Assembly (NCBI GenBank): GCA_013297655.1
Contig: JAAFHV010000024.1
Span: 1 to 56,894, forward strand
Length of the DNA stretch: 56,894 nucleotides
Source of the DNA: Myxococcales bacterium
GTDB lineage: Bacteria > Myxococcota_A > Polyangia > Polyangiales > Polyangiaceae
Reading direction: 5' to 3'
Part shown: positions 1 through 56,894 of the stretch, piece by piece
How positions within the stretch are numbered: position 1 is the first letter of the stretch
How the letters are laid out: each line of letters starts with the position of its first letter
Notes under the pieces: model-generated
Told to the model about the DNA's origin: nothing
What the model saw: only the letters and a program-made list of their open reading frames with translations
Database searches by the model: none
Translations under genes and position numbers: made by a program

Positions 1-203
1 TCCCGCAAGCGACCCCCGAGAGCGTATCGCTACGGCTCCTGCCCACAAGCTCAAACGCCGGGCTGACGCCGCGGCCTGCCCCCCCGCGAAAAGCGTCCTA
101 GCGTTCCCACGCGCAGGTCCCCGAGTCGTACACCGGCCGCAAACGACCTCACTCGCTACTCATTGATTTTTGCGACAACGGTGCTCTCCTGAACACCGCC
201 ACC

Positions 204-1355
204 ATGAATGCATGCCAGCATTGCGGCGCGCCGACCCGAAATCCGAAATTTTGCAGCCGGTCGTGCTCCGCGCAGGTGAGCAACGCCGTCGCTCCGAAGC
301 GAAAGCCCGAGGGCAAGTGCTCTCGGTGTGGCACGGTCACTTCGACTCGAGTCCGAACGTGTGGCCCGTGCACGAGCGCCCTTGCGGAGCAACGAGCACG
401 CGCAAGCCGTGGCGAGCGAGAGATTCGTCGACTCGACGGCTCGACGGTTTGGGCCTCTGGCTCGGCCGTATCCATCGTTGACGAGCGCGTGATCACCATC
501 CGTCCTTTCGGAGCGACGCCACGCACGGTCGGAGACCTGCTCGAGATGGTGCTCGGATTCCTCCACAAGCGCCCCGAATCAATGCCGGTCGTTGACAATG
601 CCCGGCACGCCACGATGGTCCGCGAGCTGCTCGACCACCGACTCGGAGCCGACCTCCAAGGCCGGTTGGTCCCCGCAGCCACGCTTCCGTTGTCCAGGCT
701 ACGAAGCGTGCTCGCCAACTGGGTGCGCTCGTTCGGCCAGCACCAGGCACGCGCAACGCTCACGTCGTTCGCTCTCGACACCGCTGACCTCATCCGAGTC
801 CTTACCTACGGCCGCGTCGGCTACGAACGCGACGAGGTGCGCATCTCGGGCCTCATCGAGGCGGACGACGGGGACGACGAGCTTCGATTCTTGGACGATT
901 CTCAGTTTCGCAAGTCGCTCACCGAGCGATTCATCAGCAGGGCGATCACCGTGTGCCGTGTCCCCGAAGACAGCTACTTGCCGCACATAGACGGAAGCCG
1001 AATTCTTACGAGCGGCAATGACTTCACCTTCGTATTGGAGCGCTGTCACTTGAGCCAGACACCGGCATACGAATATCCCGGCATCAACTTCGAAGTCCCG
1101 GACGCCGAAGTACAGTGGACTCACTTCGAATTCGACGGCTACATTCTGCTAACGGAGCTTCCGGAAGGCCTGCTAAAGCCCTGGCTCCCTCCAGAACCCA
1201 TGCTGCCTCAACGCTGGGGTTTCGGCTGGGGCCACTCGTCGGGCGTTGACATTCGTACACGGGTGCCCGGTGCGTGGATCACACACGAGCTCTTGGTGGA
1301 GGACATGTCGCTGTCGACCGCGCGCGCCATCCCCGTTCCGACGTGGCTTCCGTAG
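204..1355 (+). CDS. Hypothetical protein with two N-terminal zinc-ribbon-like Cys clusters
   Basis: 383 residues, no family recognised. The first 56 residues hold two Cys4 clusters (C4-x2-C7-x9-C17-x3-C21 and C39-x2-C42-x10-C53-x2-C56), which suggest two small zinc ribbons for nucleic-acid or protein binding. The remaining ~320 residues look soluble and globular, rich in acidic and aromatic residues towards the C-terminus, with no membrane segment. The ATG at 204 is chosen because both Cys clusters start there; no clear ribosome binding site precedes it. It is followed in the same direction by the amine oxidase and the GIY-YIG gene, but after a 420-base gap, so a shared operon is not shown. 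Function unknown. Confidence 0.7.
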   Translation: MNACQHCGAPTRNPKFCSRSCSAQVSNAVAPKRKPEGKCSRCGTVTSTRVRTCGPCTSALAEQRARASRGEREIRRLDGSTVWASGSAVSIVDERVITIRPFGATPRTVGDLLEMVLGFLHKRPESMPVVDNARHATMVRELLDHRLGADLQGRLVPAATLPLSRLRSVLANWVRSFGQHQARATLTSFALDTADLIRVLTYGRVGYERDEVRISGLIEADDGDDELRFLDDSQFRKSLTERFISRAITVCRVPEDSYLPHIDGSRILTSGNDFTFVLERCHLSQTPAYEYPGINFEVPDAEVQWTHFEFDGYILLTELPEGLLKPWLPPEPMLPQRWGFGWGHSSGVDIRTRVPGAWITHELLVEDMSLSTARAIPVPTWLP

Positions 1356-1775
1356 GATGGCTGAAGGGCCCACCACTCCATGCGATCGATCTGAGGACTC
1401 AGTGTTCAGCGCACATCCGTTGTGCGCGGACGGCGGCCGCCGTAGTCACACCAACTCACGCGATTGCCAAGGTTGCAACCCACTGGTGCCGGAAAGATAG
1501 AACATTTATTCACCGCCCACGCGGAAAAGCGCAACTGCACCTACGACGCCCTCGCTTTCGCAATCCAAATCGCACCGCTCATAATCCGGGACTACCAATG
1601 GACCTCGTCCACTCTGACACTTGCCAAGCGCGAGGAAAACTCAGTCACCTGGCATCTTGAGCAACTTACCCCCTTGTCGCCCTGACACTACAACCGTATC
1701 GCCGACAGGCTGCGGCAGCGCAAGACGGACCAGCCAACCCACTGACAACCGGAATCAATTCCAGGAACACCCACC
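1356..1775. other. Gene-free stretch, reduced GC
   Basis: About 420 bases between the zinc-finger gene and the amine oxidase gene. Only short open frames without recognisable similarity are present. Base composition falls visibly here compared with the right half of the window. It probably holds the promoter of the amine oxidase gene, but no convincing -35/-10 pair was identified. Confidence 0.4.
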
Positions 1776-3335
1776 ATGGGCCGATCACTAATCGCAAGAA
1801 GATACCGCGAGCGCTTTGGCACACCACCCAGCGAAACGATCGCGACGGCGCTAACAAACGCAACTCGCACGTTTGAATCAACATTCCCACTTGACCAATG
1901 GCCAAGACGAGGCCCTAGCCAACAGAGAGACAGACGCATCCGGATTGCGGTCATCGGAGGCGGCCTGGCTGGCCTCACGACAGCCGCATGCCTCGGACAA
2001 ATTCACAATGTCACGATATTCGAATCATCGAATGCAATCGGCGGAAGGGTCCGAACAGACCGCAGGTTCGCCGAAGGGCATCCGGTCGAGCTAGGGGGCG
2101 AGCTGATTGGCTATGGTCACCCAGCCACGATGCTCGCAGCACGAAGGTTCGCCGTTCCGCTAAGCCCTATCAATACCGACGCGGACTACCAATTCATGTA
2201 CGGCACCGAAGCGCCACAAACGGCTGCGCGCACCAAGATTCCCAAGGAGCGCACGAGTCTACTCGATGCACTGTGCGCGAACGCTCGGCAAATATTTCGA
2301 CACCCGATTGAAATCTACGAACCCTGGAGAATCTACAAACACACGATACAGCGGCAGGACGTCTCCGTGGCAGACTGGCTAGCGACGCAGCCCTTTGACG
2401 CTATCGAGAAGGAGGAATTCGCACAAGGGATAACGAACCACAACGGCGCACCAGTCGAGCACCAGAGCCTCCATGCACTGTTTGCACAGGTACTCGGACC
2501 AAGCATGTTTCTTCAAGAAAACGGCATGCCCGACGCTCAGGCCTATGCGTATCTAACCGAAAACTGTAAGTGCACGATGGGCAACGATCAGCTAATATGC
2601 GCCCTCCGTCGACACATCGAGTCGATAGGCGTAGCCGTCCAACAAGACTGCCCCGTGGAAGCCATTGAGAACCATGGCCTGCCGCGGGTAGTGGTAAGAT
2701 CGCGGCGCAACCGAATCCAGCGGGCAGGGATGTTTGACAAAGTCGTGGTATGCGTTCCCGCCGAGGTCGCATCGAGGATTCGATTCCATGGCTATGCCGT
2801 CGACGGCTACCCATGGACCCCGCCGCAAATGTCGAGCGGCGACGTCGTAAAGTACCTAGTCGAAACATCGGACAGATTCTGGCTCACCGAAGACGCCATC
2901 GTATCCCCGTCACAATTCACGCCTCTAGTCGGCCAAACGTGGGAAGGAACGCAGCATCGCTCGTCTACGGGGCCTTCGGTACTAACCGTGTTCACGGGAG
3001 GTCCTTCTGCTGCAGCGGCGCGCAGCAACCCAAGCGCCCACTACCACCGCGCGCTCAAGAGGATCTTTGGCGCACTACCAGTCCAAAGTGCATACCGAGG
3101 CAAGTTCGTTGACTGGTCGGAGGACTCTCACTTTCGAGGCGGCTACTCGGCACCTCAACCCGATCAACTCAGGAACCTTGAAAGGCTCGGCGAACTTCGA
3201 GGACACGGCATCCACTTCGCTGGCGAGTACACATGCCCGCCGTTTCTTGGATACATTGAAGGCGCTATCCAATCAGCATGCGTAGCGACTGCCGACATCA
3301 TCGGGCACGACTGGCGCTTTTCGCTGACCAGGTAG
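1776..3335 (+). CDS. FAD-dependent amine oxidase family protein
   Basis: 519 residues. After an N-terminal extension of about 54 residues comes a Rossmann FAD-binding motif (IAVIGGGLAGL, glycines at about 61-66) with the downstream acidic residue in TIFES and the GGRV motif typical of flavin monoamine oxidases. The C-terminal signature (HFAGEYTCPPFLGYIEGA, near residue 490) is the second FAD-contacting segment of this family. Family members oxidise amines or related C-N or C-C bonds with O2, releasing H2O2; the substrate here cannot be told. It is 31 bases upstream of the GIY-YIG gene on the same strand, so the two may be co-transcribed. Its GC content is lower than the chromosome-like right half, which suggests transfer. 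Start chosen at ATG 1776; no strong ribosome binding site, and a shorter protein starting near residue 54 is possible. Confidence 0.82.
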   Translation: MGRSLIARRYRERFGTPPSETIATALTNATRTFESTFPLDQWPRRGPSQQRDRRIRIAVIGGGLAGLTTAACLGQIHNVTIFESSNAIGGRVRTDRRFAEGHPVELGGELIGYGHPATMLAARRFAVPLSPINTDADYQFMYGTEAPQTAARTKIPKERTSLLDALCANARQIFRHPIEIYEPWRIYKHTIQRQDVSVADWLATQPFDAIEKEEFAQGITNHNGAPVEHQSLHALFAQVLGPSMFLQENGMPDAQAYAYLTENCKCTMGNDQLICALRRHIESIGVAVQQDCPVEAIENHGLPRVVVRSRRNRIQRAGMFDKVVVCVPAEVASRIRFHGYAVDGYPWTPPQMSSGDVVKYLVETSDRFWLTEDAIVSPSQFTPLVGQTWEGTQHRSSTGPSVLTVFTGGPSAAAARSNPSAHYHRALKRIFGALPVQSAYRGKFVDWSEDSHFRGGYSAPQPDQLRNLERLGELRGHGIHFAGEYTCPPFLGYIEGAIQSACVATADIIGHDWRFSLTR

Positions 3336-3366
3336 CGCTTACACCACTCAAACAGAACAACATCAC

Positions 3367-4110
3367 ATGTTCACCCTCGACATAATCAACCAAATCAACT
3401 GGTACGTGTATGCGCTTAGGGATCCTTGTACAAATACAATCTTCTACATTGGCAAAGGCAAAGGCAACCGCGTCTTCCAGCACGCATCGGACGCGCTCGA
3501 CAAGCCCGGAGTCGAGACTGAGAAGCTAGACACAATTCGAAGGATCCTAGCAAGCGGCCGCGAGGTCGAGAGCTTCATCATTCGCCACGGGATTGCGACC
3601 GCGACGCAGGCTTACGCAATCGAAGCCGCCGTCATCGACGCACTTCGACTCGGCGGTCACAAACTGCAAAATGTCGCTGCGGGCCACGGACATCGTGACC
3701 GTGGTCTTGTACATACTAGCGTCTTGACTAGCGTCTATAGTGCACCCGTTGCTCCAACGGTCGAAGTTCCTACTGTGCTCGTCCGGATTAGCCGCCTTTG
3801 GACGCCGCAGATGACTCCGAGCGCCCTCTATGAGGCCGCGAGTGGTTGGTGGCGGATGGGGAAGAAGCGCGCAAGGGTAAAAATCGCATTCGCTGTCAGT
3901 GCCGGTGTCGTAAGGGCCGTCTACAGAGTGACTAGTTGGCGACAGCGCGCACGAGGGGACCGCGAATGGGAGGAAGACATCGGACGAACTCCGCGATGGG
4001 CATTCAACGGCGAACACGCGCACGACTTTTCGCGCTACCTAAACACGTCCGTTGCGCATCTGTTTAAACGCGGCCAATCAAACCCAGTGCGCTACATGAA
4101 CTGCGACTGA
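3367..4110 (+). CDS. LEM-3-type GIY-YIG nuclease-like protein
   Basis: 247 residues. Residues about 12-110 match the GIY-YIG fold in its LEM-3-like form: YVY at 13-15, YIGKGKG from 27, a conserved Arg at 35 and His at 39, then a Glu-containing helix (YAIEAAVID). The C-terminal ~130 residues form a second domain containing SALYEAASGWWRMGKKRA and a terminal FKRGQSNPVRYMNC, an arrangement recalled from other bacterial LEM-3-like GIY-YIG proteins and reminiscent of small beta-barrel nucleic-acid-binding domains. A DNA-cutting role is likely from the nuclease fold; the target is unknown. It follows the amine oxidase by 31 bases. The position next to a defence island makes a phage- or plasmid-related role plausible, but this is inference. 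Confidence 0.75.
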   Translation: MFTLDIINQINWYVYALRDPCTNTIFYIGKGKGNRVFQHASDALDKPGVETEKLDTIRRILASGREVESFIIRHGIATATQAYAIEAAVIDALRLGGHKLQNVAAGHGHRDRGLVHTSVLTSVYSAPVAPTVEVPTVLVRISRLWTPQMTPSALYEAASGWWRMGKKRARVKIAFAVSAGVVRAVYRVTSWRQRARGDREWEEDIGRTPRWAFNGEHAHDFSRYLNTSVAHLFKRGQSNPVRYMNCD

Positions 4111-4160
4111 TCTCATTTGCTCGAACCGCACGAGGTATGGGTCGCACGTCGGACCACCAA

Positions 4161-4776
4161 TCAAGCCTTGTGCCAAAACAGCGTAATGACACCCCCTATC
4201 GCAGGCAACGCCATCGGGTGCTCGAACAGCTCGAGGTCGTCAGCGGCGCGATCTGCACTCCACGCCGTAGCGTCCGTGAGCTGCATCCGATCGTCGACCC
4301 GCTTGCCAGCCCCGGCATCGAAGGCGTAGGTGTCCCGAGAAAGCGTCTCGCCGCGGTCCAGCCAGAGCCCGAAGCTCTCGTTCCTCGACCACCAAGAGAT
4401 GCGACCCGCCTGCGCGTAGACAACGGCGCACGGCTCCGGCGTGCACTCGACGAACCGAATCGCCGTCGCCGACAGGGACGTCGCGAACTCCGCCGCGAGC
4501 TGACGGACGTGGGTCAGCGATGGCCGCGCGACGTCGCACCGGCGAGCAAAGATGCTCTTCGGCATTAGAAACTCCGCCGCAAAGTCGTTCGCCTCCGATT
4601 CGTTCCCGAGCCCCGATAGTCGTTCATGTCACGCTCGGTGCAGAGCTTGAGCGGATCCGAGTTCTTGTGCATGAGGAGGTGGCCAATCTCGTGCGCGATG
4701 GTGAAGCGCCACTTCGCGCTGTCGTAGGCCTTCTCGTCGACCACGATGAGCGCGTTCGCGCCACCGATCGCGGTCG
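4161..4776 (-). pseudogene. ImmA/IrrE-family metallopeptidase, frameshifted and 5'-truncated
   Basis: Reading the - strand from about 4776, one frame gives ALIVVDEKAYDSAKWRFTIA followed by HEIGH (bases 4679-4693), the zinc-binding motif of ImmA/IrrE peptidases that cleave XRE-family repressors. Near 4605-4620 the frame must shift by one base to continue as NESEANDFAAEFLMPK, the second family signature, then runs 134 residues to the stop at 4161. Upstream of about 4776 the frame meets a TAA and similarity stops, so the N-terminus and promoter are missing. A single sequencing error would explain the frameshift but not the missing 5' end. Not expected to make an active enzyme. Confidence 0.75.
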
Positions 4777-4853
4777 TTTACGCGCAACGCCGGCGATTCA
4801 GCGAGGAGCTGGCCGTTGTTCGCGAGAAACTCGCGCGAGAGGAGGGCCAGTGA
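4777..4853 (+). pseudogene. 3' tail of a truncated + strand gene upstream of the 149-residue ORF
   Basis: The + strand frame ending at TGA 4851-4853 reads FSEELAVVREKLAREEGQ*, a natural-looking charged helical C-terminus, and its stop overlaps the GTG start of the next gene (GTGA). This is the usual layout of two translationally coupled genes. Upstream of about 4777 the sequence instead encodes the ImmA/IrrE remnant on the other strand, so only the tail of the first gene of this operon survives. Inference from frame and overlap; the protein family is not recognised. Confidence 0.4.
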
Positions 4854-5299
4854 AGAAGCCGCCGCCGCCCAACGACGCTGCGCTCGTTCGACAGATCGAC
4901 GACGCGCTCGATAAGGACGTCCTGTCGGACGCCTATCCACTCGACGAGGTAGCGAAGGCGCTCGACGCGGCAGGCGCCGACTCGCACGCCCTGCTGAAGG
5001 AAGGGCAGGACTTCGTTGCCGGCCTGCAGCGCAAGCGCCGGCTCGCGTGGCAGGCGGAGGCGAGGCGAAAGGTCGACGCGATGAAGCAAACGCTGGGCGC
5101 TCGGACGCCCGTCGCGCTTCTGTCTCGCGCCGAGCTCCTCGGCCGCATCGACGAAGCGCGCAAGGGCATCGTGGAGCCCGTTGCAATCGCCGCTCGGAAT
5201 CTCACTGCCGAGGTTACGGACGAGGAGCTCCTGCAGATTCTCGAAGAAATCGAGGCGCTCGCGGTACTCGCAGGGAGCGAGAAGGATCCGAAGGAGTGA
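4850..5299 (+). CDS. Small helical protein, second gene of a truncated operon
   Basis: 149 residues from a GTG at 4850, preceded by a strong AGGAGG ribosome binding site ending about 5 bases upstream; the longer frame that starts at 4520 runs antisense to the ImmA/IrrE remnant and is not credible. The protein is rich in Ala, Leu, Glu and Lys, with no Cys cluster, signal peptide or membrane segment, and should be mostly alpha-helical (for example EELLQILEEIEALAVLAG near the end). Its start overlaps the stop of the truncated upstream gene. No family recognised. The neighbouring peptidase debris suggests a former mobile element or toxin-antitoxin-like cassette. Confidence 0.55.
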   Translation: MKKPPPPNDAALVRQIDDALDKDVLSDAYPLDEVAKALDAAGADSHALLKEGQDFVAGLQRKRRLAWQAEARRKVDAMKQTLGARTPVALLSRAELLGRIDEARKGIVEPVAIAARNLTAEVTDEELLQILEEIEALAVLAGSEKDPKE

Positions 5300-5726
5300 C
5301 GATGTTACGGCGCTCCTCGCCCATCGCTCGCGCCGCCAGGCCGAGCTCCACTGCCTGGTCCGCGGCCTTGTCGTTGCCGTTGGCAAATTCCATCAGAAGC
5401 TGCGTCAAGATCGGGTCCTTGCCCTCAAAGCGTACCTAAAGATCTTGAGTGCGAAGGCGATGCGCGGGCACTCGATGTGCCCATTCGGCAGCCAGCGTCG
5501 ACTGCGGGCGTGCCATCTACCTTGGCTGGCTAAGCTCCGTGCGGGAGGCCAACGTTGTCCTGCGAAATCCTAACAGTGTCACCCAGAGTCACATCGCTCC
5601 GCGGCGCCTACTGCTTGAGATCGACAGGCTTCGATCTGAAGAACCGCCTCGAGGAACGAGACTAACTGCGACGGCGAGCGTAGGTAGACCGGGGCAAGCT
5701 GTAGCTGGTGACAACGACCGACGATT
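5300..5726. other. Gene-poor stretch
   Basis: About 430 bases. On the - strand, 5408 to 5302 reads TQLLMEFANGNDKAADQAV and beyond, which faintly resembles the start of an ECF-type sigma factor, but it is too short to name. Nothing else supported; it probably contains the promoter for the following cassette. Confidence 0.3.
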
Positions 5727-6402
5727 ATGTACGATGGTCCGATGAGCAAGGACGACGCGGAGGAAAAGCGACTTCTCGCTGAAACCAACATCTGGCCTCT
5801 CGACATGGCCGTCGAATATTTCGACCTGTCCATCGCACAGCTCCAAGAGCTCGGAGCGAAGCCACAAGGTTCGTTAATCGACAGGTTCGACATCGAGCAG
5901 CGCATCGAACGAAATCAACAGACAAGCCTCTACGCTCTCTCCCTCTCGTTCGGCGTCACAAGGTCCAGCCTAAAGAAAGCAATGGATGCGGAAAAGTCCG
6001 GACTACGCCTATCTGATTTTGAACACGAGGGGCACTTCCTACTACCGCGATCCCTTGGCGAAGCGTGGATCAACAACCTCCTTCCACCCAACAGAGTATT
6101 CTCAGGCCTGGATTCAAGGTCCGTAGCACTCGCGAAGACGAATGGCCTCGAGATTAGAACATGTGAGACGTCGGTCACATTCGGTGAGTCCCCCCCCCGC
6201 CGTCGCTACATGCCGCTGTATCTACACCTGGAAAGATGTATCGATCGCGCACCAGGAGTACCTCGTGAACAACAAGCCGGCGAATCTCGAGCCGGACCAT
6301 GTTGGATGGCACTTCATAAATGCGAATGACGCCGTCAGAGCCAAGCTGTGGAACAAAAGTCTCGAGCGTATGAATCAGTTCATCGAGGCTCACAAGTCTT
6401 GA
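5727..6402 (+). CDS. Unknown cassette protein, reading frame broken at a C9 run
   Basis: Two frames together make one protein of about 224 residues. The first runs from ATG 5727 (or ATG 5742) through LDMAVEYFDLSIAQLQELG and a central helix-turn-helix-like stretch (LYALSLSFGVTRSSLKKAM) to a run of nine C at 6190-6198. Removing one C joins it to the frame AVATCRCIYTWKDVSIAHQE that ends NQFIEAHKS at 6402. Without a shift, the first frame ends early at 6329 with a non-natural Arg/Pro-rich tail. The joined frame ends overlapping the next gene by 4 bases (TTGA), which argues that the shifted product is the ancestral one. A sequencing error, a phase-variation-like slip or a real mutation could each explain it. 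No family recognised; GC is low compared with the right half. Confidence 0.55.
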
Positions 6403-7175
6403 AAACGCCCAAAGCTTGGCTCGACTTAGACAGGCATGTCCAGGCCTACTGGGAAAGATTCGCCACCGCGCATGGCCGAGCCGTCCCATTCCCCGTCGCG
6501 GTCTACGCCAATGACAGAGGGACCGTGTCGCTCGGCGGCGAACTCGCCCTCGAGCGTCATGAGATGGCGACGCCCCTTGATGCTCGCGACCTTTTCAAGA
6601 AGTGCGTTGAATCGAACGCGCTCATGTTAGGGTCGCCACCATCAGTTGCTTGCCTCGCGCACCAGACGGTCTCGATGGACAGTGGTCCGATGTCACGCCC
6701 CACTGTAATTTCGTACAAGTACACGACTGTAGTTTCGCCACCGAGTCGAACCGAATCCGCCTTCGCGATACGCATAGAGAGCGAGGGCAAACTCGGCCAC
6801 AACAGCTGGCTGCTGAACCACCCTATCCATCACATACAGCTAGGCACATGCGGTGACCTGCGGATCATAAACCCAATCGCCCGGTCGCTCACCGCGTTCA
6901 TTGACCTGATGCTGCGGACATACGATCGACCGACATGGGCAGAACTCTATCCGAACCTAAACCACGCCCTCTCTCGACATGGAGCGTTCAAACGGTGGGT
7001 AGAACCGGCCGAGGAACTGCCGATAGGTACGGCACACTCCCAAGAGGTTGAAAAGACAATCTCCGCGGGACTATCGTCAAAGGACCCATGGGCTCTCGAG
7101 CTCGAGCTGTGGCGCAAAGACATCGCCCTGGGTCCGGTTCCAACGCCTGAACTCTTCCTCCCATTTTTGGGATAA
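6399..7175 (+). CDS. Unknown protein, possibly DUF2290-like, partner of the C9-interrupted gene
   Basis: About 258 residues from TTG 6399, which overlaps the upstream stop (TTGA); an upstream ATG at 6348 would lie inside the previous gene. Conserved-looking features are WLLNHPIHHIQLG around residue 150 and a following hydrophobic helix before LRTYDRPTW. The pattern of H-x3-HxxxG followed by a helix ending in Arg/Trp resembles what I recall of DUF2290-type proteins, but this is weak. Soluble, no signal peptide. It converges on brxL with a 22-base gap. Together with the upstream gene it forms a compact, lower-GC two-gene cassette at the downstream end of the defence island; function unknown. 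Confidence 0.6.
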   Translation: MKTPKAWLDLDRHVQAYWERFATAHGRAVPFPVAVYANDRGTVSLGGELALERHEMATPLDARDLFKKCVESNALMLGSPPSVACLAHQTVSMDSGPMSRPTVISYKYTTVVSPPSRTESAFAIRIESEGKLGHNSWLLNHPIHHIQLGTCGDLRIINPIARSLTAFIDLMLRTYDRPTWAELYPNLNHALSRHGAFKRWVEPAEELPIGTAHSQEVEKTISAGLSSKDPWALELELWRKDIALGPVPTPELFLPFLG

Positions 7176-7197
7176 GCGCTACACACTGCCAAATCGG

Positions 7198-9234
7198 CTA
7201 CCCCAACACCTTCATGGCCGCGGTCTTCGCATCCCCGAAGAAGATCGGGTCCACCTGCTCCATGATGTCCGCGCTAACGTCCAAGAAGTTGCGCTTGTTC
7301 TCGATCGGGATGAGCGCGCGCTTGGCGCCGTTGTCCTTGGCCACCTGAAGGGGCTCGGTGAGCGACCGCAGGGGCTTGACGTTTCCCTGCACGCTCAAGT
7401 CCCCAAGGATGAGCAGAGCAGGGCTCACGGCAGCCTTGCGCAGCGCGGAATACGCTGCAACGAAGAACGCGACGCCGAGCTCGGCCTCCACGCGGTTCGC
7501 GAGAAGGTCGATCACCTCGACGTGCAGGTCCGACACGTCGAGGTCGCGCGCGACGCCGAGCTCGGACTTCTTGCTCTGAAGGACGCTGAAGGCCCGCTGG
7601 ACGGATTCCTTCATTGCACCGGCTACTCCTCCGGCTAGCTTCAGCTTACCCGTCCCCGACGAGACGGAGACCTCCATGCGGTAGAGCCCAACCGTTCCGT
7701 CGGAAGTCACTCCCGCGCTGTAGACGGTGCCGGGAGACAACGGCTCCGGCGAGATGAGGTCGCGTCCGCCCTGCTCAGGTACCCCGACGAACTTCTCTTC
7801 GCCGGTCTCGTTGTCCGAATAGCTGAAGGACGTGTGATAGTACTCAAAAGAGCCCATCTTCTTGAGCTGCTCCTTCACGCGACGGCGGCCCTCGACCGCG
7901 AGCTCGAGAATCTCCCCAAGCTCTTCCTTGCTCACCTCCCCGTGTGGGAAGAGAATCTTCATGAGGCCGGACACTGTCTTGCGCACGGCCTTCCGGTCGC
8001 GTGCGTTGAGGTGAGCGCCGAGCGAGAAGTGCCGGTCGATGACCTCGGTGAAGTTGTGCTTGCGGAGGTCGCGCAGCGCCTCGGCGAGGTAATCCACGAC
8101 GAACCCGTAGTGGCTCGTGAACATCTCGTTGCGCATCTTCGGGATTTCCCAACCGGGAAGGTAGAAGTGCAGGCGATCGATGAACGCCATGTCGTCGCGG
8201 ATGATGTCCGGCATGGGCGCGAAGAGGTGTCCGGTCTGCACCATCACGTCTACGGGCTGGTTCGTGTTACCGAACATCGCGATGCTCCCATCGCCCGAGA
8301 CCGCCTCCTGCCCTCGCTGAAAGGTGCCGGACTCGCAGTAGGTCTTCATCGTCGTGATGACCTCCTTCGGCATCTTCTGCAGGTCCGCGACCTCGTCGAA
8401 GCCGACGACGTCCCAGATCTGAACCATGCCCTTCTGCCTGCCGCTCATGTGGCCGAAGAGGTTCGCCACCGTTGTGCCGCCCGTGAGCAGCGCGGAGTAC
8501 GGCGAGACCTCCTGCACAACGTAGCTCTTGCCCGTACCGCGCGGGCCTAGCTCGACCAGGTTGTAGTTGCGCTCGGCGAGGGGGATGAGGCGAATCAAGA
8601 ACAGCATCTTGAGGCGGCGGCTCATCTCGTTCGGCTCGTAGCCCATGCTCCGTAGGATGAGGTCCAGCCACTCGTCCGTCGTAAGCTGGCCGCGGACGCG
8701 TCGATACTCGTCGAGATCGAACGTTGCGATCTGAATGGGCGTCAGCTTGTCGATCCAGAACGGGTTTTTGCCCTTCGACTGCTCGTCGTACTCGAACCGC
8801 ATGTCCACCTGCGCCCAGACGCCCCCCATGACCAGGCGCTCGTAGTCGCGAACGTAGTGCTCAGGAACGTGCACGTTCTTGTGGCCGAAGTTCGTCACCT
8901 CGGCCCAGTAGTCCGAATCGACGATGCGCACCTTCACCTTGTCGATGAACGTGTGCTTGCCGCGGTCCTTCACCTTCGCCTGCGCCTTCATCGACTCGTC
9001 CGAGCGGATGTAGTTGTTCGCGAGCGTGTCGTTCACCACCTGCATCCCCATCTGGATCGACACCTCGTCCGACGACGCGCAATACTTGCCGAGGAGAAAC
9101 TCGAGCACGAACACGGGCACGTTGGCCCCGACCTTCACCTTACGGACGAGGTCTTTGCGCACCACCTTGCCCGCGAAGAGGCGATTTACCTTGTCGTCGA
9201 GCGCATCGCGGCTCGGGGTCGTTCCGTTGCTCAT
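7198..9234 (-). CDS. brxL: BREX effector BrxL (Lon-like AAA+ protein)
   Basis: 678 residues, the usual BrxL length. The N-terminal half precedes an AAA+ core with Walker A GPRGTGKSYV (about 239-248) and Walker B VVGFDEVAD; the last ~170 residues form the Lon-protease-like domain. In that domain the usual Ser and Lys of the Lon dyad are not evident: the segment aligning with the Ser reads VEAELGVAFF and that aligning with the Lys reads PLRSLTEPLQ. BrxL is known in type 1 BREX as a phage-restriction factor that works as a DNA-loaded AAA+ motor. Here it is the last gene of the operon, 20 bases after pglZ, where a type 6 system would be expected to end with brxD-brxHI. Cytoplasmic. Confidence 0.93.
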   Translation of the reverse strand: MSNGTTPSRDALDDKVNRLFAGKVVRKDLVRKVKVGANVPVFVLEFLLGKYCASSDEVSIQMGMQVVNDTLANNYIRSDESMKAQAKVKDRGKHTFIDKVKVRIVDSDYWAEVTNFGHKNVHVPEHYVRDYERLVMGGVWAQVDMRFEYDEQSKGKNPFWIDKLTPIQIATFDLDEYRRVRGQLTTDEWLDLILRSMGYEPNEMSRRLKMLFLIRLIPLAERNYNLVELGPRGTGKSYVVQEVSPYSALLTGGTTVANLFGHMSGRQKGMVQIWDVVGFDEVADLQKMPKEVITTMKTYCESGTFQRGQEAVSGDGSIAMFGNTNQPVDVMVQTGHLFAPMPDIIRDDMAFIDRLHFYLPGWEIPKMRNEMFTSHYGFVVDYLAEALRDLRKHNFTEVIDRHFSLGAHLNARDRKAVRKTVSGLMKILFPHGEVSKEELGEILELAVEGRRRVKEQLKKMGSFEYYHTSFSYSDNETGEEKFVGVPEQGGRDLISPEPLSPGTVYSAGVTSDGTVGLYRMEVSVSSGTGKLKLAGGVAGAMKESVQRAFSVLQSKKSELGVARDLDVSDLHVEVIDLLANRVEAELGVAFFVAAYSALRKAAVSPALLILGDLSVQGNVKPLRSLTEPLQVAKDNGAKRALIPIENKRNFLDVSADIMEQVDPIFFGDAKTAAMKVLG

Positions 9235-9254
9235 GGGCTTATGCTCGCTGTGCT

Positions 9255-11816
9255 TCAGAGGGAGAGGCGAACCGGGATGTCGACCGGGGAGCGGTACATT
9301 TCTGCGTCGGTGCCGGGATCTTGAACCGCAATCCGGACCGAAGCCACGCTCTCGTCGCTTAGGAGGAAGGCTACCGTCACGGGCTTGTTGGGCTCGAGCA
9401 CCACCGAGCCGGTGCTCCGATCGAGCTCGCCATCAATCGCCATGCCGACCGCGCCCACCTGTTTGCCTGCAGTCAAGAGCAGCGGCCGCACCCGGACCGA
9501 GGCAGCGCCCAGCATCATCTGCGAGCCTCCGTAGGTCAGGGTCACACTGAAGATGCGATTGGTGATCGCCTCGGGTAGGCCGCCGACCTCGATCGGGCTC
9601 GACGTGCGGAGGGGCTGCGACGCGCGGCGTGGCGTGCGCAAGGTCAACACCGGGATCACCATCTCCTGAAGCGACGGGCCGCCGTGATGAAACGCGAGGT
9701 CCCCGCCCGCTCTGAACACACCGGTCGCGGCGGGGAACACGAGCTCGAGGTCCGAAGCGTAGCCGAGTGCCGCTGCGGACACCCGCACGCATCCCGGCGG
9801 AGTCGTCCCGCCCCGGCCGATCCAGCATCGACGGTGCAAGTCGACGGTGTTTCCGCCCGGGGCGTTCGTGCGCATCGACTCGTCACGATCACTCGCGAAG
9901 AACAGATGCCCATGGTCGGCGCTCACCACGGCGTGCTCGACACCAGCGGCCGCGAGCTTGCGAATGCCGCGCGCAAGGTTGTCGATGACGGTGTCCATGA
10001 CCTGGCGTGCTTGGAACGTGAAGCCCGTCTCCCCGGCGTGGTCGATCTCCTGGGAGCGCACCACGACCACCTGCGCCCCCTCGAGCTTCTTACCGAGCTT
10101 CGACGGCTGGAGACTCAAGAGCTCGTCGAGCGTCAGGTCTGCGAGCTTCGGTACCCGGCTACTGGCGTGCTTCTTTCGCGCGGTGAGGTCCGGAAGGAAC
10201 GCGTCGTCGATCCTGGCTCCGAGCTTTCCCTTCTCCTCCGTCACCGAGAAGCTCGACGAAGCGCCGGGCATGAGAGCGGCCATCCCTATCGGAGTGATGC
10301 TCGGAAGAGCCCCTAGCGCAGGGCGAATCGCAACTTCAGAAGTCTTCGGCAGCCGCTCCGAAAGCTCGACGCCCATCTCGAAGCGCATGGCGTCGACGAG
10401 GAAGTACGCGACCGGCTTTGGCTTTTCGCTCACCAGCTCGCTCCATACCTGCGTCTGATGGAGCGTGCCGGGTATGGTCCAACCAGCCTTCGCCAATGCC
10501 TTGGTGAACCCCTCGGCCATCGCATGGACGACATCTTCGTAGGCGCGACGAACGATGGCCAGCGGCCGTTCCGCGGGATCCTCGTCCAAATTCGCTAGCC
10601 AGCCCTCCATTCGCCGCTGGGCCTGATCCAAGCGGAACCAACCGGGTCCAGATTGCCCAGAGTACGCGTCGAGCCAAGCGCGCGCGTCGCCAGACATCTT
10701 TCCGACCGAGAGTTTGACCTCGGCCGCCAACTGCCCGAGCTCGGCGATGCGCCGCGTCGCTTCCCATTGGGCCTTCCGGTTTACGTCTCGATCGAGCCAA
10801 AAGCTTTGCTCCCGCGCAGCAACGAGGCCGAGCGCCGAATCGAAGCTGCCGGCCGTGATGAGCTCGGCCGCGTGGAGGAGGAGCGCGCGTTCCTCGAAGC
10901 GAAAGGTGTCGATGGCGCCAAGCGCGCCCGGCGAGAGGTTCGCGTTCCTCAGCGACAGCTCCTGCTCGACGCGATCGGCGAGCTCCGCGTACGCGTCGGC
11001 GTGGCCGGTGCGCAGGCGCCGAGCAACCTCTCGAACGCCCGCTTCCTCGTCTTGCGTCGCGGGTTTGGGCACTGCATCGAGCGATGCTGGTGCCACACAC
11101 GAGAGGTCGAGCCGGAACTCGCCCGCGAGCACGTAGCGGAGCGTGATGGCCCGCAGCTTGGAGATCGGCGCGTCGCCGCCAAGCTCGAGCCCCAGACGAG
11201 CCTTGACGAGCTTGGTCAGCTCGGGAGTGGCTCCCTTGCTCACAATATCCACGTCGCGCGCGTCACTGGCAAGCCACGCCGTGAGCAGACCATCGCTGCC
11301 GCTCGCATCGTGAAAGATGCTCTTAAGGATCGACGGCGGCTCCGCGCCGGAGTTGCCCGCCGCGGCGCGCGCCAGATCCTCGTAGGAGACCTTCCGGTCG
11401 AAGGGCAGCATCTCGTCGACGACGCCGAGCGTGAACTTCTGAAGAAGAACGTTCTTGGCGAGCTGCTTCAGCTCGGGCTTCCAGGTGCGGCCCGCCTTCT
11501 CCAACTCCATCAGCACCGAGGCCTTCGCGTCGTGGGCGAGGCCGGGAATATAAACGACCAGGTTGTCCGGCTTGTCACCGCTGACGAGCGGCTCGACGAC
11601 CGCGCGCACCTCGAACAGCGAGCCCGCGTACTCTGCGAGGCTCGCCCGGATGCCCGCGACGCCCACGGCCACCGGCTGGGCCGCTGCGCGCGGACCGCCG
11701 CGCACCTCGTCGATGAAGGGCTGGAACTCGCTTCGCTCGTCGTACCAGACGACGACCCGACGGTCCTTGAGCTTGTCGGCGAGCTGCTTCGCCACGTAGT
11801 CGTGAAGCGGGTGCAT
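9255..11816 (-). CDS. pglZ: BREX alkaline-phosphatase-fold protein PglZ
   Basis: 853 residues, normal for PglZ. The C-terminal half carries the alkaline-phosphatase-superfamily metal-site motifs: VDAMRFEMG (Asp475), SITPIG (about 506-511, candidate nucleophile region) and SADHGHLFF (Asp634, His635). The N-terminal half (VVVWYDERSEFQPFI) is the typical PglZ entry segment. PglZ is required for BREX host methylation and phage exclusion and is the signature gene of the system. Its ATG overlaps the stop of the HNH gene by one base (TGATG), so translation is coupled to the inserted Septu-like pair. Confidence 0.95.
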   Translation of the reverse strand: MHPLHDYVAKQLADKLKDRRVVVWYDERSEFQPFIDEVRGGPRAAAQPVAVGVAGIRASLAEYAGSLFEVRAVVEPLVSGDKPDNLVVYIPGLAHDAKASVLMELEKAGRTWKPELKQLAKNVLLQKFTLGVVDEMLPFDRKVSYEDLARAAAGNSGAEPPSILKSIFHDASGSDGLLTAWLASDARDVDIVSKGATPELTKLVKARLGLELGGDAPISKLRAITLRYVLAGEFRLDLSCVAPASLDAVPKPATQDEEAGVREVARRLRTGHADAYAELADRVEQELSLRNANLSPGALGAIDTFRFEERALLLHAAELITAGSFDSALGLVAAREQSFWLDRDVNRKAQWEATRRIAELGQLAAEVKLSVGKMSGDARAWLDAYSGQSGPGWFRLDQAQRRMEGWLANLDEDPAERPLAIVRRAYEDVVHAMAEGFTKALAKAGWTIPGTLHQTQVWSELVSEKPKPVAYFLVDAMRFEMGVELSERLPKTSEVAIRPALGALPSITPIGMAALMPGASSSFSVTEEKGKLGARIDDAFLPDLTARKKHASSRVPKLADLTLDELLSLQPSKLGKKLEGAQVVVVRSQEIDHAGETGFTFQARQVMDTVIDNLARGIRKLAAAGVEHAVVSADHGHLFFASDRDESMRTNAPGGNTVDLHRRCWIGRGGTTPPGCVRVSAAALGYASDLELVFPAATGVFRAGGDLAFHHGGPSLQEMVIPVLTLRTPRRASQPLRTSSPIEVGGLPEAITNRIFSVTLTYGGSQMMLGAASVRVRPLLLTAGKQVGAVGMAIDGELDRSTGSVVLEPNKPVTVAFLLSDESVASVRIAVQDPGTDAEMYRSPVDIPVRLSL

Positions 11817-12478
11817 CAGGTGTCTCCTCGCACGAGCTGGCCCTGCCGGCGAAGCTCGGCTGCGATAAACGGCGCGCGCCGCTCGAGGTATGAGAGGTCG
11901 ATTCCCTTACTGCCCGGGCCGAGCCGGTAGTCCGCGACGTAGCGCCTTCGCTGCGCGCAGCAATCACGCAGGTTCAGGAGCGGCAAGGTCGCCTCTACCT
12001 TCTCTCGCAAGGCGGAGGGTGCCGTCTCGCCACGTACGACCCGGTAGGTAGCCAGGTCCAGCGCGAACCAGCCAACCTCGGCTTCGACGGGATCGACGAG
12101 CCCCACCAAGTCCCCCTTCTTGGAGTTCACCACACCGGTGCAGAGACGGTAGTTCGTCCACTCGTAGACCTTGTCCCACGCCAAGGACTTCGGCAGCACG
12201 TGGTCGACGGTCGGGTTGCCGGTGTCCTCGATGAACATCGCCAAGTACGCGCAGCGCTGTTCGTAGGCGTCCATCATGTCGTCGAGGGCATCGCGCCAGA
12301 ACGGGGGAAACGCGATTGCCGAGATCTCTGCCTCCGTCTCGGCGACTTTTTTGCGTCGCGGACCGGGGCGCTTGGCGCGAGGCTCACGCCCGACAAGCTC
12401 GTCGATCGCCGCGAGCCCGGGCTGCCGAACGTTCGCGTCGAAATCGGCTGGTTCTGCGGCGAGGATCACCGGGATCAC
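11816..12478 (-). CDS. HNH endonuclease, PtuB-like (Septu-type)
   Basis: 220 residues from a GTG at 12478 that overlaps the stop of the ATPase gene (GTGA). The HNH core is VDHVLPKSLAWDKVYEWTNY (91-110) followed by NSKKGD (118-123): His93 and the downstream Asn/Lys-rich turn match the nuclease of Septu PtuAB and retron-effector PtuB proteins. In those systems the HNH partner of an ABC/SMC-like ATPase degrades nucleic acid or nucleotides on phage infection. The pairing with an adjacent AAA ATPase in the same order as PtuA-PtuB supports the call. It could instead be an AAA15-HNH pair from a related, unnamed system. Confidence 0.8.
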   Translation of the reverse strand: MIPVILAAEPADFDANVRQPGLAAIDELVGREPRAKRPGPRRKKVAETEAEISAIAFPPFWRDALDDMMDAYEQRCAYLAMFIEDTGNPTVDHVLPKSLAWDKVYEWTNYRLCTGVVNSKKGDLVGLVDPVEAEVGWFALDLATYRVVRGETAPSALREKVEATLPLLNLRDCCAQRRRYVADYRLGPGSKGIDLSYLERRAPFIAAELRRQGQLVRGDT

Positions 12479-13782
12479 GGCTTTCGCCCCTCGGGCTTGT
12501 GCTGCTCCATGAAGTAGCCCCAGGGAACCCAGAACGGATCGATGTCGGGAAGCCCTGCCTCGCGGAGCGCTTTGTCCGCTGCCTGGATGTCGTCCCGGGA
12601 CGGAGCCTCTGCGTCGAGCACAACCTGCGCTTGGGCGATGGCCTGTTCGCTCTCCAGCGAGCGCGGCTCTTTCAGGTCGAACGCATCGCTGACCAGCCAG
12701 TTACCCACCTCGCCGCGGCGGATGAACGGGCGCTTCCTGAGAACGGCCTGCTGCTGTTCTAGATCGAGGTCGAACCATGCGTCCTTCGTCACGTCGAACA
12801 CTGGCTCGACCGACGCGAGGACGAGCGGCGAGTGCGTAGTCGTCACGACCTGAAGCTCCACCTCGTCGTTGAGTGCTCGAAGCAAACTAGGGACGATCGT
12901 GCGCTGCCACTTCGGGTGAAGGTGGCTCTCGACTTCGTCGATGAGCAGGACGAGCGACGTATTGGGTGGGCGCTTCTTCAGCCCCGCGGCGATCTTGTGT
13001 TCTCGCCACGCCCACACGATGAGGTACGCAAGACCTAGGATGCGGCGCAGGCCAGCCGGTGCATGCGCTACGGGGAGCTCGCCCGCAGGCCCAGTCACCA
13101 CCGAGAAGTCACGGGGATCGTCGACGTAGACGCGAGCGACCTTTCGGGTCAGTCGGAACGGCTCCTCGCCCGCGAGCTGCTCGACAAGAGCCTCGAGCTG
13201 ATCGAAATCGGTATTGCCGGTTTGCCCTGCCCAGCGGCTCGCGTCGCGGACGAGACCTTCGCAGACCAGCTTGCCTCCGTCGGTGAGGGCGAGCCCGTCC
13301 CAAATGTCAGCCTCGCGGAACTGATAGGCGTTGCTCCTACCCAAAGCACCCTGACCGAACGCCAAGCGGAAGTCCTCACCCACACGTAGCGGGTCGTGCA
13401 CGGATATGCCGCCGTCGACGCGAAGGTAGATGACCATCGGGCCCTGCATCCGGGTCTCTTGTCGGTCCGCCGTCTTCGTCGAGGCAGGAGCACCTTCGGT
13501 TCGCGTCCATCTCGAGTTGCCGAAGTCATACACCGACGTTGACGATAGAACCGCACCACTTCTCAGCTCGGTCCACTCAATGGCTGCATCGTTCTTCTCG
13601 GGCACGATTCCCTTACCGCCCCACGTGAGCGGCCAGGTCCGAGTGAGCGCCCACCACGCGCAGTCGAGGAGCAGACTTTTTCCGAGCCCATTGTCGCCGG
13701 TGATGAGGTTCAGCCTCGGGGCGAGGTCCATCGTCATCTCGGGCGCCGGCCCGACGTTCTTCAGGTGAAGGGACTCAAGCAT
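12475..13782 (-). CDS. AAA (ABC/OLD-like) ATPase, PtuA-like
   Basis: 435 residues from ATG 13782, which overlaps the end of pglX(C) by 8 bases; a longer frame from 13815 would add only 11 residues inside pglX(C). Walker A is GDNGLGKS (29-36), Walker B is LVLLIDEVESHLHP and a switch-like VTTTHSPLVL follows, the pattern of AAA15/21 ATPases such as PtuA, OLD and RecF relatives. No long coiled coil is apparent, so it is a compact ATPase rather than an SMC protein. It directly precedes the HNH gene. Likely role: NTP-dependent sensor or regulator of the HNH nuclease. Confidence 0.82.
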   Translation of the reverse strand: MLESLHLKNVGPAPEMTMDLAPRLNLITGDNGLGKSLLLDCAWWALTRTWPLTWGGKGIVPEKNDAAIEWTELRSGAVLSSTSVYDFGNSRWTRTEGAPASTKTADRQETRMQGPMVIYLRVDGGISVHDPLRVGEDFRLAFGQGALGRSNAYQFREADIWDGLALTDGGKLVCEGLVRDASRWAGQTGNTDFDQLEALVEQLAGEEPFRLTRKVARVYVDDPRDFSVVTGPAGELPVAHAPAGLRRILGLAYLIVWAWREHKIAAGLKKRPPNTSLVLLIDEVESHLHPKWQRTIVPSLLRALNDEVELQVVTTTHSPLVLASVEPVFDVTKDAWFDLDLEQQQAVLRKRPFIRRGEVGNWLVSDAFDLKEPRSLESEQAIAQAQVVLDAEAPSRDDIQAADKALREAGLPDIDPFWVPWGYFMEQHKPEGRKP

Positions 13783-15808
13783 TCGTTCTGCCTCTTCTCG
13801 TCTTCTTAGCAGCACCGCTGGTCGCAGGCGGCTCGAGCAGGCCCTTCAGCGCGGCCTTCACGGCGGGTGAGGTTCGCTCACGGACGAGCTCGTCCACGCT
13901 ACGGGTGGGCGTCTGTCGGGAGGACCACTTGCCGGCCTCCTTCCCATCGGTCCCCTCGACCCAGAACACCTCCTCGACGCCATGAGCAATAGCGAGGCTG
14001 CGGTCCTTGGCGCACTTGGGCACCACCCGTTCAGGCCAGAGGTGCATCGAGAGATGGGCCCAGTCGTACTTCCCCTCGCAGAGCGCATCCCACGTAGACT
14101 TAAGTTCCTTCTGCCACGACTTATTCTGCGGAACGAGTCGCCAGAGCGGGGCGAAGTTGATGATGACGCCGTCATCGAGGTTCGGATTCCAGAGCGGCGC
14201 GACACGCTTCACCTCCTCGAGGAAGGCGCGGAGCTCCTCGACCAACGCCTCCTGCGCGGCGAGCTGCTTGCGCTGAGCGGCGGTCGCGCCGTCGCGCTGC
14301 TCGCTCGTGAGCGACTCGAGGCGCCGTTCCTCGTGCGCGAGCTTGGGCGCGACGTAGTCGTTCTGGACGCGGAACAGCATGTCCTTGCTGAAGGCGTGGA
14401 GGTAGAGCCAGACCGAGTAGCTCCCCGACGACGTCGCGAGCTGCCAGTAGATCGGCGCCTTGCGACGGCTCTTCGAGTACATCTTGATGTGCAGCGGAGA
14501 GAACTCCTTCGCGAGCCACACGCGGAGGTTCTCGGCCACGTCGACCTTCACACGCTCGGCGATGGCGATAGCGCGTGCGGCGAGGTCGTCGGCGTGGCCT
14601 TCGTCATCGACAAGGATATCGGGGCGCTCGGCGGGCTCTTCGCCCTCGGGGTACATGCCGGGCGAACGCGAAGGCAACGGGTCGAAGGGCTCGGGCTCGG
14701 AAGGGATGCCGCGTTCGCCGGTCACAAGGCGCAGGTCGAAGCGACCGAAAGCGACGCCCACGAGCCAGGAGTTGAGCCCCTCAAATGACGGCTCACCAGC
14801 AGCAGTGGAGTCCTCCTCGTCCGCAGCCTCGTCCGTATCATTTTTGCTCTCGCTGTCCGACTGCGAGGAGGCTTCCTCGACAAGGACATCGTCCTTGAAT
14901 GCGTACAGTTCGGCCGCCAATGCATCGATCGCCCCACGAACTTCAGTCAGGCGCTGTTCGTTTGCGACAAATTGATAACCAGTGACTCGTTCGTTCAACT
15001 GTCCTGGCAGCAAGAACGCGTGAGAGGTTTCGTTGGTGGAGTCTCGCCTTCGACTCGTGCCCCATGCTGAACGGGCCAGGGCTGCGATTCGCTCTTCGGA
15101 CTCCAGCTCAGGAACGGGCGTACGCGATACCGCACCCGTCTCGTATGACTTCGCGAGGTCCAGACGCGCCAGTTGAAGCTCCAGCAATCGGACGAAAGCA
15201 CGAGAGTTCAGAAGCGCGCAGGTCGCTAGCAGAGAGTCCACCGTCTGCGTCGGAGTGAAGATAGCCGGCCCCTTATCTCCAAATACGCAATGCTCCGGCA
15301 GCGCACGGACCGCGAAGTTCGTGGCGCGCCGAGACCATGTAAGCCCCCCGAGCCCGTATTTCGAGTAGTTCATCGTAATCCGTGACCAATGCGAGTTATC
15401 ATAGAGCGTCTCAGCCCAGCTCTTGAACTCGGCGCCGTCACCGACCCAGCGAATCGAGAGATAGATGTCAGCGTAGAAGGCGGTTGCAGTGCCTCCCTTG
15501 GCTAGACCGAACCAGCTCTCGCGGTCATCGAGGCGAGTCTCCCAGTGCAGCCGAAGGAAGCGGAAATTGTCTGCGGTGGCGACACCTTGACCCGCGAATC
15601 GTCCCGTCTTCTCGAACGACGGCAACCGGCCAAACGCGCGAACCAACTCGCTTGCAGCCCAGTACGCGAGGGGGGCTCCAGGAATGCGAAGGAGATCGTC
15701 CACGGCGCGTTCGAAGACGACCACATCGTCTGCCGTCGGCGCCGCGCAGAGAGACTTCAACGTTGCGCCCTTATCCTCGGCGCTGTTGAGTCGAAAGAAC
15801 GTAGTCAT
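13775..15808 (-). CDS. pglX: PglX C-terminal half (target recognition and C-terminal region)
   Basis: 677 residues. It begins MTTFFRLNSAEDKGATLKSL, which in ordinary PglX proteins would be the middle of the chain just after the methyltransferase core, and continues with what look like the target-recognition segments. An acidic, Ser/Asp-rich linker lies near residue 300-330, a coiled-coil-like stretch (LESLTSEQRDGATAAQRKQL) near 530, and the characteristic PglX C-terminal block with WNPNLDDGVIINFAPLWRL and MHLWPERVVPKCAKDRSLAI. Its ATG overlaps the stop of pglX(N) (ATGA). By itself it lacks SAM-binding and catalytic motifs, so it should act together with the N-terminal protein to methylate adenine in the BREX site. 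Confidence 0.85.
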   Translation of the reverse strand: MTTFFRLNSAEDKGATLKSLCAAPTADDVVVFERAVDDLLRIPGAPLAYWAASELVRAFGRLPSFEKTGRFAGQGVATADNFRFLRLHWETRLDDRESWFGLAKGGTATAFYADIYLSIRWVGDGAEFKSWAETLYDNSHWSRITMNYSKYGLGGLTWSRRATNFAVRALPEHCVFGDKGPAIFTPTQTVDSLLATCALLNSRAFVRLLELQLARLDLAKSYETGAVSRTPVPELESEERIAALARSAWGTSRRRDSTNETSHAFLLPGQLNERVTGYQFVANEQRLTEVRGAIDALAAELYAFKDDVLVEEASSQSDSESKNDTDEAADEEDSTAAGEPSFEGLNSWLVGVAFGRFDLRLVTGERGIPSEPEPFDPLPSRSPGMYPEGEEPAERPDILVDDEGHADDLAARAIAIAERVKVDVAENLRVWLAKEFSPLHIKMYSKSRRKAPIYWQLATSSGSYSVWLYLHAFSKDMLFRVQNDYVAPKLAHEERRLESLTSEQRDGATAAQRKQLAAQEALVEELRAFLEEVKRVAPLWNPNLDDGVIINFAPLWRLVPQNKSWQKELKSTWDALCEGKYDWAHLSMHLWPERVVPKCAKDRSLAIAHGVEEVFWVEGTDGKEAGKWSSRQTPTRSVDELVRERTSPAVKAALKGLLEPPATSGAAKKTRRGRTNA

Positions 15809-18021
15809 GCGCGACGCTCCAGGCAGTAGGCTGCCGTCTCGACCATCGCGCTATCCAGAACTCCGGCTCCGAGGTCAGCGAGAACACAGAGACGTCCATC
15901 CTTTTGGAGAACCTGCTCGCGCCAGTTTTTGAACCCGGACAGAAAGAACCCGGTCCTCGATGTAATCGCTCCGACCATTCCTCCCTGTGGAGTCAATTCG
16001 AGGCCACGCTCAACGAAGGCGCCGTAGACATCGTCCTTGCTATGCGCATACCCCTTCCAAAGTGTCTGTTTTGCGGCAGCAGTAATCGCTCCAAACGGAG
16101 GGTTCATCAGCACGACATCGAACTTGCGTTCCGCAATCGCGAGCATGCCGACACCTTGCACCGCGTCCTCCGCGAAAAGTCGCCGTCGCGTGTTCGTCGC
16201 TCCGGCCTCCTCGCGCACGAACCGCTCGAGCGCAGCGCGGATGCGCTCCTCGGGTGGCGCGAAGAGGTCGCCCGTCTGCCCTCGCTTCGCCTGACGCGCG
16301 ACGAGCTGCTCGACGCGCAGCAAGAGCCCGAGGTCGCCCGCGAGGCTCAGCGACTCGACCAGCGACGTAAACACGCGCCCGAGCTCCGGATCCCCCAGCT
16401 TGGCGACGAACTCCTTGGCGATCTGCTCATCGGCGACGAGCGGCTCGGCCACGACGATGTTCGAGCGACGAATCTGCGCGCGCTCGGCGCGCCCGATGCC
16501 GAGGTCCTTGCACGCCCTCTGCGCGCGCATCCACAGGGCGAGCTGCGCGATCTGCGCGCATCGCGGGTCGATGTCGACACCGTGGAGGTTGTGTGCGAGG
16601 ACGAGCCCCGGCACGGCCTTCTTCAACGCGTCGAGGCTCGGGTAGTCCTCGGCGAGCGACTTGCCCGTCGCCTCGCTCTTCGGGCTCTCCGGATCGACGT
16701 AGGCCTCCTCGTAGATCACGAGCAAGAGGTCGAAGGCGTAGAGCAGGAAGTGCCCGCTGCCACATGCCGGGTCGAGCACGCGCAGGTCGCGCGGATCCTT
16801 TTTGGCGCGGGACAAGACGAACCGCGGAGCCTTACTCGACTCGGCCTCCTCGAGGAGCACCGTGCGGAGGCGCTGGCATAGCACGTCGAGCGCTCGAAGA
16901 TGTTCGCCCTCAGGCTCGAAACCGGAGTGCCTTACCCTGCGGTGCTCGAAGAAAAGGCATATCCAGAGTTCAACGGCGCTGCCTTCCCAAGACCCCATGC
17001 GCTGGGCAGCCGTGCTTCGCGCGTTCGCGAATTCGCTAGCATCGCCGAGGCCGATCGAGGGCGCGAGCTCATACCCATTGATGACGTGCGCGAACGCCGA
17101 CGATTGCGACCAGTCGAAGTCCTCGGGAATCGCGCTCCACGTTCCCTTGATGACCTGGTCGACCCATGGCTCCCGGTCGCTGGGTTCCGTGCACCACACC
17201 TCGTTCGGCGGCCGCACCATGTACTCGCACTTCTGTGCGAGCGTGGTGTCGCCCCGGCGCATCTCGTACCAGATGCGCCCGAGCGTGTTATCGGTGAGGA
17301 ACTCCACCACGTAGCGCGGCGTGAAGAACTGGTTGCGCACGGCAAGCTCGCGACTGTTGCGCGGCGCCTGGGAGCCGCCCTGCTTCACATCGCGCATCGC
17401 GGCGCGCTCCTCTTTGCCGTTGAAGAACTGGTAGACCCAGCCAATCGTCTCGTCCTCCCCCCACACGCGGGCGAGTTCGATGGCGTTCAAGATCTCGAGA
17501 AGCTGCTCGAAGGTCGCGCGCTTGGGCCACAGCACGCTCGACGGGTCTCGGCGGTCGAAGAGGACCTTCACCTCGGTCGAGAGCTCGTCGAATAGCGACT
17601 CGAGGTAGAGCCGGTAGCCCGCGCTCTCGGGCAGGAGGGGTAGCCCGGGCGCCATGCCGCAGAACTCGCCGTACCCGGCAGACTGCTCTCCCTTGGTGAT
17701 GCACTCCTGCACCAGCTTGCGGGCCTCAAGCATCTTGAGGGCTACGAAGCGATTGAGCGTCGTGAACGCAGCGTCGCGCAGGTAGTCTCGGGCGGCGTCG
17801 GCCGGGCTCATGCCCGCCGAGCGCTTGTGCTCGATGGCGGCGACGACGCGCTCGCGCGAGAACGCCTGACGGGCCGAGAGGTGCTTGCCAGCCGTGGCGG
17901 CCACCTCGCCGTCTCGATGCACGTCGAAGTCGCCGTCGAGCTGGGCGGCGAAGTCCTCCTCGAGGAGCTTTCGAGCTCGTTGTGTGGAGCGTTCGATGGC
18001 GTTGCGTGTGTCCTTATCCAT
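15805..18021 (-). CDS. pglX: PglX N-terminal half, N6-adenine DNA methyltransferase
   Basis: 738 residues. SAM-binding motif I is DPACGSGHF (417-425) and the catalytic motif IV is NPPF (640-643), preceded by HNLHGVDIDPRC; the N-terminal 350 residues are the helical region of PglX (NQFFTPRYVVEFLTDNTLGR). The chain stops after MVETAAYCLERRA, where most PglX proteins continue into the target-recognition part. The rest is supplied by the next gene via an ATGA overlap. PglX methylates one adenine of a non-palindromic host site in BREX, marking self DNA. Its own ATG overlaps the XRE/GIY-YIG stop by 8 bases. Confidence 0.9.
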   Translation of the reverse strand: MDKDTRNAIERSTQRARKLLEEDFAAQLDGDFDVHRDGEVAATAGKHLSARQAFSRERVVAAIEHKRSAGMSPADAARDYLRDAAFTTLNRFVALKMLEARKLVQECITKGEQSAGYGEFCGMAPGLPLLPESAGYRLYLESLFDELSTEVKVLFDRRDPSSVLWPKRATFEQLLEILNAIELARVWGEDETIGWVYQFFNGKEERAAMRDVKQGGSQAPRNSRELAVRNQFFTPRYVVEFLTDNTLGRIWYEMRRGDTTLAQKCEYMVRPPNEVWCTEPSDREPWVDQVIKGTWSAIPEDFDWSQSSAFAHVINGYELAPSIGLGDASEFANARSTAAQRMGSWEGSAVELWICLFFEHRRVRHSGFEPEGEHLRALDVLCQRLRTVLLEEAESSKAPRFVLSRAKKDPRDLRVLDPACGSGHFLLYAFDLLLVIYEEAYVDPESPKSEATGKSLAEDYPSLDALKKAVPGLVLAHNLHGVDIDPRCAQIAQLALWMRAQRACKDLGIGRAERAQIRRSNIVVAEPLVADEQIAKEFVAKLGDPELGRVFTSLVESLSLAGDLGLLLRVEQLVARQAKRGQTGDLFAPPEERIRAALERFVREEAGATNTRRRLFAEDAVQGVGMLAIAERKFDVVLMNPPFGAITAAAKQTLWKGYAHSKDDVYGAFVERGLELTPQGGMVGAITSRTGFFLSGFKNWREQVLQKDGRLCVLADLGAGVLDSAMVETAAYCLERRA

Positions 18022-18610
18022 TTACGTCGTCAGGCTCAGTCTCTACGCCTTGCTTGTTCAGCAGAAGATGGGTTCGCAGGAACTTGATGAGCACCTGCTC
18101 CGTCTGCTTGCAGAGTTCTTCGTTGGTGATCTCTAAGTAAAACGCAGATGCCACCACCGGGGGGCGGAACCAGAACTTTTCGGTATGCTCTGGCACCCTT
18201 TCCGAGATGGGCCGTTTCGTGGCGCGGCCCACGTACACCGGCCGTTTCGTCTTGTCATAGAAGACGTACACGCCCTTCACCGGCGGTAGCGCAGCCTCGG
18301 CGTAGGGGTCGAAGCTAACGAGCGACCCGATGCCGGGAATTTCCGTGTCCTTTACCTCTGCGTCGAGGATCTTTTGGTCGGGCCCGGTGCCGAGCGCAGC
18401 TCGCAGCTTCTCCACGGTGGCGGATTGCGGATTGCGTGAGCGCCCAGTCTCAAGGTTCGAAATCTGCTGGCCGCTCAGACCAGCCTTCCTGGCGAGCTCC
18501 CCCTGCTTCCAGCCCTTTTTGCGACGTGCTGCACGTAGCCAGACCGCAAAGGGCGGAAGCTCCTCTTCCTCGTCAGCTTCGTGCCCATCTTCATTCTCAG
18601 TGGCTTCCAT
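18014..18610 (-). CDS. XRE helix-turn-helix fused to a GIY-YIG nuclease domain
   Basis: 198 residues from ATG 18610, with a purine-rich GGGCAAGG ribosome binding site just upstream; the longer frame to 18667 would overlap brxC. Residues about 21-75 form an XRE/Cro-type helix-turn-helix (KQGELARKAGLSGQQISNLE). Residues about 111-190 form a GIY-YIG fold: GVYVFYDK at 113-120, PVYVGRA at 124-130, ISERVPEHT, Glu171 in the helix, and Asn185. All catalytic positions of the family (two Tyr, Arg, Glu, Asn) appear present. It sits between brxC and pglX. It could repress the operon and/or cut DNA; compare BrxR in other BREX loci, which uses a WYL domain instead. Confidence 0.85.
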   Translation of the reverse strand: MEATENEDGHEADEEEELPPFAVWLRAARRKKGWKQGELARKAGLSGQQISNLETGRSRNPQSATVEKLRAALGTGPDQKILDAEVKDTEIPGIGSLVSFDPYAEAALPPVKGVYVFYDKTKRPVYVGRATKRPISERVPEHTEKFWFRPPVVASAFYLEITNEELCKQTEQVLIKFLRTHLLLNKQGVETEPDDVNG

Positions 18611-18621
18611 TGACCTTGCCC

Positions 18622-21600
18622 TTATTGAACGATGACCTTCTTGCCAGCCCCAATGAGCCGTGCGCACTCCTCGCGTACGCCGTCGAGCGCGGCCTCGAGC
18701 TGCTCTTCCGTCTCAACGCCCCCGGCGAAGTAGATGCCGATGCTAACGGTAACGACGCGCTCGCCGTCGAGGATGCGACGCAGCTCGGCGATGGCGGCGC
18801 TGAGGCGCCCGCCGCAGGCGTCGCGTTCGGCGCGAAGCTGCGGGACCGGCACGACGAACTGGGGCTCCGCTGCCCCATGGCGCAAGGGCGCGTCGAGCCG
18901 AGCCCGCTGGTCGTCCGTCAGGTCGCCCCATCCGGGCGTGCGCGCCAACGTCTCGCGCGCGTTCGTGTAGGCCAAGATGCGCTGCTCGAGGGCGGCCGAG
19001 TAGCGTTGGCCGTACGCCTCCTTGAGTGCCCGAGCGTGCTGCTCTATCGCCGGTAGGTCCCGGAAGAAGGTTTCGCGTGCGAGAAGGTCCTCGAGCGAGG
19101 TGGCGCGGGTGCGTAGCTCGTCGCTTAGGTCGGATTCCTGTCTCAAGAACGTCCAACAGTCGGCCATCGTCTTGCGGGCGATATCGAGGTCGTACAGACG
19201 GGACTCGTTGAGGACCTGCTCGAGCTCTACCGCGCGCTTGACCGCGTCCTTGATGCCACGGTGGCTCGCGTTGAACGTTGCGATGGCGTTGTCCTCGGAG
19301 CCGCGCAGGATGGCCTTCATCTGGCCGATCGCGCTCTCGAGCACCGCGCCACCCGGCAGGCGGTGCGCGGCGAGCGTTGCGAACGCAGACGAGACGGTGT
19401 CCTCGTGATGCGCGACCTGCTTCCGCAGGTCGGCCACGATGGCGCCGGCGTTCAATTCCTTCACTTCGCTGCCGAAGGTGTCGCGGAAGGCCTCGGACGC
19501 CTTCACCAGCTCCTCGAACTCAATGCCCTTCTTCGGGCGGAACGAAGCCTGCCGGAACAGATTGTTGTTCGAGAAGGTATCTCGCGCTTCGACACCGGTG
19601 ACCGTGTCGAGCGTCTGCCCCTTGCTGGTCGCCTCGATCTTGCCGGCGCGGAGCAGCGACAGCACCAGAAGGCGCACGGCTTCGAAGTCCCAGCCAAACG
19701 GCTCCTTGGCGAGCTCTTCTGACAGGTAACGACCGCTCGCGGTATCACCGTAGTTGGCGCGCTCGTCGATGCGGTCGAGCACCTCCTTGAGTGGGCCGCT
19801 CTCCGTACGAAACACCGTCTTGCCCTTCTCGTCACGCAGAAGGCCGAGGCCTCCGAACACGCTCGGCAGGCCCTGAAGGTTTTCGGCGGTGAAGAGCGCA
19901 TCGGCGCCCTTCTTCACGTCTGCCCCCTTGGCGGCGGCCTCCTTGAAGCGATCGAAGACCTCGGGCAGCACCGTGCCGAGCACCTCGGAGGCCGTCTTCC
20001 CTACGTCGACGGCGCGGTCGCCGGGGCTGCGGTCATTGCCCCGGAAGTAGATGCGGCCCGAGAGCGCCGCGGCCTTGAGCAGCCGACGCAACTCGTCGCC
20101 GTGACGGCGCAGGCGAACGCGTTCTTCCGCAATAAGGCCGGGAGTGTCCTCGCCTTTGGTCTCGCGCTCCTTGCGCGCGAGCATCTCTTTCGACCGGAAG
20201 AGCTCGTCGATTTCGCGCTTAATCGCGTCGGTGAGCGCGACGGCCCAGAAGACGTGCTTGCGCTCCTGCTGGCTGCGCGTGCGCAGCTCAGCCGCAAGAC
20301 CGTCGAAGTCCGCGCCATCGTCGGCGAGGTGGACCTGGAACACAATGTCACCGGCCGTGAGCTCGCGGCCGTGGATGGCGAGCCCCGCCTTGAAGGTCTT
20401 GGTGTCGAAAAGCGTGTGCGAAGGCTGCGGCTGCCAGAAGCCCGAAAGCACCTCCTGGTAGAGTCGGTGCGAGTCGCCTGGCTTCGCGCTGATGCCGTTG
20501 CGCAGGCGCTCCCAATCGTCTTCCGCGGGAGTCGGGATGCGGTAGCCATCATCACCATGGCGCACCTGGTGCGACGCCTCGAGCGCTCGCAGGGCTTCCT
20601 TCACGGAGGCAAGCTGCGAGTCACCCCCGACCTGGCCATGCAGGGCGGCCGCGAGGTTCTCCGCGCTGCGGTGCACGCTCTTCACGTACTGGAGCAGGCA
20701 GATGACCTTCGCCACCGCCTGCGCCAGCGGGTGGTCGACGAGCTTCGAGATGGCGGAGATCTTCGCGCGCACCTCGGAGCCGATGTTGCCCTCGACGAGG
20801 TCGTAGACGTGATCGAGCCGCACGAGGTCGCCAACCTCGCCCTCGGCGAGGTTCACCGCCGGGTTGATGAGGAGTTGCTGCGCGAGCTTGATGATCGTGC
20901 GGTTCGCGCCACCGACGTGCTTGCTGGCTCCGCCCTGCGTGCGCAGGCCCGAGACGACCTGAATGATGAGGTCGATTTGGTACGGAAGCAGCGGGTAGAG
21001 GTCGATGAAGGCCTGACGCGAAAGGTCGGGGAGCTTGATGTCCGCAGTAAGCCTCGTGTGATCGAGGAGCCGCGCACGATGGTCGTCGAAGAGCTTGCCA
21101 AGCGCCGTTTGCGCGGCAGCGTTCTTGGACAGCACGCGGCGGCTCGTGACCTCCGAAATGTCGCTCGGCTCGAGGTGAACCTGCAGCGGGAAGCGGTCCA
21201 TCAATCGGGCAAGCTCGATCTTCTTGTCATCGAGACCGGAGACGAGCTCGCCGAGCTTCTCTTGGGAGGTGACGACGACCCAGTGCTTGCCGCGCCCCTT
21301 CACGCCGAGCTGCTGCACGATGGCCTGCAGGTCGAGCATCTTCTGGACGTCGCGAGCGACGAACTGGCCGACCTCGTCGACCACGAACATGAGGGAGAGC
21401 CCGGGCTTGCGGCGCTTCATCAGCTCGCCCGCGCGCTCGGCGAGCTTGCCCGGCGTGATGTCGGCCTTGTTCTTGACGGCCTTCACCCACGAGTCGGCGA
21501 CCGGGTAGGTGTCGGGGTCGAGGCTGTGGAGCACGCGGCTCGCCTCGGACAGCGCGAAGGCAACCTTGCTCTTCTCGCTGGACCACGCCTTCTTGAAGAG

Positions 21601-22167
21601 GCGCTTGTACTCGTCCTCGAACTTGCCGAGCGAACCCTTATCCTCGAGGCCGATCTCGAGCTCCGAGAGGTCGAGATCCTTCGCGTAGCCGAGGCTTTGG
21701 AGGAAGAGCCCGTACATGATCTCGGTAAGGGTCTGGTTGCCGCTGCGGATGCCTCGGTCGGTCGAGACGTCGAAGATGACCGCGTGGGTCGGGATCTTCT
21801 CGTTGATGGCCTTGAGCAGGACCTGAAGCTTCTTGTCGCCGGTGCGCTCGGCGAAGCGCTCGGCGGCGGACTCGCCGACCACCGTGCGGTTTGCGACGGA
21901 GAGGCCGAGCATCTTGGCGAAGCTCGACTTACCGGAGCCGAAGAAGCCCGAGACCCAGATGGATACGCCGTCGGTCGGCTTGTTGGGGGCCTCGCGGTAC
22001 GCCTCGAAGATGCCGGTGTAGTGCGTGCGGATCGCGTCCGTGACGACGTACTCCGTGATCTCGTCGCGGATGATCTCTTCGTCGGTCTGGTCGACCTTGA
22101 TGACTTCTTCGATCCGACGATGAATGTCGTTCGCGAACAGGGTCTTGATGGGCGTCGTCATCGTCAT
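18622..22167 (-). CDS. brxC: BREX P-loop ATPase BrxC
   Basis: 1181 residues, in the usual range. Walker A is GFFGSGKS (74-81) within an N-terminal AAA domain, with Walker B LSLMFVVDEVGQF further on. The remainder is helical, as in other BrxC/PglY proteins. BrxC is essential for BREX phage exclusion and is thought to act as an ATP-dependent complex member with PglX and PglZ. Start ATG 22167 lies 5 bases after the brxB stop, with GAGGA as ribosome binding site overlapping the end of brxB. The next gene (XRE/GIY-YIG) begins 11 bases after its stop. Confidence 0.95.
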   Translation of the reverse strand: MTMTTPIKTLFANDIHRRIEEVIKVDQTDEEIIRDEITEYVVTDAIRTHYTGIFEAYREAPNKPTDGVSIWVSGFFGSGKSSFAKMLGLSVANRTVVGESAAERFAERTGDKKLQVLLKAINEKIPTHAVIFDVSTDRGIRSGNQTLTEIMYGLFLQSLGYAKDLDLSELEIGLEDKGSLGKFEDEYKRLFKKAWSSEKSKVAFALSEASRVLHSLDPDTYPVADSWVKAVKNKADITPGKLAERAGELMKRRKPGLSLMFVVDEVGQFVARDVQKMLDLQAIVQQLGVKGRGKHWVVVTSQEKLGELVSGLDDKKIELARLMDRFPLQVHLEPSDISEVTSRRVLSKNAAAQTALGKLFDDHRARLLDHTRLTADIKLPDLSRQAFIDLYPLLPYQIDLIIQVVSGLRTQGGASKHVGGANRTIIKLAQQLLINPAVNLAEGEVGDLVRLDHVYDLVEGNIGSEVRAKISAISKLVDHPLAQAVAKVICLLQYVKSVHRSAENLAAALHGQVGGDSQLASVKEALRALEASHQVRHGDDGYRIPTPAEDDWERLRNGISAKPGDSHRLYQEVLSGFWQPQPSHTLFDTKTFKAGLAIHGRELTAGDIVFQVHLADDGADFDGLAAELRTRSQQERKHVFWAVALTDAIKREIDELFRSKEMLARKERETKGEDTPGLIAEERVRLRRHGDELRRLLKAAALSGRIYFRGNDRSPGDRAVDVGKTASEVLGTVLPEVFDRFKEAAAKGADVKKGADALFTAENLQGLPSVFGGLGLLRDEKGKTVFRTESGPLKEVLDRIDERANYGDTASGRYLSEELAKEPFGWDFEAVRLLVLSLLRAGKIEATSKGQTLDTVTGVEARDTFSNNNLFRQASFRPKKGIEFEELVKASEAFRDTFGSEVKELNAGAIVADLRKQVAHHEDTVSSAFATLAAHRLPGGAVLESAIGQMKAILRGSEDNAIATFNASHRGIKDAVKRAVELEQVLNESRLYDLDIARKTMADCWTFLRQESDLSDELRTRATSLEDLLARETFFRDLPAIEQHARALKEAYGQRYSAALEQRILAYTNARETLARTPGWGDLTDDQRARLDAPLRHGAAEPQFVVPVPQLRAERDACGGRLSAAIAELRRILDGERVVTVSIGIYFAGGVETEEQLEAALDGVREECARLIGAGKKVIVQ

Positions 22168-22172
22168 GGTCC

Positions 22173-22751
22173 TCAGAAGATCTTCGGGCGGTAGTTGTGC
22201 TCCGCGTCGAGCACGCCCATGAAGCGCAGACCTGCCGCGCCATCGAGGTCGCCGGGGTAGAAGAGAACGGTGGGCACGAGGACGCGGCCCTTGAGCTGCT
22301 CGAGCAACGAGAACGTGCGGTACACGGGAAAGAGCGCGCCGGTACGCATAATAAGTACTACGTCCCGAAGCGGATCACCGTCGTCCGGTAGTTGCGACGC
22401 GACGAGGTCGACGAGCGGCGAGTCGCCTTCGGAGAGCACCGCGTGAACCGTTTCCACTACCGTGTCCGTGCCGAGCTCACGCTCGACGTCGAACCACTCG
22501 GGGAGCGGACGCTGCAACCGCATCGCGGCATCGAGACACTGAGCGAGCGAGATGCGGCGAACTCGCTTGCCCTTTTGCTCGAGACGCGTCTCTAGCAGGG
22601 TGACCTGCTGGCGCAGCGCAAACTCTTCTTCTGGGTCGTAGCGAAAGAGAGCATACGGCATATCGTGATACGCGCTGATGCGTTGCCGGGGGTCGTGGAG
22701 CGCGAGAACGGGCTCTAGGTCTTGCTTCAGCCGGTGCTCAAGGTCGCTCAT
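22173..22751 (-). CDS. brxB: BREX protein BrxB (DUF1788)
   Basis: 192 residues, normal for BrxB. The sequence shows the family pattern: an N-terminal DLEHRLKQDL helix, PYALFRYDPEEEF, and a C-terminal LIMRTGALFPVYRTFSLLEQ followed by VPTVLFYPG. BrxB is a small conserved BREX component needed for defence whose biochemical role is not settled. Its start overlaps the brxA stop by 4 bases (ATGA). Cytoplasmic, no membrane segment. Confidence 0.92.
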   Translation of the reverse strand: MSDLEHRLKQDLEPVLALHDPRQRISAYHDMPYALFRYDPEEEFALRQQVTLLETRLEQKGKRVRRISLAQCLDAAMRLQRPLPEWFDVERELGTDTVVETVHAVLSEGDSPLVDLVASQLPDDGDPLRDVVLIMRTGALFPVYRTFSLLEQLKGRVLVPTVLFYPGDLDGAAGLRFMGVLDAEHNYRPKIF

Positions 22752-23527
22752 GCCACCATCCTCTCGGCGTATTCACCCGTGCTGGCGCAGGGAAGCGAGA
22801 GCTCGACCAAGCTGCCAGCGACTTGGTACTCGAGCTTGCGAAACTGATGCAGGCGGAGCAGCTCGTGCTCGACGTCGGACGGCCGCATCAAAAACAGCCG
22901 CCAATCGCGCGATGTCACCACCTTGCCCGGGCTAAGCCGCTGGTCTCGCATCGCGTGGAGCAAATACAGAAAGCTGCGTTCGGGCAGATGGAACGGCGCC
23001 AGCTCCTTCACTACGCTCCCCCGAAGGAGGCCGAAGTCGGCCGCGACCTTGAGGAGACCGGCCGCAACTCGGTTCGCGGTCTGCTCGGACCACGCGTGCT
23101 CCGTCTTCCCGCCACGCTTCGAGATTTCGGCAAGGTAGCTCTCCACGTCCCGGGTACGGGCCCGAAAGGTGCCCGCCTCGAACTCCTGAAAGAGCCAGTT
23201 CTCCAGGAAGTCGCGAACGAGAAACTCATCGCGGGTCATGTGCCACAGGAGCAATGGGCGCCACTCGTCGACTGGCAATCCGCGCTTCGCGAGCACGACG
23301 AGTGGTCGGTCGCGACCAGCGGGATCGAACCTCCGATTCAGCACCTTCGCGACGTCGCGCAACCAGGTCACGCTCTTGGCTCCGATGAAGTTCTGGTCGC
23401 GAAGGTGAGCGAGGTTCTCTCGTTTGGTGCGATCGAAGTCCCAGGCCGCGAAGACAGCATACGTCTCCTCGATCATCGCGCCCTTCACCGCCGTGAACGA
23501 CGATGCGACATTCGCCCGCGCTGTCAA
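22748..23527 (-). CDS. brxA: BREX protein BrxA (DUF1819)
   Basis: 259 residues when started at TTG 23527, which overlaps the brxE stop (TTGA); the longer frame up to 24007 runs through brxE and is rejected. Family landmarks are ENLAHLRDQNFIGAKSVTWL, LLLWHMTRDEFLVRDFLENW, the WSEQTANRVAAGLLK helix and FLYLLHAM. BrxA is a small helical DNA-binding protein found in type 1, 3, 5 and 6 BREX. It is followed directly by brxB. Confidence 0.92.
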   Translation of the reverse strand: MTARANVASSFTAVKGAMIEETYAVFAAWDFDRTKRENLAHLRDQNFIGAKSVTWLRDVAKVLNRRFDPAGRDRPLVVLAKRGLPVDEWRPLLLWHMTRDEFLVRDFLENWLFQEFEAGTFRARTRDVESYLAEISKRGGKTEHAWSEQTANRVAAGLLKVAADFGLLRGSVVKELAPFHLPERSFLYLLHAMRDQRLSPGKVVTSRDWRLFLMRPSDVEHELLRLHQFRKLEYQVAGSLVELSLPCASTGEYAERMVA

Positions 23528-24090
23528 ACGTCGGCCCTGCGCGCGTAGGGAACCGCAAGCGAGCCCGGCTCGCCGCGAGCGAAGCCCAGAGCCAAGAGCG
23601 CGACGTCCGCGTCCGTGCTGGAGAACATGCCCGGGAGCGGTACGGCTCGGTTCTCCGCTCCGCGCCGAAGCCGCGAGTAGGCTTCCAAGTCCCGGTCGGT
23701 CACGAGCTCGGCCTCGCGAAGCGTGGCGGCGAGGTCGTCGCTGCGCAGGGTCTCGACCGTCTCGAAGAAAGGGGTCCACGCCGCCGCGTTGTCGAGCCAG
23801 TACTCCCACCGCGCGTCGACCTCCTCTTCGATGACCTCCGGTAAGCGCCAAAGGGTGACGCTTCCTGGGGGATCGAAGACCTCTGCACACCGGTGCGCGG
23901 CGACCGCAAAGACAGACCTGGCCTGCGCGAAGCGATGCGTGCGAGGGAAGCCGCGCTTTAGTGCCGCCGCCCCCATTCGCCCGAGCTGGCCTTTGGTGTT
24001 CCACCACTTGGCGCCGTCCATTTCGCCGAACCGCGCGACAGCCAGGCGCAACTTGAGGAGGCGTTCGAGGTCGATGTCATGAGTCTTCAT
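23524..24090 (-). CDS. brxE: BrxE-like protein, first gene of a type 6-style BREX operon
   Basis: 188 residues from ATG 24090. Features include an N-terminal LERLLKLRLAVARFGEMD, then KWWNTKGQLGRMG, and a C-terminal DADVALLALGFARGEPG. This pattern and the position directly before brxA match BrxE, the small protein that marks type 6 BREX loci; its function is unknown. There is no good Shine-Dalgarno, and the 74-base gap to the upstream helicase gene is the longest break inside this part of the run, so an internal promoter may lie here. Soluble protein, no signal peptide. Confidence 0.75.
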   Translation of the reverse strand: MKTHDIDLERLLKLRLAVARFGEMDGAKWWNTKGQLGRMGAAALKRGFPRTHRFAQARSVFAVAAHRCAEVFDPPGSVTLWRLPEVIEEEVDARWEYWLDNAAAWTPFFETVETLRSDDLAATLREAELVTDRDLEAYSRLRRGAENRAVPLPGMFSSTDADVALLALGFARGEPGSLAVPYARRADV

Positions 24091-24164
24091 GTTGAGGTTC
24101 CCATGAGGTTGGGGACGCCGGGACGACCTTGAAGGGCCCACCAAGGTATAGAGACCGCGAGCGC

Positions 24165-27100
24165 TCAACAAGCGCGGGTTGGCAAGATCACCTCCACCAT
24201 CCCGCCCCCCATCGGCAGGTGCACCCACGTCCCGAGCACCTTCGCGCCCGACCGCTCGAGAACCTTCGCGTACACCGCGAGCTGCGGCGCTACCTCCAGC
24301 GCTTTTTTGCGCCAGGCCCCCTCGCCCACCCCCGGGAAGGTCTTGTGGTCTACCACCACCACCCCGTCGTCCGTCTCGAGCAGCAGATCGACGATCCCGC
24401 TCACCTTCCGCTCGCCATGGGCCGACGTTACCACCGCTTCGACCACGAGCTCGCGGTGCCATCTCGCCCCTGGCCAGTGCGCGTCGGCCCAGGCGCGCAG
24501 CGCGTCGCTCGCGCCCACGAGCTCGTCACCACGAACGTATCCCCGCATCGCCACCGCATGCAGTAGCCTGACCGCGCATGCCACGCGGGCCTCGGGGCCG
24601 AGACCCGGAACGTCCGCGGCGAAAAACGCATGGGTCGCGGTACCGAGAACCTCGTAGTCGTACGCCTTGCCAGCGAGCTCGATCGCTCCCTCGAGCCGCT
24701 CGACGCGACCAATTCTCGCCTGCCCCACTGCGTCCTCGACCTCCGGCCAATCGGCCTGGCTCGCCGACGGCCGAATCTTGTACGCGAGCCGGCTCGGTCT
24801 CTCTGCTGGGCGCGCGAACCAAACAGGCTCCGGACGAGAACCCACCTCGGTCGGCGGGACGTCGGCCTTGAGCCGCCACACCCGGGTCGCAAAGACAGCC
24901 GTCGTGCCATCGGCGCGGCGGACCGAAACGCTGCCGCTGGTCCCGTCCGCCGCGCCAGTGGGCAGCGACAAGATGGGCTCGTCCTTGTGGTCCGCGAGCT
25001 CGTTCAACCACGCCGTCTCCGGCTTCATGACGTCGTCCTTGTTCCTCTTGACCTTCACCGCGAGCACGAGATGGTCGCGCGCGCGGGTGAAGCCGACGTA
25101 GAGCAGGCGCGTCCGTTCGCGTTCTTCTCGTGCGGCAACGTCGCGCCCCTCCGGCGCGCGCGCGGCCTTGTCCGCGAGCGGAATCTTCGACTTTTGCTGC
25201 CCGAAGGGCCACGGCCAGTACCGAATCCACCGCTTCGACAACGGATGCGCCGGATCGAACTCCGCTGCGTCCGACTGCGGCAGCACATCGAAGGCGTTCC
25301 GGCGGTCGCCGCGATCGAGGCTCGCGAGCACGACTACCGGCCACTCGAGGCCTTTCGACTTGTGGTACGTGCACACCGTCACGCTCTCGTCGTCCGAGGT
25401 CACGTGCTGGTCGTCCGAAGCGATCATCTCGGAGCGCACGTACATGGCGCGCCGCGCGGCGTCGAAGTAGCGCAGCAGGCCGGCGATCGTGCTGGCCTCG
25501 CGCTCTTCACCGCACCGTTCTTCGTAGGTCCGAGCCAAGGTGCGCAGCGCCTCCAAGTTCGCCATGCGTTCGGGTCCGCGTGGCCATCGCGCGCACAACG
25601 TCACCGCGTCGAGCGCGTCCATCGCGGCGTCGAGCGCCTCGGTAGGGCTCAGAGCTCCCGCCTTGTCCCTCACTGAAACCAGCGCCGCACGCCACCCTCC
25701 GACCGGGTCTACGCGCTCCTCGGGCGCCGCGCGTTGATTCTCCAAGACTCGCCTGAGCCACTGCTCGGGCAATTTCCCATCGAATCCAGTGAGCGCGTCG
25801 ATTGTAGCCGCTGCGAGCGAGTCGGTGCCGTCGAGAAGCCAACGGAGCGCGCTGTCAGCAAGCGTGCCCTCTGGCGTCGCGAGCAAGCCGGCGCGCGCGA
25901 CAGATGCGCGGACATTCCGAGCGTGGAGCGCCGAGGCGATTTCTTCCGCTTCCTTGTTGGTCGCGACGAGCACCGCGATGTCACCAGCGCGCACCGGCCG
26001 CACCACTCCGCTCGTGCGGTCTACCACCGCGGTCGCGGCAGAATCGCTCAGCATCCTCGCGACGCCACTCGCGATAGCGATCGCAGCCTCGGACGCTTTG
26101 TTCACGTCGAGACAGAACAGCCCCATCGGCGCAAGTCCTGCGAGCGGCGCCCCGCTTCGCTTCGCTCCGACCTGCACGTCCGCCGCGGAGAAGCCGTGCC
26201 TCGCGAGCGCGTGCGAAAAGACCTCGGAGCAGGCGGCGACGAGCTCTGGCCGCGAGCGATAGTTGTCGACCAGGCGCTCGGCATGGCCTCCCGCGGAGCT
26301 CACCCACGCCGAAACCGCGTCCATGAGCTGTGGGTCCGCGCCGGCATACTCGAAGATGCACTGCTTGCGGTCGCCCACCCAAGCAGACGCTCCGACGAGC
26401 TTGTGGAGCTCGACGAAAAGCGCCAGCTGAATCGGGCTCGTATCTTGAAACTCATCGACCACCGCGAGCTCGAGTCGAGCCCCCAGCACCTCGCGCACCC
26501 GCGGCGCTTCGAGCAGCGAGAGCGCGCGGTCGAGCATATCGACGTAGTCGACGACCCGTTGGCGTGTCTTCCACGCCTGATACCCCTCGAGCCCACTCGC
26601 AGCTGCTTCGTAGACCGCCATCGTGAGGTCACGGATGTCGGCGTGCAGGCGCGGGTGGGCCTCATAGCGTATCGCCGCCTCGCAGACGGGCGCGACGAGC
26701 GCTCGTGTTGGCTTACTCGGATCGAGAATGCTGAGCTTCACCCAGCCGCTCCATCGGAGCTCGCCGTCCTGCATGAGGCGCTGAGCCTCGCGAAGCTCTT
26801 CGATCGTTTCCGTCGTCTTCTTGACACCATCGCCTTCGCCAACGCGCTGGAGCGCGATGGCGATCTGACGTTCGAGGTTCGAATCGATCGCGCTACCGTC
26901 AGCCTCCGGGTGTGGGAACAGCGCAAGGAGTGCGTCTGCCGAGCGAGCCGCCATCTGCGGCAGGGCGTCCGCCGCGATTCGATTGCTCCGCGCGAGGTTC
27001 ATGATCTTGTCGACCGGCAGCGTCCAGTCGAACCGATTCTCTTTCGAGCTCTTGTGAAGCTCTACGCTCTCGGCGAGCCGATCGAGCCGTTCGCGCAGCT

Positions 27101-27476
27101 CCGCCGGGAGCGCGAAGTCTAGACTCTCGCGAAGAAGCTTGCCCTGGTCACCCGCGACCACGTCGACGTGAGGCGAGAGGCCCGCGTCCAGCGCGAACTC
27201 CTGCAACAGGCGCAAGCACGCGGCGTGCACGGTCCCCAGGTAGGCCAGCGGGAGCTCGCGAGCGAGGTCGAACGCTTGCTCCTCGACCAGCTTTCGCCGA
27301 ATCCGTGCCGCGAGCTCGGCGTGCGCCTTTCGCGTGTACGTCACGGCAAAAAGCCCATCGAGCGCGATCGGGTTCGCCGACGAGGGCGCGACCGCATCGG
27401 TGACCTGGCGCGTGAGCCGGGTCGTCTTCCCGCTGCCCGCGCTCGCGCTCACGATCGTGATGCCTCTCGCGCTCAT
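24165..27476 (-). CDS. AddA/UvrD-like helicase-nuclease
   Basis: 1103 residues from ATG 27476, which overlaps the AddB-like stop (ATGA). Superfamily 1 helicase motifs are all visible: Walker A ASAGSGKT (11-18), DEFQDTS (341-347), VGDRKQCIFEYAGAD, NYRSRPELV, YHKSKGLEWPVVVLAS and TRARDHLVLAV. A C-terminal PD-(D/E)XK nuclease follows (VDLLLETDDGVVVVDHK, near residue 1040, then APQLAVYAKVL). This is the domain order of AddA, the helicase-nuclease subunit that processes double-strand DNA ends. It may serve general recombination or be a defence-dedicated copy; its tight linkage to BREX and to the glycosylase gene favours the latter but does not prove it. Confidence 0.88.
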   Translation of the reverse strand: MSARGITIVSASAGSGKTTRLTRQVTDAVAPSSANPIALDGLFAVTYTRKAHAELAARIRRKLVEEQAFDLARELPLAYLGTVHAACLRLLQEFALDAGLSPHVDVVAGDQGKLLRESLDFALPAELRERLDRLAESVELHKSSKENRFDWTLPVDKIMNLARSNRIAADALPQMAARSADALLALFPHPEADGSAIDSNLERQIAIALQRVGEGDGVKKTTETIEELREAQRLMQDGELRWSGWVKLSILDPSKPTRALVAPVCEAAIRYEAHPRLHADIRDLTMAVYEAAASGLEGYQAWKTRQRVVDYVDMLDRALSLLEAPRVREVLGARLELAVVDEFQDTSPIQLALFVELHKLVGASAWVGDRKQCIFEYAGADPQLMDAVSAWVSSAGGHAERLVDNYRSRPELVAACSEVFSHALARHGFSAADVQVGAKRSGAPLAGLAPMGLFCLDVNKASEAAIAIASGVARMLSDSAATAVVDRTSGVVRPVRAGDIAVLVATNKEAEEIASALHARNVRASVARAGLLATPEGTLADSALRWLLDGTDSLAAATIDALTGFDGKLPEQWLRRVLENQRAAPEERVDPVGGWRAALVSVRDKAGALSPTEALDAAMDALDAVTLCARWPRGPERMANLEALRTLARTYEERCGEEREASTIAGLLRYFDAARRAMYVRSEMIASDDQHVTSDDESVTVCTYHKSKGLEWPVVVLASLDRGDRRNAFDVLPQSDAAEFDPAHPLSKRWIRYWPWPFGQQKSKIPLADKAARAPEGRDVAAREERERTRLLYVGFTRARDHLVLAVKVKRNKDDVMKPETAWLNELADHKDEPILSLPTGAADGTSGSVSVRRADGTTAVFATRVWRLKADVPPTEVGSRPEPVWFARPAERPSRLAYKIRPSASQADWPEVEDAVGQARIGRVERLEGAIELAGKAYDYEVLGTATHAFFAADVPGLGPEARVACAVRLLHAVAMRGYVRGDELVGASDALRAWADAHWPGARWHRELVVEAVVTSAHGERKVSGIVDLLLETDDGVVVVDHKTFPGVGEGAWRKKALEVAPQLAVYAKVLERSGAKVLGTWVHLPMGGGMVEVILPTRAC

Positions 27477-30343
27477 CGAAACTCCTTCCACGACTTGCCA
27501 CACAGCGGGCCGAACGCGCAGTACTTGCACGCTCCTTCGTCCCCCGGTTGCGCCTCGAAATGTCTCGCGCGTGCGGCTTCATCGACGCCGAGACGTTCGA
27601 GCAGCGGTGGGTGCGTTGGCTGCGCCACCATGACTTCGCCGGCCTCGAGGCGCGCGACGATTAGGGCGCGCGTGCTCTCGAACCGGTCCCACGTCTCTTC
27701 GAGTGAGGGTCCTCCGATCGACTTGGAAGCCTTCATTCGAGCGTCGGTCGTAAGCACCCTAGCCGCCGACAGCGCGTAGTACCCCGCGGGCGGAGACGTA
27801 GGCGGGGTGGATTGCGCCCCGACCGCCCGCGAGTAGAGCGCCAGCTGGATCGCGTTCCCGCCCTCGAGCTGCTTCTTGTAGGTCGATTGGCCCCACTTGA
27901 GGTCCAGGATCGCCTCGTTCCCTGCGTCGTCCTCGAGCAACAGGTCGAGACGACCGTGCGGCGACCCGACGGATGCATTGAGGACCACAGGAGCCTCGAC
28001 GGCCTTGATTCGGAGCTTGGCCCGGGCGAAGTACCGAAATAGCTCGCGCATCGCGATGGCGACCTGCTTCGTCAGCTGCGAGCGCTCGAACACCGCGCCG
28101 GGCAGCAGCAGCGTGGCGGCCTCCGTGCGGACGAGCAACTCGATTGCTTTCCGGGTGCGTTCGGCGAATGCGGGCTCGCCCTCGTTGAACGCCCCTTCCC
28201 GGAACAGCTCCTCAACGAGTCGGTGGCTGAGGTTACCGTTCAGCAGCGGGCCCTCGGCTACTTTGGTTATCGAACCGAACCGCAGCTTGGCGAGGTGTTC
28301 GAGCACCCAGGAGAGTGGGCAACTCGCCAGCGCCTGGAGGGCCGTTGCGCTCGCGCCGACGGAGCCGTCGGCCTCGAGCAACGCGCCGGGCAAGGTCCAC
28401 GCGCCGGCTGCGGCAGGCAGCGAAACAGGCGGGAGTGCTTGGGTTCGCACCCTGGCGCTCGGCGCCTCGCCTCGCAGAACCTTCCGCACGTCGCACACGA
28501 TCTTCGCGTGAGCCTCAGGAAGCTCGTCGAGCCGGAGCCGCGTCGAGATCTCGTCCCACAGCGGGTGCGGAGAGGCCGCAGCGCCGTTCACCACACCGGG
28601 CACCACGAGCACAAGTCGTTCCCTCGCGAAGAGCACGGTCCGTCGCCATGCCTCTCCTTCTGCAGCAAGAAGCTTTCGCGGGCTCACCAGCTCCACGCCC
28701 GCTGCCTCGAGGGCGGCCATCTCCGACGTGGTCCACGGCCGAGGGCGTGGACGCTCCTCCGTGCCGCTGACGAAGGCCCACACGAGCATCGTCGATGCCG
28801 GGGCGAGGACGGTGGCAGGATTGTCGACATGGGGCGAGCGACCACTCTCTTCCGTCGCCAGCTCGAGCCGTTCGGAGCGACGTGCGACGGCATCGAAGAG
28901 CTGGCGGACATCCTCGCGCGACAGCCTATCAACGTCGTGGTTGACGATCGCCTCCGCGAAGCGAGTACTTTGCGCCACGGCGGATGCGTAGAGCGGCCGA
29001 AGATCCTCGATCGCGAGCTGCCCTCGCAACCAGTCTTGGGTCCGCTTCACCACAGTGAGGAGAGAGGCCTTGTCGATTTCGTCGCCGTCGATACCGGGTT
29101 CCTCAATCCACTCCGCGACTCGGAGCAATCGCGCTGCAGCATGAGCCTCCGCTTCGGCTAGAGCGTCGGCCTCGGTTGACCCCTCCGAAACGCGCCTGCG
29201 CGACACGCTCGCGACAAGGGCTTCGCGAGCCTTGCCCTTCTGGCGCCGCCACTCTTGCCCCGAAACGCCTGGTTGCCGGGCGATTGCCTTTGCCAGGATC
29301 GCCCCGAGCCTTCCACGAAACGGTCCGAACGGGAGGGTCAGCAGCTCGAGCACGCGATGCGGGTCTTTCGGCTCGAACGCGAGCTCCAGCGCGAGCGGTA
29401 GAACCTGGAGGGCCGGCCGCGCTGAGCTCGTCCCCGTGAGCCCGTGCCCGGGGAGACCGAAGCGCCTCGAAGCGCTTTCGAGTGGCTGGGGATCGGCACA
29501 GCGAATCACCAAGGTGTCGGAGCGCTCGTCGGCGAGCAGGGCCGCGGAGAGCTCGGCCGCTTCCGTGGGTGTCTCCCCGCGCACCATAAGCAACGAGCCG
29601 TCGCCGGAGACCGGTGCGTCCGGTGGAGCCCCCATCTCCTCGAGGAGCATCTGCTGCAGCTTTCCGAGGTCGGACTCCGGCGCGGCGGGAGCGAAGACGA
29701 GCAACTCCTGAGATACGGTGGTCCCGTTCTTTTCGAGGGCAACGAACACTCGCCGCCAGAGGAGCGACCAGATGTCGAGCCTCTCCACGAGAAGAACCTG
29801 GTCGTAAAGGCTCTGCGGGTGCACGGCGAGCTCCGTCAGGACCCGAGCCAGGCGGTCGGGCCTTCCGGGAGGCAAGGGATGCAAGGGGAACTCCACGTCG
29901 TCACAAAGACGCGCGAGCGCACCGAGCCGTTCGACTCCTCCCGCCAACACCTTCCCATCCCAGCCCGCCTCGACGAGCTCGTCGCGCCATCGGAGGAGCA
30001 GCTCTCCCGTGCCAAGCGAATCGGCCTCGAATGAGCGCGCGTAGAAGGCTTCCCGGGTGACAGCCGCTCTCATCCGCGCCACCCAACGCGGCAACCGCGC
30101 CGACCCTCGCTCGTCGACCTCGGGCAGCCCGAGGCGCAGCTCGAGATCGCGCAGGAAGCCCACCGGCCCGAGCGAAACCTCGCCAACCGCGCCTGGCCTC
30201 ACGTGGCGCGGTCCGTCCAAGGCGACTCCGAGACGAACTGTTCGACGAATTGGGCTCAAAGAGGTGCCTCGAGGGAGCGCGACGAATCGCCGGCGCACGG
30301 AAGTTCTACGCTCGTTGGTCGCGCTATTCGCACGACTTGGCAA
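27473..30343 (-). CDS. AddB-like PD-(D/E)XK nuclease with Fe-S cluster cysteines
   Basis: 956 residues as read from TTG 30343, 17 bases after the glycosylase stop; a GTG at 30298 is an alternative start. The C-terminal nuclease domain has NLSHRLVEELF, RLDLLLEDDAGNEAILDLKW (the D...DxK catalytic core) and a Cys set made of one Cys in ALASCPLSW plus C939-x2-C942-x5-C948 at the end, the layout of the iron-sulphur AddB/Cas4-type nucleases. The N-terminal part looks like a degenerate helicase fold without a Walker A, as in many AddB relatives. It is expected to pair with the AddA-like protein in degrading or resecting linear DNA. Coupled to addA by ATGA. Confidence 0.83.
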   Translation of the reverse strand: MPSRANSATNERRTSVRRRFVALPRGTSLSPIRRTVRLGVALDGPRHVRPGAVGEVSLGPVGFLRDLELRLGLPEVDERGSARLPRWVARMRAAVTREAFYARSFEADSLGTGELLLRWRDELVEAGWDGKVLAGGVERLGALARLCDDVEFPLHPLPPGRPDRLARVLTELAVHPQSLYDQVLLVERLDIWSLLWRRVFVALEKNGTTVSQELLVFAPAAPESDLGKLQQMLLEEMGAPPDAPVSGDGSLLMVRGETPTEAAELSAALLADERSDTLVIRCADPQPLESASRRFGLPGHGLTGTSSARPALQVLPLALELAFEPKDPHRVLELLTLPFGPFRGRLGAILAKAIARQPGVSGQEWRRQKGKAREALVASVSRRRVSEGSTEADALAEAEAHAAARLLRVAEWIEEPGIDGDEIDKASLLTVVKRTQDWLRGQLAIEDLRPLYASAVAQSTRFAEAIVNHDVDRLSREDVRQLFDAVARRSERLELATEESGRSPHVDNPATVLAPASTMLVWAFVSGTEERPRPRPWTTSEMAALEAAGVELVSPRKLLAAEGEAWRRTVLFARERLVLVVPGVVNGAAASPHPLWDEISTRLRLDELPEAHAKIVCDVRKVLRGEAPSARVRTQALPPVSLPAAAGAWTLPGALLEADGSVGASATALQALASCPLSWVLEHLAKLRFGSITKVAEGPLLNGNLSHRLVEELFREGAFNEGEPAFAERTRKAIELLVRTEAATLLLPGAVFERSQLTKQVAIAMRELFRYFARAKLRIKAVEAPVVLNASVGSPHGRLDLLLEDDAGNEAILDLKWGQSTYKKQLEGGNAIQLALYSRAVGAQSTPPTSPPAGYYALSAARVLTTDARMKASKSIGGPSLEETWDRFESTRALIVARLEAGEVMVAQPTHPPLLERLGVDEAARARHFEAQPGDEGACKYCAFGPLCGKSWKEFR

Positions 30344-30359
30344 AAGTTCAGTGCCCGGA

Positions 30360-31316
30360 CTACTCGGATTTCACCTTCCCGCCCACCGTGACACCGACCG
30401 CCCAATCCCTCCGTTTCTGAGGACACACCGACGTCAGCGGGCATTCGTCGCACAGCGGCTGGCTGTGGACGCAAAAGCGCTTACCGATCCAGAAGGCACC
30501 AAGGTCGAGGGCCGCGGGAAACGTTGGTGACGCCTTACGGGCGGCCGCGATAACGGACGGCTTGAGCTCCGCCGCACGGTAGACCTTGCGGCCCGGCTCG
30601 CCCGAGACGAGTCCGGAGCGCAGAAATACGCGCGCCACGTGGCGATCGACTGCGACGTTCACCGCCGCGAGGTTCTCGACCGTGATGCCGAGCTGGCTCA
30701 CTAGAATCTGCAGAGTCATCGCGCTCAGCTTGTGCGATATGCCTCGAAGCGACTCGAGCTCTACCAGCAGCTCGCCCGCGTCGACTCCGTCGCGCAGCAT
30801 ATTGACAACCGACCCATCGTGGAACTTCACGACATGTTGGGCGCACTCTATGAAGGCCCGCGCCATCGCCGCATTGAACCGGTGAAGGCTCGTCGGCGCG
30901 CGTAGTTTCTTCTCGAGATCGTCTGGCGATAGGGCGGCGATCTTCGCTACGTCGAGTTGCTTGAGTCGCTTAGAAAGCTCGAAAGGAAGCTGCCACGCTT
31001 TCTCTGCCTTGATCATGCGGTCGGAGATGACGCCATACAGGAAGGCTGTCGCGTGGTCGCGTTCCGTCCGAACGAACGGGGACGAGAGATTCCAGCGCCT
31101 CGCGAGCTCGACGAAGGTCGTACGCGGCACCATCTTGATGGGCTCGAACTCCATGATGCGGTCCGCGATGGGATTTGTTGACGACAACCGGACCGTCGGC
31201 GTCTTCTTTGACGATCGCTTGGCGCGGCGCTTCGGCTTTTCCTCGTCGTCCGTATCAGGTCCGAAGATCGTCTTCTCGAGGCCATCGATCAACTTACGAA
31301 AGAAACTCTGCGCCAT
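30360..31316 (-). CDS. Endonuclease III-like [4Fe-4S] DNA glycosylase
   Basis: 318 residues with a good AGGGGGCGGA ribosome binding site. A basic, low-complexity N-terminus (about residues 22-42) precedes a HhH-GPD core: the hairpin region LRGISHKLS with the lyase-type Lys196, and the catalytic Asp224 in VDRHVARV. The C-terminal cluster is C282-x6-C289-x2-C292-x5-C298, exactly the spacing of endonuclease III. A bifunctional base-excision activity is therefore likely, though the damaged or modified base is unknown. It is divergent from housekeeping Nth in the middle and has an unusual N-terminal extension. Position directly before the AddB/AddA pair suggests that it makes abasic sites or nicks that the helicase-nuclease then exploits (inference). 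Confidence 0.8.
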   Translation of the reverse strand: MAQSFFRKLIDGLEKTIFGPDTDDEEKPKRRAKRSSKKTPTVRLSSTNPIADRIMEFEPIKMVPRTTFVELARRWNLSSPFVRTERDHATAFLYGVISDRMIKAEKAWQLPFELSKRLKQLDVAKIAALSPDDLEKKLRAPTSLHRFNAAMARAFIECAQHVVKFHDGSVVNMLRDGVDAGELLVELESLRGISHKLSAMTLQILVSQLGITVENLAAVNVAVDRHVARVFLRSGLVSGEPGRKVYRAAELKPSVIAAARKASPTFPAALDLGAFWIGKRFCVHSQPLCDECPLTSVCPQKRRDWAVGVTVGGKVKSE

Positions 31317-31362
31317 TCCGCCCCCTTGACCGATCGAAACACGTTGAACCGGCCGACGACAT

Positions 31363-31998
31363 TCATCGAACCCGCGCCGGAAACAGCCTGGTCTTCCCGC
31401 TCGCCGCGCGTGACATCCCGCTAAACCCGAGCCCTCGCGCGAGCTGGTCGAACGATGCGAGGAACGCTCTTGCTACCGTGTCCACCCGAGGCCCTCCACG
31501 CTTTCGCCCGCGAGGAAACGCCGCATAGAACTCGGACACGAGCGCGAGGTCGAGCAGCGTAGAGCGGAGCCAGTCAATCTCCTTCGTGTAGCCCGAGACC
31601 CACCTGGCGCCGGACGCGTTCATCAGGCGCGCGAGACTCGCGCGCCGCTTTCCGGGCGCAGACTCCACCATCTCGCAGCAGCCAAAGTGTAGGTACCCGA
31701 TCGCACCATCCTTCGCGGTCGCCAGCGCTTCGTACAACTGTTCCGGTGCGATACGCGACCGGGCGTCGGCCGGCCTGAGGTACATCTGCTCGCCGTGGCA
31801 CGCGAAGTAGACGAATGCGCGCTCTCCCTTGCTGAGGCGCTTCACGTAGTACTCGATATCTGCGACGGAGCGAATGGTGCGATGGCTAAGGTCGATGTCG
31901 CCGTGGCTCGCGGCGAGCGCCTGAAAGTAGGAGAGCACCAACGGCGTCTCCTTCTTGCTCCACCAGGTCCCTTCGAAGATGTAGACGGGCGCTTTCAT
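31363..31998 (-). CDS. Caspase-like (CHAT/C14-type) cysteine peptidase candidate
   Basis: 211 residues. Two motifs look like a caspase-fold His/Cys dyad: FVYFACHGE (His68) and IGYLHFGCCEMVES (Cys107/Cys108), each after a hydrophobic beta-strand and about 40 residues apart, the normal spacing. The N-terminal APVYIFEGTWWSKKETPLVL and the absence of a signal peptide point to a cytoplasmic protein. I recall uncharacterised proteins of similar layout (DUF6642-like), so the family may already be named without a known function. Its start overlaps the stop of the EEP gene (ATGA), so the two are coupled. A role as a cell-death peptidase in defence is plausible but is inference. Confidence 0.6.
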   Translation of the reverse strand: MKAPVYIFEGTWWSKKETPLVLSYFQALAASHGDIDLSHRTIRSVADIEYYVKRLSKGERAFVYFACHGEQMYLRPADARSRIAPEQLYEALATAKDGAIGYLHFGCCEMVESAPGKRRASLARLMNASGARWVSGYTKEIDWLRSTLLDLALVSEFYAAFPRGRKRGGPRVDTVARAFLASFDQLARGLGFSGMSRAASGKTRLFPARVR

Positions 31999-32708
31999 CG
32001 GCCTTCAGCCACGAGCTCCAACACCACCGGCCCGTGATCACTCACCCGCCGCACCACCGCATCATCCACGACTCGGCACTCCCTCACCCGCCCCGCCCAG
32101 CTCTCCGAAACGAAGAAGTGGTCATCCTGGTACGCCTCCTTCGCCTGGCGTCCCCAGAAGCTCTGGACCTCCTTCCCGTGAATCCGCCAGTGCGGCTCTT
32201 GGAACCCCGCCGCGGCCATGGCCCCGAAGAACCCGGCGTGTTTCTTCCCGCCGTACACCTCGTCGAAGCGCCGCGCGGAGTTGAAATCCCCGCCCACGAG
32301 CACCGGCCCATCGAACGTTCCCGCGAGCAGCTCCACGAGCCTCGCGAGGTCCGCATGCTGCTCCTTCCCAGGAAACACGTGCGCGCTCACCACCGTGAGC
32401 GGCCCGGCCTCCGTCTTCATCTCAACCGTGGCTGCATACGAGCTCGCGCTCACCGCGATCGCCTTCGCATCCGTCACCTCGCGCCCACGCACGAGCACCG
32501 CCGTCCCCGCGTCGACTCCAGTCGCCAGCTCGCACACCTTCACCGCGAACGTATCGCGCACCGCCTCCACTTTCGAGAGCAGCGCCTCCTGAACGAGCGC
32601 CACGTCTGGGCGTAGCTCGTTCGTCAGGTAGTCCCACGCTTCCGCGTGCGACTTCCTATACGTAGAGTGCCGTGGACCACACCCCATATTCCACGTAACG
32701 ACGCGCAT
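31995..32708 (-). CDS. Endonuclease/exonuclease/phosphatase (EEP) superfamily protein
   Basis: 237 residues from ATG 32708; an AGGAGG lies almost touching this ATG, and the longer frame to 32870 would add a Gly/Arg-rich non-natural leader. EEP-fold motifs in order: VTWNMG, PDVALVQEA (metal-binding Glu), LTVVSAHVFPG, GGDFNSAR, YQDDHFFV and SDHGPVV (catalytic His). Members are Mg2+-dependent DNases, RNases or phosphodiesterases; the substrate cannot be predicted. No signal peptide. It is translationally coupled to the caspase-like gene, forming a two-gene unit at the upstream side of the defence island. Confidence 0.85.
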   Translation of the reverse strand: MRVVTWNMGCGPRHSTYRKSHAEAWDYLTNELRPDVALVQEALLSKVEAVRDTFAVKVCELATGVDAGTAVLVRGREVTDAKAIAVSASSYAATVEMKTEAGPLTVVSAHVFPGKEQHADLARLVELLAGTFDGPVLVGGDFNSARRFDEVYGGKKHAGFFGAMAAAGFQEPHWRIHGKEVQSFWGRQAKEAYQDDHFFVSESWAGRVRECRVVDDAVVRRVSDHGPVVLELVAEGR

Positions 32709-32806
32709 CCCTCCTAGGGTACACGAGCGACCGCGGCCGAAAAACCCAATCGCGTCCGTCCACCGTTCGCCGCGTAATCCACCGCTTTCAGCGATACCCG
32801 CGCTCG

Positions 32807-33892
32807 TCACATCTCCCGAACCAGCGCCGCCTCCACCATCACCCGGACCGCATCTCGACACGCTGCGCAATCATGCTCCTTCGCGCACGCCAGGTAGTCC
32901 CCACTCTCCGGCCCGTTCATCTCCGCCCCGCAGAGCGCCCTATACCTCTCCTCGCTGCCTCGGAGCGTATCCCGATGCCGCGTGTAGTGAGTCATCGCGG
33001 GCAGGCGGACGCGCGGTTCCTGAATGGTCCGCAGCCGCCCGTTGTCCGCGACCACGGCGAGGGTGAATCGCTTTCGCAGCGCGTCGCCCAGTTGCTCGCG
33101 GCCGTGCGCCTCCCGCCACACTCGCCATAGATCTCGCGCCTTTCCCGCGGTCACGGTCCAAAGCGTGAACCTCCCCGCGACGAAGAAGCCGTCGCGCTCG
33201 AAGGTGGTCTCGCCCACTGTGCGGTCGGCCTCTACCAAGAAGAAACGCTCGTGCCCATCGGCCGAACGGTGAAGCACTCCCAGCCACTTCGTCGCGTGTA
33301 CCTCGCCCTCCACCACGTTGCCACTCACGCGGACGCGCTCGTGAAGCTGCTCGTTGCCCGCGATCGTGAACGCTCCCGCCGTGCTCCTTCCCACCCGTAC
33401 GCGAAGCGGCGGCGCCTCGCGTGCGAGCGAGCGCGGTGCACGCGCCCGGACGTTTCGATACCTCTCGAGAACGGCCTGTTGAAACATCAGGCGTCCTTCC
33501 CTCACCCACGAAGCAAGCTTTCCCGCCTTCACCGCGAGCCGCACCTCTGCCTCGTCCACCTCCAGGAAGCGCGCCGCGTCGGCCACGGTGAGCACATGCA
33601 GGGCCTCCAGGCGGGCCAAGTCGCTCGCGGTTTTGCCCTTGCGCCAGATGATATCCGACATCGCGCGATAGGCAGGATTCGCTTGCACGGTCGCGGTTAC
33701 GAACCCGAGCGTCGGATGAATCGTGGAATCGAGGAACGGGTTCTCGTGGGAATACCCGAGCGAGATCAGGTCGTTCTCGGTCGTCGCCTCGCTCGCCGCG
33801 AGCTCCGTGAGCCGGTCGAGGAAGGCGCAGTCCGCGCTCTCCGGGTCGAGCGTCACGGTGTGCCCGCTCGCCGTCGTGTACAATCGTTCCAT
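32807..33892 (-). CDS. Hypothetical protein with a helix-turn-helix-like segment and Cys-rich end
   Basis: 361 residues from ATG 33892, where the natural-looking sequence MERLYTTASGHTVTLDPES begins; the longer frame to 34012 is Arg/Ser-rich and unlikely. Residues about 105-150 (ALHVLTVADAARFLEVDEAE) resemble a MerR/excisionase-type winged helix. The C-terminus carries CGAEMNGPESGDYLACAKEH followed by DCAACRD, a set of Cys residues suited to a small zinc site. No family recognised. As the first gene of the - strand run it could be a regulator of the downstream genes, but the 98-base gap to the EEP gene and the lack of known relatives leave this open. Confidence 0.6.
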   Translation of the reverse strand: MERLYTTASGHTVTLDPESADCAFLDRLTELAASEATTENDLISLGYSHENPFLDSTIHPTLGFVTATVQANPAYRAMSDIIWRKGKTASDLARLEALHVLTVADAARFLEVDEAEVRLAVKAGKLASWVREGRLMFQQAVLERYRNVRARAPRSLAREAPPLRVRVGRSTAGAFTIAGNEQLHERVRVSGNVVEGEVHATKWLGVLHRSADGHERFFLVEADRTVGETTFERDGFFVAGRFTLWTVTAGKARDLWRVWREAHGREQLGDALRKRFTLAVVADNGRLRTIQEPRVRLPAMTHYTRHRDTLRGSEERYRALCGAEMNGPESGDYLACAKEHDCAACRDAVRVMVEAALVREM

Positions 33893-34182
33893 CTGGAATC
33901 TCACTTCTCGGCTCGAGGATGCGGAAGCGTACGGGCCGACCGTACGCTCCGGGCGGTTTCCCGCGTTCGGAGCAAGCCAACGCCCTGCCACCGTGCCCTG
34001 TGCGCTCTGCACAAAACGCGAGTGATAGGAGCTGTCATGCCTCGGGTTCCTCGAGGTGAAGGAGGCGGACCACGAAGGTCCGACTCTTCTGGTTTAGCGC
34101 GCGAACGCGACGTGTCGAACGCGAACGCTCGTCGATGGCCGCGCGTCGTGAACACCGTTACCCTCGCCCCTGGAAGGTCTAC

Positions 34183-34530
34183 ATGGCGTCGAACGAGCTG
34201 AAGAATGGCATGCGGCCCGTGCACCCCGGTGAGGTGCTCAAGGCAGACTTCATGGAGCCTCTCGGGCTATCGGCGAACCGTCTCGCGGCGCTCCTCCAAG
34301 TGCCGGCGAACCGCGTCTCCACGATTGTCGCTGGAAAGCGCGATGTCACCGCCGACACCGCGCTCCGGCTCAGCGCCGTGCTCGGCGCGTCTGCACAGTT
34401 CTGGATGAACCTCCAAGTCTCGTTCGACCTCCGAACAGCAGAGATTGCCGCAGGCGCGGAGATCGCGAAGCTCGAGCGCTACGAGGCGGAGGGCAGCGCG
34501 GTCGCGCCGGAAGACGCGAGCTCGGATTAG
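34183..34530 (+). CDS. HigA-like XRE antitoxin, orphan
   Basis: 115 residues from ATG 34183, with GGAAGG 6 bases upstream; a longer frame starting at 34135 is Arg-rich and less likely. It has the HigA/VapI hallmark order: MRPVHPGEVLKADFMEPLG, an XRE helix-turn-helix (LSANRLAALLQVPANRVS), then ADTALRLSAVLGASAQFWMN. HigA proteins neutralise HigB mRNA-interferase toxins and repress their own operon. No HigB-like gene lies upstream, where it would be expected (only 290 bases to the divergent 361-residue gene), so it is an orphan antitoxin or a stand-alone regulator. It converges on the Panacea-domain gene. Confidence 0.85.
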   Translation: MASNELKNGMRPVHPGEVLKADFMEPLGLSANRLAALLQVPANRVSTIVAGKRDVTADTALRLSAVLGASAQFWMNLQVSFDLRTAEIAAGAEIAKLERYEAEGSAVAPEDASSD

Positions 34531-34560
34531 CGCACGGACACTGCCAAGCGCGATCAGCGG

Positions 34561-35202
34561 TCACGCATCTGCGGCAGGTCCCAAAATCCGCGTCACCGCC
34601 GCCGACATCTCCCGCAGCGATCCGAACGTCGGCACTGCCCCGCGATCCAACCGAAGGCTCGACGTCCCGAACAACCGGTCGGGAAACTCAACCCGCTCCC
34701 CCGCCCCGAACCGCGCCTTGAAATGGGCCCGCAGCCGCGACGCCGGAATCGGCACTCTACGAGCAGGCTCGGCAGTCGAAGCCCACGGCGCCTCGAACCG
34801 CGCCTCCTGACGAAGGCCCCGGCCGAGCAGCCTCCCGTAGACATTCAGCACGTCATCGATGCAGCTTCGCGCCCGCTCCGAGAACGCGCTCGCGGGCCCG
34901 AACGCTTCGAGGATCGGCTCCGCGTCGCGCTCTCCGTACGCAGCAAAGGTCGCTGGAGAAACGGGACCATGTGCCCACGCCTCGAACGCGATCACCCCGG
35001 TCTCCATCTCCAGCTCTTCGGCCAGCAGCGCGCCATAGCCATAGAAACACAGCGCCCCGACCTCCATGTGCGTCGCAGGAACCGCCCGACCCGCGCGGGC
35101 CAGACGAGCCATCACCCACGCCGCGAGCCCGAGGGCCGCCGACACGTTCACGTCTTGGCGATCCATCTCGCCCGAAGCCTCGTCTTCCCGCCGCACCAGC
35201 AT
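34561..35202 (-). CDS. Panacea-domain (SocA/DUF4065-like) antitoxin-type protein
   Basis: 213 residues from ATG 35202 (ATG 35166 is an alternative). Residues about 45-95 match the Panacea domain: MEVGALCFYGYGALLAEELE followed by FEAWAHGPVSPATFAAYG. Panacea proteins are known as antitoxins of many unrelated toxins and as the proteolytic adaptor SocA. The C-terminal ~100 residues are divergent. It starts 1 base after the stop of a lipoprotein gene, so the pair is transcribed together although they are unlikely partners. No small toxin-like gene is obvious next to it. Confidence 0.7.
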   Translation of the reverse strand: MLVRREDEASGEMDRQDVNVSAALGLAAWVMARLARAGRAVPATHMEVGALCFYGYGALLAEELEMETGVIAFEAWAHGPVSPATFAAYGERDAEPILEAFGPASAFSERARSCIDDVLNVYGRLLGRGLRQEARFEAPWASTAEPARRVPIPASRLRAHFKARFGAGERVEFPDRLFGTSSLRLDRGAVPTFGSLREMSAAVTRILGPAADA

Positions 35203-35203
35203 C

Positions 35204-35587
35204 TCACCGCGCCTCCCTCACCACGACCCCCGTCCGCTTATCCAAGCACTCCCGCCATCCCCGATAGCAGCCCCAATTCTCCGTCCCGCCATCGGGCAGC
35301 TCCGCCCCACGAAACGAAGTCCAGAAGAGACAGCAATCTTCCTCCTCGTCGTAGAAGAGGTCGTGGCGCTCGCGGTCGGCCGTCGCGCGCAGGAGCGCCT
35401 GTAGCTCGGGTCCACCGTCCACCTGCGGGGGCGGGTGGCTCGCGAGGCTGGCCTCGAAGTGCCGATTCGCCGTCTCCTTCCACGGCTTGCACACGTCCAC
35501 CGCACGCTTCCCGTGCTGCGGTCCGCGACACGACACCAGCGCGCCCCATACGGCCCACACTCCGACAAGAACGGCGAGCCTGCGCAT
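35204..35587 (-). CDS. Small lipoprotein, copy 1 of a duplicated family
   Basis: 127 residues from ATG 35587: MRRLAVLVGVWAVWGALVSC is a signal peptide with a lipobox (ALVSC), so the mature protein should be lipidated and membrane-anchored. The mature part has a conserved CKPWKETANRHFEASLASH helix, YDEEEDCCLFWTSFRGAELP and a final CYRGWRECLDKRTG, with several Cys likely to form disulphides. It is paralogous to the next upstream gene (35670-36056) and is the intact parent of the pseudogene at 37537-37880. Function unknown. Adjacent upstream bases are shared with the pseudogene copy, so its promoter region was copied too. Confidence 0.8.
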   Translation of the reverse strand: MRRLAVLVGVWAVWGALVSCRGPQHGKRAVDVCKPWKETANRHFEASLASHPPPQVDGGPELQALLRATADRERHDLFYDEEEDCCLFWTSFRGAELPDGGTENWGCYRGWRECLDKRTGVVVREAR

Positions 35588-35679
35588 CGCGCACAGCGTG
35601 CCCTCTCCTCCCCTCACGGGCAACCGCCGCGAGCCTGCGTCGGCGTCGCCCCAACGCCCCGCACATTCCTCAGTAGCGC
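35242..35679. repeat. Segmental duplication, parent copy (438 bp)
   Basis: This stretch (lipoprotein copy 1 plus the last bases of its paralogue) is found again, nearly identical, at 37537-37972. The second copy is 2 bases shorter because of a deletion in its coding part. Same orientation. A direct repeat by eye; identity not computed. Confidence 0.85.
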
Positions 35680-36056
35680 CGCTTCCTCACCAGCGCGCCG
35701 GTCGTCTTGTCGAGGCACTCGGTGCCGCCGCACATCGAACCGTCCCAACCAAGTACTCCGCCGTCCGCGACCTCGGCGCCGATGAAGTTGGCCTCGAACA
35801 AGCAGCAATCCCCGACGTCGTCGTACGTGAACGAGTAGCGCGAAGGGTCCCTCACCGCGCGATCGAGCACCGGCGGCACGAGCTCGCCGTCCGGAGCCGG
35901 CCCCTCGCGCGCGAGGGAGTCCGCGAAACGACGTTTGGCAAAGGCCTCCCACGGCTTGCACTCGTCCACCGCCTCCTTCGCATGCCGCGGCTCGCGACAG
36001 GCAATCACGGCGCTCACGATGGCCGCCACCGAGGAGAGAACGACGACCCTACGCAT
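35670..36056 (-). CDS. Small lipoprotein, paralogue of the 127-residue protein
   Basis: 128 residues. The signal peptide ends in a lipobox (MRRVVVLSSVAAIVSAVIAC). The mature part shares the same pattern as its neighbour: CKPWEAFAKRRFADSLAR, YDDVGDCCLFEANFIGAEV and CLDKTTGALVRKRRY. The doubled Cys (GDCC versus EDCC) and the ECLDK ending are conserved, while the middle has diverged, so this is an old tandem duplication. Function unknown; probably on the periplasmic face of a membrane. Confidence 0.78.
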   Translation of the reverse strand: MRRVVVLSSVAAIVSAVIACREPRHAKEAVDECKPWEAFAKRRFADSLAREGPAPDGELVPPVLDRAVRDPSRYSFTYDDVGDCCLFEANFIGAEVADGGVLGWDGSMCGGTECLDKTTGALVRKRRY

Positions 36057-36092
36057 CGCGCGAACCGTGCCCCACTGCGTGCCTTCGCCCTC

Positions 36093-37391
36093 TCAAGGCA
36101 CACACACCACGTGATACGCGCTCGTGAGAATCTTGTTCGTGCCCACCGGCACGTTCTCCACGAACCAAAAGTATCCGCCCGCAATAGGCACGAGCGGCGC
36201 GTTAAAGTGCTTGCCCGGCTGCGTAACCTCCAACGGCGTGCCGAGGTCCTGCATCCTCGCGTTGAGGCGCTGGAGCCGCATCGTGAACTTGGAGCCGTCG
36301 GTAGGGTCCACCGTCACGAGCGCGTCGACCTTCGGGCCGAATTGCAGCTCGCCAAAGGGCGGCGACGGGTTGTTGCGCTTGAAATCGCCTAGCTTGCGGC
36401 CCACCGCGTCGCCCGGAAGGTGCACCCAAAGCTCGTACAGCGCCGTGTTGCGCGCGGGGTCCGCGCACGGTAGCCGCACGATGTCGCGCACCGTCACCAG
36501 CGTGCTGCCCGCGCGACGCACGTTCCCGAAGGCGCACGGCTCGGTCGTATTCGGAATCCTGGCGATCGGCGTGGAGCTCTCGGTCATGCCGTCGGCGGCG
36601 AGCACCGTGTCGGTATCGCCGGCGGAGGTGAGGAAATGCTCCTTGCCGCCCTCTTGCCACTGCGAGACCGGCGCGGACAAGAGCCCAGTGCGCTGCCACA
36701 TCGCGCCGGGGCGCATCGTCCTTCGCCAGGCGTATGTGTTCGTGCCCTCGATGAGCTCCGCCCAGAGATAGGTCTCGGTCTCGCCCGCAGTCACGCCGAA
36801 CCACGACACCGACTTTCCCTCGACCGTCGTGTCGTAGCGCTCCACGTTGGTCGCCTGCGTCTCGAGGTCGTACCCGAAGATCGACGCCACCCCGCGCGAT
36901 TGACTGCCCGAGGTTCTCCCCGCCAACGACAGGCCGAGGGTGCTCCCGTGCCGAAACAGCGCCAGGTCGCCGCCGATGCCCGACCCAGGCAACGCAAGCG
37001 GTCCAATCGGGTAGGTCGTCAGCACGTTGAAGCGCTCGTCGAACCGCTTCACTGTCACTTCGTACTCCAACGAGGTGGCGGCGAACGTACCGTCGGTGAA
37101 CGACACGACCGCCCGCTCGGGCTTACTGCCGACCGAGAAAAGGCCCGTCACATCGATCGCCGGCCCATCGATTCGCATGTTCCCGTCGCACCCCAGCTTG
37201 TCCGGGCTCACCGGCACCGCCGGCCCCAACACGCGCGCATCCGGCCCCGCGTCCTTCGGCTTCGGCGGCAACGATGCATCGACCGAGGGCTCGGGCGTGC
37301 CCGCGTCAGCCTCCACCGGCGCCGGAGCAGGGTCCGAACCACACGCCACGAGACAAGCGACCATGGGCAGATAGCGACGAAGCTCGTTCAT
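36093..37391 (-). CDS. Lipoprotein of unknown function
   Basis: 432 residues. The signal peptide MNELRRYLPMVACLVAC ends in a lipobox; a Pro/Ala/Asp-rich linker (about 20-60) follows, typical of myxobacterial surface lipoproteins. The remainder is beta-rich, with repeats of aromatic-plus-Gly strands (for example VSWFGVTAGETETYLWAELI) that suggest a beta-propeller-like fold. No family recognised. The first ~30 bases of the gene and the 150 bases before it are repeated at 41229-41409, where the gene itself is lost. Confidence 0.75.
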   Translation of the reverse strand: MNELRRYLPMVACLVACGSDPAPAPVEADAGTPEPSVDASLPPKPKDAGPDARVLGPAVPVSPDKLGCDGNMRIDGPAIDVTGLFSVGSKPERAVVSFTDGTFAATSLEYEVTVKRFDERFNVLTTYPIGPLALPGSGIGGDLALFRHGSTLGLSLAGRTSGSQSRGVASIFGYDLETQATNVERYDTTVEGKSVSWFGVTAGETETYLWAELIEGTNTYAWRRTMRPGAMWQRTGLLSAPVSQWQEGGKEHFLTSAGDTDTVLAADGMTESSTPIARIPNTTEPCAFGNVRRAGSTLVTVRDIVRLPCADPARNTALYELWVHLPGDAVGRKLGDFKRNNPSPPFGELQFGPKVDALVTVDPTDGSKFTMRLQRLNARMQDLGTPLEVTQPGKHFNAPLVPIAGGYFWFVENVPVGTNKILTSAYHVVCVP

Positions 37392-37537
37392 AAGAAAACC
37401 TCAGTTCCGAAGAGAGGTATCGAGCGTGTCACACGGCCTCACGAATCGCGAGCAAGATTCGCGGCTTCGATCTGGGAAACGTCGTAAGCCGGCCCCCATC
37501 CGCGGCTTCCACGTCCACCGGAGGCTTCGCGCGCCGC
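37358..37537. repeat. 180-bp direct repeat, copy A
   Basis: From CGACCATGGGCAG to GCGCGCCGC this stretch matches 41229-41409 almost base for base. It contains the first codons (MNELRRYLPM) and the leader of the 432-residue lipoprotein gene on the - strand, and ends exactly where the 438-bp duplication (37537-37972) begins. Confidence 0.85.
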
Positions 37538-37880
37538 CAAGCACTCCCGTCATCCCCGATAACAGCCCCAATTCTCCGTCCCGCCATCGGGCAGCTCCGC
37601 CCCGCGAAACGAAGTCCAGAAGAGACAGCAATCTTCCTCCTCGTCGTAGAAGAGGTCGTGGCGCTCGCGGTCGGCCGTCGCGCGCAGGAGCGCCTGTAGC
37701 TCGGGTCCGGCGTCCACCTGCGGGTGCGGGTAGCTCGCGAGGCTGGCCTCGAAGCGCCGATTCGCGGTCTCCTTCCACGGCTTGCACGTCCACCGCACGC
37801 TTCCCGTGCTGCGGTCCGCGACACGACACCAGCGCGCCCCATACGGCTCCCACTCCGATAAGAACGGCGAGCCTGCGCAT
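37537..37880 (-). pseudogene. Inactivated copy of the 127-residue lipoprotein
   Basis: Compared with the parent at 35204-35587 this copy keeps the start (MRRLAVLIGVGAVWGALVSC) but has lost two bases near 37786, which breaks the frame before CKPWKETANRRF, and has a TGG-to-TGA change at 37550-37552 that ends the frame at CYRG. The last codons of the parent are missing because the duplication stops at 37537. Two independent lesions show that it is no longer functional. Confidence 0.88.
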
Positions 37881-37972
37881 CGCGCACAGCGTGCCTTCTC
37901 CTCCCTCGCGGGCAACCGGCGCGGGCCTCCCGTTGGCGTCGCCCCAACGCCCCACGGATTCCTCAGTAGCGC
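37537..37972. repeat. Segmental duplication, second copy (436 bp)
   Basis: Copy of 35242-35679 in the same orientation, including the intergenic bases up to the CTCAGTAGCGC stop region of the paralogous lipoprotein. It is 2 bases shorter than the parent. Immediately joined to the 180-bp repeat on its left side. Confidence 0.85.
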
Positions 37973-38232
37973 GCTCGTCGAGCGGCACCACCGCCGCAGG
38001 CAACGCCCGGTCGGCAGCGACGGCGCTGGCGGGTCCACGTCGCAGGACACCCGCGCGATGCTCCGCGGCGGCCGCATCTCCGAGTGGGAAAAGACGCGCA
38101 CGGACTGCAAACCCGGTTCGATCGCAACGGAGGCATTTGACGGCTCGAAATGCGCCTCCGAGAAAATCTCGCCTCCCCACGCAACCACCTCGACGTCGCC
38201 GCCGATAGGACGGGCTCGAAAGGTGGTGGGTC

Positions 38233-38382
38233 ATGAAGAAGGTCGCCCTCGTGCTCGGTGGCCACAACGCGACGCTCGTCTCCCATGCGTGGGCGCTCAT
38301 GGCGTGGGGCGGATGCGCTGCGACGCTTCTGGAATACGATGAAGTCGCTCACCTCTCCTGCCATCGTCGACTCGAACGGTAA
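38233..38382 (+). CDS. Possible small protein (49 residues)
   Basis: ATG at 38233 with AAGGTGG a few bases upstream; the product starts MKKVALVLGGHNATLVSHAW and ends in a basic tail 6 bases before the next lipoprotein gene. A short hydrophobic centre (AWALMAWGGCAATLL) could be a membrane segment. It may be a leader peptide of the lipoprotein gene or the remnant of a larger protein. No family recognised; listed with low confidence. Confidence 0.3.
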   Translation: MKKVALVLGGHNATLVSHAWALMAWGGCAATLLEYDEVAHLSCHRRLER

Positions 38383-38388
38383 GCCCCA

Positions 38389-39063
38389 ATGCTTCGACGA
38401 ACCGCGCTCCTTCTAATCGCATCTCTCCTGGTGGCGGCGTGCTCCCGCGCCGCCACGCACGAGACCGCAGACGCTGCCCCGGCGAGCCCGGCGATCCCTT
38501 CGGCGGCGGCGTCTTCTCCCGAGCCCCTCTCGGAGCCACCGGAGGGCATTTCTCCGGACGTATGGCAACGCGCGCACGAGCTCGCGAAGGTCGACATCGG
38601 CAAGGCCGGCTCGCTCCTCGTGCCCGCCTACGAGGAAGCTTGGCGCACGGCGTCGGCGGCCTTTAATCACATGGACATCGCGACGCATCGAAAGCGCGTC
38701 GCGATCATCGGCCCCAGCTTCAACGGCCAAAAATTCCGCTTCGGTATTGCCTACAAGGTCGATTGGGCCGCGCAGACCGACGGCGAATGGGCCTTCCTCG
38801 TCGACCCGCAGCGCCCGGGGAAGTACTGCCCTCCTTCGCGCGCCTTCGCGCATGGCCCCGCCATGATTCCCGCCGAAGGCAAGCTCGTCGTCCGCAGCGA
38901 AGCCGAAGCCCTGGCGCGCCTCGCCAAGGCCGATCCGACCATCAAGTTCGGTCGCGTGACGAGAATCACGAACAACGTGCTCGACACCGAGAGCAATCAC
39001 GCCATCAGCCTCCGCACCGGCGAGCCCATCCTCTCCGGAGGCGACCTCGATCCGTTTCGGTAA
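38389..39063 (+). CDS. Lipoprotein of unknown function
   Basis: 224 residues. Signal peptide with lipobox (LLLIASLLVAAC), followed by an Ala/Pro/Ser/Glu-rich linker to about residue 55. The folded part has conserved-looking blocks such as RVAIIGPSFNGQKFRFGIAY and a C-terminal SNHAISLRTGEPILSGGD. No family recognised. A strong hairpin lies 34 bases after the stop and probably ends the transcript. Confidence 0.75.
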   Translation: MLRRTALLLIASLLVAACSRAATHETADAAPASPAIPSAAASSPEPLSEPPEGISPDVWQRAHELAKVDIGKAGSLLVPAYEEAWRTASAAFNHMDIATHRKRVAIIGPSFNGQKFRFGIAYKVDWAAQTDGEWAFLVDPQRPGKYCPPSRAFAHGPAMIPAEGKLVVRSEAEALARLAKADPTIKFGRVTRITNNVLDTESNHAISLRTGEPILSGGDLDPFR

Positions 39064-39096
39064 CCGCGAGCGCCCTGCCCCGAGCGTCGTCGCCAC

Positions 39097-39133
39097 GCCA
39101 CCAGCGACTCTCTTCTCGCGAGTCGCTGGTGGC
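39097..39133 (+). terminator. Hairpin terminator-like structure
   Basis: GCCACCAGCGACTC and its exact complement GAGTCGCTGGTGGC form a 14-bp perfect stem with a 9-base loop, 34 bases after the lipoprotein stop. There is no T tract, so it may act as a weak or Rho-assisted terminator, or protect the mRNA end. Confidence 0.6.
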
Positions 39134-39401
39134 CAGCGGCACCACCGGCCCCGGCGTGTCGCTTCGGAGCACCGCCGGCTCTGACGGGTAGCCCTGGCGG
39201 CCCTGTCGGGCATCGCTGCGCGAACGCGAGCCCCGGCCAACGAAGCGCGCTAGACCGAAGCCGTGGACAGCAATCAGAAGTCGGACCGGGCCCTCTCCTT
39301 CATCCGCGACGCGCAAGTACCCCGCAACGCGGCCAGTCGTTCGGGATGCCCCTTGACGACTGAACCGATTTCGGTACAGGCCTAATGGCCCTCGCGAAGA
39401 A

Positions 39402-40065
39402 GCAACGGACCTCCTCGGGTTCGGAGATCCCGGCGAGCACCGCGCGCGCTCTCTCGACGCGCCCGACGACGGCGTGCGCTTCGACCTCGCGAGTCTCGTA
39501 GTCGGACCAATCCGCGGGAACCAGACGTACGGCGGCGTGCGAATCGAGCTCGTCGCGCACATCACGAACGCGCAAGTGCGCCTGCAGGTCGACATCGGCT
39601 TCGGCCCCCGAGGCAACCAATGTCGAATTCCCGGCGTTGCTCGACTTCCCCGCGCCTCGCCTTCGCGCCTACCCGCGAGAGACCGTCGTCGCCGAGAAGC
39701 TCGAAGCGATGGTGAAGCTCGGATTGGCCAATAGCCGCATGAAAGACTTCTACGACATCGCCGTACTCGCCAAGAGCTTCGACTTCGACGGCCCACTCCT
39801 CGCGACGGCGATCGGTGCGACGTTCACGAGACGGGAGACCGCACTGCCGACCACGCCGCCGGTCGCGCTCTCGGACGCGTTCACGACTGACACCTCGAAG
39901 CTGGCGCAGTGGTCCGGCTTCGTGCGCAAGGCAGGTATCCAAGAAGCCGGAAGCCTCGCGGATACGGTCGCCGCCGTGCGAGCGTTCGTCGAGGCACCGC
40001 TCGCTTCGGCGCGGAACGCGACTCTCGCGCCCGCGAGCTGGCGATCGGGCGGACCATGGACCTGA
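39402..40065 (+). pseudogene. AbiEii/AbiGii-family nucleotidyltransferase toxin, decayed
   Basis: From 39402 one frame reads ATDLLGFGDP and later DDGVRFDLASLVVGPIR and GGVRIELVAH, ending VRLQVDIGFG; near 39612 the frame must shift by one base to continue VEFPALLDFPAPRLRAYPRE and TVVAEKLEAMVKLGLANSRM to the stop at 40065. These blocks match the C-terminal two thirds of AbiEii toxins, which modify tRNA or other targets with a nucleotide. The N-terminal nucleotidyltransferase GS-x-D region and any AbiEi antitoxin gene are missing. Between the truncation and the frameshift it should be inactive; the 142-residue open part from 39637 may still be transcribed. Confidence 0.78.
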
Positions 40066-40314
40066 TGCCGGCAAGCCGCGAGCCCGCGGAGTAAGTTCGG
40101 CTCTCGCGTCAGCGCCCCATCTCCAGCACCAAGAGGTCACCTGAACCACGGTGCTCGCCGACCTCCTCGCTCTATCGCCCGAATCGTACGGCTGAAATAT
40201 TCAGGACATACGTTTCGTATCCTCCCATCGGCCTCGCGCACGTGGCGCTCCCACGCTGTCGGGCATGTCTCGCCGAACCCGTGACGTCCGGCCCACCGCG
40301 CTCATGCTCCACGT

Positions 40315-40908
40315 ATGCGCTCTCTCCACGACCGCCTGCGTATCGCCAAGCCGTGCACCGAAAACTGGGACGCGATGCCCGCGTCGGCCTCTGGGCGCTC
40401 GCGGCATTGCGCTTCGTGCGAGCACGAGGTGCACGATATTTCGGCGATGACACGCGCCGACGTCGAGACCCTCTTGGCCCGCTCCACCGCGCGCATCTGC
40501 GGCCGCTTCCGCACCCGGGGCGACGGAGCGGTCGTCGTCGCCGATGGCCACGTGCTGCCCGCCGTCGACCCGAAGCGCCGCCTCCCCATCCTCACCGCGC
40601 TCGCGTTCGGGCTCGCCGCGTGCACCACCTCGGCCGCCCCTTCGCCGCCCGAGCCCAGCCCCAGCGTCACCGTCGCCCCCTCCGCGAGCACGCCTGCCGC
40701 GCCTTCGTCCTCCACCGAATCGAGTGACGCCGGCCCCGTGCGCGACGCCGCGACGGAAGCCGCTGCCGACGCCGGCATCGCGAACGACGCCGGAGAAAAG
40801 CCGAAGCGCAAACCCGCGAAGCCCGCGCCGGCGATGGAGCCCACGGAAATGGGAATCTTCGTCCCGCACGGGCGAGAGCCAAGTAGGCCGGCGCGCGGCC
40901 CCAAGTGA
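40315..40908 (+). CDS. Small membrane-anchored protein with N-terminal Cys motif
   Basis: 197 residues. The N-terminus has a conserved pattern seen in other delta-proteobacterial and Bacteroidetes proteins: CTENWDAM, then RHCASCEHEVHDI, MTRADVETLL and ICGRF, a probable small metal- or iron-sulphur-binding domain facing the cytoplasm. A single hydrophobic segment (LPILTALAFGLAACTT, about 88-103) could be a membrane anchor, followed by a Pro/Ala/Ser-rich linker and a basic tail. Start at ATG 40315. Function unknown. Confidence 0.65.
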   Translation: MRSLHDRLRIAKPCTENWDAMPASASGRSRHCASCEHEVHDISAMTRADVETLLARSTARICGRFRTRGDGAVVVADGHVLPAVDPKRRLPILTALAFGLAACTTSAAPSPPEPSPSVTVAPSASTPAAPSSSTESSDAGPVRDAATEAAADAGIANDAGEKPKRKPAKPAPAMEPTEMGIFVPHGREPSRPARGPK

Positions 40909-40933
40909 AGTCCACACGCACCGCGGTACGCCG

Positions 40934-41212
40934 TCAGTGCCGCATCTCGAACAGCACCAAGAACGTCACGTGAACCACAGTGGCCACCACGAACATGGCG
41001 ACCCCCGCCGCGCTAAACCCCGCTCTGTCCGCGGTAACCGCCGCCCGCGAGCTCCCTCGCATCAGCGTGGCCACACGCCCACCGTGAATCTTCTTCGCGA
41101 TACGAAACGCGACGATACCGAGCGCCAACGCGAAGCACGGAGCGGCCACCGAAGCGACGATGAACGAGGTCGCCATCGTGGTCCCTGGAATGAACGGGGG
41201 CACCACGCTCAA
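40934..41212 (-). CDS. Small two-helix membrane protein
   Basis: 92 residues (ATG 41176 gives a shorter 80-residue form). Two hydrophobic segments, FIVASVAAPCFALALGIVAF and AGVAMFVVATVVHVTFLVLF, separated by a basic loop, suggest a small inner-membrane protein. A degraded copy of its last ~45 bases appears at about 40104-40150. No family recognised. Confidence 0.55.
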   Translation of the reverse strand: MSVVPPFIPGTTMATSFIVASVAAPCFALALGIVAFRIAKKIHGGRVATLMRGSSRAAVTADRAGFSAAGVAMFVVATVVHVTFLVLFEMRH

Positions 41213-41228
41213 TAGGAAGCACCGGCTA

Positions 41229-41409
41229 CGACCATGGGCAGATAGCGACGAAGCTCGTTCATAAGAAAACCTCAGTTCCGAAGAGAGGTATCGAGCGTGT
41301 CACACGGCCTCACGAATCGCGAGCAACATTCGCGGGTTCGAATCGGCGAAACGTCGGAAGCCGGCCCCTATCCGCGACTTCCACGTCCACCGCAGGCTTC
41401 GCGCGCCGC
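41229..41409. repeat. 180-bp direct repeat, copy B, with a truncated lipoprotein start
   Basis: Second copy of 37358-37537. On the - strand the ATG of the lipoprotein survives and reads MNELRRYLPMVVAGASY before a stop, so only the first ten codons of the parent gene were copied here. The 250-base stretch between the membrane-protein gene and the next lipoprotein holds nothing else. Confidence 0.85.
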
Positions 41410-41463
41410 TCGCACGTCCACTCGCCCCTCGACGGAACGGAGCACTACCCCCCATCCTCCCGA

Positions 41464-43434
41464 TCACCACCGAGCTTCGCGGTCGTGGCACTCGGACCAC
41501 GGCATCACGCGGTCGCCCTGAACACAAAGGAGCTGTGCCTCGGCCTCGGCGCGGTCGCCGAGGAACGCCACCCGACCATTCGGGAAAATCTTCACGGCGC
41601 TGCGGGAAGTCAGCACGACCCGCGTCGTGTCGTTCGTCACCAGGTCTACGATGTCGAGCGCGGACGGCGTTCGCTCGGTAACGACCGAAGTACCGCTCGC
41701 GCCGAGGATCGCCCCGGGCATCTTCTTCCAAGCAGGTGTACTCGAGCCAAAGCCGGCCGCGGGCACGAACATGGCACGGTGAACCATCTCGGGGAGTGGC
41801 CCCCGCGTTTCCAGCACCCAACCGTCTTTGGTCGCGTAGGCAAGCGCGGGTGAGGGCCCGAGGGCGAGCGTGAGGGTTCGCGGCGGTGCTCCGGGAACGA
41901 GCTGGGTAAGCGTTCCACCTTGTCCCGACGACGACGCGCAGAGCATTCGGCCTTCGCCAACCGCGACCGTCGTGCAGTCTGCGTTCTCAATCGGGCTACA
42001 GGTGCCCTTCGAGAGGGAGCACCGCACCACCGGCGGGCCCATCAACGGCCTTCCCGCGACGACCACCTCGTCGCCGCTACCAACGATCTCTGCGCTCGAC
42101 ATCTCCACGTGGAGCGTGGCGACCTTCTCTTTCGTCGCCAGTTTGATGACGTCGACGGCAGACCCTGCGCGACGCGCGAGGTACGTGGGCGCACGACGCG
42201 TGTCGTCGAACGGTACGAAGAAGGGCTCGGCTCCGTCCTCACGGGGCATGACCACGAGCTGATTTCCCTGAACGGAAACGAAGCTATCGGCAGGGCCGCG
42301 GGGCCACGGAAGGTCGAACACCGACTTCCCGTCCGACGCGCGCGTGAGGTTGATGCCACGCTGAGTTAGCCACTTACCATCCGGAGAAACAGCAGCCTGG
42401 CAGAACCTCGCGCCCCGGCCCACCACGTTTCCTTTCCAATCCTCGGCTACGCACGCGGCCTCTTGCCCAACGAGAGCGCCTGTTGCGATCGAGTAAAACA
42501 GTTGGCTGTTGCCGAGCACGAGGCGAAAACCGTCTCCCGAGACATCGGCGTCGAAGTAGGTAATCGGGGCCTTCGCGTCGACGACCTTCGCGCGCTCGTG
42601 TGGTGCAACCCGAACGACGCCGAGCTTCGACCCGCAGGGGACGGCGGCGTGTCCATTCCAGTAGACGACCCTGCCCGCGCACGGCAGCGCCAGGGTGTGC
42701 TTCTCGTGGGTGACGATTTGCTCGAGCACGAGCGCCGCGCCTCGGCTCGTTACGGCATAATCGCCCACGACATCGAACGGCTCCTGCGACCGGCGGAGCT
42801 CCTTTCCGGTCGCGGCGTCGAGCACCACGGTTCCATCCTGCGAGATCGAAACGTAGCGACCGTTGTCGGTGAAGCCGCCAAAAGCAGACGAGAGCGAGTC
42901 CACCGAGAAGAGGGGTTGGAATGTCTTGGTGTCGACGACCGTGAGCGTCGACGGACTCGAAACCGACGCGATGTGCGAAACGACTACCCTCGAGCCATCG
43001 CTGTTCGGAATGGCATACATGATGATCCCCGGCACCTCGAAGGTTCGGAGGTCGGCGAGGGTGGTCGTGTCGACTTCGGCGAGCGCCGAGCGGCCGACGC
43101 GGAAGTAGCGAGTGCGGTCCGCCGAAGGCCGCATCATCCCTTCGAACGGGACGCGCCGAAGCCCGCCCCAAGGCGACGACGCGCGCGGATCGGCGACGTA
43201 TCCTTCGGTACCGGTAGTCGCAAGCAGCCGACCATCGGGCAAGAACAGGCTATCGAACGGCGCGCTCTCCGCGAGCATCGCGACGGTGGGACCGCTTGGC
43301 TTCGCGGGGCCGCTCGGCGCCGGAGCGGCCGCACGAGAAGAAGGAAGACGACCGGGGAGCTCGACCGCGACGCGAGGTGCTTGAGCACACGACGCGAGCA
43401 AGACGAGACAGAGCGAGAGAAGGTGCGAGCGCAT
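41464..43434 (-). CDS. Large lipoprotein, probable beta-propeller
   Basis: 656 residues from ATG 43434; the frame continues upstream to 44148 but that part is antisense to the next gene. The signal peptide MRSHLLSLCLVLLASC ends in a lipobox, followed by a Pro/Ala-rich linker. The rest shows recurring strands of about 40 residues of the type DGRLLATTGTEGYVAD, SVSSPSTLTVVDTKTF and NGRYVSISQDGTVVLDAATG, the look of a WD40/YVTN-type beta-propeller. Probably displayed on a membrane surface; function unknown. It diverges from the lipoprotein gene at 43624 across a 189-base promoter region. Confidence 0.78.
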   Translation of the reverse strand: MRSHLLSLCLVLLASCAQAPRVAVELPGRLPSSRAAAPAPSGPAKPSGPTVAMLAESAPFDSLFLPDGRLLATTGTEGYVADPRASSPWGGLRRVPFEGMMRPSADRTRYFRVGRSALAEVDTTTLADLRTFEVPGIIMYAIPNSDGSRVVVSHIASVSSPSTLTVVDTKTFQPLFSVDSLSSAFGGFTDNGRYVSISQDGTVVLDAATGKELRRSQEPFDVVGDYAVTSRGAALVLEQIVTHEKHTLALPCAGRVVYWNGHAAVPCGSKLGVVRVAPHERAKVVDAKAPITYFDADVSGDGFRLVLGNSQLFYSIATGALVGQEAACVAEDWKGNVVGRGARFCQAAVSPDGKWLTQRGINLTRASDGKSVFDLPWPRGPADSFVSVQGNQLVVMPREDGAEPFFVPFDDTRRAPTYLARRAGSAVDVIKLATKEKVATLHVEMSSAEIVGSGDEVVVAGRPLMGPPVVRCSLSKGTCSPIENADCTTVAVGEGRMLCASSSGQGGTLTQLVPGAPPRTLTLALGPSPALAYATKDGWVLETRGPLPEMVHRAMFVPAAGFGSSTPAWKKMPGAILGASGTSVVTERTPSALDIVDLVTNDTTRVVLTSRSAVKIFPNGRVAFLGDRAEAEAQLLCVQGDRVMPWSECHDREARW

Positions 43435-43623
43435 GGGACGTCCTCGTGCTTTCGAGGGCCAAGACAGTAGGGGAGCCTGGCCGGGTTGGTTCCTTCTGTC
43501 GGCGGCGCAACGGAAAACGTTTCCGGGGAGGCGAGCTTTTCTTCTCCGGAGGTCCACGTGCATTCGGACGCGGCAATTTCCCGTGTTCCGCTCTTCTCGC
43601 GCCGACCAGACCCGCCCCCCACG

Positions 43624-44736
43624 ATGCGCTACGGTCGCAACGTGGCGACGCGTTCCTTCTCCCCATTCCCTACCCTGGCCTCGCTCGCGCTCGCGGCCGT
43701 CGTCGTCACGGGCTGCCCCGCTCCGGCCGCACGAACACCGGAGTCGCCCAGACCGCCCAATTGCGCGCTGATGGAGACGCCGAGCCGAGCGTACGTCGTC
43801 GACTGGACCGACTCGGAGCGAGCTGCCTTCGACGCTGCCCGCCGGAAGGGCATCGTGCTCGCGCGCTACGATGGGTGCACACTGCATCTGCTCCCTGGCT
43901 GCAACGTCTCCGGGAGCGCGTATACGTTCAAGGGCTTCTCCCAGAAAGTCGAGCGCGTCACGCTTTCGCGGACCGACGACAGCCCCGCGGCCGCGGCCAC
44001 CGGGGTGGGGGCGAGCGATCTCCCGCCGGAGTCCGCGGAGAAGGTCACCATCGAAGCACGTACCCGCGGCGTGTTCGCGCCCGCCCGGTGGCACGACATT
44101 GCACCGGAGGAGCTCCGCGAGGCGAAGGAGTGCGAAGGCGCGACCCACGCCATCGCGTCGTTCACGGTCGGCGCGTTCGAGGCGTCGATGTCGACGTCGA
44201 CGCCGAGCGCCACGAGAGCGACCACGAGCGGGGGCTCACTTCCGAGCTGCGCGGTGCCGCCGCCCGATGCGCTCTTCGCGGACGAGGCGCCGAAGGGGTG
44301 CGACTCCACGATTCGGGTAGAGCTCTCGCCGTTGACGAAACCCTTCTTCGCGACCGCGTGGCCGGCGCCGATCCCCGCGGGGTATGCCGCCGAGCTCCCC
44401 CCGCGCGGAGACCGCTATTTCTGCACGGCGGCCACGCAGCACCGACAGCCCCGCTCGACTTGTGCGCCAAGGACGACCGAATGCGCGAACGTCGCGAGCG
44501 CGGTCATCGTGCCGCCGACCGCGACCGACCAGGACCTCGGCCTCTACTTCTATTGCCGCGGCTTCTCGCGCGCCTATTGCTTCTTTCCCTACGGGAACCC
44601 CAACAGCGCCGACAAGATGTGCGCGCTCACCCCGCGCGACTGCGAGCTTCTTCGCTTCGGCATACAGGACACGCTGAAAGACGCCTCGCCACCGCCCACG
44701 CCGCCCACGCCGTGCGTGCTGGAAGGAGACAAGTGA
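43624..44736 (+). CDS. Lipoprotein with several Cys, unknown function
   Basis: 370 residues from ATG 43624. A signal peptide with lipobox (SLALAAVVVTGC) is followed by a Pro-rich linker. The mature part has about 15 Cys, including blocks CTLHLLPGCNVSG, GDRYFCTAATQHRQ and YCRGFSRAYCFFPYG, so it is likely disulphide-stabilised. A central stretch (YTFKGFSQKVERVTLS) is recalled from other myxobacterial lipoproteins but no function is known. Divergent from the propeller lipoprotein. Confidence 0.72.
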   Translation: MRYGRNVATRSFSPFPTLASLALAAVVVTGCPAPAARTPESPRPPNCALMETPSRAYVVDWTDSERAAFDAARRKGIVLARYDGCTLHLLPGCNVSGSAYTFKGFSQKVERVTLSRTDDSPAAAATGVGASDLPPESAEKVTIEARTRGVFAPARWHDIAPEELREAKECEGATHAIASFTVGAFEASMSTSTPSATRATTSGGSLPSCAVPPPDALFADEAPKGCDSTIRVELSPLTKPFFATAWPAPIPAGYAAELPPRGDRYFCTAATQHRQPRSTCAPRTTECANVASAVIVPPTATDQDLGLYFYCRGFSRAYCFFPYGNPNSADKMCALTPRDCELLRFGIQDTLKDASPPPTPPTPCVLEGDK

Positions 44737-44837
44737 CAGGCAAGTATCCTCGCGAAGCTCGCGCCCGAGGCCCAGCGTTCGTCACGCACCCTGACCCACG
44801 CGACCTGGGGTTCGGTCTACGGATGTCGCATCCGCTT

Positions 44838-44948
44838 GGCCGCGGCGTCACCCTTGGCTCGTGGGATTGCCGATGGCGAGCCGTACGGCAGCTCTCCCGT
44901 GCGCCATTGGGCTCGGCGACACCACGCTAGCTTGGGGTCATGCGCCGT
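44838..44948. repeat. 110-bp promoter-like repeat, copy A
   Basis: Nearly identical to 53017-53128 over about 110 bases, including the 10-bp palindrome GCCGTACGGC, the stretch GACACCA(C/T)GCTAGCTT and a final GGGTCATGCGCCG with an ATG. At copy B that ATG starts a real gene; here the ATG at 44940 opens only a short frame antisense to the large gene. Probably a duplicated upstream region. Confidence 0.8.
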
Positions 44949-44965
44949 TGGCATATCGCCACTCC

Positions 44966-47900
44966 TCACCTCGCCCCTCTCCGCACACGAAGCCCTCGCT
45001 TCATCTTCGCCATTCGCGTCCGACACCGCGTCTTATCCTCCCCCCAAAGCCCCGCCCGCAACGCACGGGCATAAAGCCCTAACGCTTGGTGCTCGCGGGA
45101 GAGGGCTCGCATGGCTTCTGCGGCGGCGAGCAATCGTGAGCCTTGGTACTCGTCGGCGAGCGTGCGTACACCCTTGGGTCGCGTCTCTCGGAGGAGCGCG
45201 AGCGTGCCCGAGGGGAAGAGCTCGCCGAGCTTGCGCAGCACACGATCCGGTAAGCCACGTTCGCCCGTGCTCGCGCGACGCGCGGCCGCGAGCACCCATC
45301 CCTCGTCCACCAGATCGTGACGACCGGCCGCGTGAAGAAGCTCCGCCAAGCGCAGCACCACGTGCTCCGGGAGCCGATCGAGCCCACGCGTGCGGGCGAG
45401 CGTGACGAAGCCCACGCCGAGCTCGGGGCGCGCGTCGAGCTCGGGCAAATCCAGCAACGTGGGCAAGGTGAGCTCGTTCATCGCGAGCGGCGCGAGGTGG
45501 ACCTCGAGCAGCGCCTCGAGCCCCTCGATCGGCACCTCCGCGAGCCCTTTGCGCAGCGCCGAGCCCTCGAGCAAATAAGGCAGGCGTCCGCCCAGATCCA
45601 CCGGGCCGTCGTCGTACCAGTCGCTCGCCACGAGGAGCGGCACGCTCCCGCGCGCCACCACCACCACGCCCATGCGCGAGGCGAGCTCTGTCGCGAAGCG
45701 GGCCACCATCGCGCCGAAGTCGAACGTCCCGTGCCGATACGCGTGAAACGTCACGAGGGCCCCCTCGGCGGTGAGACCGAGCAAACATCGGCCGCTCACC
45801 CGACCCTCTCCGTCGCGCGCATAGAGCACACGTTTGTTGATATCGACCAGGTTGGAGAAGACCGAAAAGTAGTTGAACGCTCCGGGCGAAAGGCACGTAC
45901 CGAAGTGCCGTCCCATCTCCAGAATTTCCAAGGGGTCGGCCTCGAGCTCGAGGGTGAGCTCGCTTCCAGCGCCATGAGCGGGGAGGCGCTCTTTGCGCGC
46001 GCCGATGCCGTCGAGCCACGGGCCCATGCGAGCGCCCCGCTTCTCCAGCGAAGCGACGAAGCTCGCGTTCTTCGGGTGGTCGCGGAAGTCCCAAGGGCCC
46101 TCGCCAAAACGACGCGCGAGCACGGTCCTCGCGAGCGCGCGGGTCTTCGCCTCGAGCTTGAACACGGCGAGCAGACACTCGCGCGTAGACTCCTTGCGAA
46201 GTCGCGGATCGTTCGTGGGCACGGCGAGCATCTCGACCACACGCGCGTCGACACGCTGGTCGAGCGCGGAGACCCAGCGCTCCAGCCTTTGCCGCTTGGC
46301 CGCGAGCTCGAGCTTCTCCGAGAGACGCGCGAGCTTCTCCGGGGAGTGGCGCTCCGGGGGCGCGGTGATCCTCTGCATCAGAGTGGCCTCACGACGCGCG
46401 AGCGCGGGTGTATCTACCACGAGGCGCTTCTTTTTTAGGGCTTCGAGCTCTTGCGCGAGGTCTTCGCGGGTGCGGAACGCCGGCCCGAGCAGCTTTCCGA
46501 GCGTGCTCGCGGGCGACGAGGCGAGCTGCGCGACGCGGGCCATGGCGGCGCGGAGCTCTTCCGGGAAATCGAGGAACGCGCCGGGGCTCGCCCCCTCCAC
46601 GAGCGGCTCCGGCTCGATCGGATCGAGTCCCGCATGACCCAGCGCCTCCAAGCGCACGAGCGCGGAATTGAGCAGCGCACCGTGGCCATCGAGAAGCGCC
46701 TCGCGCACGAGCTCCACGTGGCCGCGGCCGTCGCCGAGCCAGCGTCGCAGTCGCTCCGTGTCGCGCGTGTCGAGGTCGAGCACCGAGAGCTTGCCAAGGA
46801 GCGGCCCGAAGCACTCCGGCCGACCCGAGGCCAGGGTGGCCGCGAACGACAGCACCTCGGGCGAAACATAAACCGACGCGCACCGTGCAATCTCCGCGAG
46901 CCACATCGTCGCGCACGCTTCGTCGGGAGCGAAGGCGCTGACGCGGGCCAGGGAGAGTGCCTCTTTCTTGTCGACCACGGGGCGCCCAGGCTGGGTCTTT
47001 TCGAGCAGCACGGCGAAGAAGATCTTCGCGCTGCCGGGTCGATCGAGGTGGCTCAAGAGGGAGCTCGTCAGGTGCGAATAACACGTCGGGTTCGCGTAGC
47101 TCTCCACGAACGGGGCGAGTAACGCATTCACGTTGCGGCCTCGCGCGTCGAGCGCCCTGCGGAAGGCCTCCAGAAACTCCCGCACCGTTTTGCGTCCAGT
47201 CTCGTCGTCGCAGAGGCCGAGCTGGTCCGCCACGTCGAACGCCATTCCCCCGCGCAACCAAGCGCCGTCGAGTCGCGTCGGAACGAGCACGAGCAGCCTC
47301 TCGAGCTCGCTCGCGATCTCGCGGTGCTCGCTTCGTCCGAGGGCGAGCGCCGCTTCGAGCCATCGCTTCGCGTCAGCGTCGGGAGGGGCCTTTCGGGTCA
47401 AGGTGTCGACCTTGATCACGGCCGCCGCGATCCCGCTCGTCTCCGCGCTGCCCGCATCTTTCCCTGGGGTCGAGCGCCGCACCGCGTGCACCGAGGTGCC
47501 GTGCGCCTGCGCGCGCGCCGCAAGCGCTTCGAGCTCATCGTAGAAGGGCTTCCAGGCCCGCACCGCTTCGAGCGGCTCGAGGAGCGCGAAGAGCTCGAGC
47601 ACGTGCCTTCGGCTCGTCGGTTCGTCGGCGAGCGCTTCTTCCAAGGTGTGCACGAGGGTGGGCGCCAAGATCGCGTCGCGCGAAGTGCTCACGCTAGGCA
47701 CCGGCCCCGGCTTTCGTTTCGCGAGGCGCCCGAGCGAAGCCGAGAGCGCACGCGCCGCGTTTGCACCGCCGGAGAGCGGCACCTCGTAGCTCGCGGGCTC
47801 GAGCAGGGCCTCTTCGAGGAACGCCGTGGCCTCCGGCTGCGATCGTCGCACCACCTCCAGCATGGCCCACACCCGGCACGCGTAGGTGCCTGCGCTCGGA

Positions 47901-48490
47901 AGATGTGGGTCGCGAGTGGGCTTGCCCTCTCGTTCGAGCAAGCGTGTGGCCGCGGCGTAGCGATCGGCATCCCGCGCGAGACGCGCGAGGGAGCGCTCGG
48001 CTTCACGCGGCTTCATGAGCCCGAGGAACCCGAGCGCGCGGATCGTGGGCGCGAGCACGGGCAGACGCGAGCAGAGAGCGCGGGCGGTCTTCTTCGCCTC
48101 CGCGCCGAACGCCTCGTCGACCTCGAACGGAGACGGCTGGTCGAGCCCATCCCGCAGCGCGAGCCGCGCGCGCGTGACCACGCGAGTGACCCCGGCGACG
48201 AAGGTCGGCACGTCCCCCACCACGCTCGCGAGAGCTTCGGGAAACTCCCCCGCGAGCTCGCGCACAGTGCGCCCCGCGCGAATCAGCAGCGCTTTGTCGA
48301 CCCGCGAAATAGCCCGGCTGGTGTCGCCCGGAACGAACCACACGAGCGCCTCGCCCGAGCTCGAGCCGCCGCTTTGGCCTTCGCGCGCCAAAGGAAAGCC
48401 CTCCAGCCAGCCGAGCGACGCCTTGAGGTGCATGCGCACGAGCGACAGCCCTCGTGCCTTTTTGGTCTCTTGGAGGCGATGCGGCTTCAT
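44966..48490 (-). CDS. Very large hypothetical protein
   Basis: 1174 residues from ATG 48490; upstream extension to 48589 is unlikely. No signal peptide and no clear membrane segment; the composition is Ala/Leu/Arg/Glu-rich and mostly helical, resembling HEAT/TPR-like solenoids (for example YCRVWAML-type and LARLARDADRYAAATRLLER helices). A better-ordered part lies around residues 880-1000 (LEILEMGRHFGTCLSPGAFN, VLYARDGEGRVSGRCLLGL, VVVVARGSVPLLVASDWYDD). No family recognised. Pieces of related genes lie at 50366-50516 and 53899-53962, so it belongs to a local gene family that has been breaking up. Confidence 0.7.
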   Translation of the reverse strand: MKPHRLQETKKARGLSLVRMHLKASLGWLEGFPLAREGQSGGSSSGEALVWFVPGDTSRAISRVDKALLIRAGRTVRELAGEFPEALASVVGDVPTFVAGVTRVVTRARLALRDGLDQPSPFEVDEAFGAEAKKTARALCSRLPVLAPTIRALGFLGLMKPREAERSLARLARDADRYAAATRLLEREGKPTRDPHLPSAGTYACRVWAMLEVVRRSQPEATAFLEEALLEPASYEVPLSGGANAARALSASLGRLAKRKPGPVPSVSTSRDAILAPTLVHTLEEALADEPTSRRHVLELFALLEPLEAVRAWKPFYDELEALAARAQAHGTSVHAVRRSTPGKDAGSAETSGIAAAVIKVDTLTRKAPPDADAKRWLEAALALGRSEHREIASELERLLVLVPTRLDGAWLRGGMAFDVADQLGLCDDETGRKTVREFLEAFRRALDARGRNVNALLAPFVESYANPTCYSHLTSSLLSHLDRPGSAKIFFAVLLEKTQPGRPVVDKKEALSLARVSAFAPDEACATMWLAEIARCASVYVSPEVLSFAATLASGRPECFGPLLGKLSVLDLDTRDTERLRRWLGDGRGHVELVREALLDGHGALLNSALVRLEALGHAGLDPIEPEPLVEGASPGAFLDFPEELRAAMARVAQLASSPASTLGKLLGPAFRTREDLAQELEALKKKRLVVDTPALARREATLMQRITAPPERHSPEKLARLSEKLELAAKRQRLERWVSALDQRVDARVVEMLAVPTNDPRLRKESTRECLLAVFKLEAKTRALARTVLARRFGEGPWDFRDHPKNASFVASLEKRGARMGPWLDGIGARKERLPAHGAGSELTLELEADPLEILEMGRHFGTCLSPGAFNYFSVFSNLVDINKRVLYARDGEGRVSGRCLLGLTAEGALVTFHAYRHGTFDFGAMVARFATELASRMGVVVVARGSVPLLVASDWYDDGPVDLGGRLPYLLEGSALRKGLAEVPIEGLEALLEVHLAPLAMNELTLPTLLDLPELDARPELGVGFVTLARTRGLDRLPEHVVLRLAELLHAAGRHDLVDEGWVLAAARRASTGERGLPDRVLRKLGELFPSGTLALLRETRPKGVRTLADEYQGSRLLAAAEAMRALSREHQALGLYARALRAGLWGEDKTRCRTRMAKMKRGLRVRRGAR

Positions 48491-48672
48491 GGCAGACGCG
48501 TTCCCGGCCTCGAGCTTGGTCTCGTTTGGCCCTTGTGTCGACGGATTTCCCAGTGAGCCAATGCGCCTACAAGCGCTTCGGATCGACACTTCAGGAGAGA
48601 CGCGAGCGAGCGACCAGGTCGAAGCTTCGCCGCGAGTGCTCGGGGTTCACGCGTCCCGGTGCAGAACGAGTA

Positions 48673-49086
48673 CTAAAACCGTCCGCCCGAAAAGGCGCGC
48701 ACGAGGCCACGAGGAACGGCGAGCACGGCACTCGCGGTGAGCGCCGCGAGGTCGAAATAGTCGCGCCAAAGCGTGATCTTTCCGTCGTGCACTTCGAAGG
48801 TACCGCAAACCCAAATCACGATTTCGTATTTGCCCTTCGCGAGCACGTCGGTGCGCTCGGTGAGGACGACAGGGCCGTTCGCGGCGATGTTGTGCATGCG
48901 TACCTCGAACCGGTCCATCACACGCTCGAAGCTGCGCAGCGTGCGGGCCACGGCCACCTTGCCCCTCGCCGCCGGCAACGGGACGTTTTGGTAAACCATG
49001 TCGTCGCCACAAAGTTCGAGCGCGCCCTCGAAATTGAGCTCTTCGAGTGCTTTCAAGAAGGATTGAACGGTCTCGATCGGGGTCAT
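48673..49086 (-). CDS. Limonene-1,2-epoxide hydrolase-like (SnoaL/NTF2-fold) protein
   Basis: 137 residues from ATG 49086; the frame to 49143 adds a leader that is not natural. It matches the limonene-epoxide hydrolase family through VYQNVPLPA (Tyr32, Asn34), ERTDVL (Arg78, Asp80) and KITLWRDYFD (Asp109), which provide the Tyr/Asn and Arg-Asp-Asp set of that enzyme. It may therefore hydrolyse an epoxide; the natural substrate is unknown. Cytoplasmic. It lies alone, with a remnant of an ABC exporter just upstream. Confidence 0.82.
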   Translation of the reverse strand: MTPIETVQSFLKALEELNFEGALELCGDDMVYQNVPLPAARGKVAVARTLRSFERVMDRFEVRMHNIAANGPVVLTERTDVLAKGKYEIVIWVCGTFEVHDGKITLWRDYFDLAALTASAVLAVPRGLVRAFSGGRF

Positions 49087-49104
49087 CGTGATCGAAGCTA
49101 CGCC

Positions 49105-49312
49105 ATGCAAACGCCCAGCGGGAGCCCCTCCTCGGGCGACCACGCGCGAACGGTCCGCTCCGAGCTTCCAAGAGCGCTCGAACCCCGACGAGCTGTTCCT
49201 CGACGAGCTTCTCGTAGATCCATCCGTGGCGACCGAGCGACTCGTGGTTTCCCTCTTGCGCGACGCGTCCCATGGTCGAGCACGAGGACACCATCGCCGC
49301 CCATCACACGGC
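49105..49312 (-). pseudogene. C-terminal scrap of an ABC exporter
   Basis: On the - strand one frame reads GVLVLDHG and, after a frame change, the adjacent frame continues GRVAQEGNHESLGRHGWIYE followed by KLVEEQLV, which together is the usual C-terminal end of fused ABC transporter ATP-binding/permease proteins (DRVLVLDHGRVxxxG then the YEKLxxxQ tail). Nothing of the Walker or signature motifs remains. Recognition is by recalled pattern only. Confidence 0.45.
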
Positions 49313-49344
49313 GCGCTGGCTCAGGGCCTCTCCGACGGAGCTAC

Positions 49345-50292
49345 CTACCCGCCGCGGGCCTTACGAGCCTTCTCGAGGAGCCCCGGTATCCACCCCTCGT
49401 AGCCCTCGACGTACTTTTCGGGCAGCGCTGCGAGCAAGTCGGCGCGGCCCAGCGCGGCGAGGAGCTCGAGCTCGTCCTGGATGCTCCAATTGTCCGGGGC
49501 CACCACCCTCTTGGTCGCGATCATCTCCACCAAGAGCTCGCCGCAGTCCGAAAGCTTTCGCTTCTTGATCTTCGCGTATACCGCGCGGAGCGCCGCCACC
49601 TTGGATTTGCGCTCGCCGATGGCCCACGCAGCGAGGATCTCGGTGCGGATGGCTTCGTTCTCCGCCGCCGTGGAGCGAGCGGCCTTTCGCGGCTTCGGCG
49701 CAGCGAGCCCCGCGAACGCGCGAATCGAGTCGCCGTCTTCCGCATCGAGCTCGGGAAAGCGCTTTCGGAGCTTCGCGTTCATGTCGAAGCCGACGATCTT
49801 GGTGGTCGCGCTTAGCTTGCCGACGACGTCGCCGCGATCGTCCGTGGCGAGGTAGGTTTCGGCGTTCAGGAACGGCGCGTAGGTCGAGTGATCGTTGGCG
49901 CTGCCCCAGAACAGGTTCGCGTGAATGCCGCCGAAGGCGAGGACGTCACCGGACGTGTGCAGGCGGTCCACGTGCAGCGTGCCGCCAACGAAGAGCAGGG
50001 AATATCCGAAGGGCGGCGAGTAGAGGCCGCCGGTGACATGCAGGTCGCCCAATACGAACAAGGCGGCTCCCTCGTCGAGGGCGATGCCCTTGTCGGCGAC
50101 CGCGGAGCCGCGAATCACGAGCGCGTCCTCCACCCGCGGCGAACGCACGCGGGTCGACGTGCGGGTGGCCGGCGGAAACTTCGCGCGCAGTGCCGGGTAG
50201 TCGACGCCCTTCTCGTTCAACGCAACGAAGAGCGGCTCCACGAGCAAATAGAGGCCATCGACGTCACCGGGGAGCTTCGCAGGCGTCGCCAT
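49345..50292 (-). CDS. Polymer-forming (bactofilin-like) beta-helix-like protein
   Basis: 315 residues from ATG 50292. Residues about 50-150 consist of short repeated strands (DALVIRGSAVADKGIALDEG, ALFVLGDLHVTGGL, LLFVGGTLHVDRLHTSGDV), as in polymer-forming or bactofilin-like right-handed beta-helices. The C-terminal part is helical and basic. No signal peptide, so probably cytoplasmic. The frame to 50427 overlaps the decayed fragment upstream and was not used. Function unknown. Confidence 0.6.
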   Translation of the reverse strand: MATPAKLPGDVDGLYLLVEPLFVALNEKGVDYPALRAKFPPATRTSTRVRSPRVEDALVIRGSAVADKGIALDEGAALFVLGDLHVTGGLYSPPFGYSLLFVGGTLHVDRLHTSGDVLAFGGIHANLFWGSANDHSTYAPFLNAETYLATDDRGDVVGKLSATTKIVGFDMNAKLRKRFPELDAEDGDSIRAFAGLAAPKPRKAARSTAAENEAIRTEILAAWAIGERKSKVAALRAVYAKIKKRKLSDCGELLVEMIATKRVVAPDNWSIQDELELLAALGRADLLAALPEKYVEGYEGWIPGLLEKARKARGG

Positions 50293-50365
50293 CGCGGCGA
50301 CAGTATCACCGCGCGGCAGGCCGCCCGTAGGGCAAATCGTCGAGGCCGAGCGCACCCGCCCGCAC

Positions 50366-50516
50366 GAATCATCAGCGCTTTTGTCGCCCGCGAAGTGGCG
50401 CGGCTCGTATCGGCCGGAACGAACCACGCGAGCGCCTCGCCCGAGCCTTCGCCTTGGCCTTCGCGCGCTTCAGGAAAGCCCTCGAGCGAGCCGAGCGAGG
50501 CCTCGCGTTGGCCTAC
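50366..50516 (-). pseudogene. Fragment of a paralogue of the 1174-residue gene
   Basis: The - strand reads SLGSLEGFPEAREGQGEG followed by ALAWFVPADTSRATSRATKA, clearly similar to the N-terminal part of the 1174-residue protein (SLGWLEGFPLAREGQSGG and ALVWFVPGDTSRAISRVDKA). The DNA also matches 48288-48420. Only about 50 codons remain inside an otherwise gene-free 395-base stretch (50293-50687). Confidence 0.75.
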
Positions 50517-50687
50517 TCCTCGGTCCCTGACCAAGATTCCGCTCGCGTCTTCGGTAGCGCGCGTCGATCATCCTGAAACGACGCTCGCCCTGCTGCCGTC
50601 TACTGCCGACTTCGCTCAGCTTCCGACTCTAAACGAGCGACACGCGACCGCGTTCCCTCGAGTCGGCGGATGACACGTCGCTCGCGT

Positions 50688-51686
50688 TCACGCGCCACGC
50701 AGCGCACACGCTCGCCGGTACGCGGTCGGGCTGGTCGCGAGATTCCGCGCAAAGACTCGGCGAAGCGTCTCGGCGAGGGCGAATCCAGAGGCCCGCGCGA
50801 TCTCTTCGATTCCCAAGGTGGTCTGCTCGAGCAATCGCCTAGACGCATCGAGACGCGCGCGCTCCACGAAGACGGCCGGGGTCATCCCTAGCTTCTGGCG
50901 GAAAACCCGCGCGAAGTTTCGCGGGCTCATCCCGACACGCGCGGCAAGCGCCTCTACCGATAGATCTGCCGTCAAGTGTTCGAGCACGTACGCCTGGGTG
51001 GCGTCGAGCGGCTCGGACTTCGCGGACTGTCCACTTAGCTGCACGCTCAGTTGCGACTGTCGACCTGAGCGGTGGAGGAACATCACGAGGTAACGTGCGA
51101 CCTGCATCGAAGTGGTTCTACCGAGATCGCTCTCCACGAGGGCAAGCGCGAGGTCCATCCCAGCGGTTACCCCGGCAGAGGTGTAGACCGGCCCGTCTTT
51201 GGTGTAGATGGCGTCTCTGTCGAGAATGGCCGACGGGAACGCATTGGAAAACGCTTCGGCGTATTGCCAGTGCGTGACGGCTCGGCGTCCGTCGAGCAGC
51301 CCCGCAGCCCCCAACAGGAAGGCTCCCGTGCAGACGGACGCCACGCGACGAACACGCGCCGCAAGGGTCGCCACGAAACGCACCGATGGCGAATTGGTCG
51401 CGCACGCGACGATTCCGGGGCCACCCACCACGACCAGCGTGTCGACCTCTCCGAGGTCGTCTTGAATCCCGGCGTCGGCGACGATCGCGATACCCGACCC
51501 AGACTGCACCGGGCCCGCGGTTTCCGCGACGACGGTCGTTGCATAACCCGTGCGGCCCTTCGCGGAAGCCATGTACGTCGCACATGCGAACACCTCCAGG
51601 GGTCCTGTGAGATCCAGCGATTGAAATCCTGGAAAGATGAAGAACGCAACGATTCTCGGAGCCGACGCGGACTCACATGGTTTCAC
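50688..51686 (-). CDS. GlxA-family AraC-type transcriptional regulator
   Basis: 332 residues from a GTG at 51686. Residues about 10-190 form a DJ-1/PfpI-type domain (IVAFFIFPGFQSLDLTGPLE, VVGGPGIVACA, RRVASVCTGAFLLGAAGLLD with the nucleophile-elbow Cys). Residues about 230-325 form an AraC double helix-turn-helix (SVEALAARVGMSPRNFARVF, ETLRRVFARN). GlxA-type proteins regulate catabolic or stress genes; the ligand is unknown. It overlaps the stop of the beta-lactamase-like gene (GTGA) and so is probably its regulator. Confidence 0.9.
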   Translation of the reverse strand: MKPCESASAPRIVAFFIFPGFQSLDLTGPLEVFACATYMASAKGRTGYATTVVAETAGPVQSGSGIAIVADAGIQDDLGEVDTLVVVGGPGIVACATNSPSVRFVATLAARVRRVASVCTGAFLLGAAGLLDGRRAVTHWQYAEAFSNAFPSAILDRDAIYTKDGPVYTSAGVTAGMDLALALVESDLGRTTSMQVARYLVMFLHRSGRQSQLSVQLSGQSAKSEPLDATQAYVLEHLTADLSVEALAARVGMSPRNFARVFRQKLGMTPAVFVERARLDASRRLLEQTTLGIEEIARASGFALAETLRRVFARNLATSPTAYRRACALRGA

Positions 51687-52873
51687 GGAATCGCCTCATA
51701 GACGGCCTGGGCCGCTCGATCGAGAGCGCCGCGGCCGACCGGAACACCAGCCACGTTGTCGCGATTGATCATCATCGCCACGGAGAGCTCCTTCTCTGGG
51801 TAGTAAACCACGAGTGACCAAGCGCCGGGCAGGTAACCTCCGTGCCCGAATCCTGAATAGGTCCGAGCGCTACCCTCACCTTTGCACGGGCAAAAGCTCA
51901 TCATCGCCCGGCCGTAGCCCGCTCCCGGTTTTCCCTCCAGCATCATTCGGTTGCGTGAGCTCGCGCGGACGAGATGCTCCGTGGTGAAGAGCTCATCGAG
52001 AAGATGGGTCAAGTCGTCCACCGTAGACGTCGCGGCCCCGGCCGCCCCCGCGGCGCTCACGATGGCGCGCTGGTCGACCTCGGCCGTATCTAGCTCGAGT
52101 CCGCTATAGGAAAAGTAGCCGTGAGCGAGTCCCGGGGGCGGGTCGAACGTGTACGAGGTAGCTGAAAGGCGAGCCCGGTCGACGACGCGCGAGCGAATCA
52201 GGGTGGAAAGATCCGACCCGGTCGCCCGAGCTGCCACTTCGCCCGCCAAAACGAAGCCGGCGTTCGAATACAGCATCGACGCGCCTGGTGGCCCGGCAGG
52301 CGCGAGAGGTTTCACGAGAGCAATCACTTCGGTCGGGGAGAAGACGCGCGAAAGGTCACGGGTGACTTCGGAAATGAATTGCGCATCTTCGAACCAAGTC
52401 CCAGTCACGCCACCCGTGTGCGAAAGCAGCATGTCGATCGTAGTGGCGCTCGCCTGCGGGAAGTCGGGAATCCACTTCGAGAGGGGATCGTTTCTTTGGA
52501 GGAGCCCCTCTTCCTCGAGCTGCAACAGCACAATCCCGGTGAGGATCTTGGTGACGCTACCGATTCGAAAGCGAAGGTCGGGTCGCATCGGCGAGCTGCG
52601 AGCCACGTGGTCGATGCCCGATGCGCCCGACCAATGCTGTCCACGCAGCGAGACGCCGAGGATGGCGCCGGGAGCCGAAGACGAGCCTCGCAGCTCCTCG
52701 ACGATCGCGGACAGACGCTGCGCGGGCAAAGGGGCGGGCAAGGGGGACGGACGCGCGTCGGAGACTCCGCCGTCGACCGCCGGTCCGGTTCCGGGCACCT
52801 GAGCCAGGGACGATCCGTTTCCGCATCCGACCAGAACCAGCATCCAGATTTGGAACAAAGAGGGCTTATTCAT
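51683..52873 (-). CDS. Serine beta-lactamase/D,D-peptidase-like lipoprotein
   Basis: 396 residues from ATG 52873. A signal peptide with lipobox (MLVLVGC) suggests a membrane-anchored periplasmic or outer-membrane protein. Active-site motifs of the class C beta-lactamase/esterase family: SVTK (106-109), YSN (202-204) and GFGHGGYLPG (the HxG equivalent near 350). Family members hydrolyse beta-lactams, esters or peptides; it need not be a resistance enzyme. A longer frame upstream to 53017 lacks a signal peptide. Coupled to the GlxA-type regulator gene. Confidence 0.85.
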   Translation of the reverse strand: MNKPSLFQIWMLVLVGCGNGSSLAQVPGTGPAVDGGVSDARPSPLPAPLPAQRLSAIVEELRGSSSAPGAILGVSLRGQHWSGASGIDHVARSSPMRPDLRFRIGSVTKILTGIVLLQLEEEGLLQRNDPLSKWIPDFPQASATTIDMLLSHTGGVTGTWFEDAQFISEVTRDLSRVFSPTEVIALVKPLAPAGPPGASMLYSNAGFVLAGEVAARATGSDLSTLIRSRVVDRARLSATSYTFDPPPGLAHGYFSYSGLELDTAEVDQRAIVSAAGAAGAATSTVDDLTHLLDELFTTEHLVRASSRNRMMLEGKPGAGYGRAMMSFCPCKGEGSARTYSGFGHGGYLPGAWSLVVYYPEKELSVAMMINRDNVAGVPVGRGALDRAAQAVYEAIP

Positions 52874-53016
52874 GCGAAGAGCCTGCGTCCTCGACGGCTC
52901 ATACCCAAGGACGGAGACCGGACAATTTCGGCCAATCTCGTGGCCCACGATGGGCGCCGTGTACGTCGCCGACCAGCTCAGCACCGGCAAGCAGCGGGCG
53001 CTCGAGGTCATGGCCA

Positions 53017-53128
53017 CGGCGCGCGGTCACTCTTGGCCCGTGGGATTGCCGATAGCCGAGCCGTACGGCAGCTCTCCTGTGCGCCATTCGGCTCCGCGAC
53101 ACCATGCTAGCTTTGGGTCATGCGCCGC
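53017..53128. repeat. 110-bp promoter-like repeat, copy B
   Basis: Partner of 44838-44948. Here the terminal ATG (53120) is the start of the secreted 230-residue protein, so this copy contains that gene's upstream region, including the GCCGTACGGC palindrome. Confidence 0.8.
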
Positions 53129-53812
53129 GTGCTCGGATCTCTCTTTGGTCTCATTCTGCTCGTGGCGGCGCCTCCCGCGTTCGCGCAAGCCGTTCCCGAG
53201 GCCGACGTCCTCGCACTCGAGACCGCCCATCGCGAGTCCATCGCGACGCGAAGGGCGTTGTCGGATGCGGTCCTCGTGGCCGGACTCACCAGCACTGCGG
53301 GAGGAGCCGCGCTCATGGTCCCGGACGCCGAGGATCAGGGCTTCCGTTTTGCTGGGATAAACACGGCGCTCTTCGGCGTGATCAATACGGTCGTCGCGCT
53401 GCTCGCGCTCCGCGGAATCGCCGGCGAGGAGGCCGAGTGGGGCTCGGCGTCGGCGGCCGCGGCGCGTCGGCAACCTGGCGGGCTCGCGCGTGCGCGTGTG
53501 CACGCCGCGCTCGACGAACGCCGCGAGGCCACGAGCCATGCCGTGAACCTCGGTCTCGGGGCGGGGTATCTCGGAGTCGGCGCCGCCGCAATCCTGGCCT
53601 CTCGCCTCGGGGTCGACCACCCGAACCGATGGTTGGGGAGCGGAGTCGCGATTGGCGCCCAGGCAATCTTTCTCGTGGCCATCGATTGGGTCGGGCTGCG
53701 GCGCGCGGCGCACTTCCACCGCATGTTCGTCGAGGGGCTCCTTCCGACCGTGTCGGTGGTTCCGTCCGCACGCGGCACCGAGACGCGCCTCGTCGTCGGC
53801 GGCGTCTTCTAG
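53120..53812 (+). CDS. Secreted or membrane protein with signal peptide
   Basis: 230 residues. The N-terminus MRRVLGSLFGLILLVAAPPA followed by FAQA is a cleavable signal peptide. Three to four further hydrophobic stretches (VLVAGLTSTAGGAALMV, INTALFGVINTVVALLAL, VNLGLGAGYLGVGAAAILAS, GVAIGAQAIFLVAIDWVG) suggest an integral membrane or porin-like helical protein. No family recognised. Its 5' region is the 110-bp repeat shared with 44838-44948. Confidence 0.7.
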   Translation: MRRVLGSLFGLILLVAAPPAFAQAVPEADVLALETAHRESIATRRALSDAVLVAGLTSTAGGAALMVPDAEDQGFRFAGINTALFGVINTVVALLALRGIAGEEAEWGSASAAAARRQPGGLARARVHAALDERREATSHAVNLGLGAGYLGVGAAAILASRLGVDHPNRWLGSGVAIGAQAIFLVAIDWVGLRRAAHFHRMFVEGLLPTVSVVPSARGTETRLVVGGVF

Positions 53813-53898
53813 CGTCGGTCGCGCTCCTCTCCGCCGCTCTCCCGCTTCCTTGCTCGTCGCACGCGCTGCGATCCACGAGGTCGGACGTGATGCCAGGC

Positions 53899-53962
53899 GC
53901 CGCTTCGAGCCATCGCTTCGCGTAAGCGTCGGGAGGGCCCTTTCGGGTCAAGGTGTCGAGCG
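53899..53962 (-). pseudogene. Short internal fragment of the 1174-residue gene family
   Basis: On the - strand this reads DTLTRKGPPDAYAKRWLEAA, nearly the same as VDTLTRKAPPDADAKRWLEA inside the 1174-residue protein (DNA 47345-47410). Only about 20 codons remain; no flanking similarity. A remnant left by recombination. Confidence 0.7.
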
Positions 53963-54411
53963 CGGCCAGTAGCTTGGCCGCTTCGACGGCGGCTGCCCCG
54001 TCCGTGCTCGCGCATGCCTGAGGGCCGCCCGGTCGTAGGACGATACGTGCACGTCGAGGATCTCACAGAAGACGCTCGTATCGGAGGAGGCAGGGTCTCA
54101 ACGACTTGCATTGGGCGGCTTTTGCACCAGCCCGATGGCGGGCGCCGCTCGATCGCTCGCGCCGAGCGAGGGTCGCGACGGCCATGAGCTCGTGATGTTC
54201 GGCTTCCTCTCTCTCCTCGGCGTCGGAGGTCGCCTTCGCCCCAACGAGCGGGGTCTCCCATTGCCTCGTCCGCTCCATCACCGCGAGCTCCACGCGCCGC
54301 GCGGACCGAAACGAAAAAAAAAGAACCTGCCCTCGTCAGATCGCGCGCGCCCCTCGCGAAGAGCATCGGGACCGCGGAACGAACGAACGATCCAACCGAG
54401 GAATACCCACC
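53963..54411. other. Gene-free intergenic stretch
   Basis: About 450 bases between the fragment above and the lectin lipoprotein. It contains a short A-rich run (54315-54321) near 54300 and nothing else supported; the promoter of the lectin gene must lie here but was not identified. Confidence 0.4.
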
Positions 54412-55515
54412 ATGAAACGCGCCTTCTTTGCGGCTTCTTTGCTCTCGATCACGTCCCTCGCCCTCTCCGGCTGCGCCGCCGACACGCTCCCCGACGGCGA
54501 TCCCGCGGCCGTCGAAGGCGTCGACGACAACGTCGATCTCGATACCTTCCGCCCCGGTGCGTACACGTCCCCCGGCGGCACCGTCACGCGGCGCGCACCG
54601 TTCTCGGGCACGAACGGCACCGGCCCTGGTCGCGGCGCGCACACGAGCGGCCTCATCTCGGCGAGCGGCGAGCAGGCCGCGGCCGGCTTCGACCGCACCT
54701 CGTCGACCGTGTTCAGCTTCTTCGAAGCCCCGCCCGCCGAGTCGCGTGTCACCGTGACCTCCACCACCCGCGTCGAGTCGGCCTTCGTGCGGGTCATCGG
54801 CGCCCTCTTCGGCTACGCCAAGGGCGAGATCTCCCTCTCGATGCGCGTGGTCGACAGCGCGGGCGGAGAGCGATGTCGGCGTGAGGTCATCCTCGCGAAG
54901 ACCGAGGGCGCGCTCGGCGAGCACCGCAGCGACGCGACCGCAGGGCCCACCTCGCTCACGTGCTCCTTCGACAAAGACGCCGCCGCGCGGGGCACCTTCC
55001 GCGTCGAGGTGTCGCTCAACGCGTTCCGCGAAGCCGCGGGCGGCGCGTGGGTCCAGTCTGCCGGGCGCGCCACGCTCGAGTCGATCTCGTTCGGCCGCAA
55101 CATCGAGCCCGGCGTCCTCGTCGGCCACCTCGGCTACTGTGTCGAGCCCGCGGGCGCCGCCGTGGTGGGCACGCCCACGCGCCTCGCCGAGTGCAGCGGC
55201 GCCGCCGAGCAGAAGTGGATCCGCCACAGCTCCGGTGCCATCGTTCACCGCGCTTCTGGCCTGTGCCTCGACGCCCCCGCCGGATCGCCCGATGGCCGCC
55301 AACCGGTGCTCGCGCGCTGCCTCGCGATGTACCCCGTCTCGAGCTCCCAGTTCACGGTCGGCACCGATGGCTTCATCGTCCACCGCCCCACGGGCAAATG
55401 CCTCGACGCCGCGTGGGAAGCCGGTATCGGTGGCGGCTACGAGCGCACCCCCATCCAGCTCTGGTCGTGCATCCGCCCGAACGTGGGCAACCAGCTCTGG
55501 ACGTTCCACCCGTGA
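54412..55515 (+). CDS. Lipoprotein with ricin-type beta-trefoil lectin domain
   Basis: 367 residues. A signal peptide with lipobox (SLLSITSLALSGC) is followed by a ~200-residue beta-rich domain. The C-terminal ~130 residues form a ricin B-type trefoil: GYCVEPAGAAVVGTPTRLAE then AEQKWIR (QxW-like), GLCLDAPAGSPDGRQPVLAR, and GKCLDAAWEAG ending in NQLWTFHP. Such domains bind carbohydrates, so the protein may attach to polysaccharide outside the cell. Start at ATG 54412 with a polypurine stretch upstream. Substrate unknown. Confidence 0.85.
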   Translation: MKRAFFAASLLSITSLALSGCAADTLPDGDPAAVEGVDDNVDLDTFRPGAYTSPGGTVTRRAPFSGTNGTGPGRGAHTSGLISASGEQAAAGFDRTSSTVFSFFEAPPAESRVTVTSTTRVESAFVRVIGALFGYAKGEISLSMRVVDSAGGERCRREVILAKTEGALGEHRSDATAGPTSLTCSFDKDAAARGTFRVEVSLNAFREAAGGAWVQSAGRATLESISFGRNIEPGVLVGHLGYCVEPAGAAVVGTPTRLAECSGAAEQKWIRHSSGAIVHRASGLCLDAPAGSPDGRQPVLARCLAMYPVSSSQFTVGTDGFIVHRPTGKCLDAAWEAGIGGGYERTPIQLWSCIRPNVGNQLWTFHP

Positions 55516-55587
55516 CCCTCCCGTGCGCAGCGAGGCCGGCGCGTTTGCTGGCCTCGCCGCGCGCGACCCGCGGTATATGCGTCGTGG

Positions 55588-56894
55588 ATGGGGCGGCTCG
55601 CGACGATTCGTACGCTCGCGGTGATCGCGCTCGCTCCGTGGCTCGTGTCCGGCGCGAGCCGAACCGAGCCGGCCCCCGCCACGGAGCAGCACGACGCAAG
55701 CTTCGCGGTCGCGGGGTGCGAGAGCACCGGCCCCGTGTGTGAGATCGCGGCGGGCAGCTCGGTTCGGCTCGTCACGCAGCCCGGCCGGGCCCCCGTCACG
55801 GTGCTGTCGTCGCGGCTCCCTTGCCGCACCCGCGAGGCAGACACGTTCGCAGAGGGGCCCTCGCCGCTCACGGCGACCCCCCGCGCGGGAGATGCGTTCT
55901 TGTGTGTGCGCGACGGGTCCGCCCTCTTCGAAGTGCCGCTCTCTCGGAGCGAAAAGCCGGAGTGGTACGAACGCGCGCGCGCAGCGAGAGCCGCCGGGAA
56001 GTCGGCCGAAGCACGCGCGGCCGCGGAGCCCCACGTGAACGCGCCCGGCCTCGAAGGCGCGCGCGCGCTCGGGCTCATGGGCCGCCTCGCGATGGCGCGG
56101 GGCGACACCCACGAAGCGGCCTCCCTCCTCGCCCGCGCCGTCACGCTCCACCAAGGCGAAGGTCGCGTCGTCGAAGAGGCCGACGATCGTTTCGCCCTCG
56201 CCTACACGCTGGCGACGCACGAAAAACGCTACGACGAGGCCCGCGCGGTGCTCGCCGCCGACATTCTCCACCGAACCGACGACCTGCGCGCCAAGCAGGC
56301 GTATTACCGCGCCATCGTCGAGCACCAGGCCGGCGAGACACGGCAGGCGCTCGCGCAAATCGCAGAGGCCAAAGATCGGCTCGCGCGCCAAGGCCTCGCC
56401 GGCGAGCTCGTCGACACCACCGAGCTCGAAGGCCTGGTCTTGCTCCGCGTCGGTCGCCTCGCCGAGGCGAAGCAGGTGCTTCTCGACGCGGAGCGCACGT
56501 TCGGCGAGAAGACCCGCCCGTGCACGCGCGCCACGCGCCTCGTGAACCTCGCCATCGCGACCCTGCGCGCATACGAATGGGGCGCCTCGAGCGCGGCCCC
56601 GAACGCGCCCCTGGAGGCGCTCGGCTACGCAGAGCTCGCGCTCACGCTCGGCGATCGCGCTTGCCCCGGCGGGCTGCGCCACGCGAGCGCGCAGCTCCAC
56701 GCCGCCCACGCCGCGCTCCTCCTCCACCGCGAAGGCGACGCGCGCGCGAAGCTCGAAGACGCGCGGGCAGCCCTCCCCCGCCCTTCGCGGTGGTTCCTTT
56801 CGGGGTGGCACGAGATCCGAGCGCGCGTCGACATGGCAGAGGGAAAGAACACGAACGCCGAGCTCGAGCTTCGTGTCGCGCTCGCGTACGCCGG
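55588..56894 (+). CDS. TPR-repeat protein, probable N-terminal part of a CHAT-domain protein (partial)
   Basis: Open from ATG 55588 to the right edge (435 codons seen, no stop). After a short N-terminal hydrophobic stretch come a Cys-containing domain (GCESTGPVCEIAAGSSVRLV) and then TPR-like helical repeats (EARAAAEPHVNAPGLEGARA, ALAYTLATHEKRYDEARAVL, VLLRVGRLAEAKQVLLDAER). This N-terminal combination is recalled from myxobacterial proteins that end in a CHAT caspase-like domain, so the missing part probably holds the peptidase. The - strand frame over the same bases (1000 residues) is an antisense shadow. Confidence 0.7.
   Translation, partial: MGRLATIRTLAVIALAPWLVSGASRTEPAPATEQHDASFAVAGCESTGPVCEIAAGSSVRLVTQPGRAPVTVLSSRLPCRTREADTFAEGPSPLTATPRAGDAFLCVRDGSALFEVPLSRSEKPEWYERARAARAAGKSAEARAAAEPHVNAPGLEGARALGLMGRLAMARGDTHEAASLLARAVTLHQGEGRVVEEADDRFALAYTLATHEKRYDEARAVLAADILHRTDDLRAKQAYYRAIVEHQAGETRQALAQIAEAKDRLARQGLAGELVDTTELEGLVLLRVGRLAEAKQVLLDAERTFGEKTRPCTRATRLVNLAIATLRAYEWGASSAAPNAPLEALGYAELALTLGDRACPGGLRHASAQLHAAHAALLLHREGDARAKLEDARAALPRPSRWFLSGWHEIRARVDMAEGKNTNAELELRVALAYA

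Follow-up and report, generated by a model that had tools for sequence, protein, structure and literature searches.

A Septu-like gene pair in a variable cargo slot at the pglX-pglZ junction of a BREX operon

Genes lying between pglX and pglZ are common, and pairs of an OLD-type ATPase and an HNH nuclease have already been published from within BREX (PMC11341690; PMC12839542). According to the portion of PMC11341690 covered here, pglZ and pglX occur together in about 9,000 genomes, of which about 7,000 have genes in between and about 2,000 a known system (15.98% BrxU, 2.21% PARIS); further figures in its supplement may include Septu. In the Salmonella D23580 locus of that study, PARIS likewise places a two-gene ATPase and nuclease module inside BREX, although the cargo differs from ours; its deletion leaves methylation close to wild type and does not weaken TB34 defense. 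BrxU, a GmrSD-type enzyme of the pEFER BREX, is also an extra nuclease system, provides separate, complementary protection and works without pglX, but it is a single protein encoded between brxC and pglX that cuts modified-cytosine DNA (PMC8565348). PrrC is likewise encoded by an accessory nuclease gene inside a restriction operon, EcoprrI, but this host is a Type I restriction-modification system, PrrC is a single protein and its trigger is Stp (PMC12707154). The domain pair of our locus recalls the work of Rakesh and Krishnan (2026; PMC12839542), who report OLD-ABC proteins with HNH, PD-(D/E)XK or PIN partners in 594 taxa and propose that OLD-ABC + HNH dyads in BREX are backup suicidal effectors. 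The words Septu and Myxococc are absent from the main text of that paper, and its sections covered here give no boundaries, empty site or repeated separate nesting. In the parts covered, neither PMC11341690 nor PMC12839542 was found to describe docking with codon precision, nesting that recurs independently, or a pair of near-identical operons between which the pglX middle and ptuAB have been swapped separately.

Septu systems have in common with our pair the two genes, their order and the ATPase and HNH motifs. Residues H75 and N91, essential in the tested E. coli Septu EcB88 (PMC13096335), show the same spacing of 16 as H93 and N109 here. The studied Septu pairs are distant in sequence from ours, which is encoded inside a BREX operon. 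Reported PtuAB substrates vary, from tRNA-Tyr (Septu EcB88 and retron-Eco7) to nicked DNA (Septu of E. coli ATCC 25922), with no tRNA for retron-Eco4.

The window, the whole stretch of 56,894 nucleotides that was analyzed, carries on its minus strand one operon with brxA, brxB, brxC, pglX, pglZ and brxL, the gene set of BREX type 1. The brxA match (PADLOC PDLC02454) covers residues 163-419 of an ORF at 22748..24007 and, as it begins only at residue 163, the true start is probably internal. Then come brxB (22173..22751, 192 aa, Pfam PF08747), brxC (18622..22167, 1181 aa, NCBIfam NF033441 at 860.7 bits, over the cut-off), an inserted gene for an HTH protein, and a pglX split into two ORFs overlapping by 4 bases: an N-terminal one with the methylase domain (15805..18021, 738 aa, PADLOC PDLC02526 at 817.2 bits, Pfam Eco57I) and a C-terminal one (13775..15808, 677 aa, PADLOC PDLC02532 at 696.9 bits). 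Beyond the pair lie pglZ (9255..11816, 853 aa, PADLOC PDLC02559 at 1306.3 bits) and brxL (7198..9234, 678 aa, NCBIfam TIGR02653 at 975.4 bits, over the cut-off). We treat the operon as BREX with a type-1 gene set and give it no subtype: the PglX halves reach 231.5 and 375.3 of the 500 bits of the NCBIfam type-specific cut-off, and PglZ 281 of 400 bits with the type 6 model and 125.4 of 270.35 with the type 1A model.

Nested in this operon, also on the minus strand, are ptuA (12475..13782, ATG at 13782), encoding an ABC/OLD-type ATPase of 435 aa, and ptuB (11816..12478, GTG start at 12478), encoding a predicted HNH nuclease of 220 aa. Each protein aligns with a PADLOC Septu model along almost all of its length, in keeping with an earlier note that had called the pair Septu-like: PtuA matches PtuA1 PDLC00307 at 443.9 bits (residues 1-429 of 435 on model positions 1-421 of 424) and PtuB matches PDLC00348 at 194.5 bits (residues 1-215 of 220 on 1-193 of 198). 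The genes are adjacent and co-directional, as Septu requires, and judging from sequence they form a complete Septu pair. PtuA has a Walker A motif, GDNGLGKS (K35), and a Walker B D282-E283, conserved in 44 (two gaps), 45 and 46 of 46 alignment rows, respectively. PtuB gave no Pfam match at E 0.001, and its HNH motif is supported by the PADLOC model and by conserved D92-H93, N109 and N118 (D92 in 44 of 46 rows, the others in 45 each). Catalytic residues of both proteins are intact in all seven rows from BREX-nested copies, and dN/dS values of 0.14-0.30 for ptuA and ptuB indicate purifying selection. NCBIfam cut-offs are missed by PtuA (66.1 of 500 bits) and by PtuB against the retron HNH model (14 of 52.15). 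The ATPase also matches the PADLOC AriA model (78.3 bits). Its best solved relative in a PDB search is the retron Ec83 ATPase (E 3.2e-11), with chains named PtuA at E about 1e-8 to 1e-7; for PtuB, the search up to E 1 returned no solved PtuB and three hits at chance level (E 0.78-0.94). An AlphaFold2 model of PtuB, built from 2 sequences, has a mean pLDDT of 35.7, too low for use in judging an HNH fold. Among the matches listed for ten ORFs between 7198 and 24007 there is no reverse transcriptase family, as expected of a pair that is not a retron effector.

The earlier note had placed the ATPase and HNH genes between pglX and pglZ with overlaps of 8, 4 and 1 bases, and ORFs and raw sequence confirm every coordinate, with the refinement that ptuA adjoins the C-terminal half of the split pglX. 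The pglX stop and ptuA start overlap at 13775..13782, the ptuA stop and ptuB start share GTGA at 12475..12478, and the ptuB stop TGA (11816..11818) has base 11816 in common with the pglZ ATG (TGATG). An SD-like AGAGG, read by eye, lies within the end of pglX, and GAGGAG just upstream of the TGATG. Translational coupling, as the note had proposed, is plausible; that it marks a special relation between Septu and BREX is not supported.

Comparison with relatives delimits the insertion. The window aligns with a standalone pair (L044) from 13782, the first base of ptuA, to 11823, leaving 4 bases between the end of homology and the ptuB stop codon; against a BREX with an empty junction (L139), the alignment extends down to 13814 and resumes at 11829. 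Septu would have been placed almost codon-precisely, from the ptuA start codon to the ptuB stop codon, into the pglX-pglZ slot, and such placement suggests that the pair is transcribed with BREX, its translation linked to pglX upstream and to pglZ downstream. GC content (ptuA 0.638, ptuB 0.656) lies within the 0.591-0.664 of the operon genes and is uninformative about recent import, and the edges of the slot carry only partial direct repeats of 14-17 bases, with no convincing footprint.

We conclude from these and the following comparisons that the pglX-pglZ junction is, by sequence, a cargo slot. L139 is a near relative (pglZ protein 82% and brxC 89% identical to the window) in which pglX and pglZ still overlap by 1 base without the pair. 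Four other near relatives (L136, L137, L138 and L140) hold Schlafen-type, Fic or unknown genes there, which overlap pglX by 1 or 4 bases in all but L138. Septu overlaps pglZ in the window, L043 and L092, whereas the cargo of L136, L137 and L138 is separated from pglZ by 3, about 157 and 31 bases, respectively. Among window-like BREX, seven of eight readable slots are filled, three of them with Septu (a ninth locus, L151, is cut by a contig end), and in a plasmid collection all seven slots of type-B-like BREX are filled, one with Septu. Slots of L143 and L144 contain AAA_21 and DUF4276 genes together, and that of L161 DUF4276 alone; on our own reading the AAA_21 + DUF4276 pairs resemble PARIS. 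Lengths from the wide PglZ survey, where pglX ends were set by tblastn, may be overestimated in divergent BREX, and the gaps of 4-8 kb in L146, L150, L153, L157 and L165 may be something other than simple slots. L041, L092 and L081 were the first to show Septu in the divergent type-B BREX. A PglZ search for this group, in which 9 genomes of 377 passed the cut-off, gave eight readable slots: three with Septu (one split by a contig end), three with other cargo (L206, L207, L208) and two (L204, L205) of about 250 bases with no same-strand ORF of at least 100 aa; the remaining contig, L211, starts only at pglZ. On this variation we reject the idea that Septu is fixed in one BREX subtype. A tenth genome, below the PglZ cut-off (L209), has a Bro-N gene in the slot. 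Cargo names come from Pfam for L207, L209 and a single slot ORF in L208, and from reading by eye for L206. The L208 slot looks PARIS-like by eye.

The same nested order occurs on one contig in four other genomes (L043, L082, L041, L092) and in a record of Aeromonas caviae (L184); a fifth genome, L081, probably has it too but is interrupted by a contig end. The arrangement that the earlier note proposed to look for elsewhere is therefore more than chance. Of the seven nested copies of this PtuA family, all but L081 occupy the pglX-pglZ junction; L081 follows pglX directly, at a contig end. At 37 of 43 Myxococcota places with the family, tblastn of the fetched stretches detected no BREX gene, our definition of standalone; several of these stretches run into a contig end within a few kb (e.g., L068, L083, L089, L094), and a weak opposite-strand methylase hit in L033 (24%) was not counted as BREX. 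The nested rows are not a clade (AU p = 4.1e-44, seven rows); their label is not clustered and they fall in different parts of the tree of the family, which rejects a BREX-dedicated Septu lineage in both trees: one with six nested rows, whose bootstrap had not settled, and a quick one with seven, without bootstrap and leaving out the fragment L045. Changes of label along the tree may be gains or losses. Synonymous divergence between the window and L043 is 1.137 for ptuA and 1.144 for pglZ, consistent with long joint inheritance, although values near 1 approach saturation and brxC is lower (0.791).

The reading we favor, with slightly more confidence than doubt, is that the pair is a self-contained backup effector, a Septu in a BREX cargo slot that is co-expressed with BREX. 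Relatives hold other defense genes or nothing at the junction, which argues for a swappable backup over a new part of BREX. PtuA would keep the HNH nuclease inactive until infection, and the freed nuclease would cut tRNA or DNA, blocking phage production once BREX fails. BrxU and the embedded Salmonella PARIS offer precedents by analogy for independence from BREX. Counting against the backup reading, the pglZ overlap is common to Septu copies and not to most other near-relative cargo, ptuA and pglZ are equally diverged from L043, reported PtuAB substrates differ between systems, and both proteins fall below NCBIfam cut-offs. The earlier note instead suggested that the pair may be an additional BREX effector; as an integral one, PtuAB would act only together with BREX, on unmethylated phage DNA recognized by PglX. 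Gene overlaps on both sides, the equal (near-saturated) ptuA and pglZ divergence from L043 and the position of six of the seven nested cases at the pglX-pglZ junction, with the seventh directly behind pglX, fit this idea, but an empty slot, unrelated cargo that also overlaps the upstream gene, mostly standalone pairs and the lack of a nested lineage weaken it to the point of being improbable. Control of the pair by methylation state is likewise unsupported. What the note had named as refuting its idea is largely seen: L139 has BREX without the pair and keeps an overlap of pglX with pglZ, and the pair lives mostly outside BREX. A complete lack of association does not follow: nested copies are all at or beside the pglX-pglZ junction, and the pglZ overlap goes with the Septu copies named above but not with the cargo of L136, L137 and L138. 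Their concentration at one junction is unexpected from passive landing alone and could reflect functional coupling.

As a guardian of BREX comparable to PARIS or to the PrrC of EcoprrI, PtuA might instead sense a phage inhibitor of PglX or BREX, such as an Ocr-like DNA mimic, and then release PtuB. Ocr binds PglX and inhibits BREX (PMC11341690), it triggers PARIS, and PrrC is activated by inhibition of its host restriction locus (PMC12707154); the AriA match of the ATPase and the PARIS-like pairs in other BREX slots point the same way. We nevertheless hold this to be rather unlikely, given the 37 places without detected BREX and a BREX-embedded Salmonella PARIS that responded to neither Ocr nor Gp5 under the conditions tried (PMC11341690). 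The very diverse cargo would fit a passive hitchhiker, tolerated at the junction because the operon stays unbroken and adding nothing to BREX or defense here, as would L082, where a further insert is flanked by a 106-base, 80% identical copy of the pglZ start that resembles a simple trace of recombination. The purifying selection acting on ptuA and ptuB, their intact catalytic residues and the many defense or toxin families among the named cargo make such a role very doubtful.

Beyond the backup effector that we prefer, we tentatively raise a broader but less probable possibility: the junction may be a dedicated docking slot, in which start-to-stop insertion puts cargo under PglX/PglZ dose control, and cargo and the central PglX region, likely the target recognition region, are each exchanged time and again, independently of one another, in an otherwise nearly constant operon. 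Separate swapping of the pglX middle and of ptuAB is observed between two near-identical operons. If this holds, BREX would be a chassis with two exchangeable parts, one for recognition and one for action upon failure. A new Septu-BREX hybrid gives way to a testable picture, an exchangeable second effector at one BREX junction: on backbones that closely resemble one another, nature provides operons whose slot is empty, holds Septu or holds something else, and such allelic operons let one ask whether cargo guards BREX or merely travels along.

The window operon carries a second insert between brxC and pglX, the HTH protein gene at 18014..18610 (minus strand, Pfam HTH_3). It lies outside the homology blocks shared with L043, L136 and L139, and tblastn gave no match to it in the loci searched. 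By eye, the C-terminus of its product is GIY-YIG-like.

The minus strand of the window (56,894 bases, 65.5% G+C; contig 157 of a 9.9-Mb assembly) carries an operon in the order brxA, brxB, brxC, HTH protein gene, pglX (two ORFs), ptuA, ptuB, pglZ and brxL. An earlier note had described an ATPase and HNH pair nested between pglX and pglZ, and we confirm both this position and the gene order on the minus strand, as well as the exact overlaps of 8 (pglX/ptuA), 4 (ptuA/ptuB) and 1 (ptuB/pglZ) bases, in the ORFs and in the raw sequence. The products of ptuA (12475-13782) and ptuB (11816-12478) match the PADLOC models PtuA1 (443.9 bits) and PtuB (194.5 bits) almost from end to end, and the Septu label holds at the sequence level. 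Both proteins score under the cut-offs of the NCBIfam retron-derived models and no reverse transcriptase family was found among the ten ORFs scanned, so the pair is Septu and not a retron effector. All seven nested rows of the PtuA/PtuB alignment retain the catalytic residues, and dN/dS of ptuA and ptuB ranges from 0.14 to 0.30 in the six pairs compared.

Comparison with other loci (L-numbers, fetched from other genomes or plasmid records) delimits the exchanged unit. Homology to the standalone pair of L044 starts at 13782, exactly where the ptuA start codon begins, and ends at 11823, four bases short of the stop codon of ptuB. Homology to the empty BREX operon of L139 extends down to 13814, near the pglX end, and resumes at 11829, while homology to L136, which carries other cargo, breaks off at 13827 and is found again from 11818. 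The exchanged unit is therefore the pair itself, ORF to ORF, within a few bases. A GAGGAG before the ptuB stop is also present in L044, so that ptuB supplies its own ribosome-binding-like stretch for the pglZ start. With no cargo, pglX and pglZ of L139 overlap by one base. Where near relatives carry other cargo, it overlaps pglX in three of four cases (L136 by 4 bases, L137 by 1, L140 by 4; L138 not at all), and upstream coupling is therefore common in this slot whatever the cargo. On the pglZ side, the operon without cargo retains an overlap, as do the Septu copies of the window, L043 and L092; an overlap is less frequent with other cargo (L140 overlaps; the gaps are 3 bases in L136, about 157 in L137 and 31 in L138). 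In L082, an insert between ptuB and pglZ comprising a DUF6932 gene and an unknown ORF is flanked by a partial duplicate of the pglZ start, 106 bases long and 80% identical (6593-6698 and 8215-8320), which was probably left by recombinational insertion.

A census of PglZ across 377 genomes found 61 places, spread over 53 of the genomes (58 fetched and three from earlier sets), with pglX and pglZ placeable on one strand in 33; L041 and L092, which came from the PtuA search, are not counted. The gap between the two genes is at most 97 bases in 9 of the 33 and at least 265 bases in 24, and Septu of this PtuA family occupies three. Among the eight readable loci nearest the window's BREX (the window, L043, L082 and L136-L140), the slot is filled in seven and holds Septu in three; a ninth window-like locus, L151, is cut inside pglZ and lies outside this set. 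L082 combines Septu with the DUF6932 gene and another ORF, L136 carries an SMC-like ATPase and a Schlafen AlbA_2 gene, L137 Fic, L138 a 231-aa protein (11334-12029, plus strand), and L140 a 220-aa protein (8779-9441, minus strand) with an AAA_21 ATPase; the slot of L139 is empty. The 231-aa and 220-aa proteins, each without a Pfam match at E 0.001, are candidate unknown defense genes. Cargo in other slots of the census, named for scanned gaps only, includes AAA_21 and DUF4276 pairs (L143, L144), DUF4276 as the only recognized family (L161), a YhcG nuclease (L149), HipA_2 with DUF3037 (L167), DUF6119 (L170), a nucleotidyltransferase with HEPN (L127), DUF5615 (L173), AAA_21 (L171, L175) and, in longer gaps, TIR with GmrSD (L157) and Peptidase_M78 (L165). 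All seven plasmid-collection records found by the L041 brxC also have a filled slot: HNH and DarT among others (L188), GmrSD and an unnamed gene (L189), AIPR (L190), Septu (L184), DarT among others (L191), an ATPase with a restriction endonuclease (L192) and an ATPase with a McrC-like gene (L193). L208 has a type-B BREX, a divergent form, in which a different ATPase and HNH-like pair (HNH by eye) lies between brxC and pglX (5293-7368, plus strand) and the pglX-pglZ slot is already occupied by Abi_2 and, by eye, an ATPase and DUF4276-like pair.

The PtuA model (E ≤ 1e-30) was found in 11 of 59 relatives and, across the phylum, in 30 of 377 genomes at 41 places. We examined 43 places (41 of the phylum set plus two more from the relatives set), namely the window and 42 fetched stretches. 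BREX genes flank the pair in six. Nesting as in the window, with pglX before and pglZ after the pair, recurs in L043, L082, L041 and L092, and probably in L081, which has brxC and pglX before the pair and a contig end inside ptuB. No BREX gene was within reach in the other 37, several of these stretches being limited by contig ends. Five plasmid-collection records carry this PtuA; of the four examined (record H5 was left out), L185, L186 and L187 are standalone and Aeromonas caviae NZ_AP026896.1 (L184) has the pair nested between pglX and pglZ. One genome, G014, encodes four Septu pairs of this PtuA family (L034, L035, L037, L042), with a BREX gene detected in none of the four fetched stretches.

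The six nested copies from Myxococcota are scattered over separate parts of a 43-row PtuA tree, the bootstrap of which had not settled; well-supported branches force five label changes, and a count as low arises in 113 of 500 label shuffles. Adding the Aeromonas copy (46 rows, quick tree) again leaves the label unclustered (157 of 500 shuffles require no more changes), and a single clade of nested copies is rejected on that tree (AU p 4.1e-44). The window pair, the nested pair of L043 and the standalone pair of L044 form one group (support 100/99 with 43 rows, 100 with 46). Changes of nesting on the tree may be gains or losses, the two being indistinguishable there. If nesting arose once, that event would have to be older than the divergence of window-type BREX from the type-B BREX of L041 and L092; the best reading is at least three separate nestings, in the window with L043, in L082, and in L041 with L092. 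Synonymous divergence between the window and L043 is similar for ptuA (1.137) and pglZ (1.144) and lower for brxC (0.791). This would fit joint divergence of ptuAB and window-type BREX since the common ancestor of these two loci, but dS values near 1 approach saturation.

L041 (5235-18807) and L092 (1175-14920) come from different families and carry near-identical BREX operons. DNA identity is 89-99% over brxC (starting at 5,446) and the early part of pglX (ending at 10,245), falls to 47-51% in the pglX middle (10,540-11,383), returns to 96-98% over the pglX end and the first 170 bases of ptuA (11,680-12,579), drops to 38-77% in the remainder of ptuA and ptuB, and is 81-96% beyond ptuB. Because conserved DNA lies between them, the pglX-middle and ptuAB islands changed by separate events. 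From its position, we infer that the divergent pglX island is the target-recognition region. The window shows a like pattern against L136 and L139, with a conserved backbone broken in pglX and at the slot. PglZ and BrxL share one 1416-aa ORF in L041 (14557-18807, plus strand) and separate in L092, where brxL is frame-shifted.

PMC11341690 reports that pglZ and pglX occur together in about 9,000 genomes out of about 12,000, with genes between them in about 7,000; among about 2,000 with a known defense system, BrxU accounts for 15.98% and PARIS for 2.21%. OLD-ABC/HNH dyads in BREX loci are reported as backup effectors in PMC12839542. This kind of arrangement is therefore already known; among the papers listed on PtuA/PtuB and BREX, the junction, and Septu with BREX in Myxococcota, no title or abstract opening deals with Septu nested in BREX. 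Tested Septu systems cleave tRNA-Tyr, according to PMC13096335, or cut nicked DNA, as cited in PMC11555353. The earlier note had proposed that the pair may act as an additional effector of BREX or be controlled by its methylation state; shared expression is probable, and a BREX-specific role beyond that is unsupported. Most likely, the pair is a self-contained backup system that is expressed together with BREX from a slot of a known kind.

The pglX of the window consists of two ORFs (13775-18021, minus strand) overlapping by 4 bases; it is also split in L043 and a single ORF in L082, and PADLOC has separate half-length pglX models, so the split recurs. In the N-terminal PglX ORF, a stretch of about 128 residues (277-404; 16809-17213, minus strand) has no counterpart in L043, and its DNA lacks homology in L136 and L139. 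A second insert, between brxC and pglX (18014-18610, minus strand), lies outside homology with L043, L136 and L139 and encodes an HTH_3 protein whose C-terminal half, without a Pfam match, looks GIY-YIG-like by eye. Upstream of brxA lies an AddAB-like pair (24165-30343, minus strand), in which a UvrD helicase carrying a PD-(D/E)XK nuclease domain is accompanied by another PD-(D/E)XK protein; Deinococcus sp. QL22 (L191, 3212-9222) likewise has a PD-(D/E)XK and UvrD pair upstream of BREX. BrxL (7198-9234 in the window) is 91-94% identical across the genera and families of the window, L043, L136, L139 and L151, compared with 69-82% for PglZ, and brxL may have been exchanged or be under unusual constraint.

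Follow-up and report, generated by a model that had tools for sequence, protein, structure and literature searches.

An AddAB-type helicase–nuclease pair upstream of BREX in a Myxococcales bacterium as a probable exchangeable accessory of defence systems

The BREX system of a Myxococcales bacterium is preceded by an AddB–AddA gene pair that is probably a second, horizontally exchanged AddAB-type helicase–nuclease of this genome and an accessory of several anti-invader systems. In the usual view, AddAB and RecBCD serve chromosomal repair and degrade phage DNA only incidentally. In this study, the pair was analyzed in a stretch of 56,894 nucleotides (contig JAAFHV010000024.1, hereafter the window), which is part of a draft genome of 9.9 Mb. 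The relatives of the pair are mostly located beside type I-G CRISPR or BREX genes, in agreement with an earlier note in which AddB–AddA was proposed to be linked to defence rather than to housekeeping. The glycosylase gene that the same note had joined to the pair adjoins it in the window and at none of 43 other loci of the pair. If the proposed role is true, a mobile AddAB would give BREX an end-degrading partner and type I-G CRISPR a built-in source of fragments.

The AddB–AddA pair and its locus

The three same-strand genes described earlier at 24165-31316 (glycosylase, AddB and AddA) are present as open reading frames (ORFs), and they share the minus strand with brxE-brxA-brxB-brxC. In descending coordinates, the order on this strand is HTH_17, EEP/ExoIII-like, DUF6642-like, HhH-GPD, AddB-like and AddA-like genes, followed by BREX. 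The latter continues as brxE, brxA, brxB, brxC, an Xre protein, PglX (two ORFs), an AAA–HNH pair, PglZ and BrxL. The genes around the pair are as follows.

32807-34012, minus: HTH_17 domain protein (HTH_17 E 2.5e-5, below the cut-off)
31995-32708, minus: EEP-family (ExoIII-like) nuclease or phosphatase (Exo_endo_phos 4e-13, TIGR00633 2e-5; start ATG 32708)
31363-31998, minus: DUF6642-like, possibly caspase-like protein (weak DUF6642 match, E 0.05)
30360-31316, minus: HhH-GPD glycosylase/lyase-like protein with a 4Fe-4S motif (TIGR03252 6e-18; MutY and Nth weak)
27473-30259, minus: AddB-like pseudo-helicase with an Fe-S PD-(D/E)XK nuclease (PDDEXK_1 6.5e-22; ORF open to 30343, TTG)
24165-27476, minus: AddA-like SF1 helicase–nuclease, UvrD core and C-terminal PD-(D/E)XK (Pfam UvrD 2e-34, PDDEXK_1 4e-8)
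23524-24090, minus: brxE family gene, the first BREX gene past AddA (NCBIfam BrxE_fam 5.8e-46)
22748-23527, minus: brxA (PADLOC BrxA 1.5e-109; start set by analogy with the brxE–brxA overlap in locus L131)
22173-22751, minus: brxB (PADLOC BrxB 6e-59)
18622-22167, minus: brxC (PADLOC BrxC 2142.8 bits, E 0)

The AddB stop codon occupies 27473-27475 and the AddA ATG lies at 27476, which confirms the ATGA overlap noted earlier. The gap of 17 bases given between the glycosylase and AddB did not hold up equally well, as it depends on the TTG at 30343 and the homologues start later. Judging from these homologue starts and a preceding GAGG, TTG 30259 is the more likely start of AddB, and the gap would then be about 100 nt. 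The ExoIII-like and DUF6642-like genes were rejected as conserved parts of the locus: the homologues examined occur without BREX or the glycosylase, and those of the DUF6642-like protein do not adjoin BREX. Upstream of the operon, an ORF at 34561-35202 (minus strand) resembles, by eye, DUF4065 (Panacea/SocA-like) antitoxin-domain proteins.

AddA matches Pfam UvrD and PDDEXK_1 and retains intact ASAGSGKT, DEFQD and GIVD..DHK motifs, in keeping with its earlier description as an AddA-like helicase–nuclease. Its best solved relative in the PDB is Bacillus subtilis AddA (3u44). It also matches the NCBIfam AddA and RecB families, far under their cut-offs, with 168.7 of 707.65 bits for Gram-positive AddA and 161.1 of 860.75 bits (TIGR02785/TIGR02784 cut-offs).

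By sequence, AddB gave a Pfam match to PDDEXK_1 only, and its profile matched no PDB chain; its identity was later resolved by a fold search. An AlphaFold model built from 15 sequences (pLDDT 84.5) matched B. subtilis AddB 4ceh_B over residues 1-926 (Z 18.7, 12% identity) and AddB 3u4q_B with an E value of 5.7e-21, with RecC as the second-best match and AdnA thereafter. The nuclease residues H679, D772, D786, K788, Q805 and Y809 and the Fe-S cysteines C647, C911, C914 and C920 are invariant in all 15 aligned sequences, which bears out the earlier view of an AddB-like nuclease with Fe-S cysteines of its own; a Walker A motif is found in none of the 15. As modelled, AddB apparently combines an inactive helicase fold with an intact-looking nuclease site.

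By composition and predicted fold, the two proteins are a genuine AddAB-type heterodimer, in which AddA carries a motor and a C-terminal nuclease and AddB a whole-length scaffold fold with an Fe-S nuclease. B. subtilis AddAB (3u44, 4ceh) has the same two subunits, the full-length AddB fold, the AddA motor and nuclease, the Fe-S nuclease of AddB and the order addB before addA. However, the window AddB is only 12% identical to its counterpart, has no Walker A motif and matches no PDB chain by sequence, the window AddA scores far under the equivalog cut-offs, and the window pair appears to be accessory and mobile and lies beside defence genes. RecC of RecBCD is likewise an inactive helicase scaffold subunit, whereas the window AddB has an active-looking nuclease and Fe-S cysteines.

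Copies of the pair in this and other genomes

The same genome contains another AddB–AddA pair on contig C539, with overlapping ORFs of 1119 aa (AddB) and 1212 aa (AddA), and a further helicase and PDDEXK pair at C317. The window AddB was matched in 19 of the 184 genomes of the order, a patchy distribution. Because of the separate pair at C539 and the presence in only these 19 genomes, the window pair is not considered to be housekeeping, and it does not belong to the NCBIfam equivalog of housekeeping AddAB. The earlier note had reserved a housekeeping reading for a genome with no other AddAB or RecBCD and a triplet conserved without defence genes; the C539 pair shows that this is not such a genome.

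To describe the neighbourhoods, ORFs of the loci were marked by similarity to proteins above the NCBIfam cut-off (Cas3g, Cas8g1, Cas8g2, Cas7g, Cas4g-Cas1g, Cas2 and Csb2), and the count covers 17 copies of the order, namely those whose flank is readable. Type I-G genes adjoin the pair in 11 of the 17 (L120, L045, L046, L049, L050, L119, L121, L124, L127, L128 and L130); the copies in L046, L049, L050 and L124 are directly beside Cas4-Cas1/Cas2, and a large CRISPR array lies beside the pair in L124. BREX adjoins two copies (the window and L129), and neither marker was found at four (L047, L122, L125 and L126). Copies without a recognised defence gene nearby are those of L047, L126, L021 and L028. 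Csb2 occurs in 62 of the 184 genomes, the host genome not being one of them; seven copies of AddB have a Csb2 gene no more than 10 kb away, compared with an estimated chance expectation of approximately 0.02, based on genome size and the count of Csb2 loci. In a locus from Planctomycetota (L027), a 16-repeat CRISPR array follows right after AddA. By eye, SbcD-SbcC-like genes immediately precede the pair and array in that locus (5065-9926). The type I-G locus L130 retains only a 5' fragment of AddB (8679-9383), indicating that decay of the pair is possible at a locus that keeps its cas genes.

An unassigned, unrelated bacterium (L023) has the same order AddB-AddA-brxE-brxA-brxB-brxC, and all three BREX-linked pairs (window, L129 and L023) are directly upstream of brxE. 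Among plasmids, AddB was found in 26 records, 17 of which are conjugative, and AddA was found over most of its length in 26 records. The plasmid pairs are located in defence islands. In the nine plasmid regions examined, AddB and AddA are always adjacent, and most of these pairs lie beside multiubiquitin/ThiF/Mov34, CBASS cyclase, SIR2, N6-methylase, SNF2 or WYL genes, with Cas genes not in view. A viral origin of the glycosylase or AddB was also considered and rejected: no relatives of either were confirmed in viral_contigs, and among phage records AddB yielded a single unannotated one and the glycosylase none.

A maximum-likelihood tree of AddA with 29 rows placed the window copy in a clade of seven (support 100/99), the other members of which are I-G-linked, unmarked or cut off. 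Its nearest neighbour is the I-G-linked L119, with modest support (85/88), and the BREX-linked AddA proteins of L129 and L023 are on separate branches from it. Because the window AddA groups with CRISPR I-G copies and the other BREX-linked copies are elsewhere in the tree, the window copy seems to have switched partners, and BREX has apparently acquired the pair on at least two occasions, always at the position upstream of brxE.

In L131-L137, the seven loci whose BREX is closest to that of the window (BrxC 65-89% identical), neither AddBA nor the glycosylase lies upstream of brxE, and of the 40 genomes of the order in which BrxC was matched, only two have AddBA adjoining BREX. The pair is not a core BREX component, as it is missing from close relatives of the same BREX.

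The glycosylase and the role of the pair

The glycosylase was described earlier as having an intact lyase Lys, Asp and 4Fe-4S motif, and this was confirmed: K196 (LRGISHK), D224 (VAVDRH) and a C-X6-C-X2-C-X5-C motif (C282, C289, C292 and C298) are present and are kept in two homologues. The helix–hairpin–helix Lys, catalytic Asp and cysteines place it in the HhH-GPD superfamily. Its family scores are 24 bits in Pfam against a cut-off of 26.2, 65.1 of 136.5 bits for TIGR03252 and 23.4 of 211.7 bits for Nth; going by these profiles, it is a probable relative of TIGR03252 and MutY/Nth that falls below every cut-off, and it is a member of neither the Nth nor the TIGR03252 equivalog. An AlphaFold model from three sequences only (pLDDT 44.5) was too poor for fold comparison.

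The search for glycosylase homologues covered 145 relatives together with 379 genomes from the phylum and 318 from the class. Among the genomes searched, strong homologues occur only in G098 (L070), G192 (L141) and G523 (L183), and none of the three is near AddBA or BREX. The first is beside a transposase-like ORF, the second has a recombinase, a DNA methylase and possibly a restriction gene as neighbours, and the third has no recognised defence genes nearby. The search for the triplet in other genomes that had been suggested earlier found the glycosylase at none of the 43 other AddBA loci. The module of glycosylase, AddB and AddA was therefore rejected as a conserved unit, its glycosylase homologues residing elsewhere; the glycosylase is an independent neighbour gene that is not conserved together with the pair. 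On a plasmid of Rhizobium sp. T1473 (L138, 9650-15510), a weak glycosylase relative comes after a dTMP kinase gene, with two radical SAM genes and a pyrophosphatase gene in the vicinity, a group that resembles a base-hypermodification set.

Defence glycosylases had been cited as a precedent. Both Brig1 and Brig3 are members of the uracil-DNA-glycosylase (UDG) superfamily, and Brig1 homologues are often near BREX/Pgl (PMC11078745, PMC13160076). The window gene is similarly near defence genes, but its product is an HhH-GPD protein with an Fe-S motif that matches HhH-GPD, MutY and Nth models and no UDG model. They are thus a precedent for the general idea and not for this protein, which is of another superfamily.

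The best reading of the pair is an exchangeable defence AddAB that would degrade broken invader DNA. The complex would load on DNA ends produced through nicking, breakage or stalling of invader DNA by the primary system, or possibly on those left after the action of the neighbouring system. AddA would then unwind from the end and both strands would be cut, such that the invader DNA would be destroyed even if the main AddAB of the cell were blocked, the different AddAB in the genome staying available for repair. At type I-G loci, the resulting fragments might in addition serve Cas4-Cas1/Cas2, and the glycosylase, if it acts in defence, would only add nicks. A wider claim, to be held tentatively, is that this AddAB lineage may be a dedicated exchangeable effector for type I-G CRISPR, BREX, ubiquitin-like and CBASS islands, destroying ends for whichever sensor it adjoins and acting as a prespacer source in CRISPR. 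The absence of the pair from the seven close BREX relatives, its rare adjacency to BrxC and the copies that lack a recognised defence neighbour count against the accessory-defence reading; furthermore, location in a defence island is by itself no proof of a role in defence, and the distant copies of Synergistota or Mariprofundaceae may have a function in repair.

The original proposal, in which excision of modified phage bases by the glycosylase is followed by a nick from its lyase and by degradation of the DNA by AddBA, is now very improbable. The three genes are adjacent on one strand, the catalytic Lys, Asp and Fe-S motif are intact, and two genes upstream there is an ExoIII-like gene. However, the triplet is absent from the 43 other AddBA loci, the strong glycosylase homologues are in other contexts, and Brig1 and Brig3 fall in a different superfamily. 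In addition, AddAB and RecBCD need a double-strand end, and a single-strand nick left by a lyase offers no such loading end. It is also unlikely that the pair belongs mainly to type I-G CRISPR, as a module for making prespacers or processing ends, and that BREX loci received it as a passive passenger. In the order, I-G genes adjoin most copies and Cas4-Cas1/Cas2 directly adjoins several, the window AddA falls among copies linked to I-G, and RecBCD and AddAB supply spacer acquisition in model systems. Nevertheless, the three BREX links are at one place upstream of brxE and on separate tree branches and the plasmid copies have no Cas genes in view, for which reason a role outside CRISPR is needed; the nuclease residues are also still intact in the window copy. 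A redundant DNA-repair paralogue brought into defence islands by the hitch-hiking of mobile genes would fit a family devoted to repair, and some copies, such as those of L021 and L028, have no recognised defence neighbours. This explanation is likewise doubtful, given that copies recur next to unrelated defence systems in different phyla and on plasmids and that the same genome has a separate AddAB.

Among known systems, UvrD-Cas4 fusions similarly combine a PF12705 nuclease with a UvrD-type helicase in defence contexts (Hudaiberdiev 2017, PMC5704561). These are single chains linked to type III RM and Dcm-Vsr and were proposed to be ancillary in several systems, whereas the window has two overlapping genes with two nuclease sites and links to type I-G CRISPR and BREX, and it is not one of these fusions. 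No PADLOC model matched the window AddB. A literature search on AddAB in connection with BREX, type I-G or I-U CRISPR or defence islands, mostly among openly accessible papers, found no description of the pair; the AddAB family itself is already known, and priority for its link to type I-G CRISPR or BREX is not proven.

The BREX genes of the window

One published account describes the BREX core as being without an apparent nuclease (PMC9122589). In a detailed 2026 survey of nucleases accessory to BREX, the words AddA, RecB, UvrD and glycosylase are absent from the main text (PMC12839542). The same survey reports OLD-ABC/HNH dyads for BREX, which are resembled by a pair in the window between PglX and PglZ, consisting of a PtuA/OLD-like AAA ATPase (PtuA model E 6e-19) and a weakly HNH-like protein (11816-13815, minus strand). 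An Xre HTH protein with a C-terminus that is GIY-YIG-like by eye lies between brxC and pglX (18014-18667, minus strand). In L134, L135 and L136 this slot is occupied by AlbA_2/Schlafen-looking proteins, as if it were an exchange position, and a serine-recombinase-like gene is near BREX in two of the seven close relatives. PglX itself is split into ORFs at 15805-18021 and 13775-15808 (minus strand) with an ATGA overlap, which may reflect a natural split, a frameshift or faulty assembly; its homologue in L131 is a single continuous ORF.
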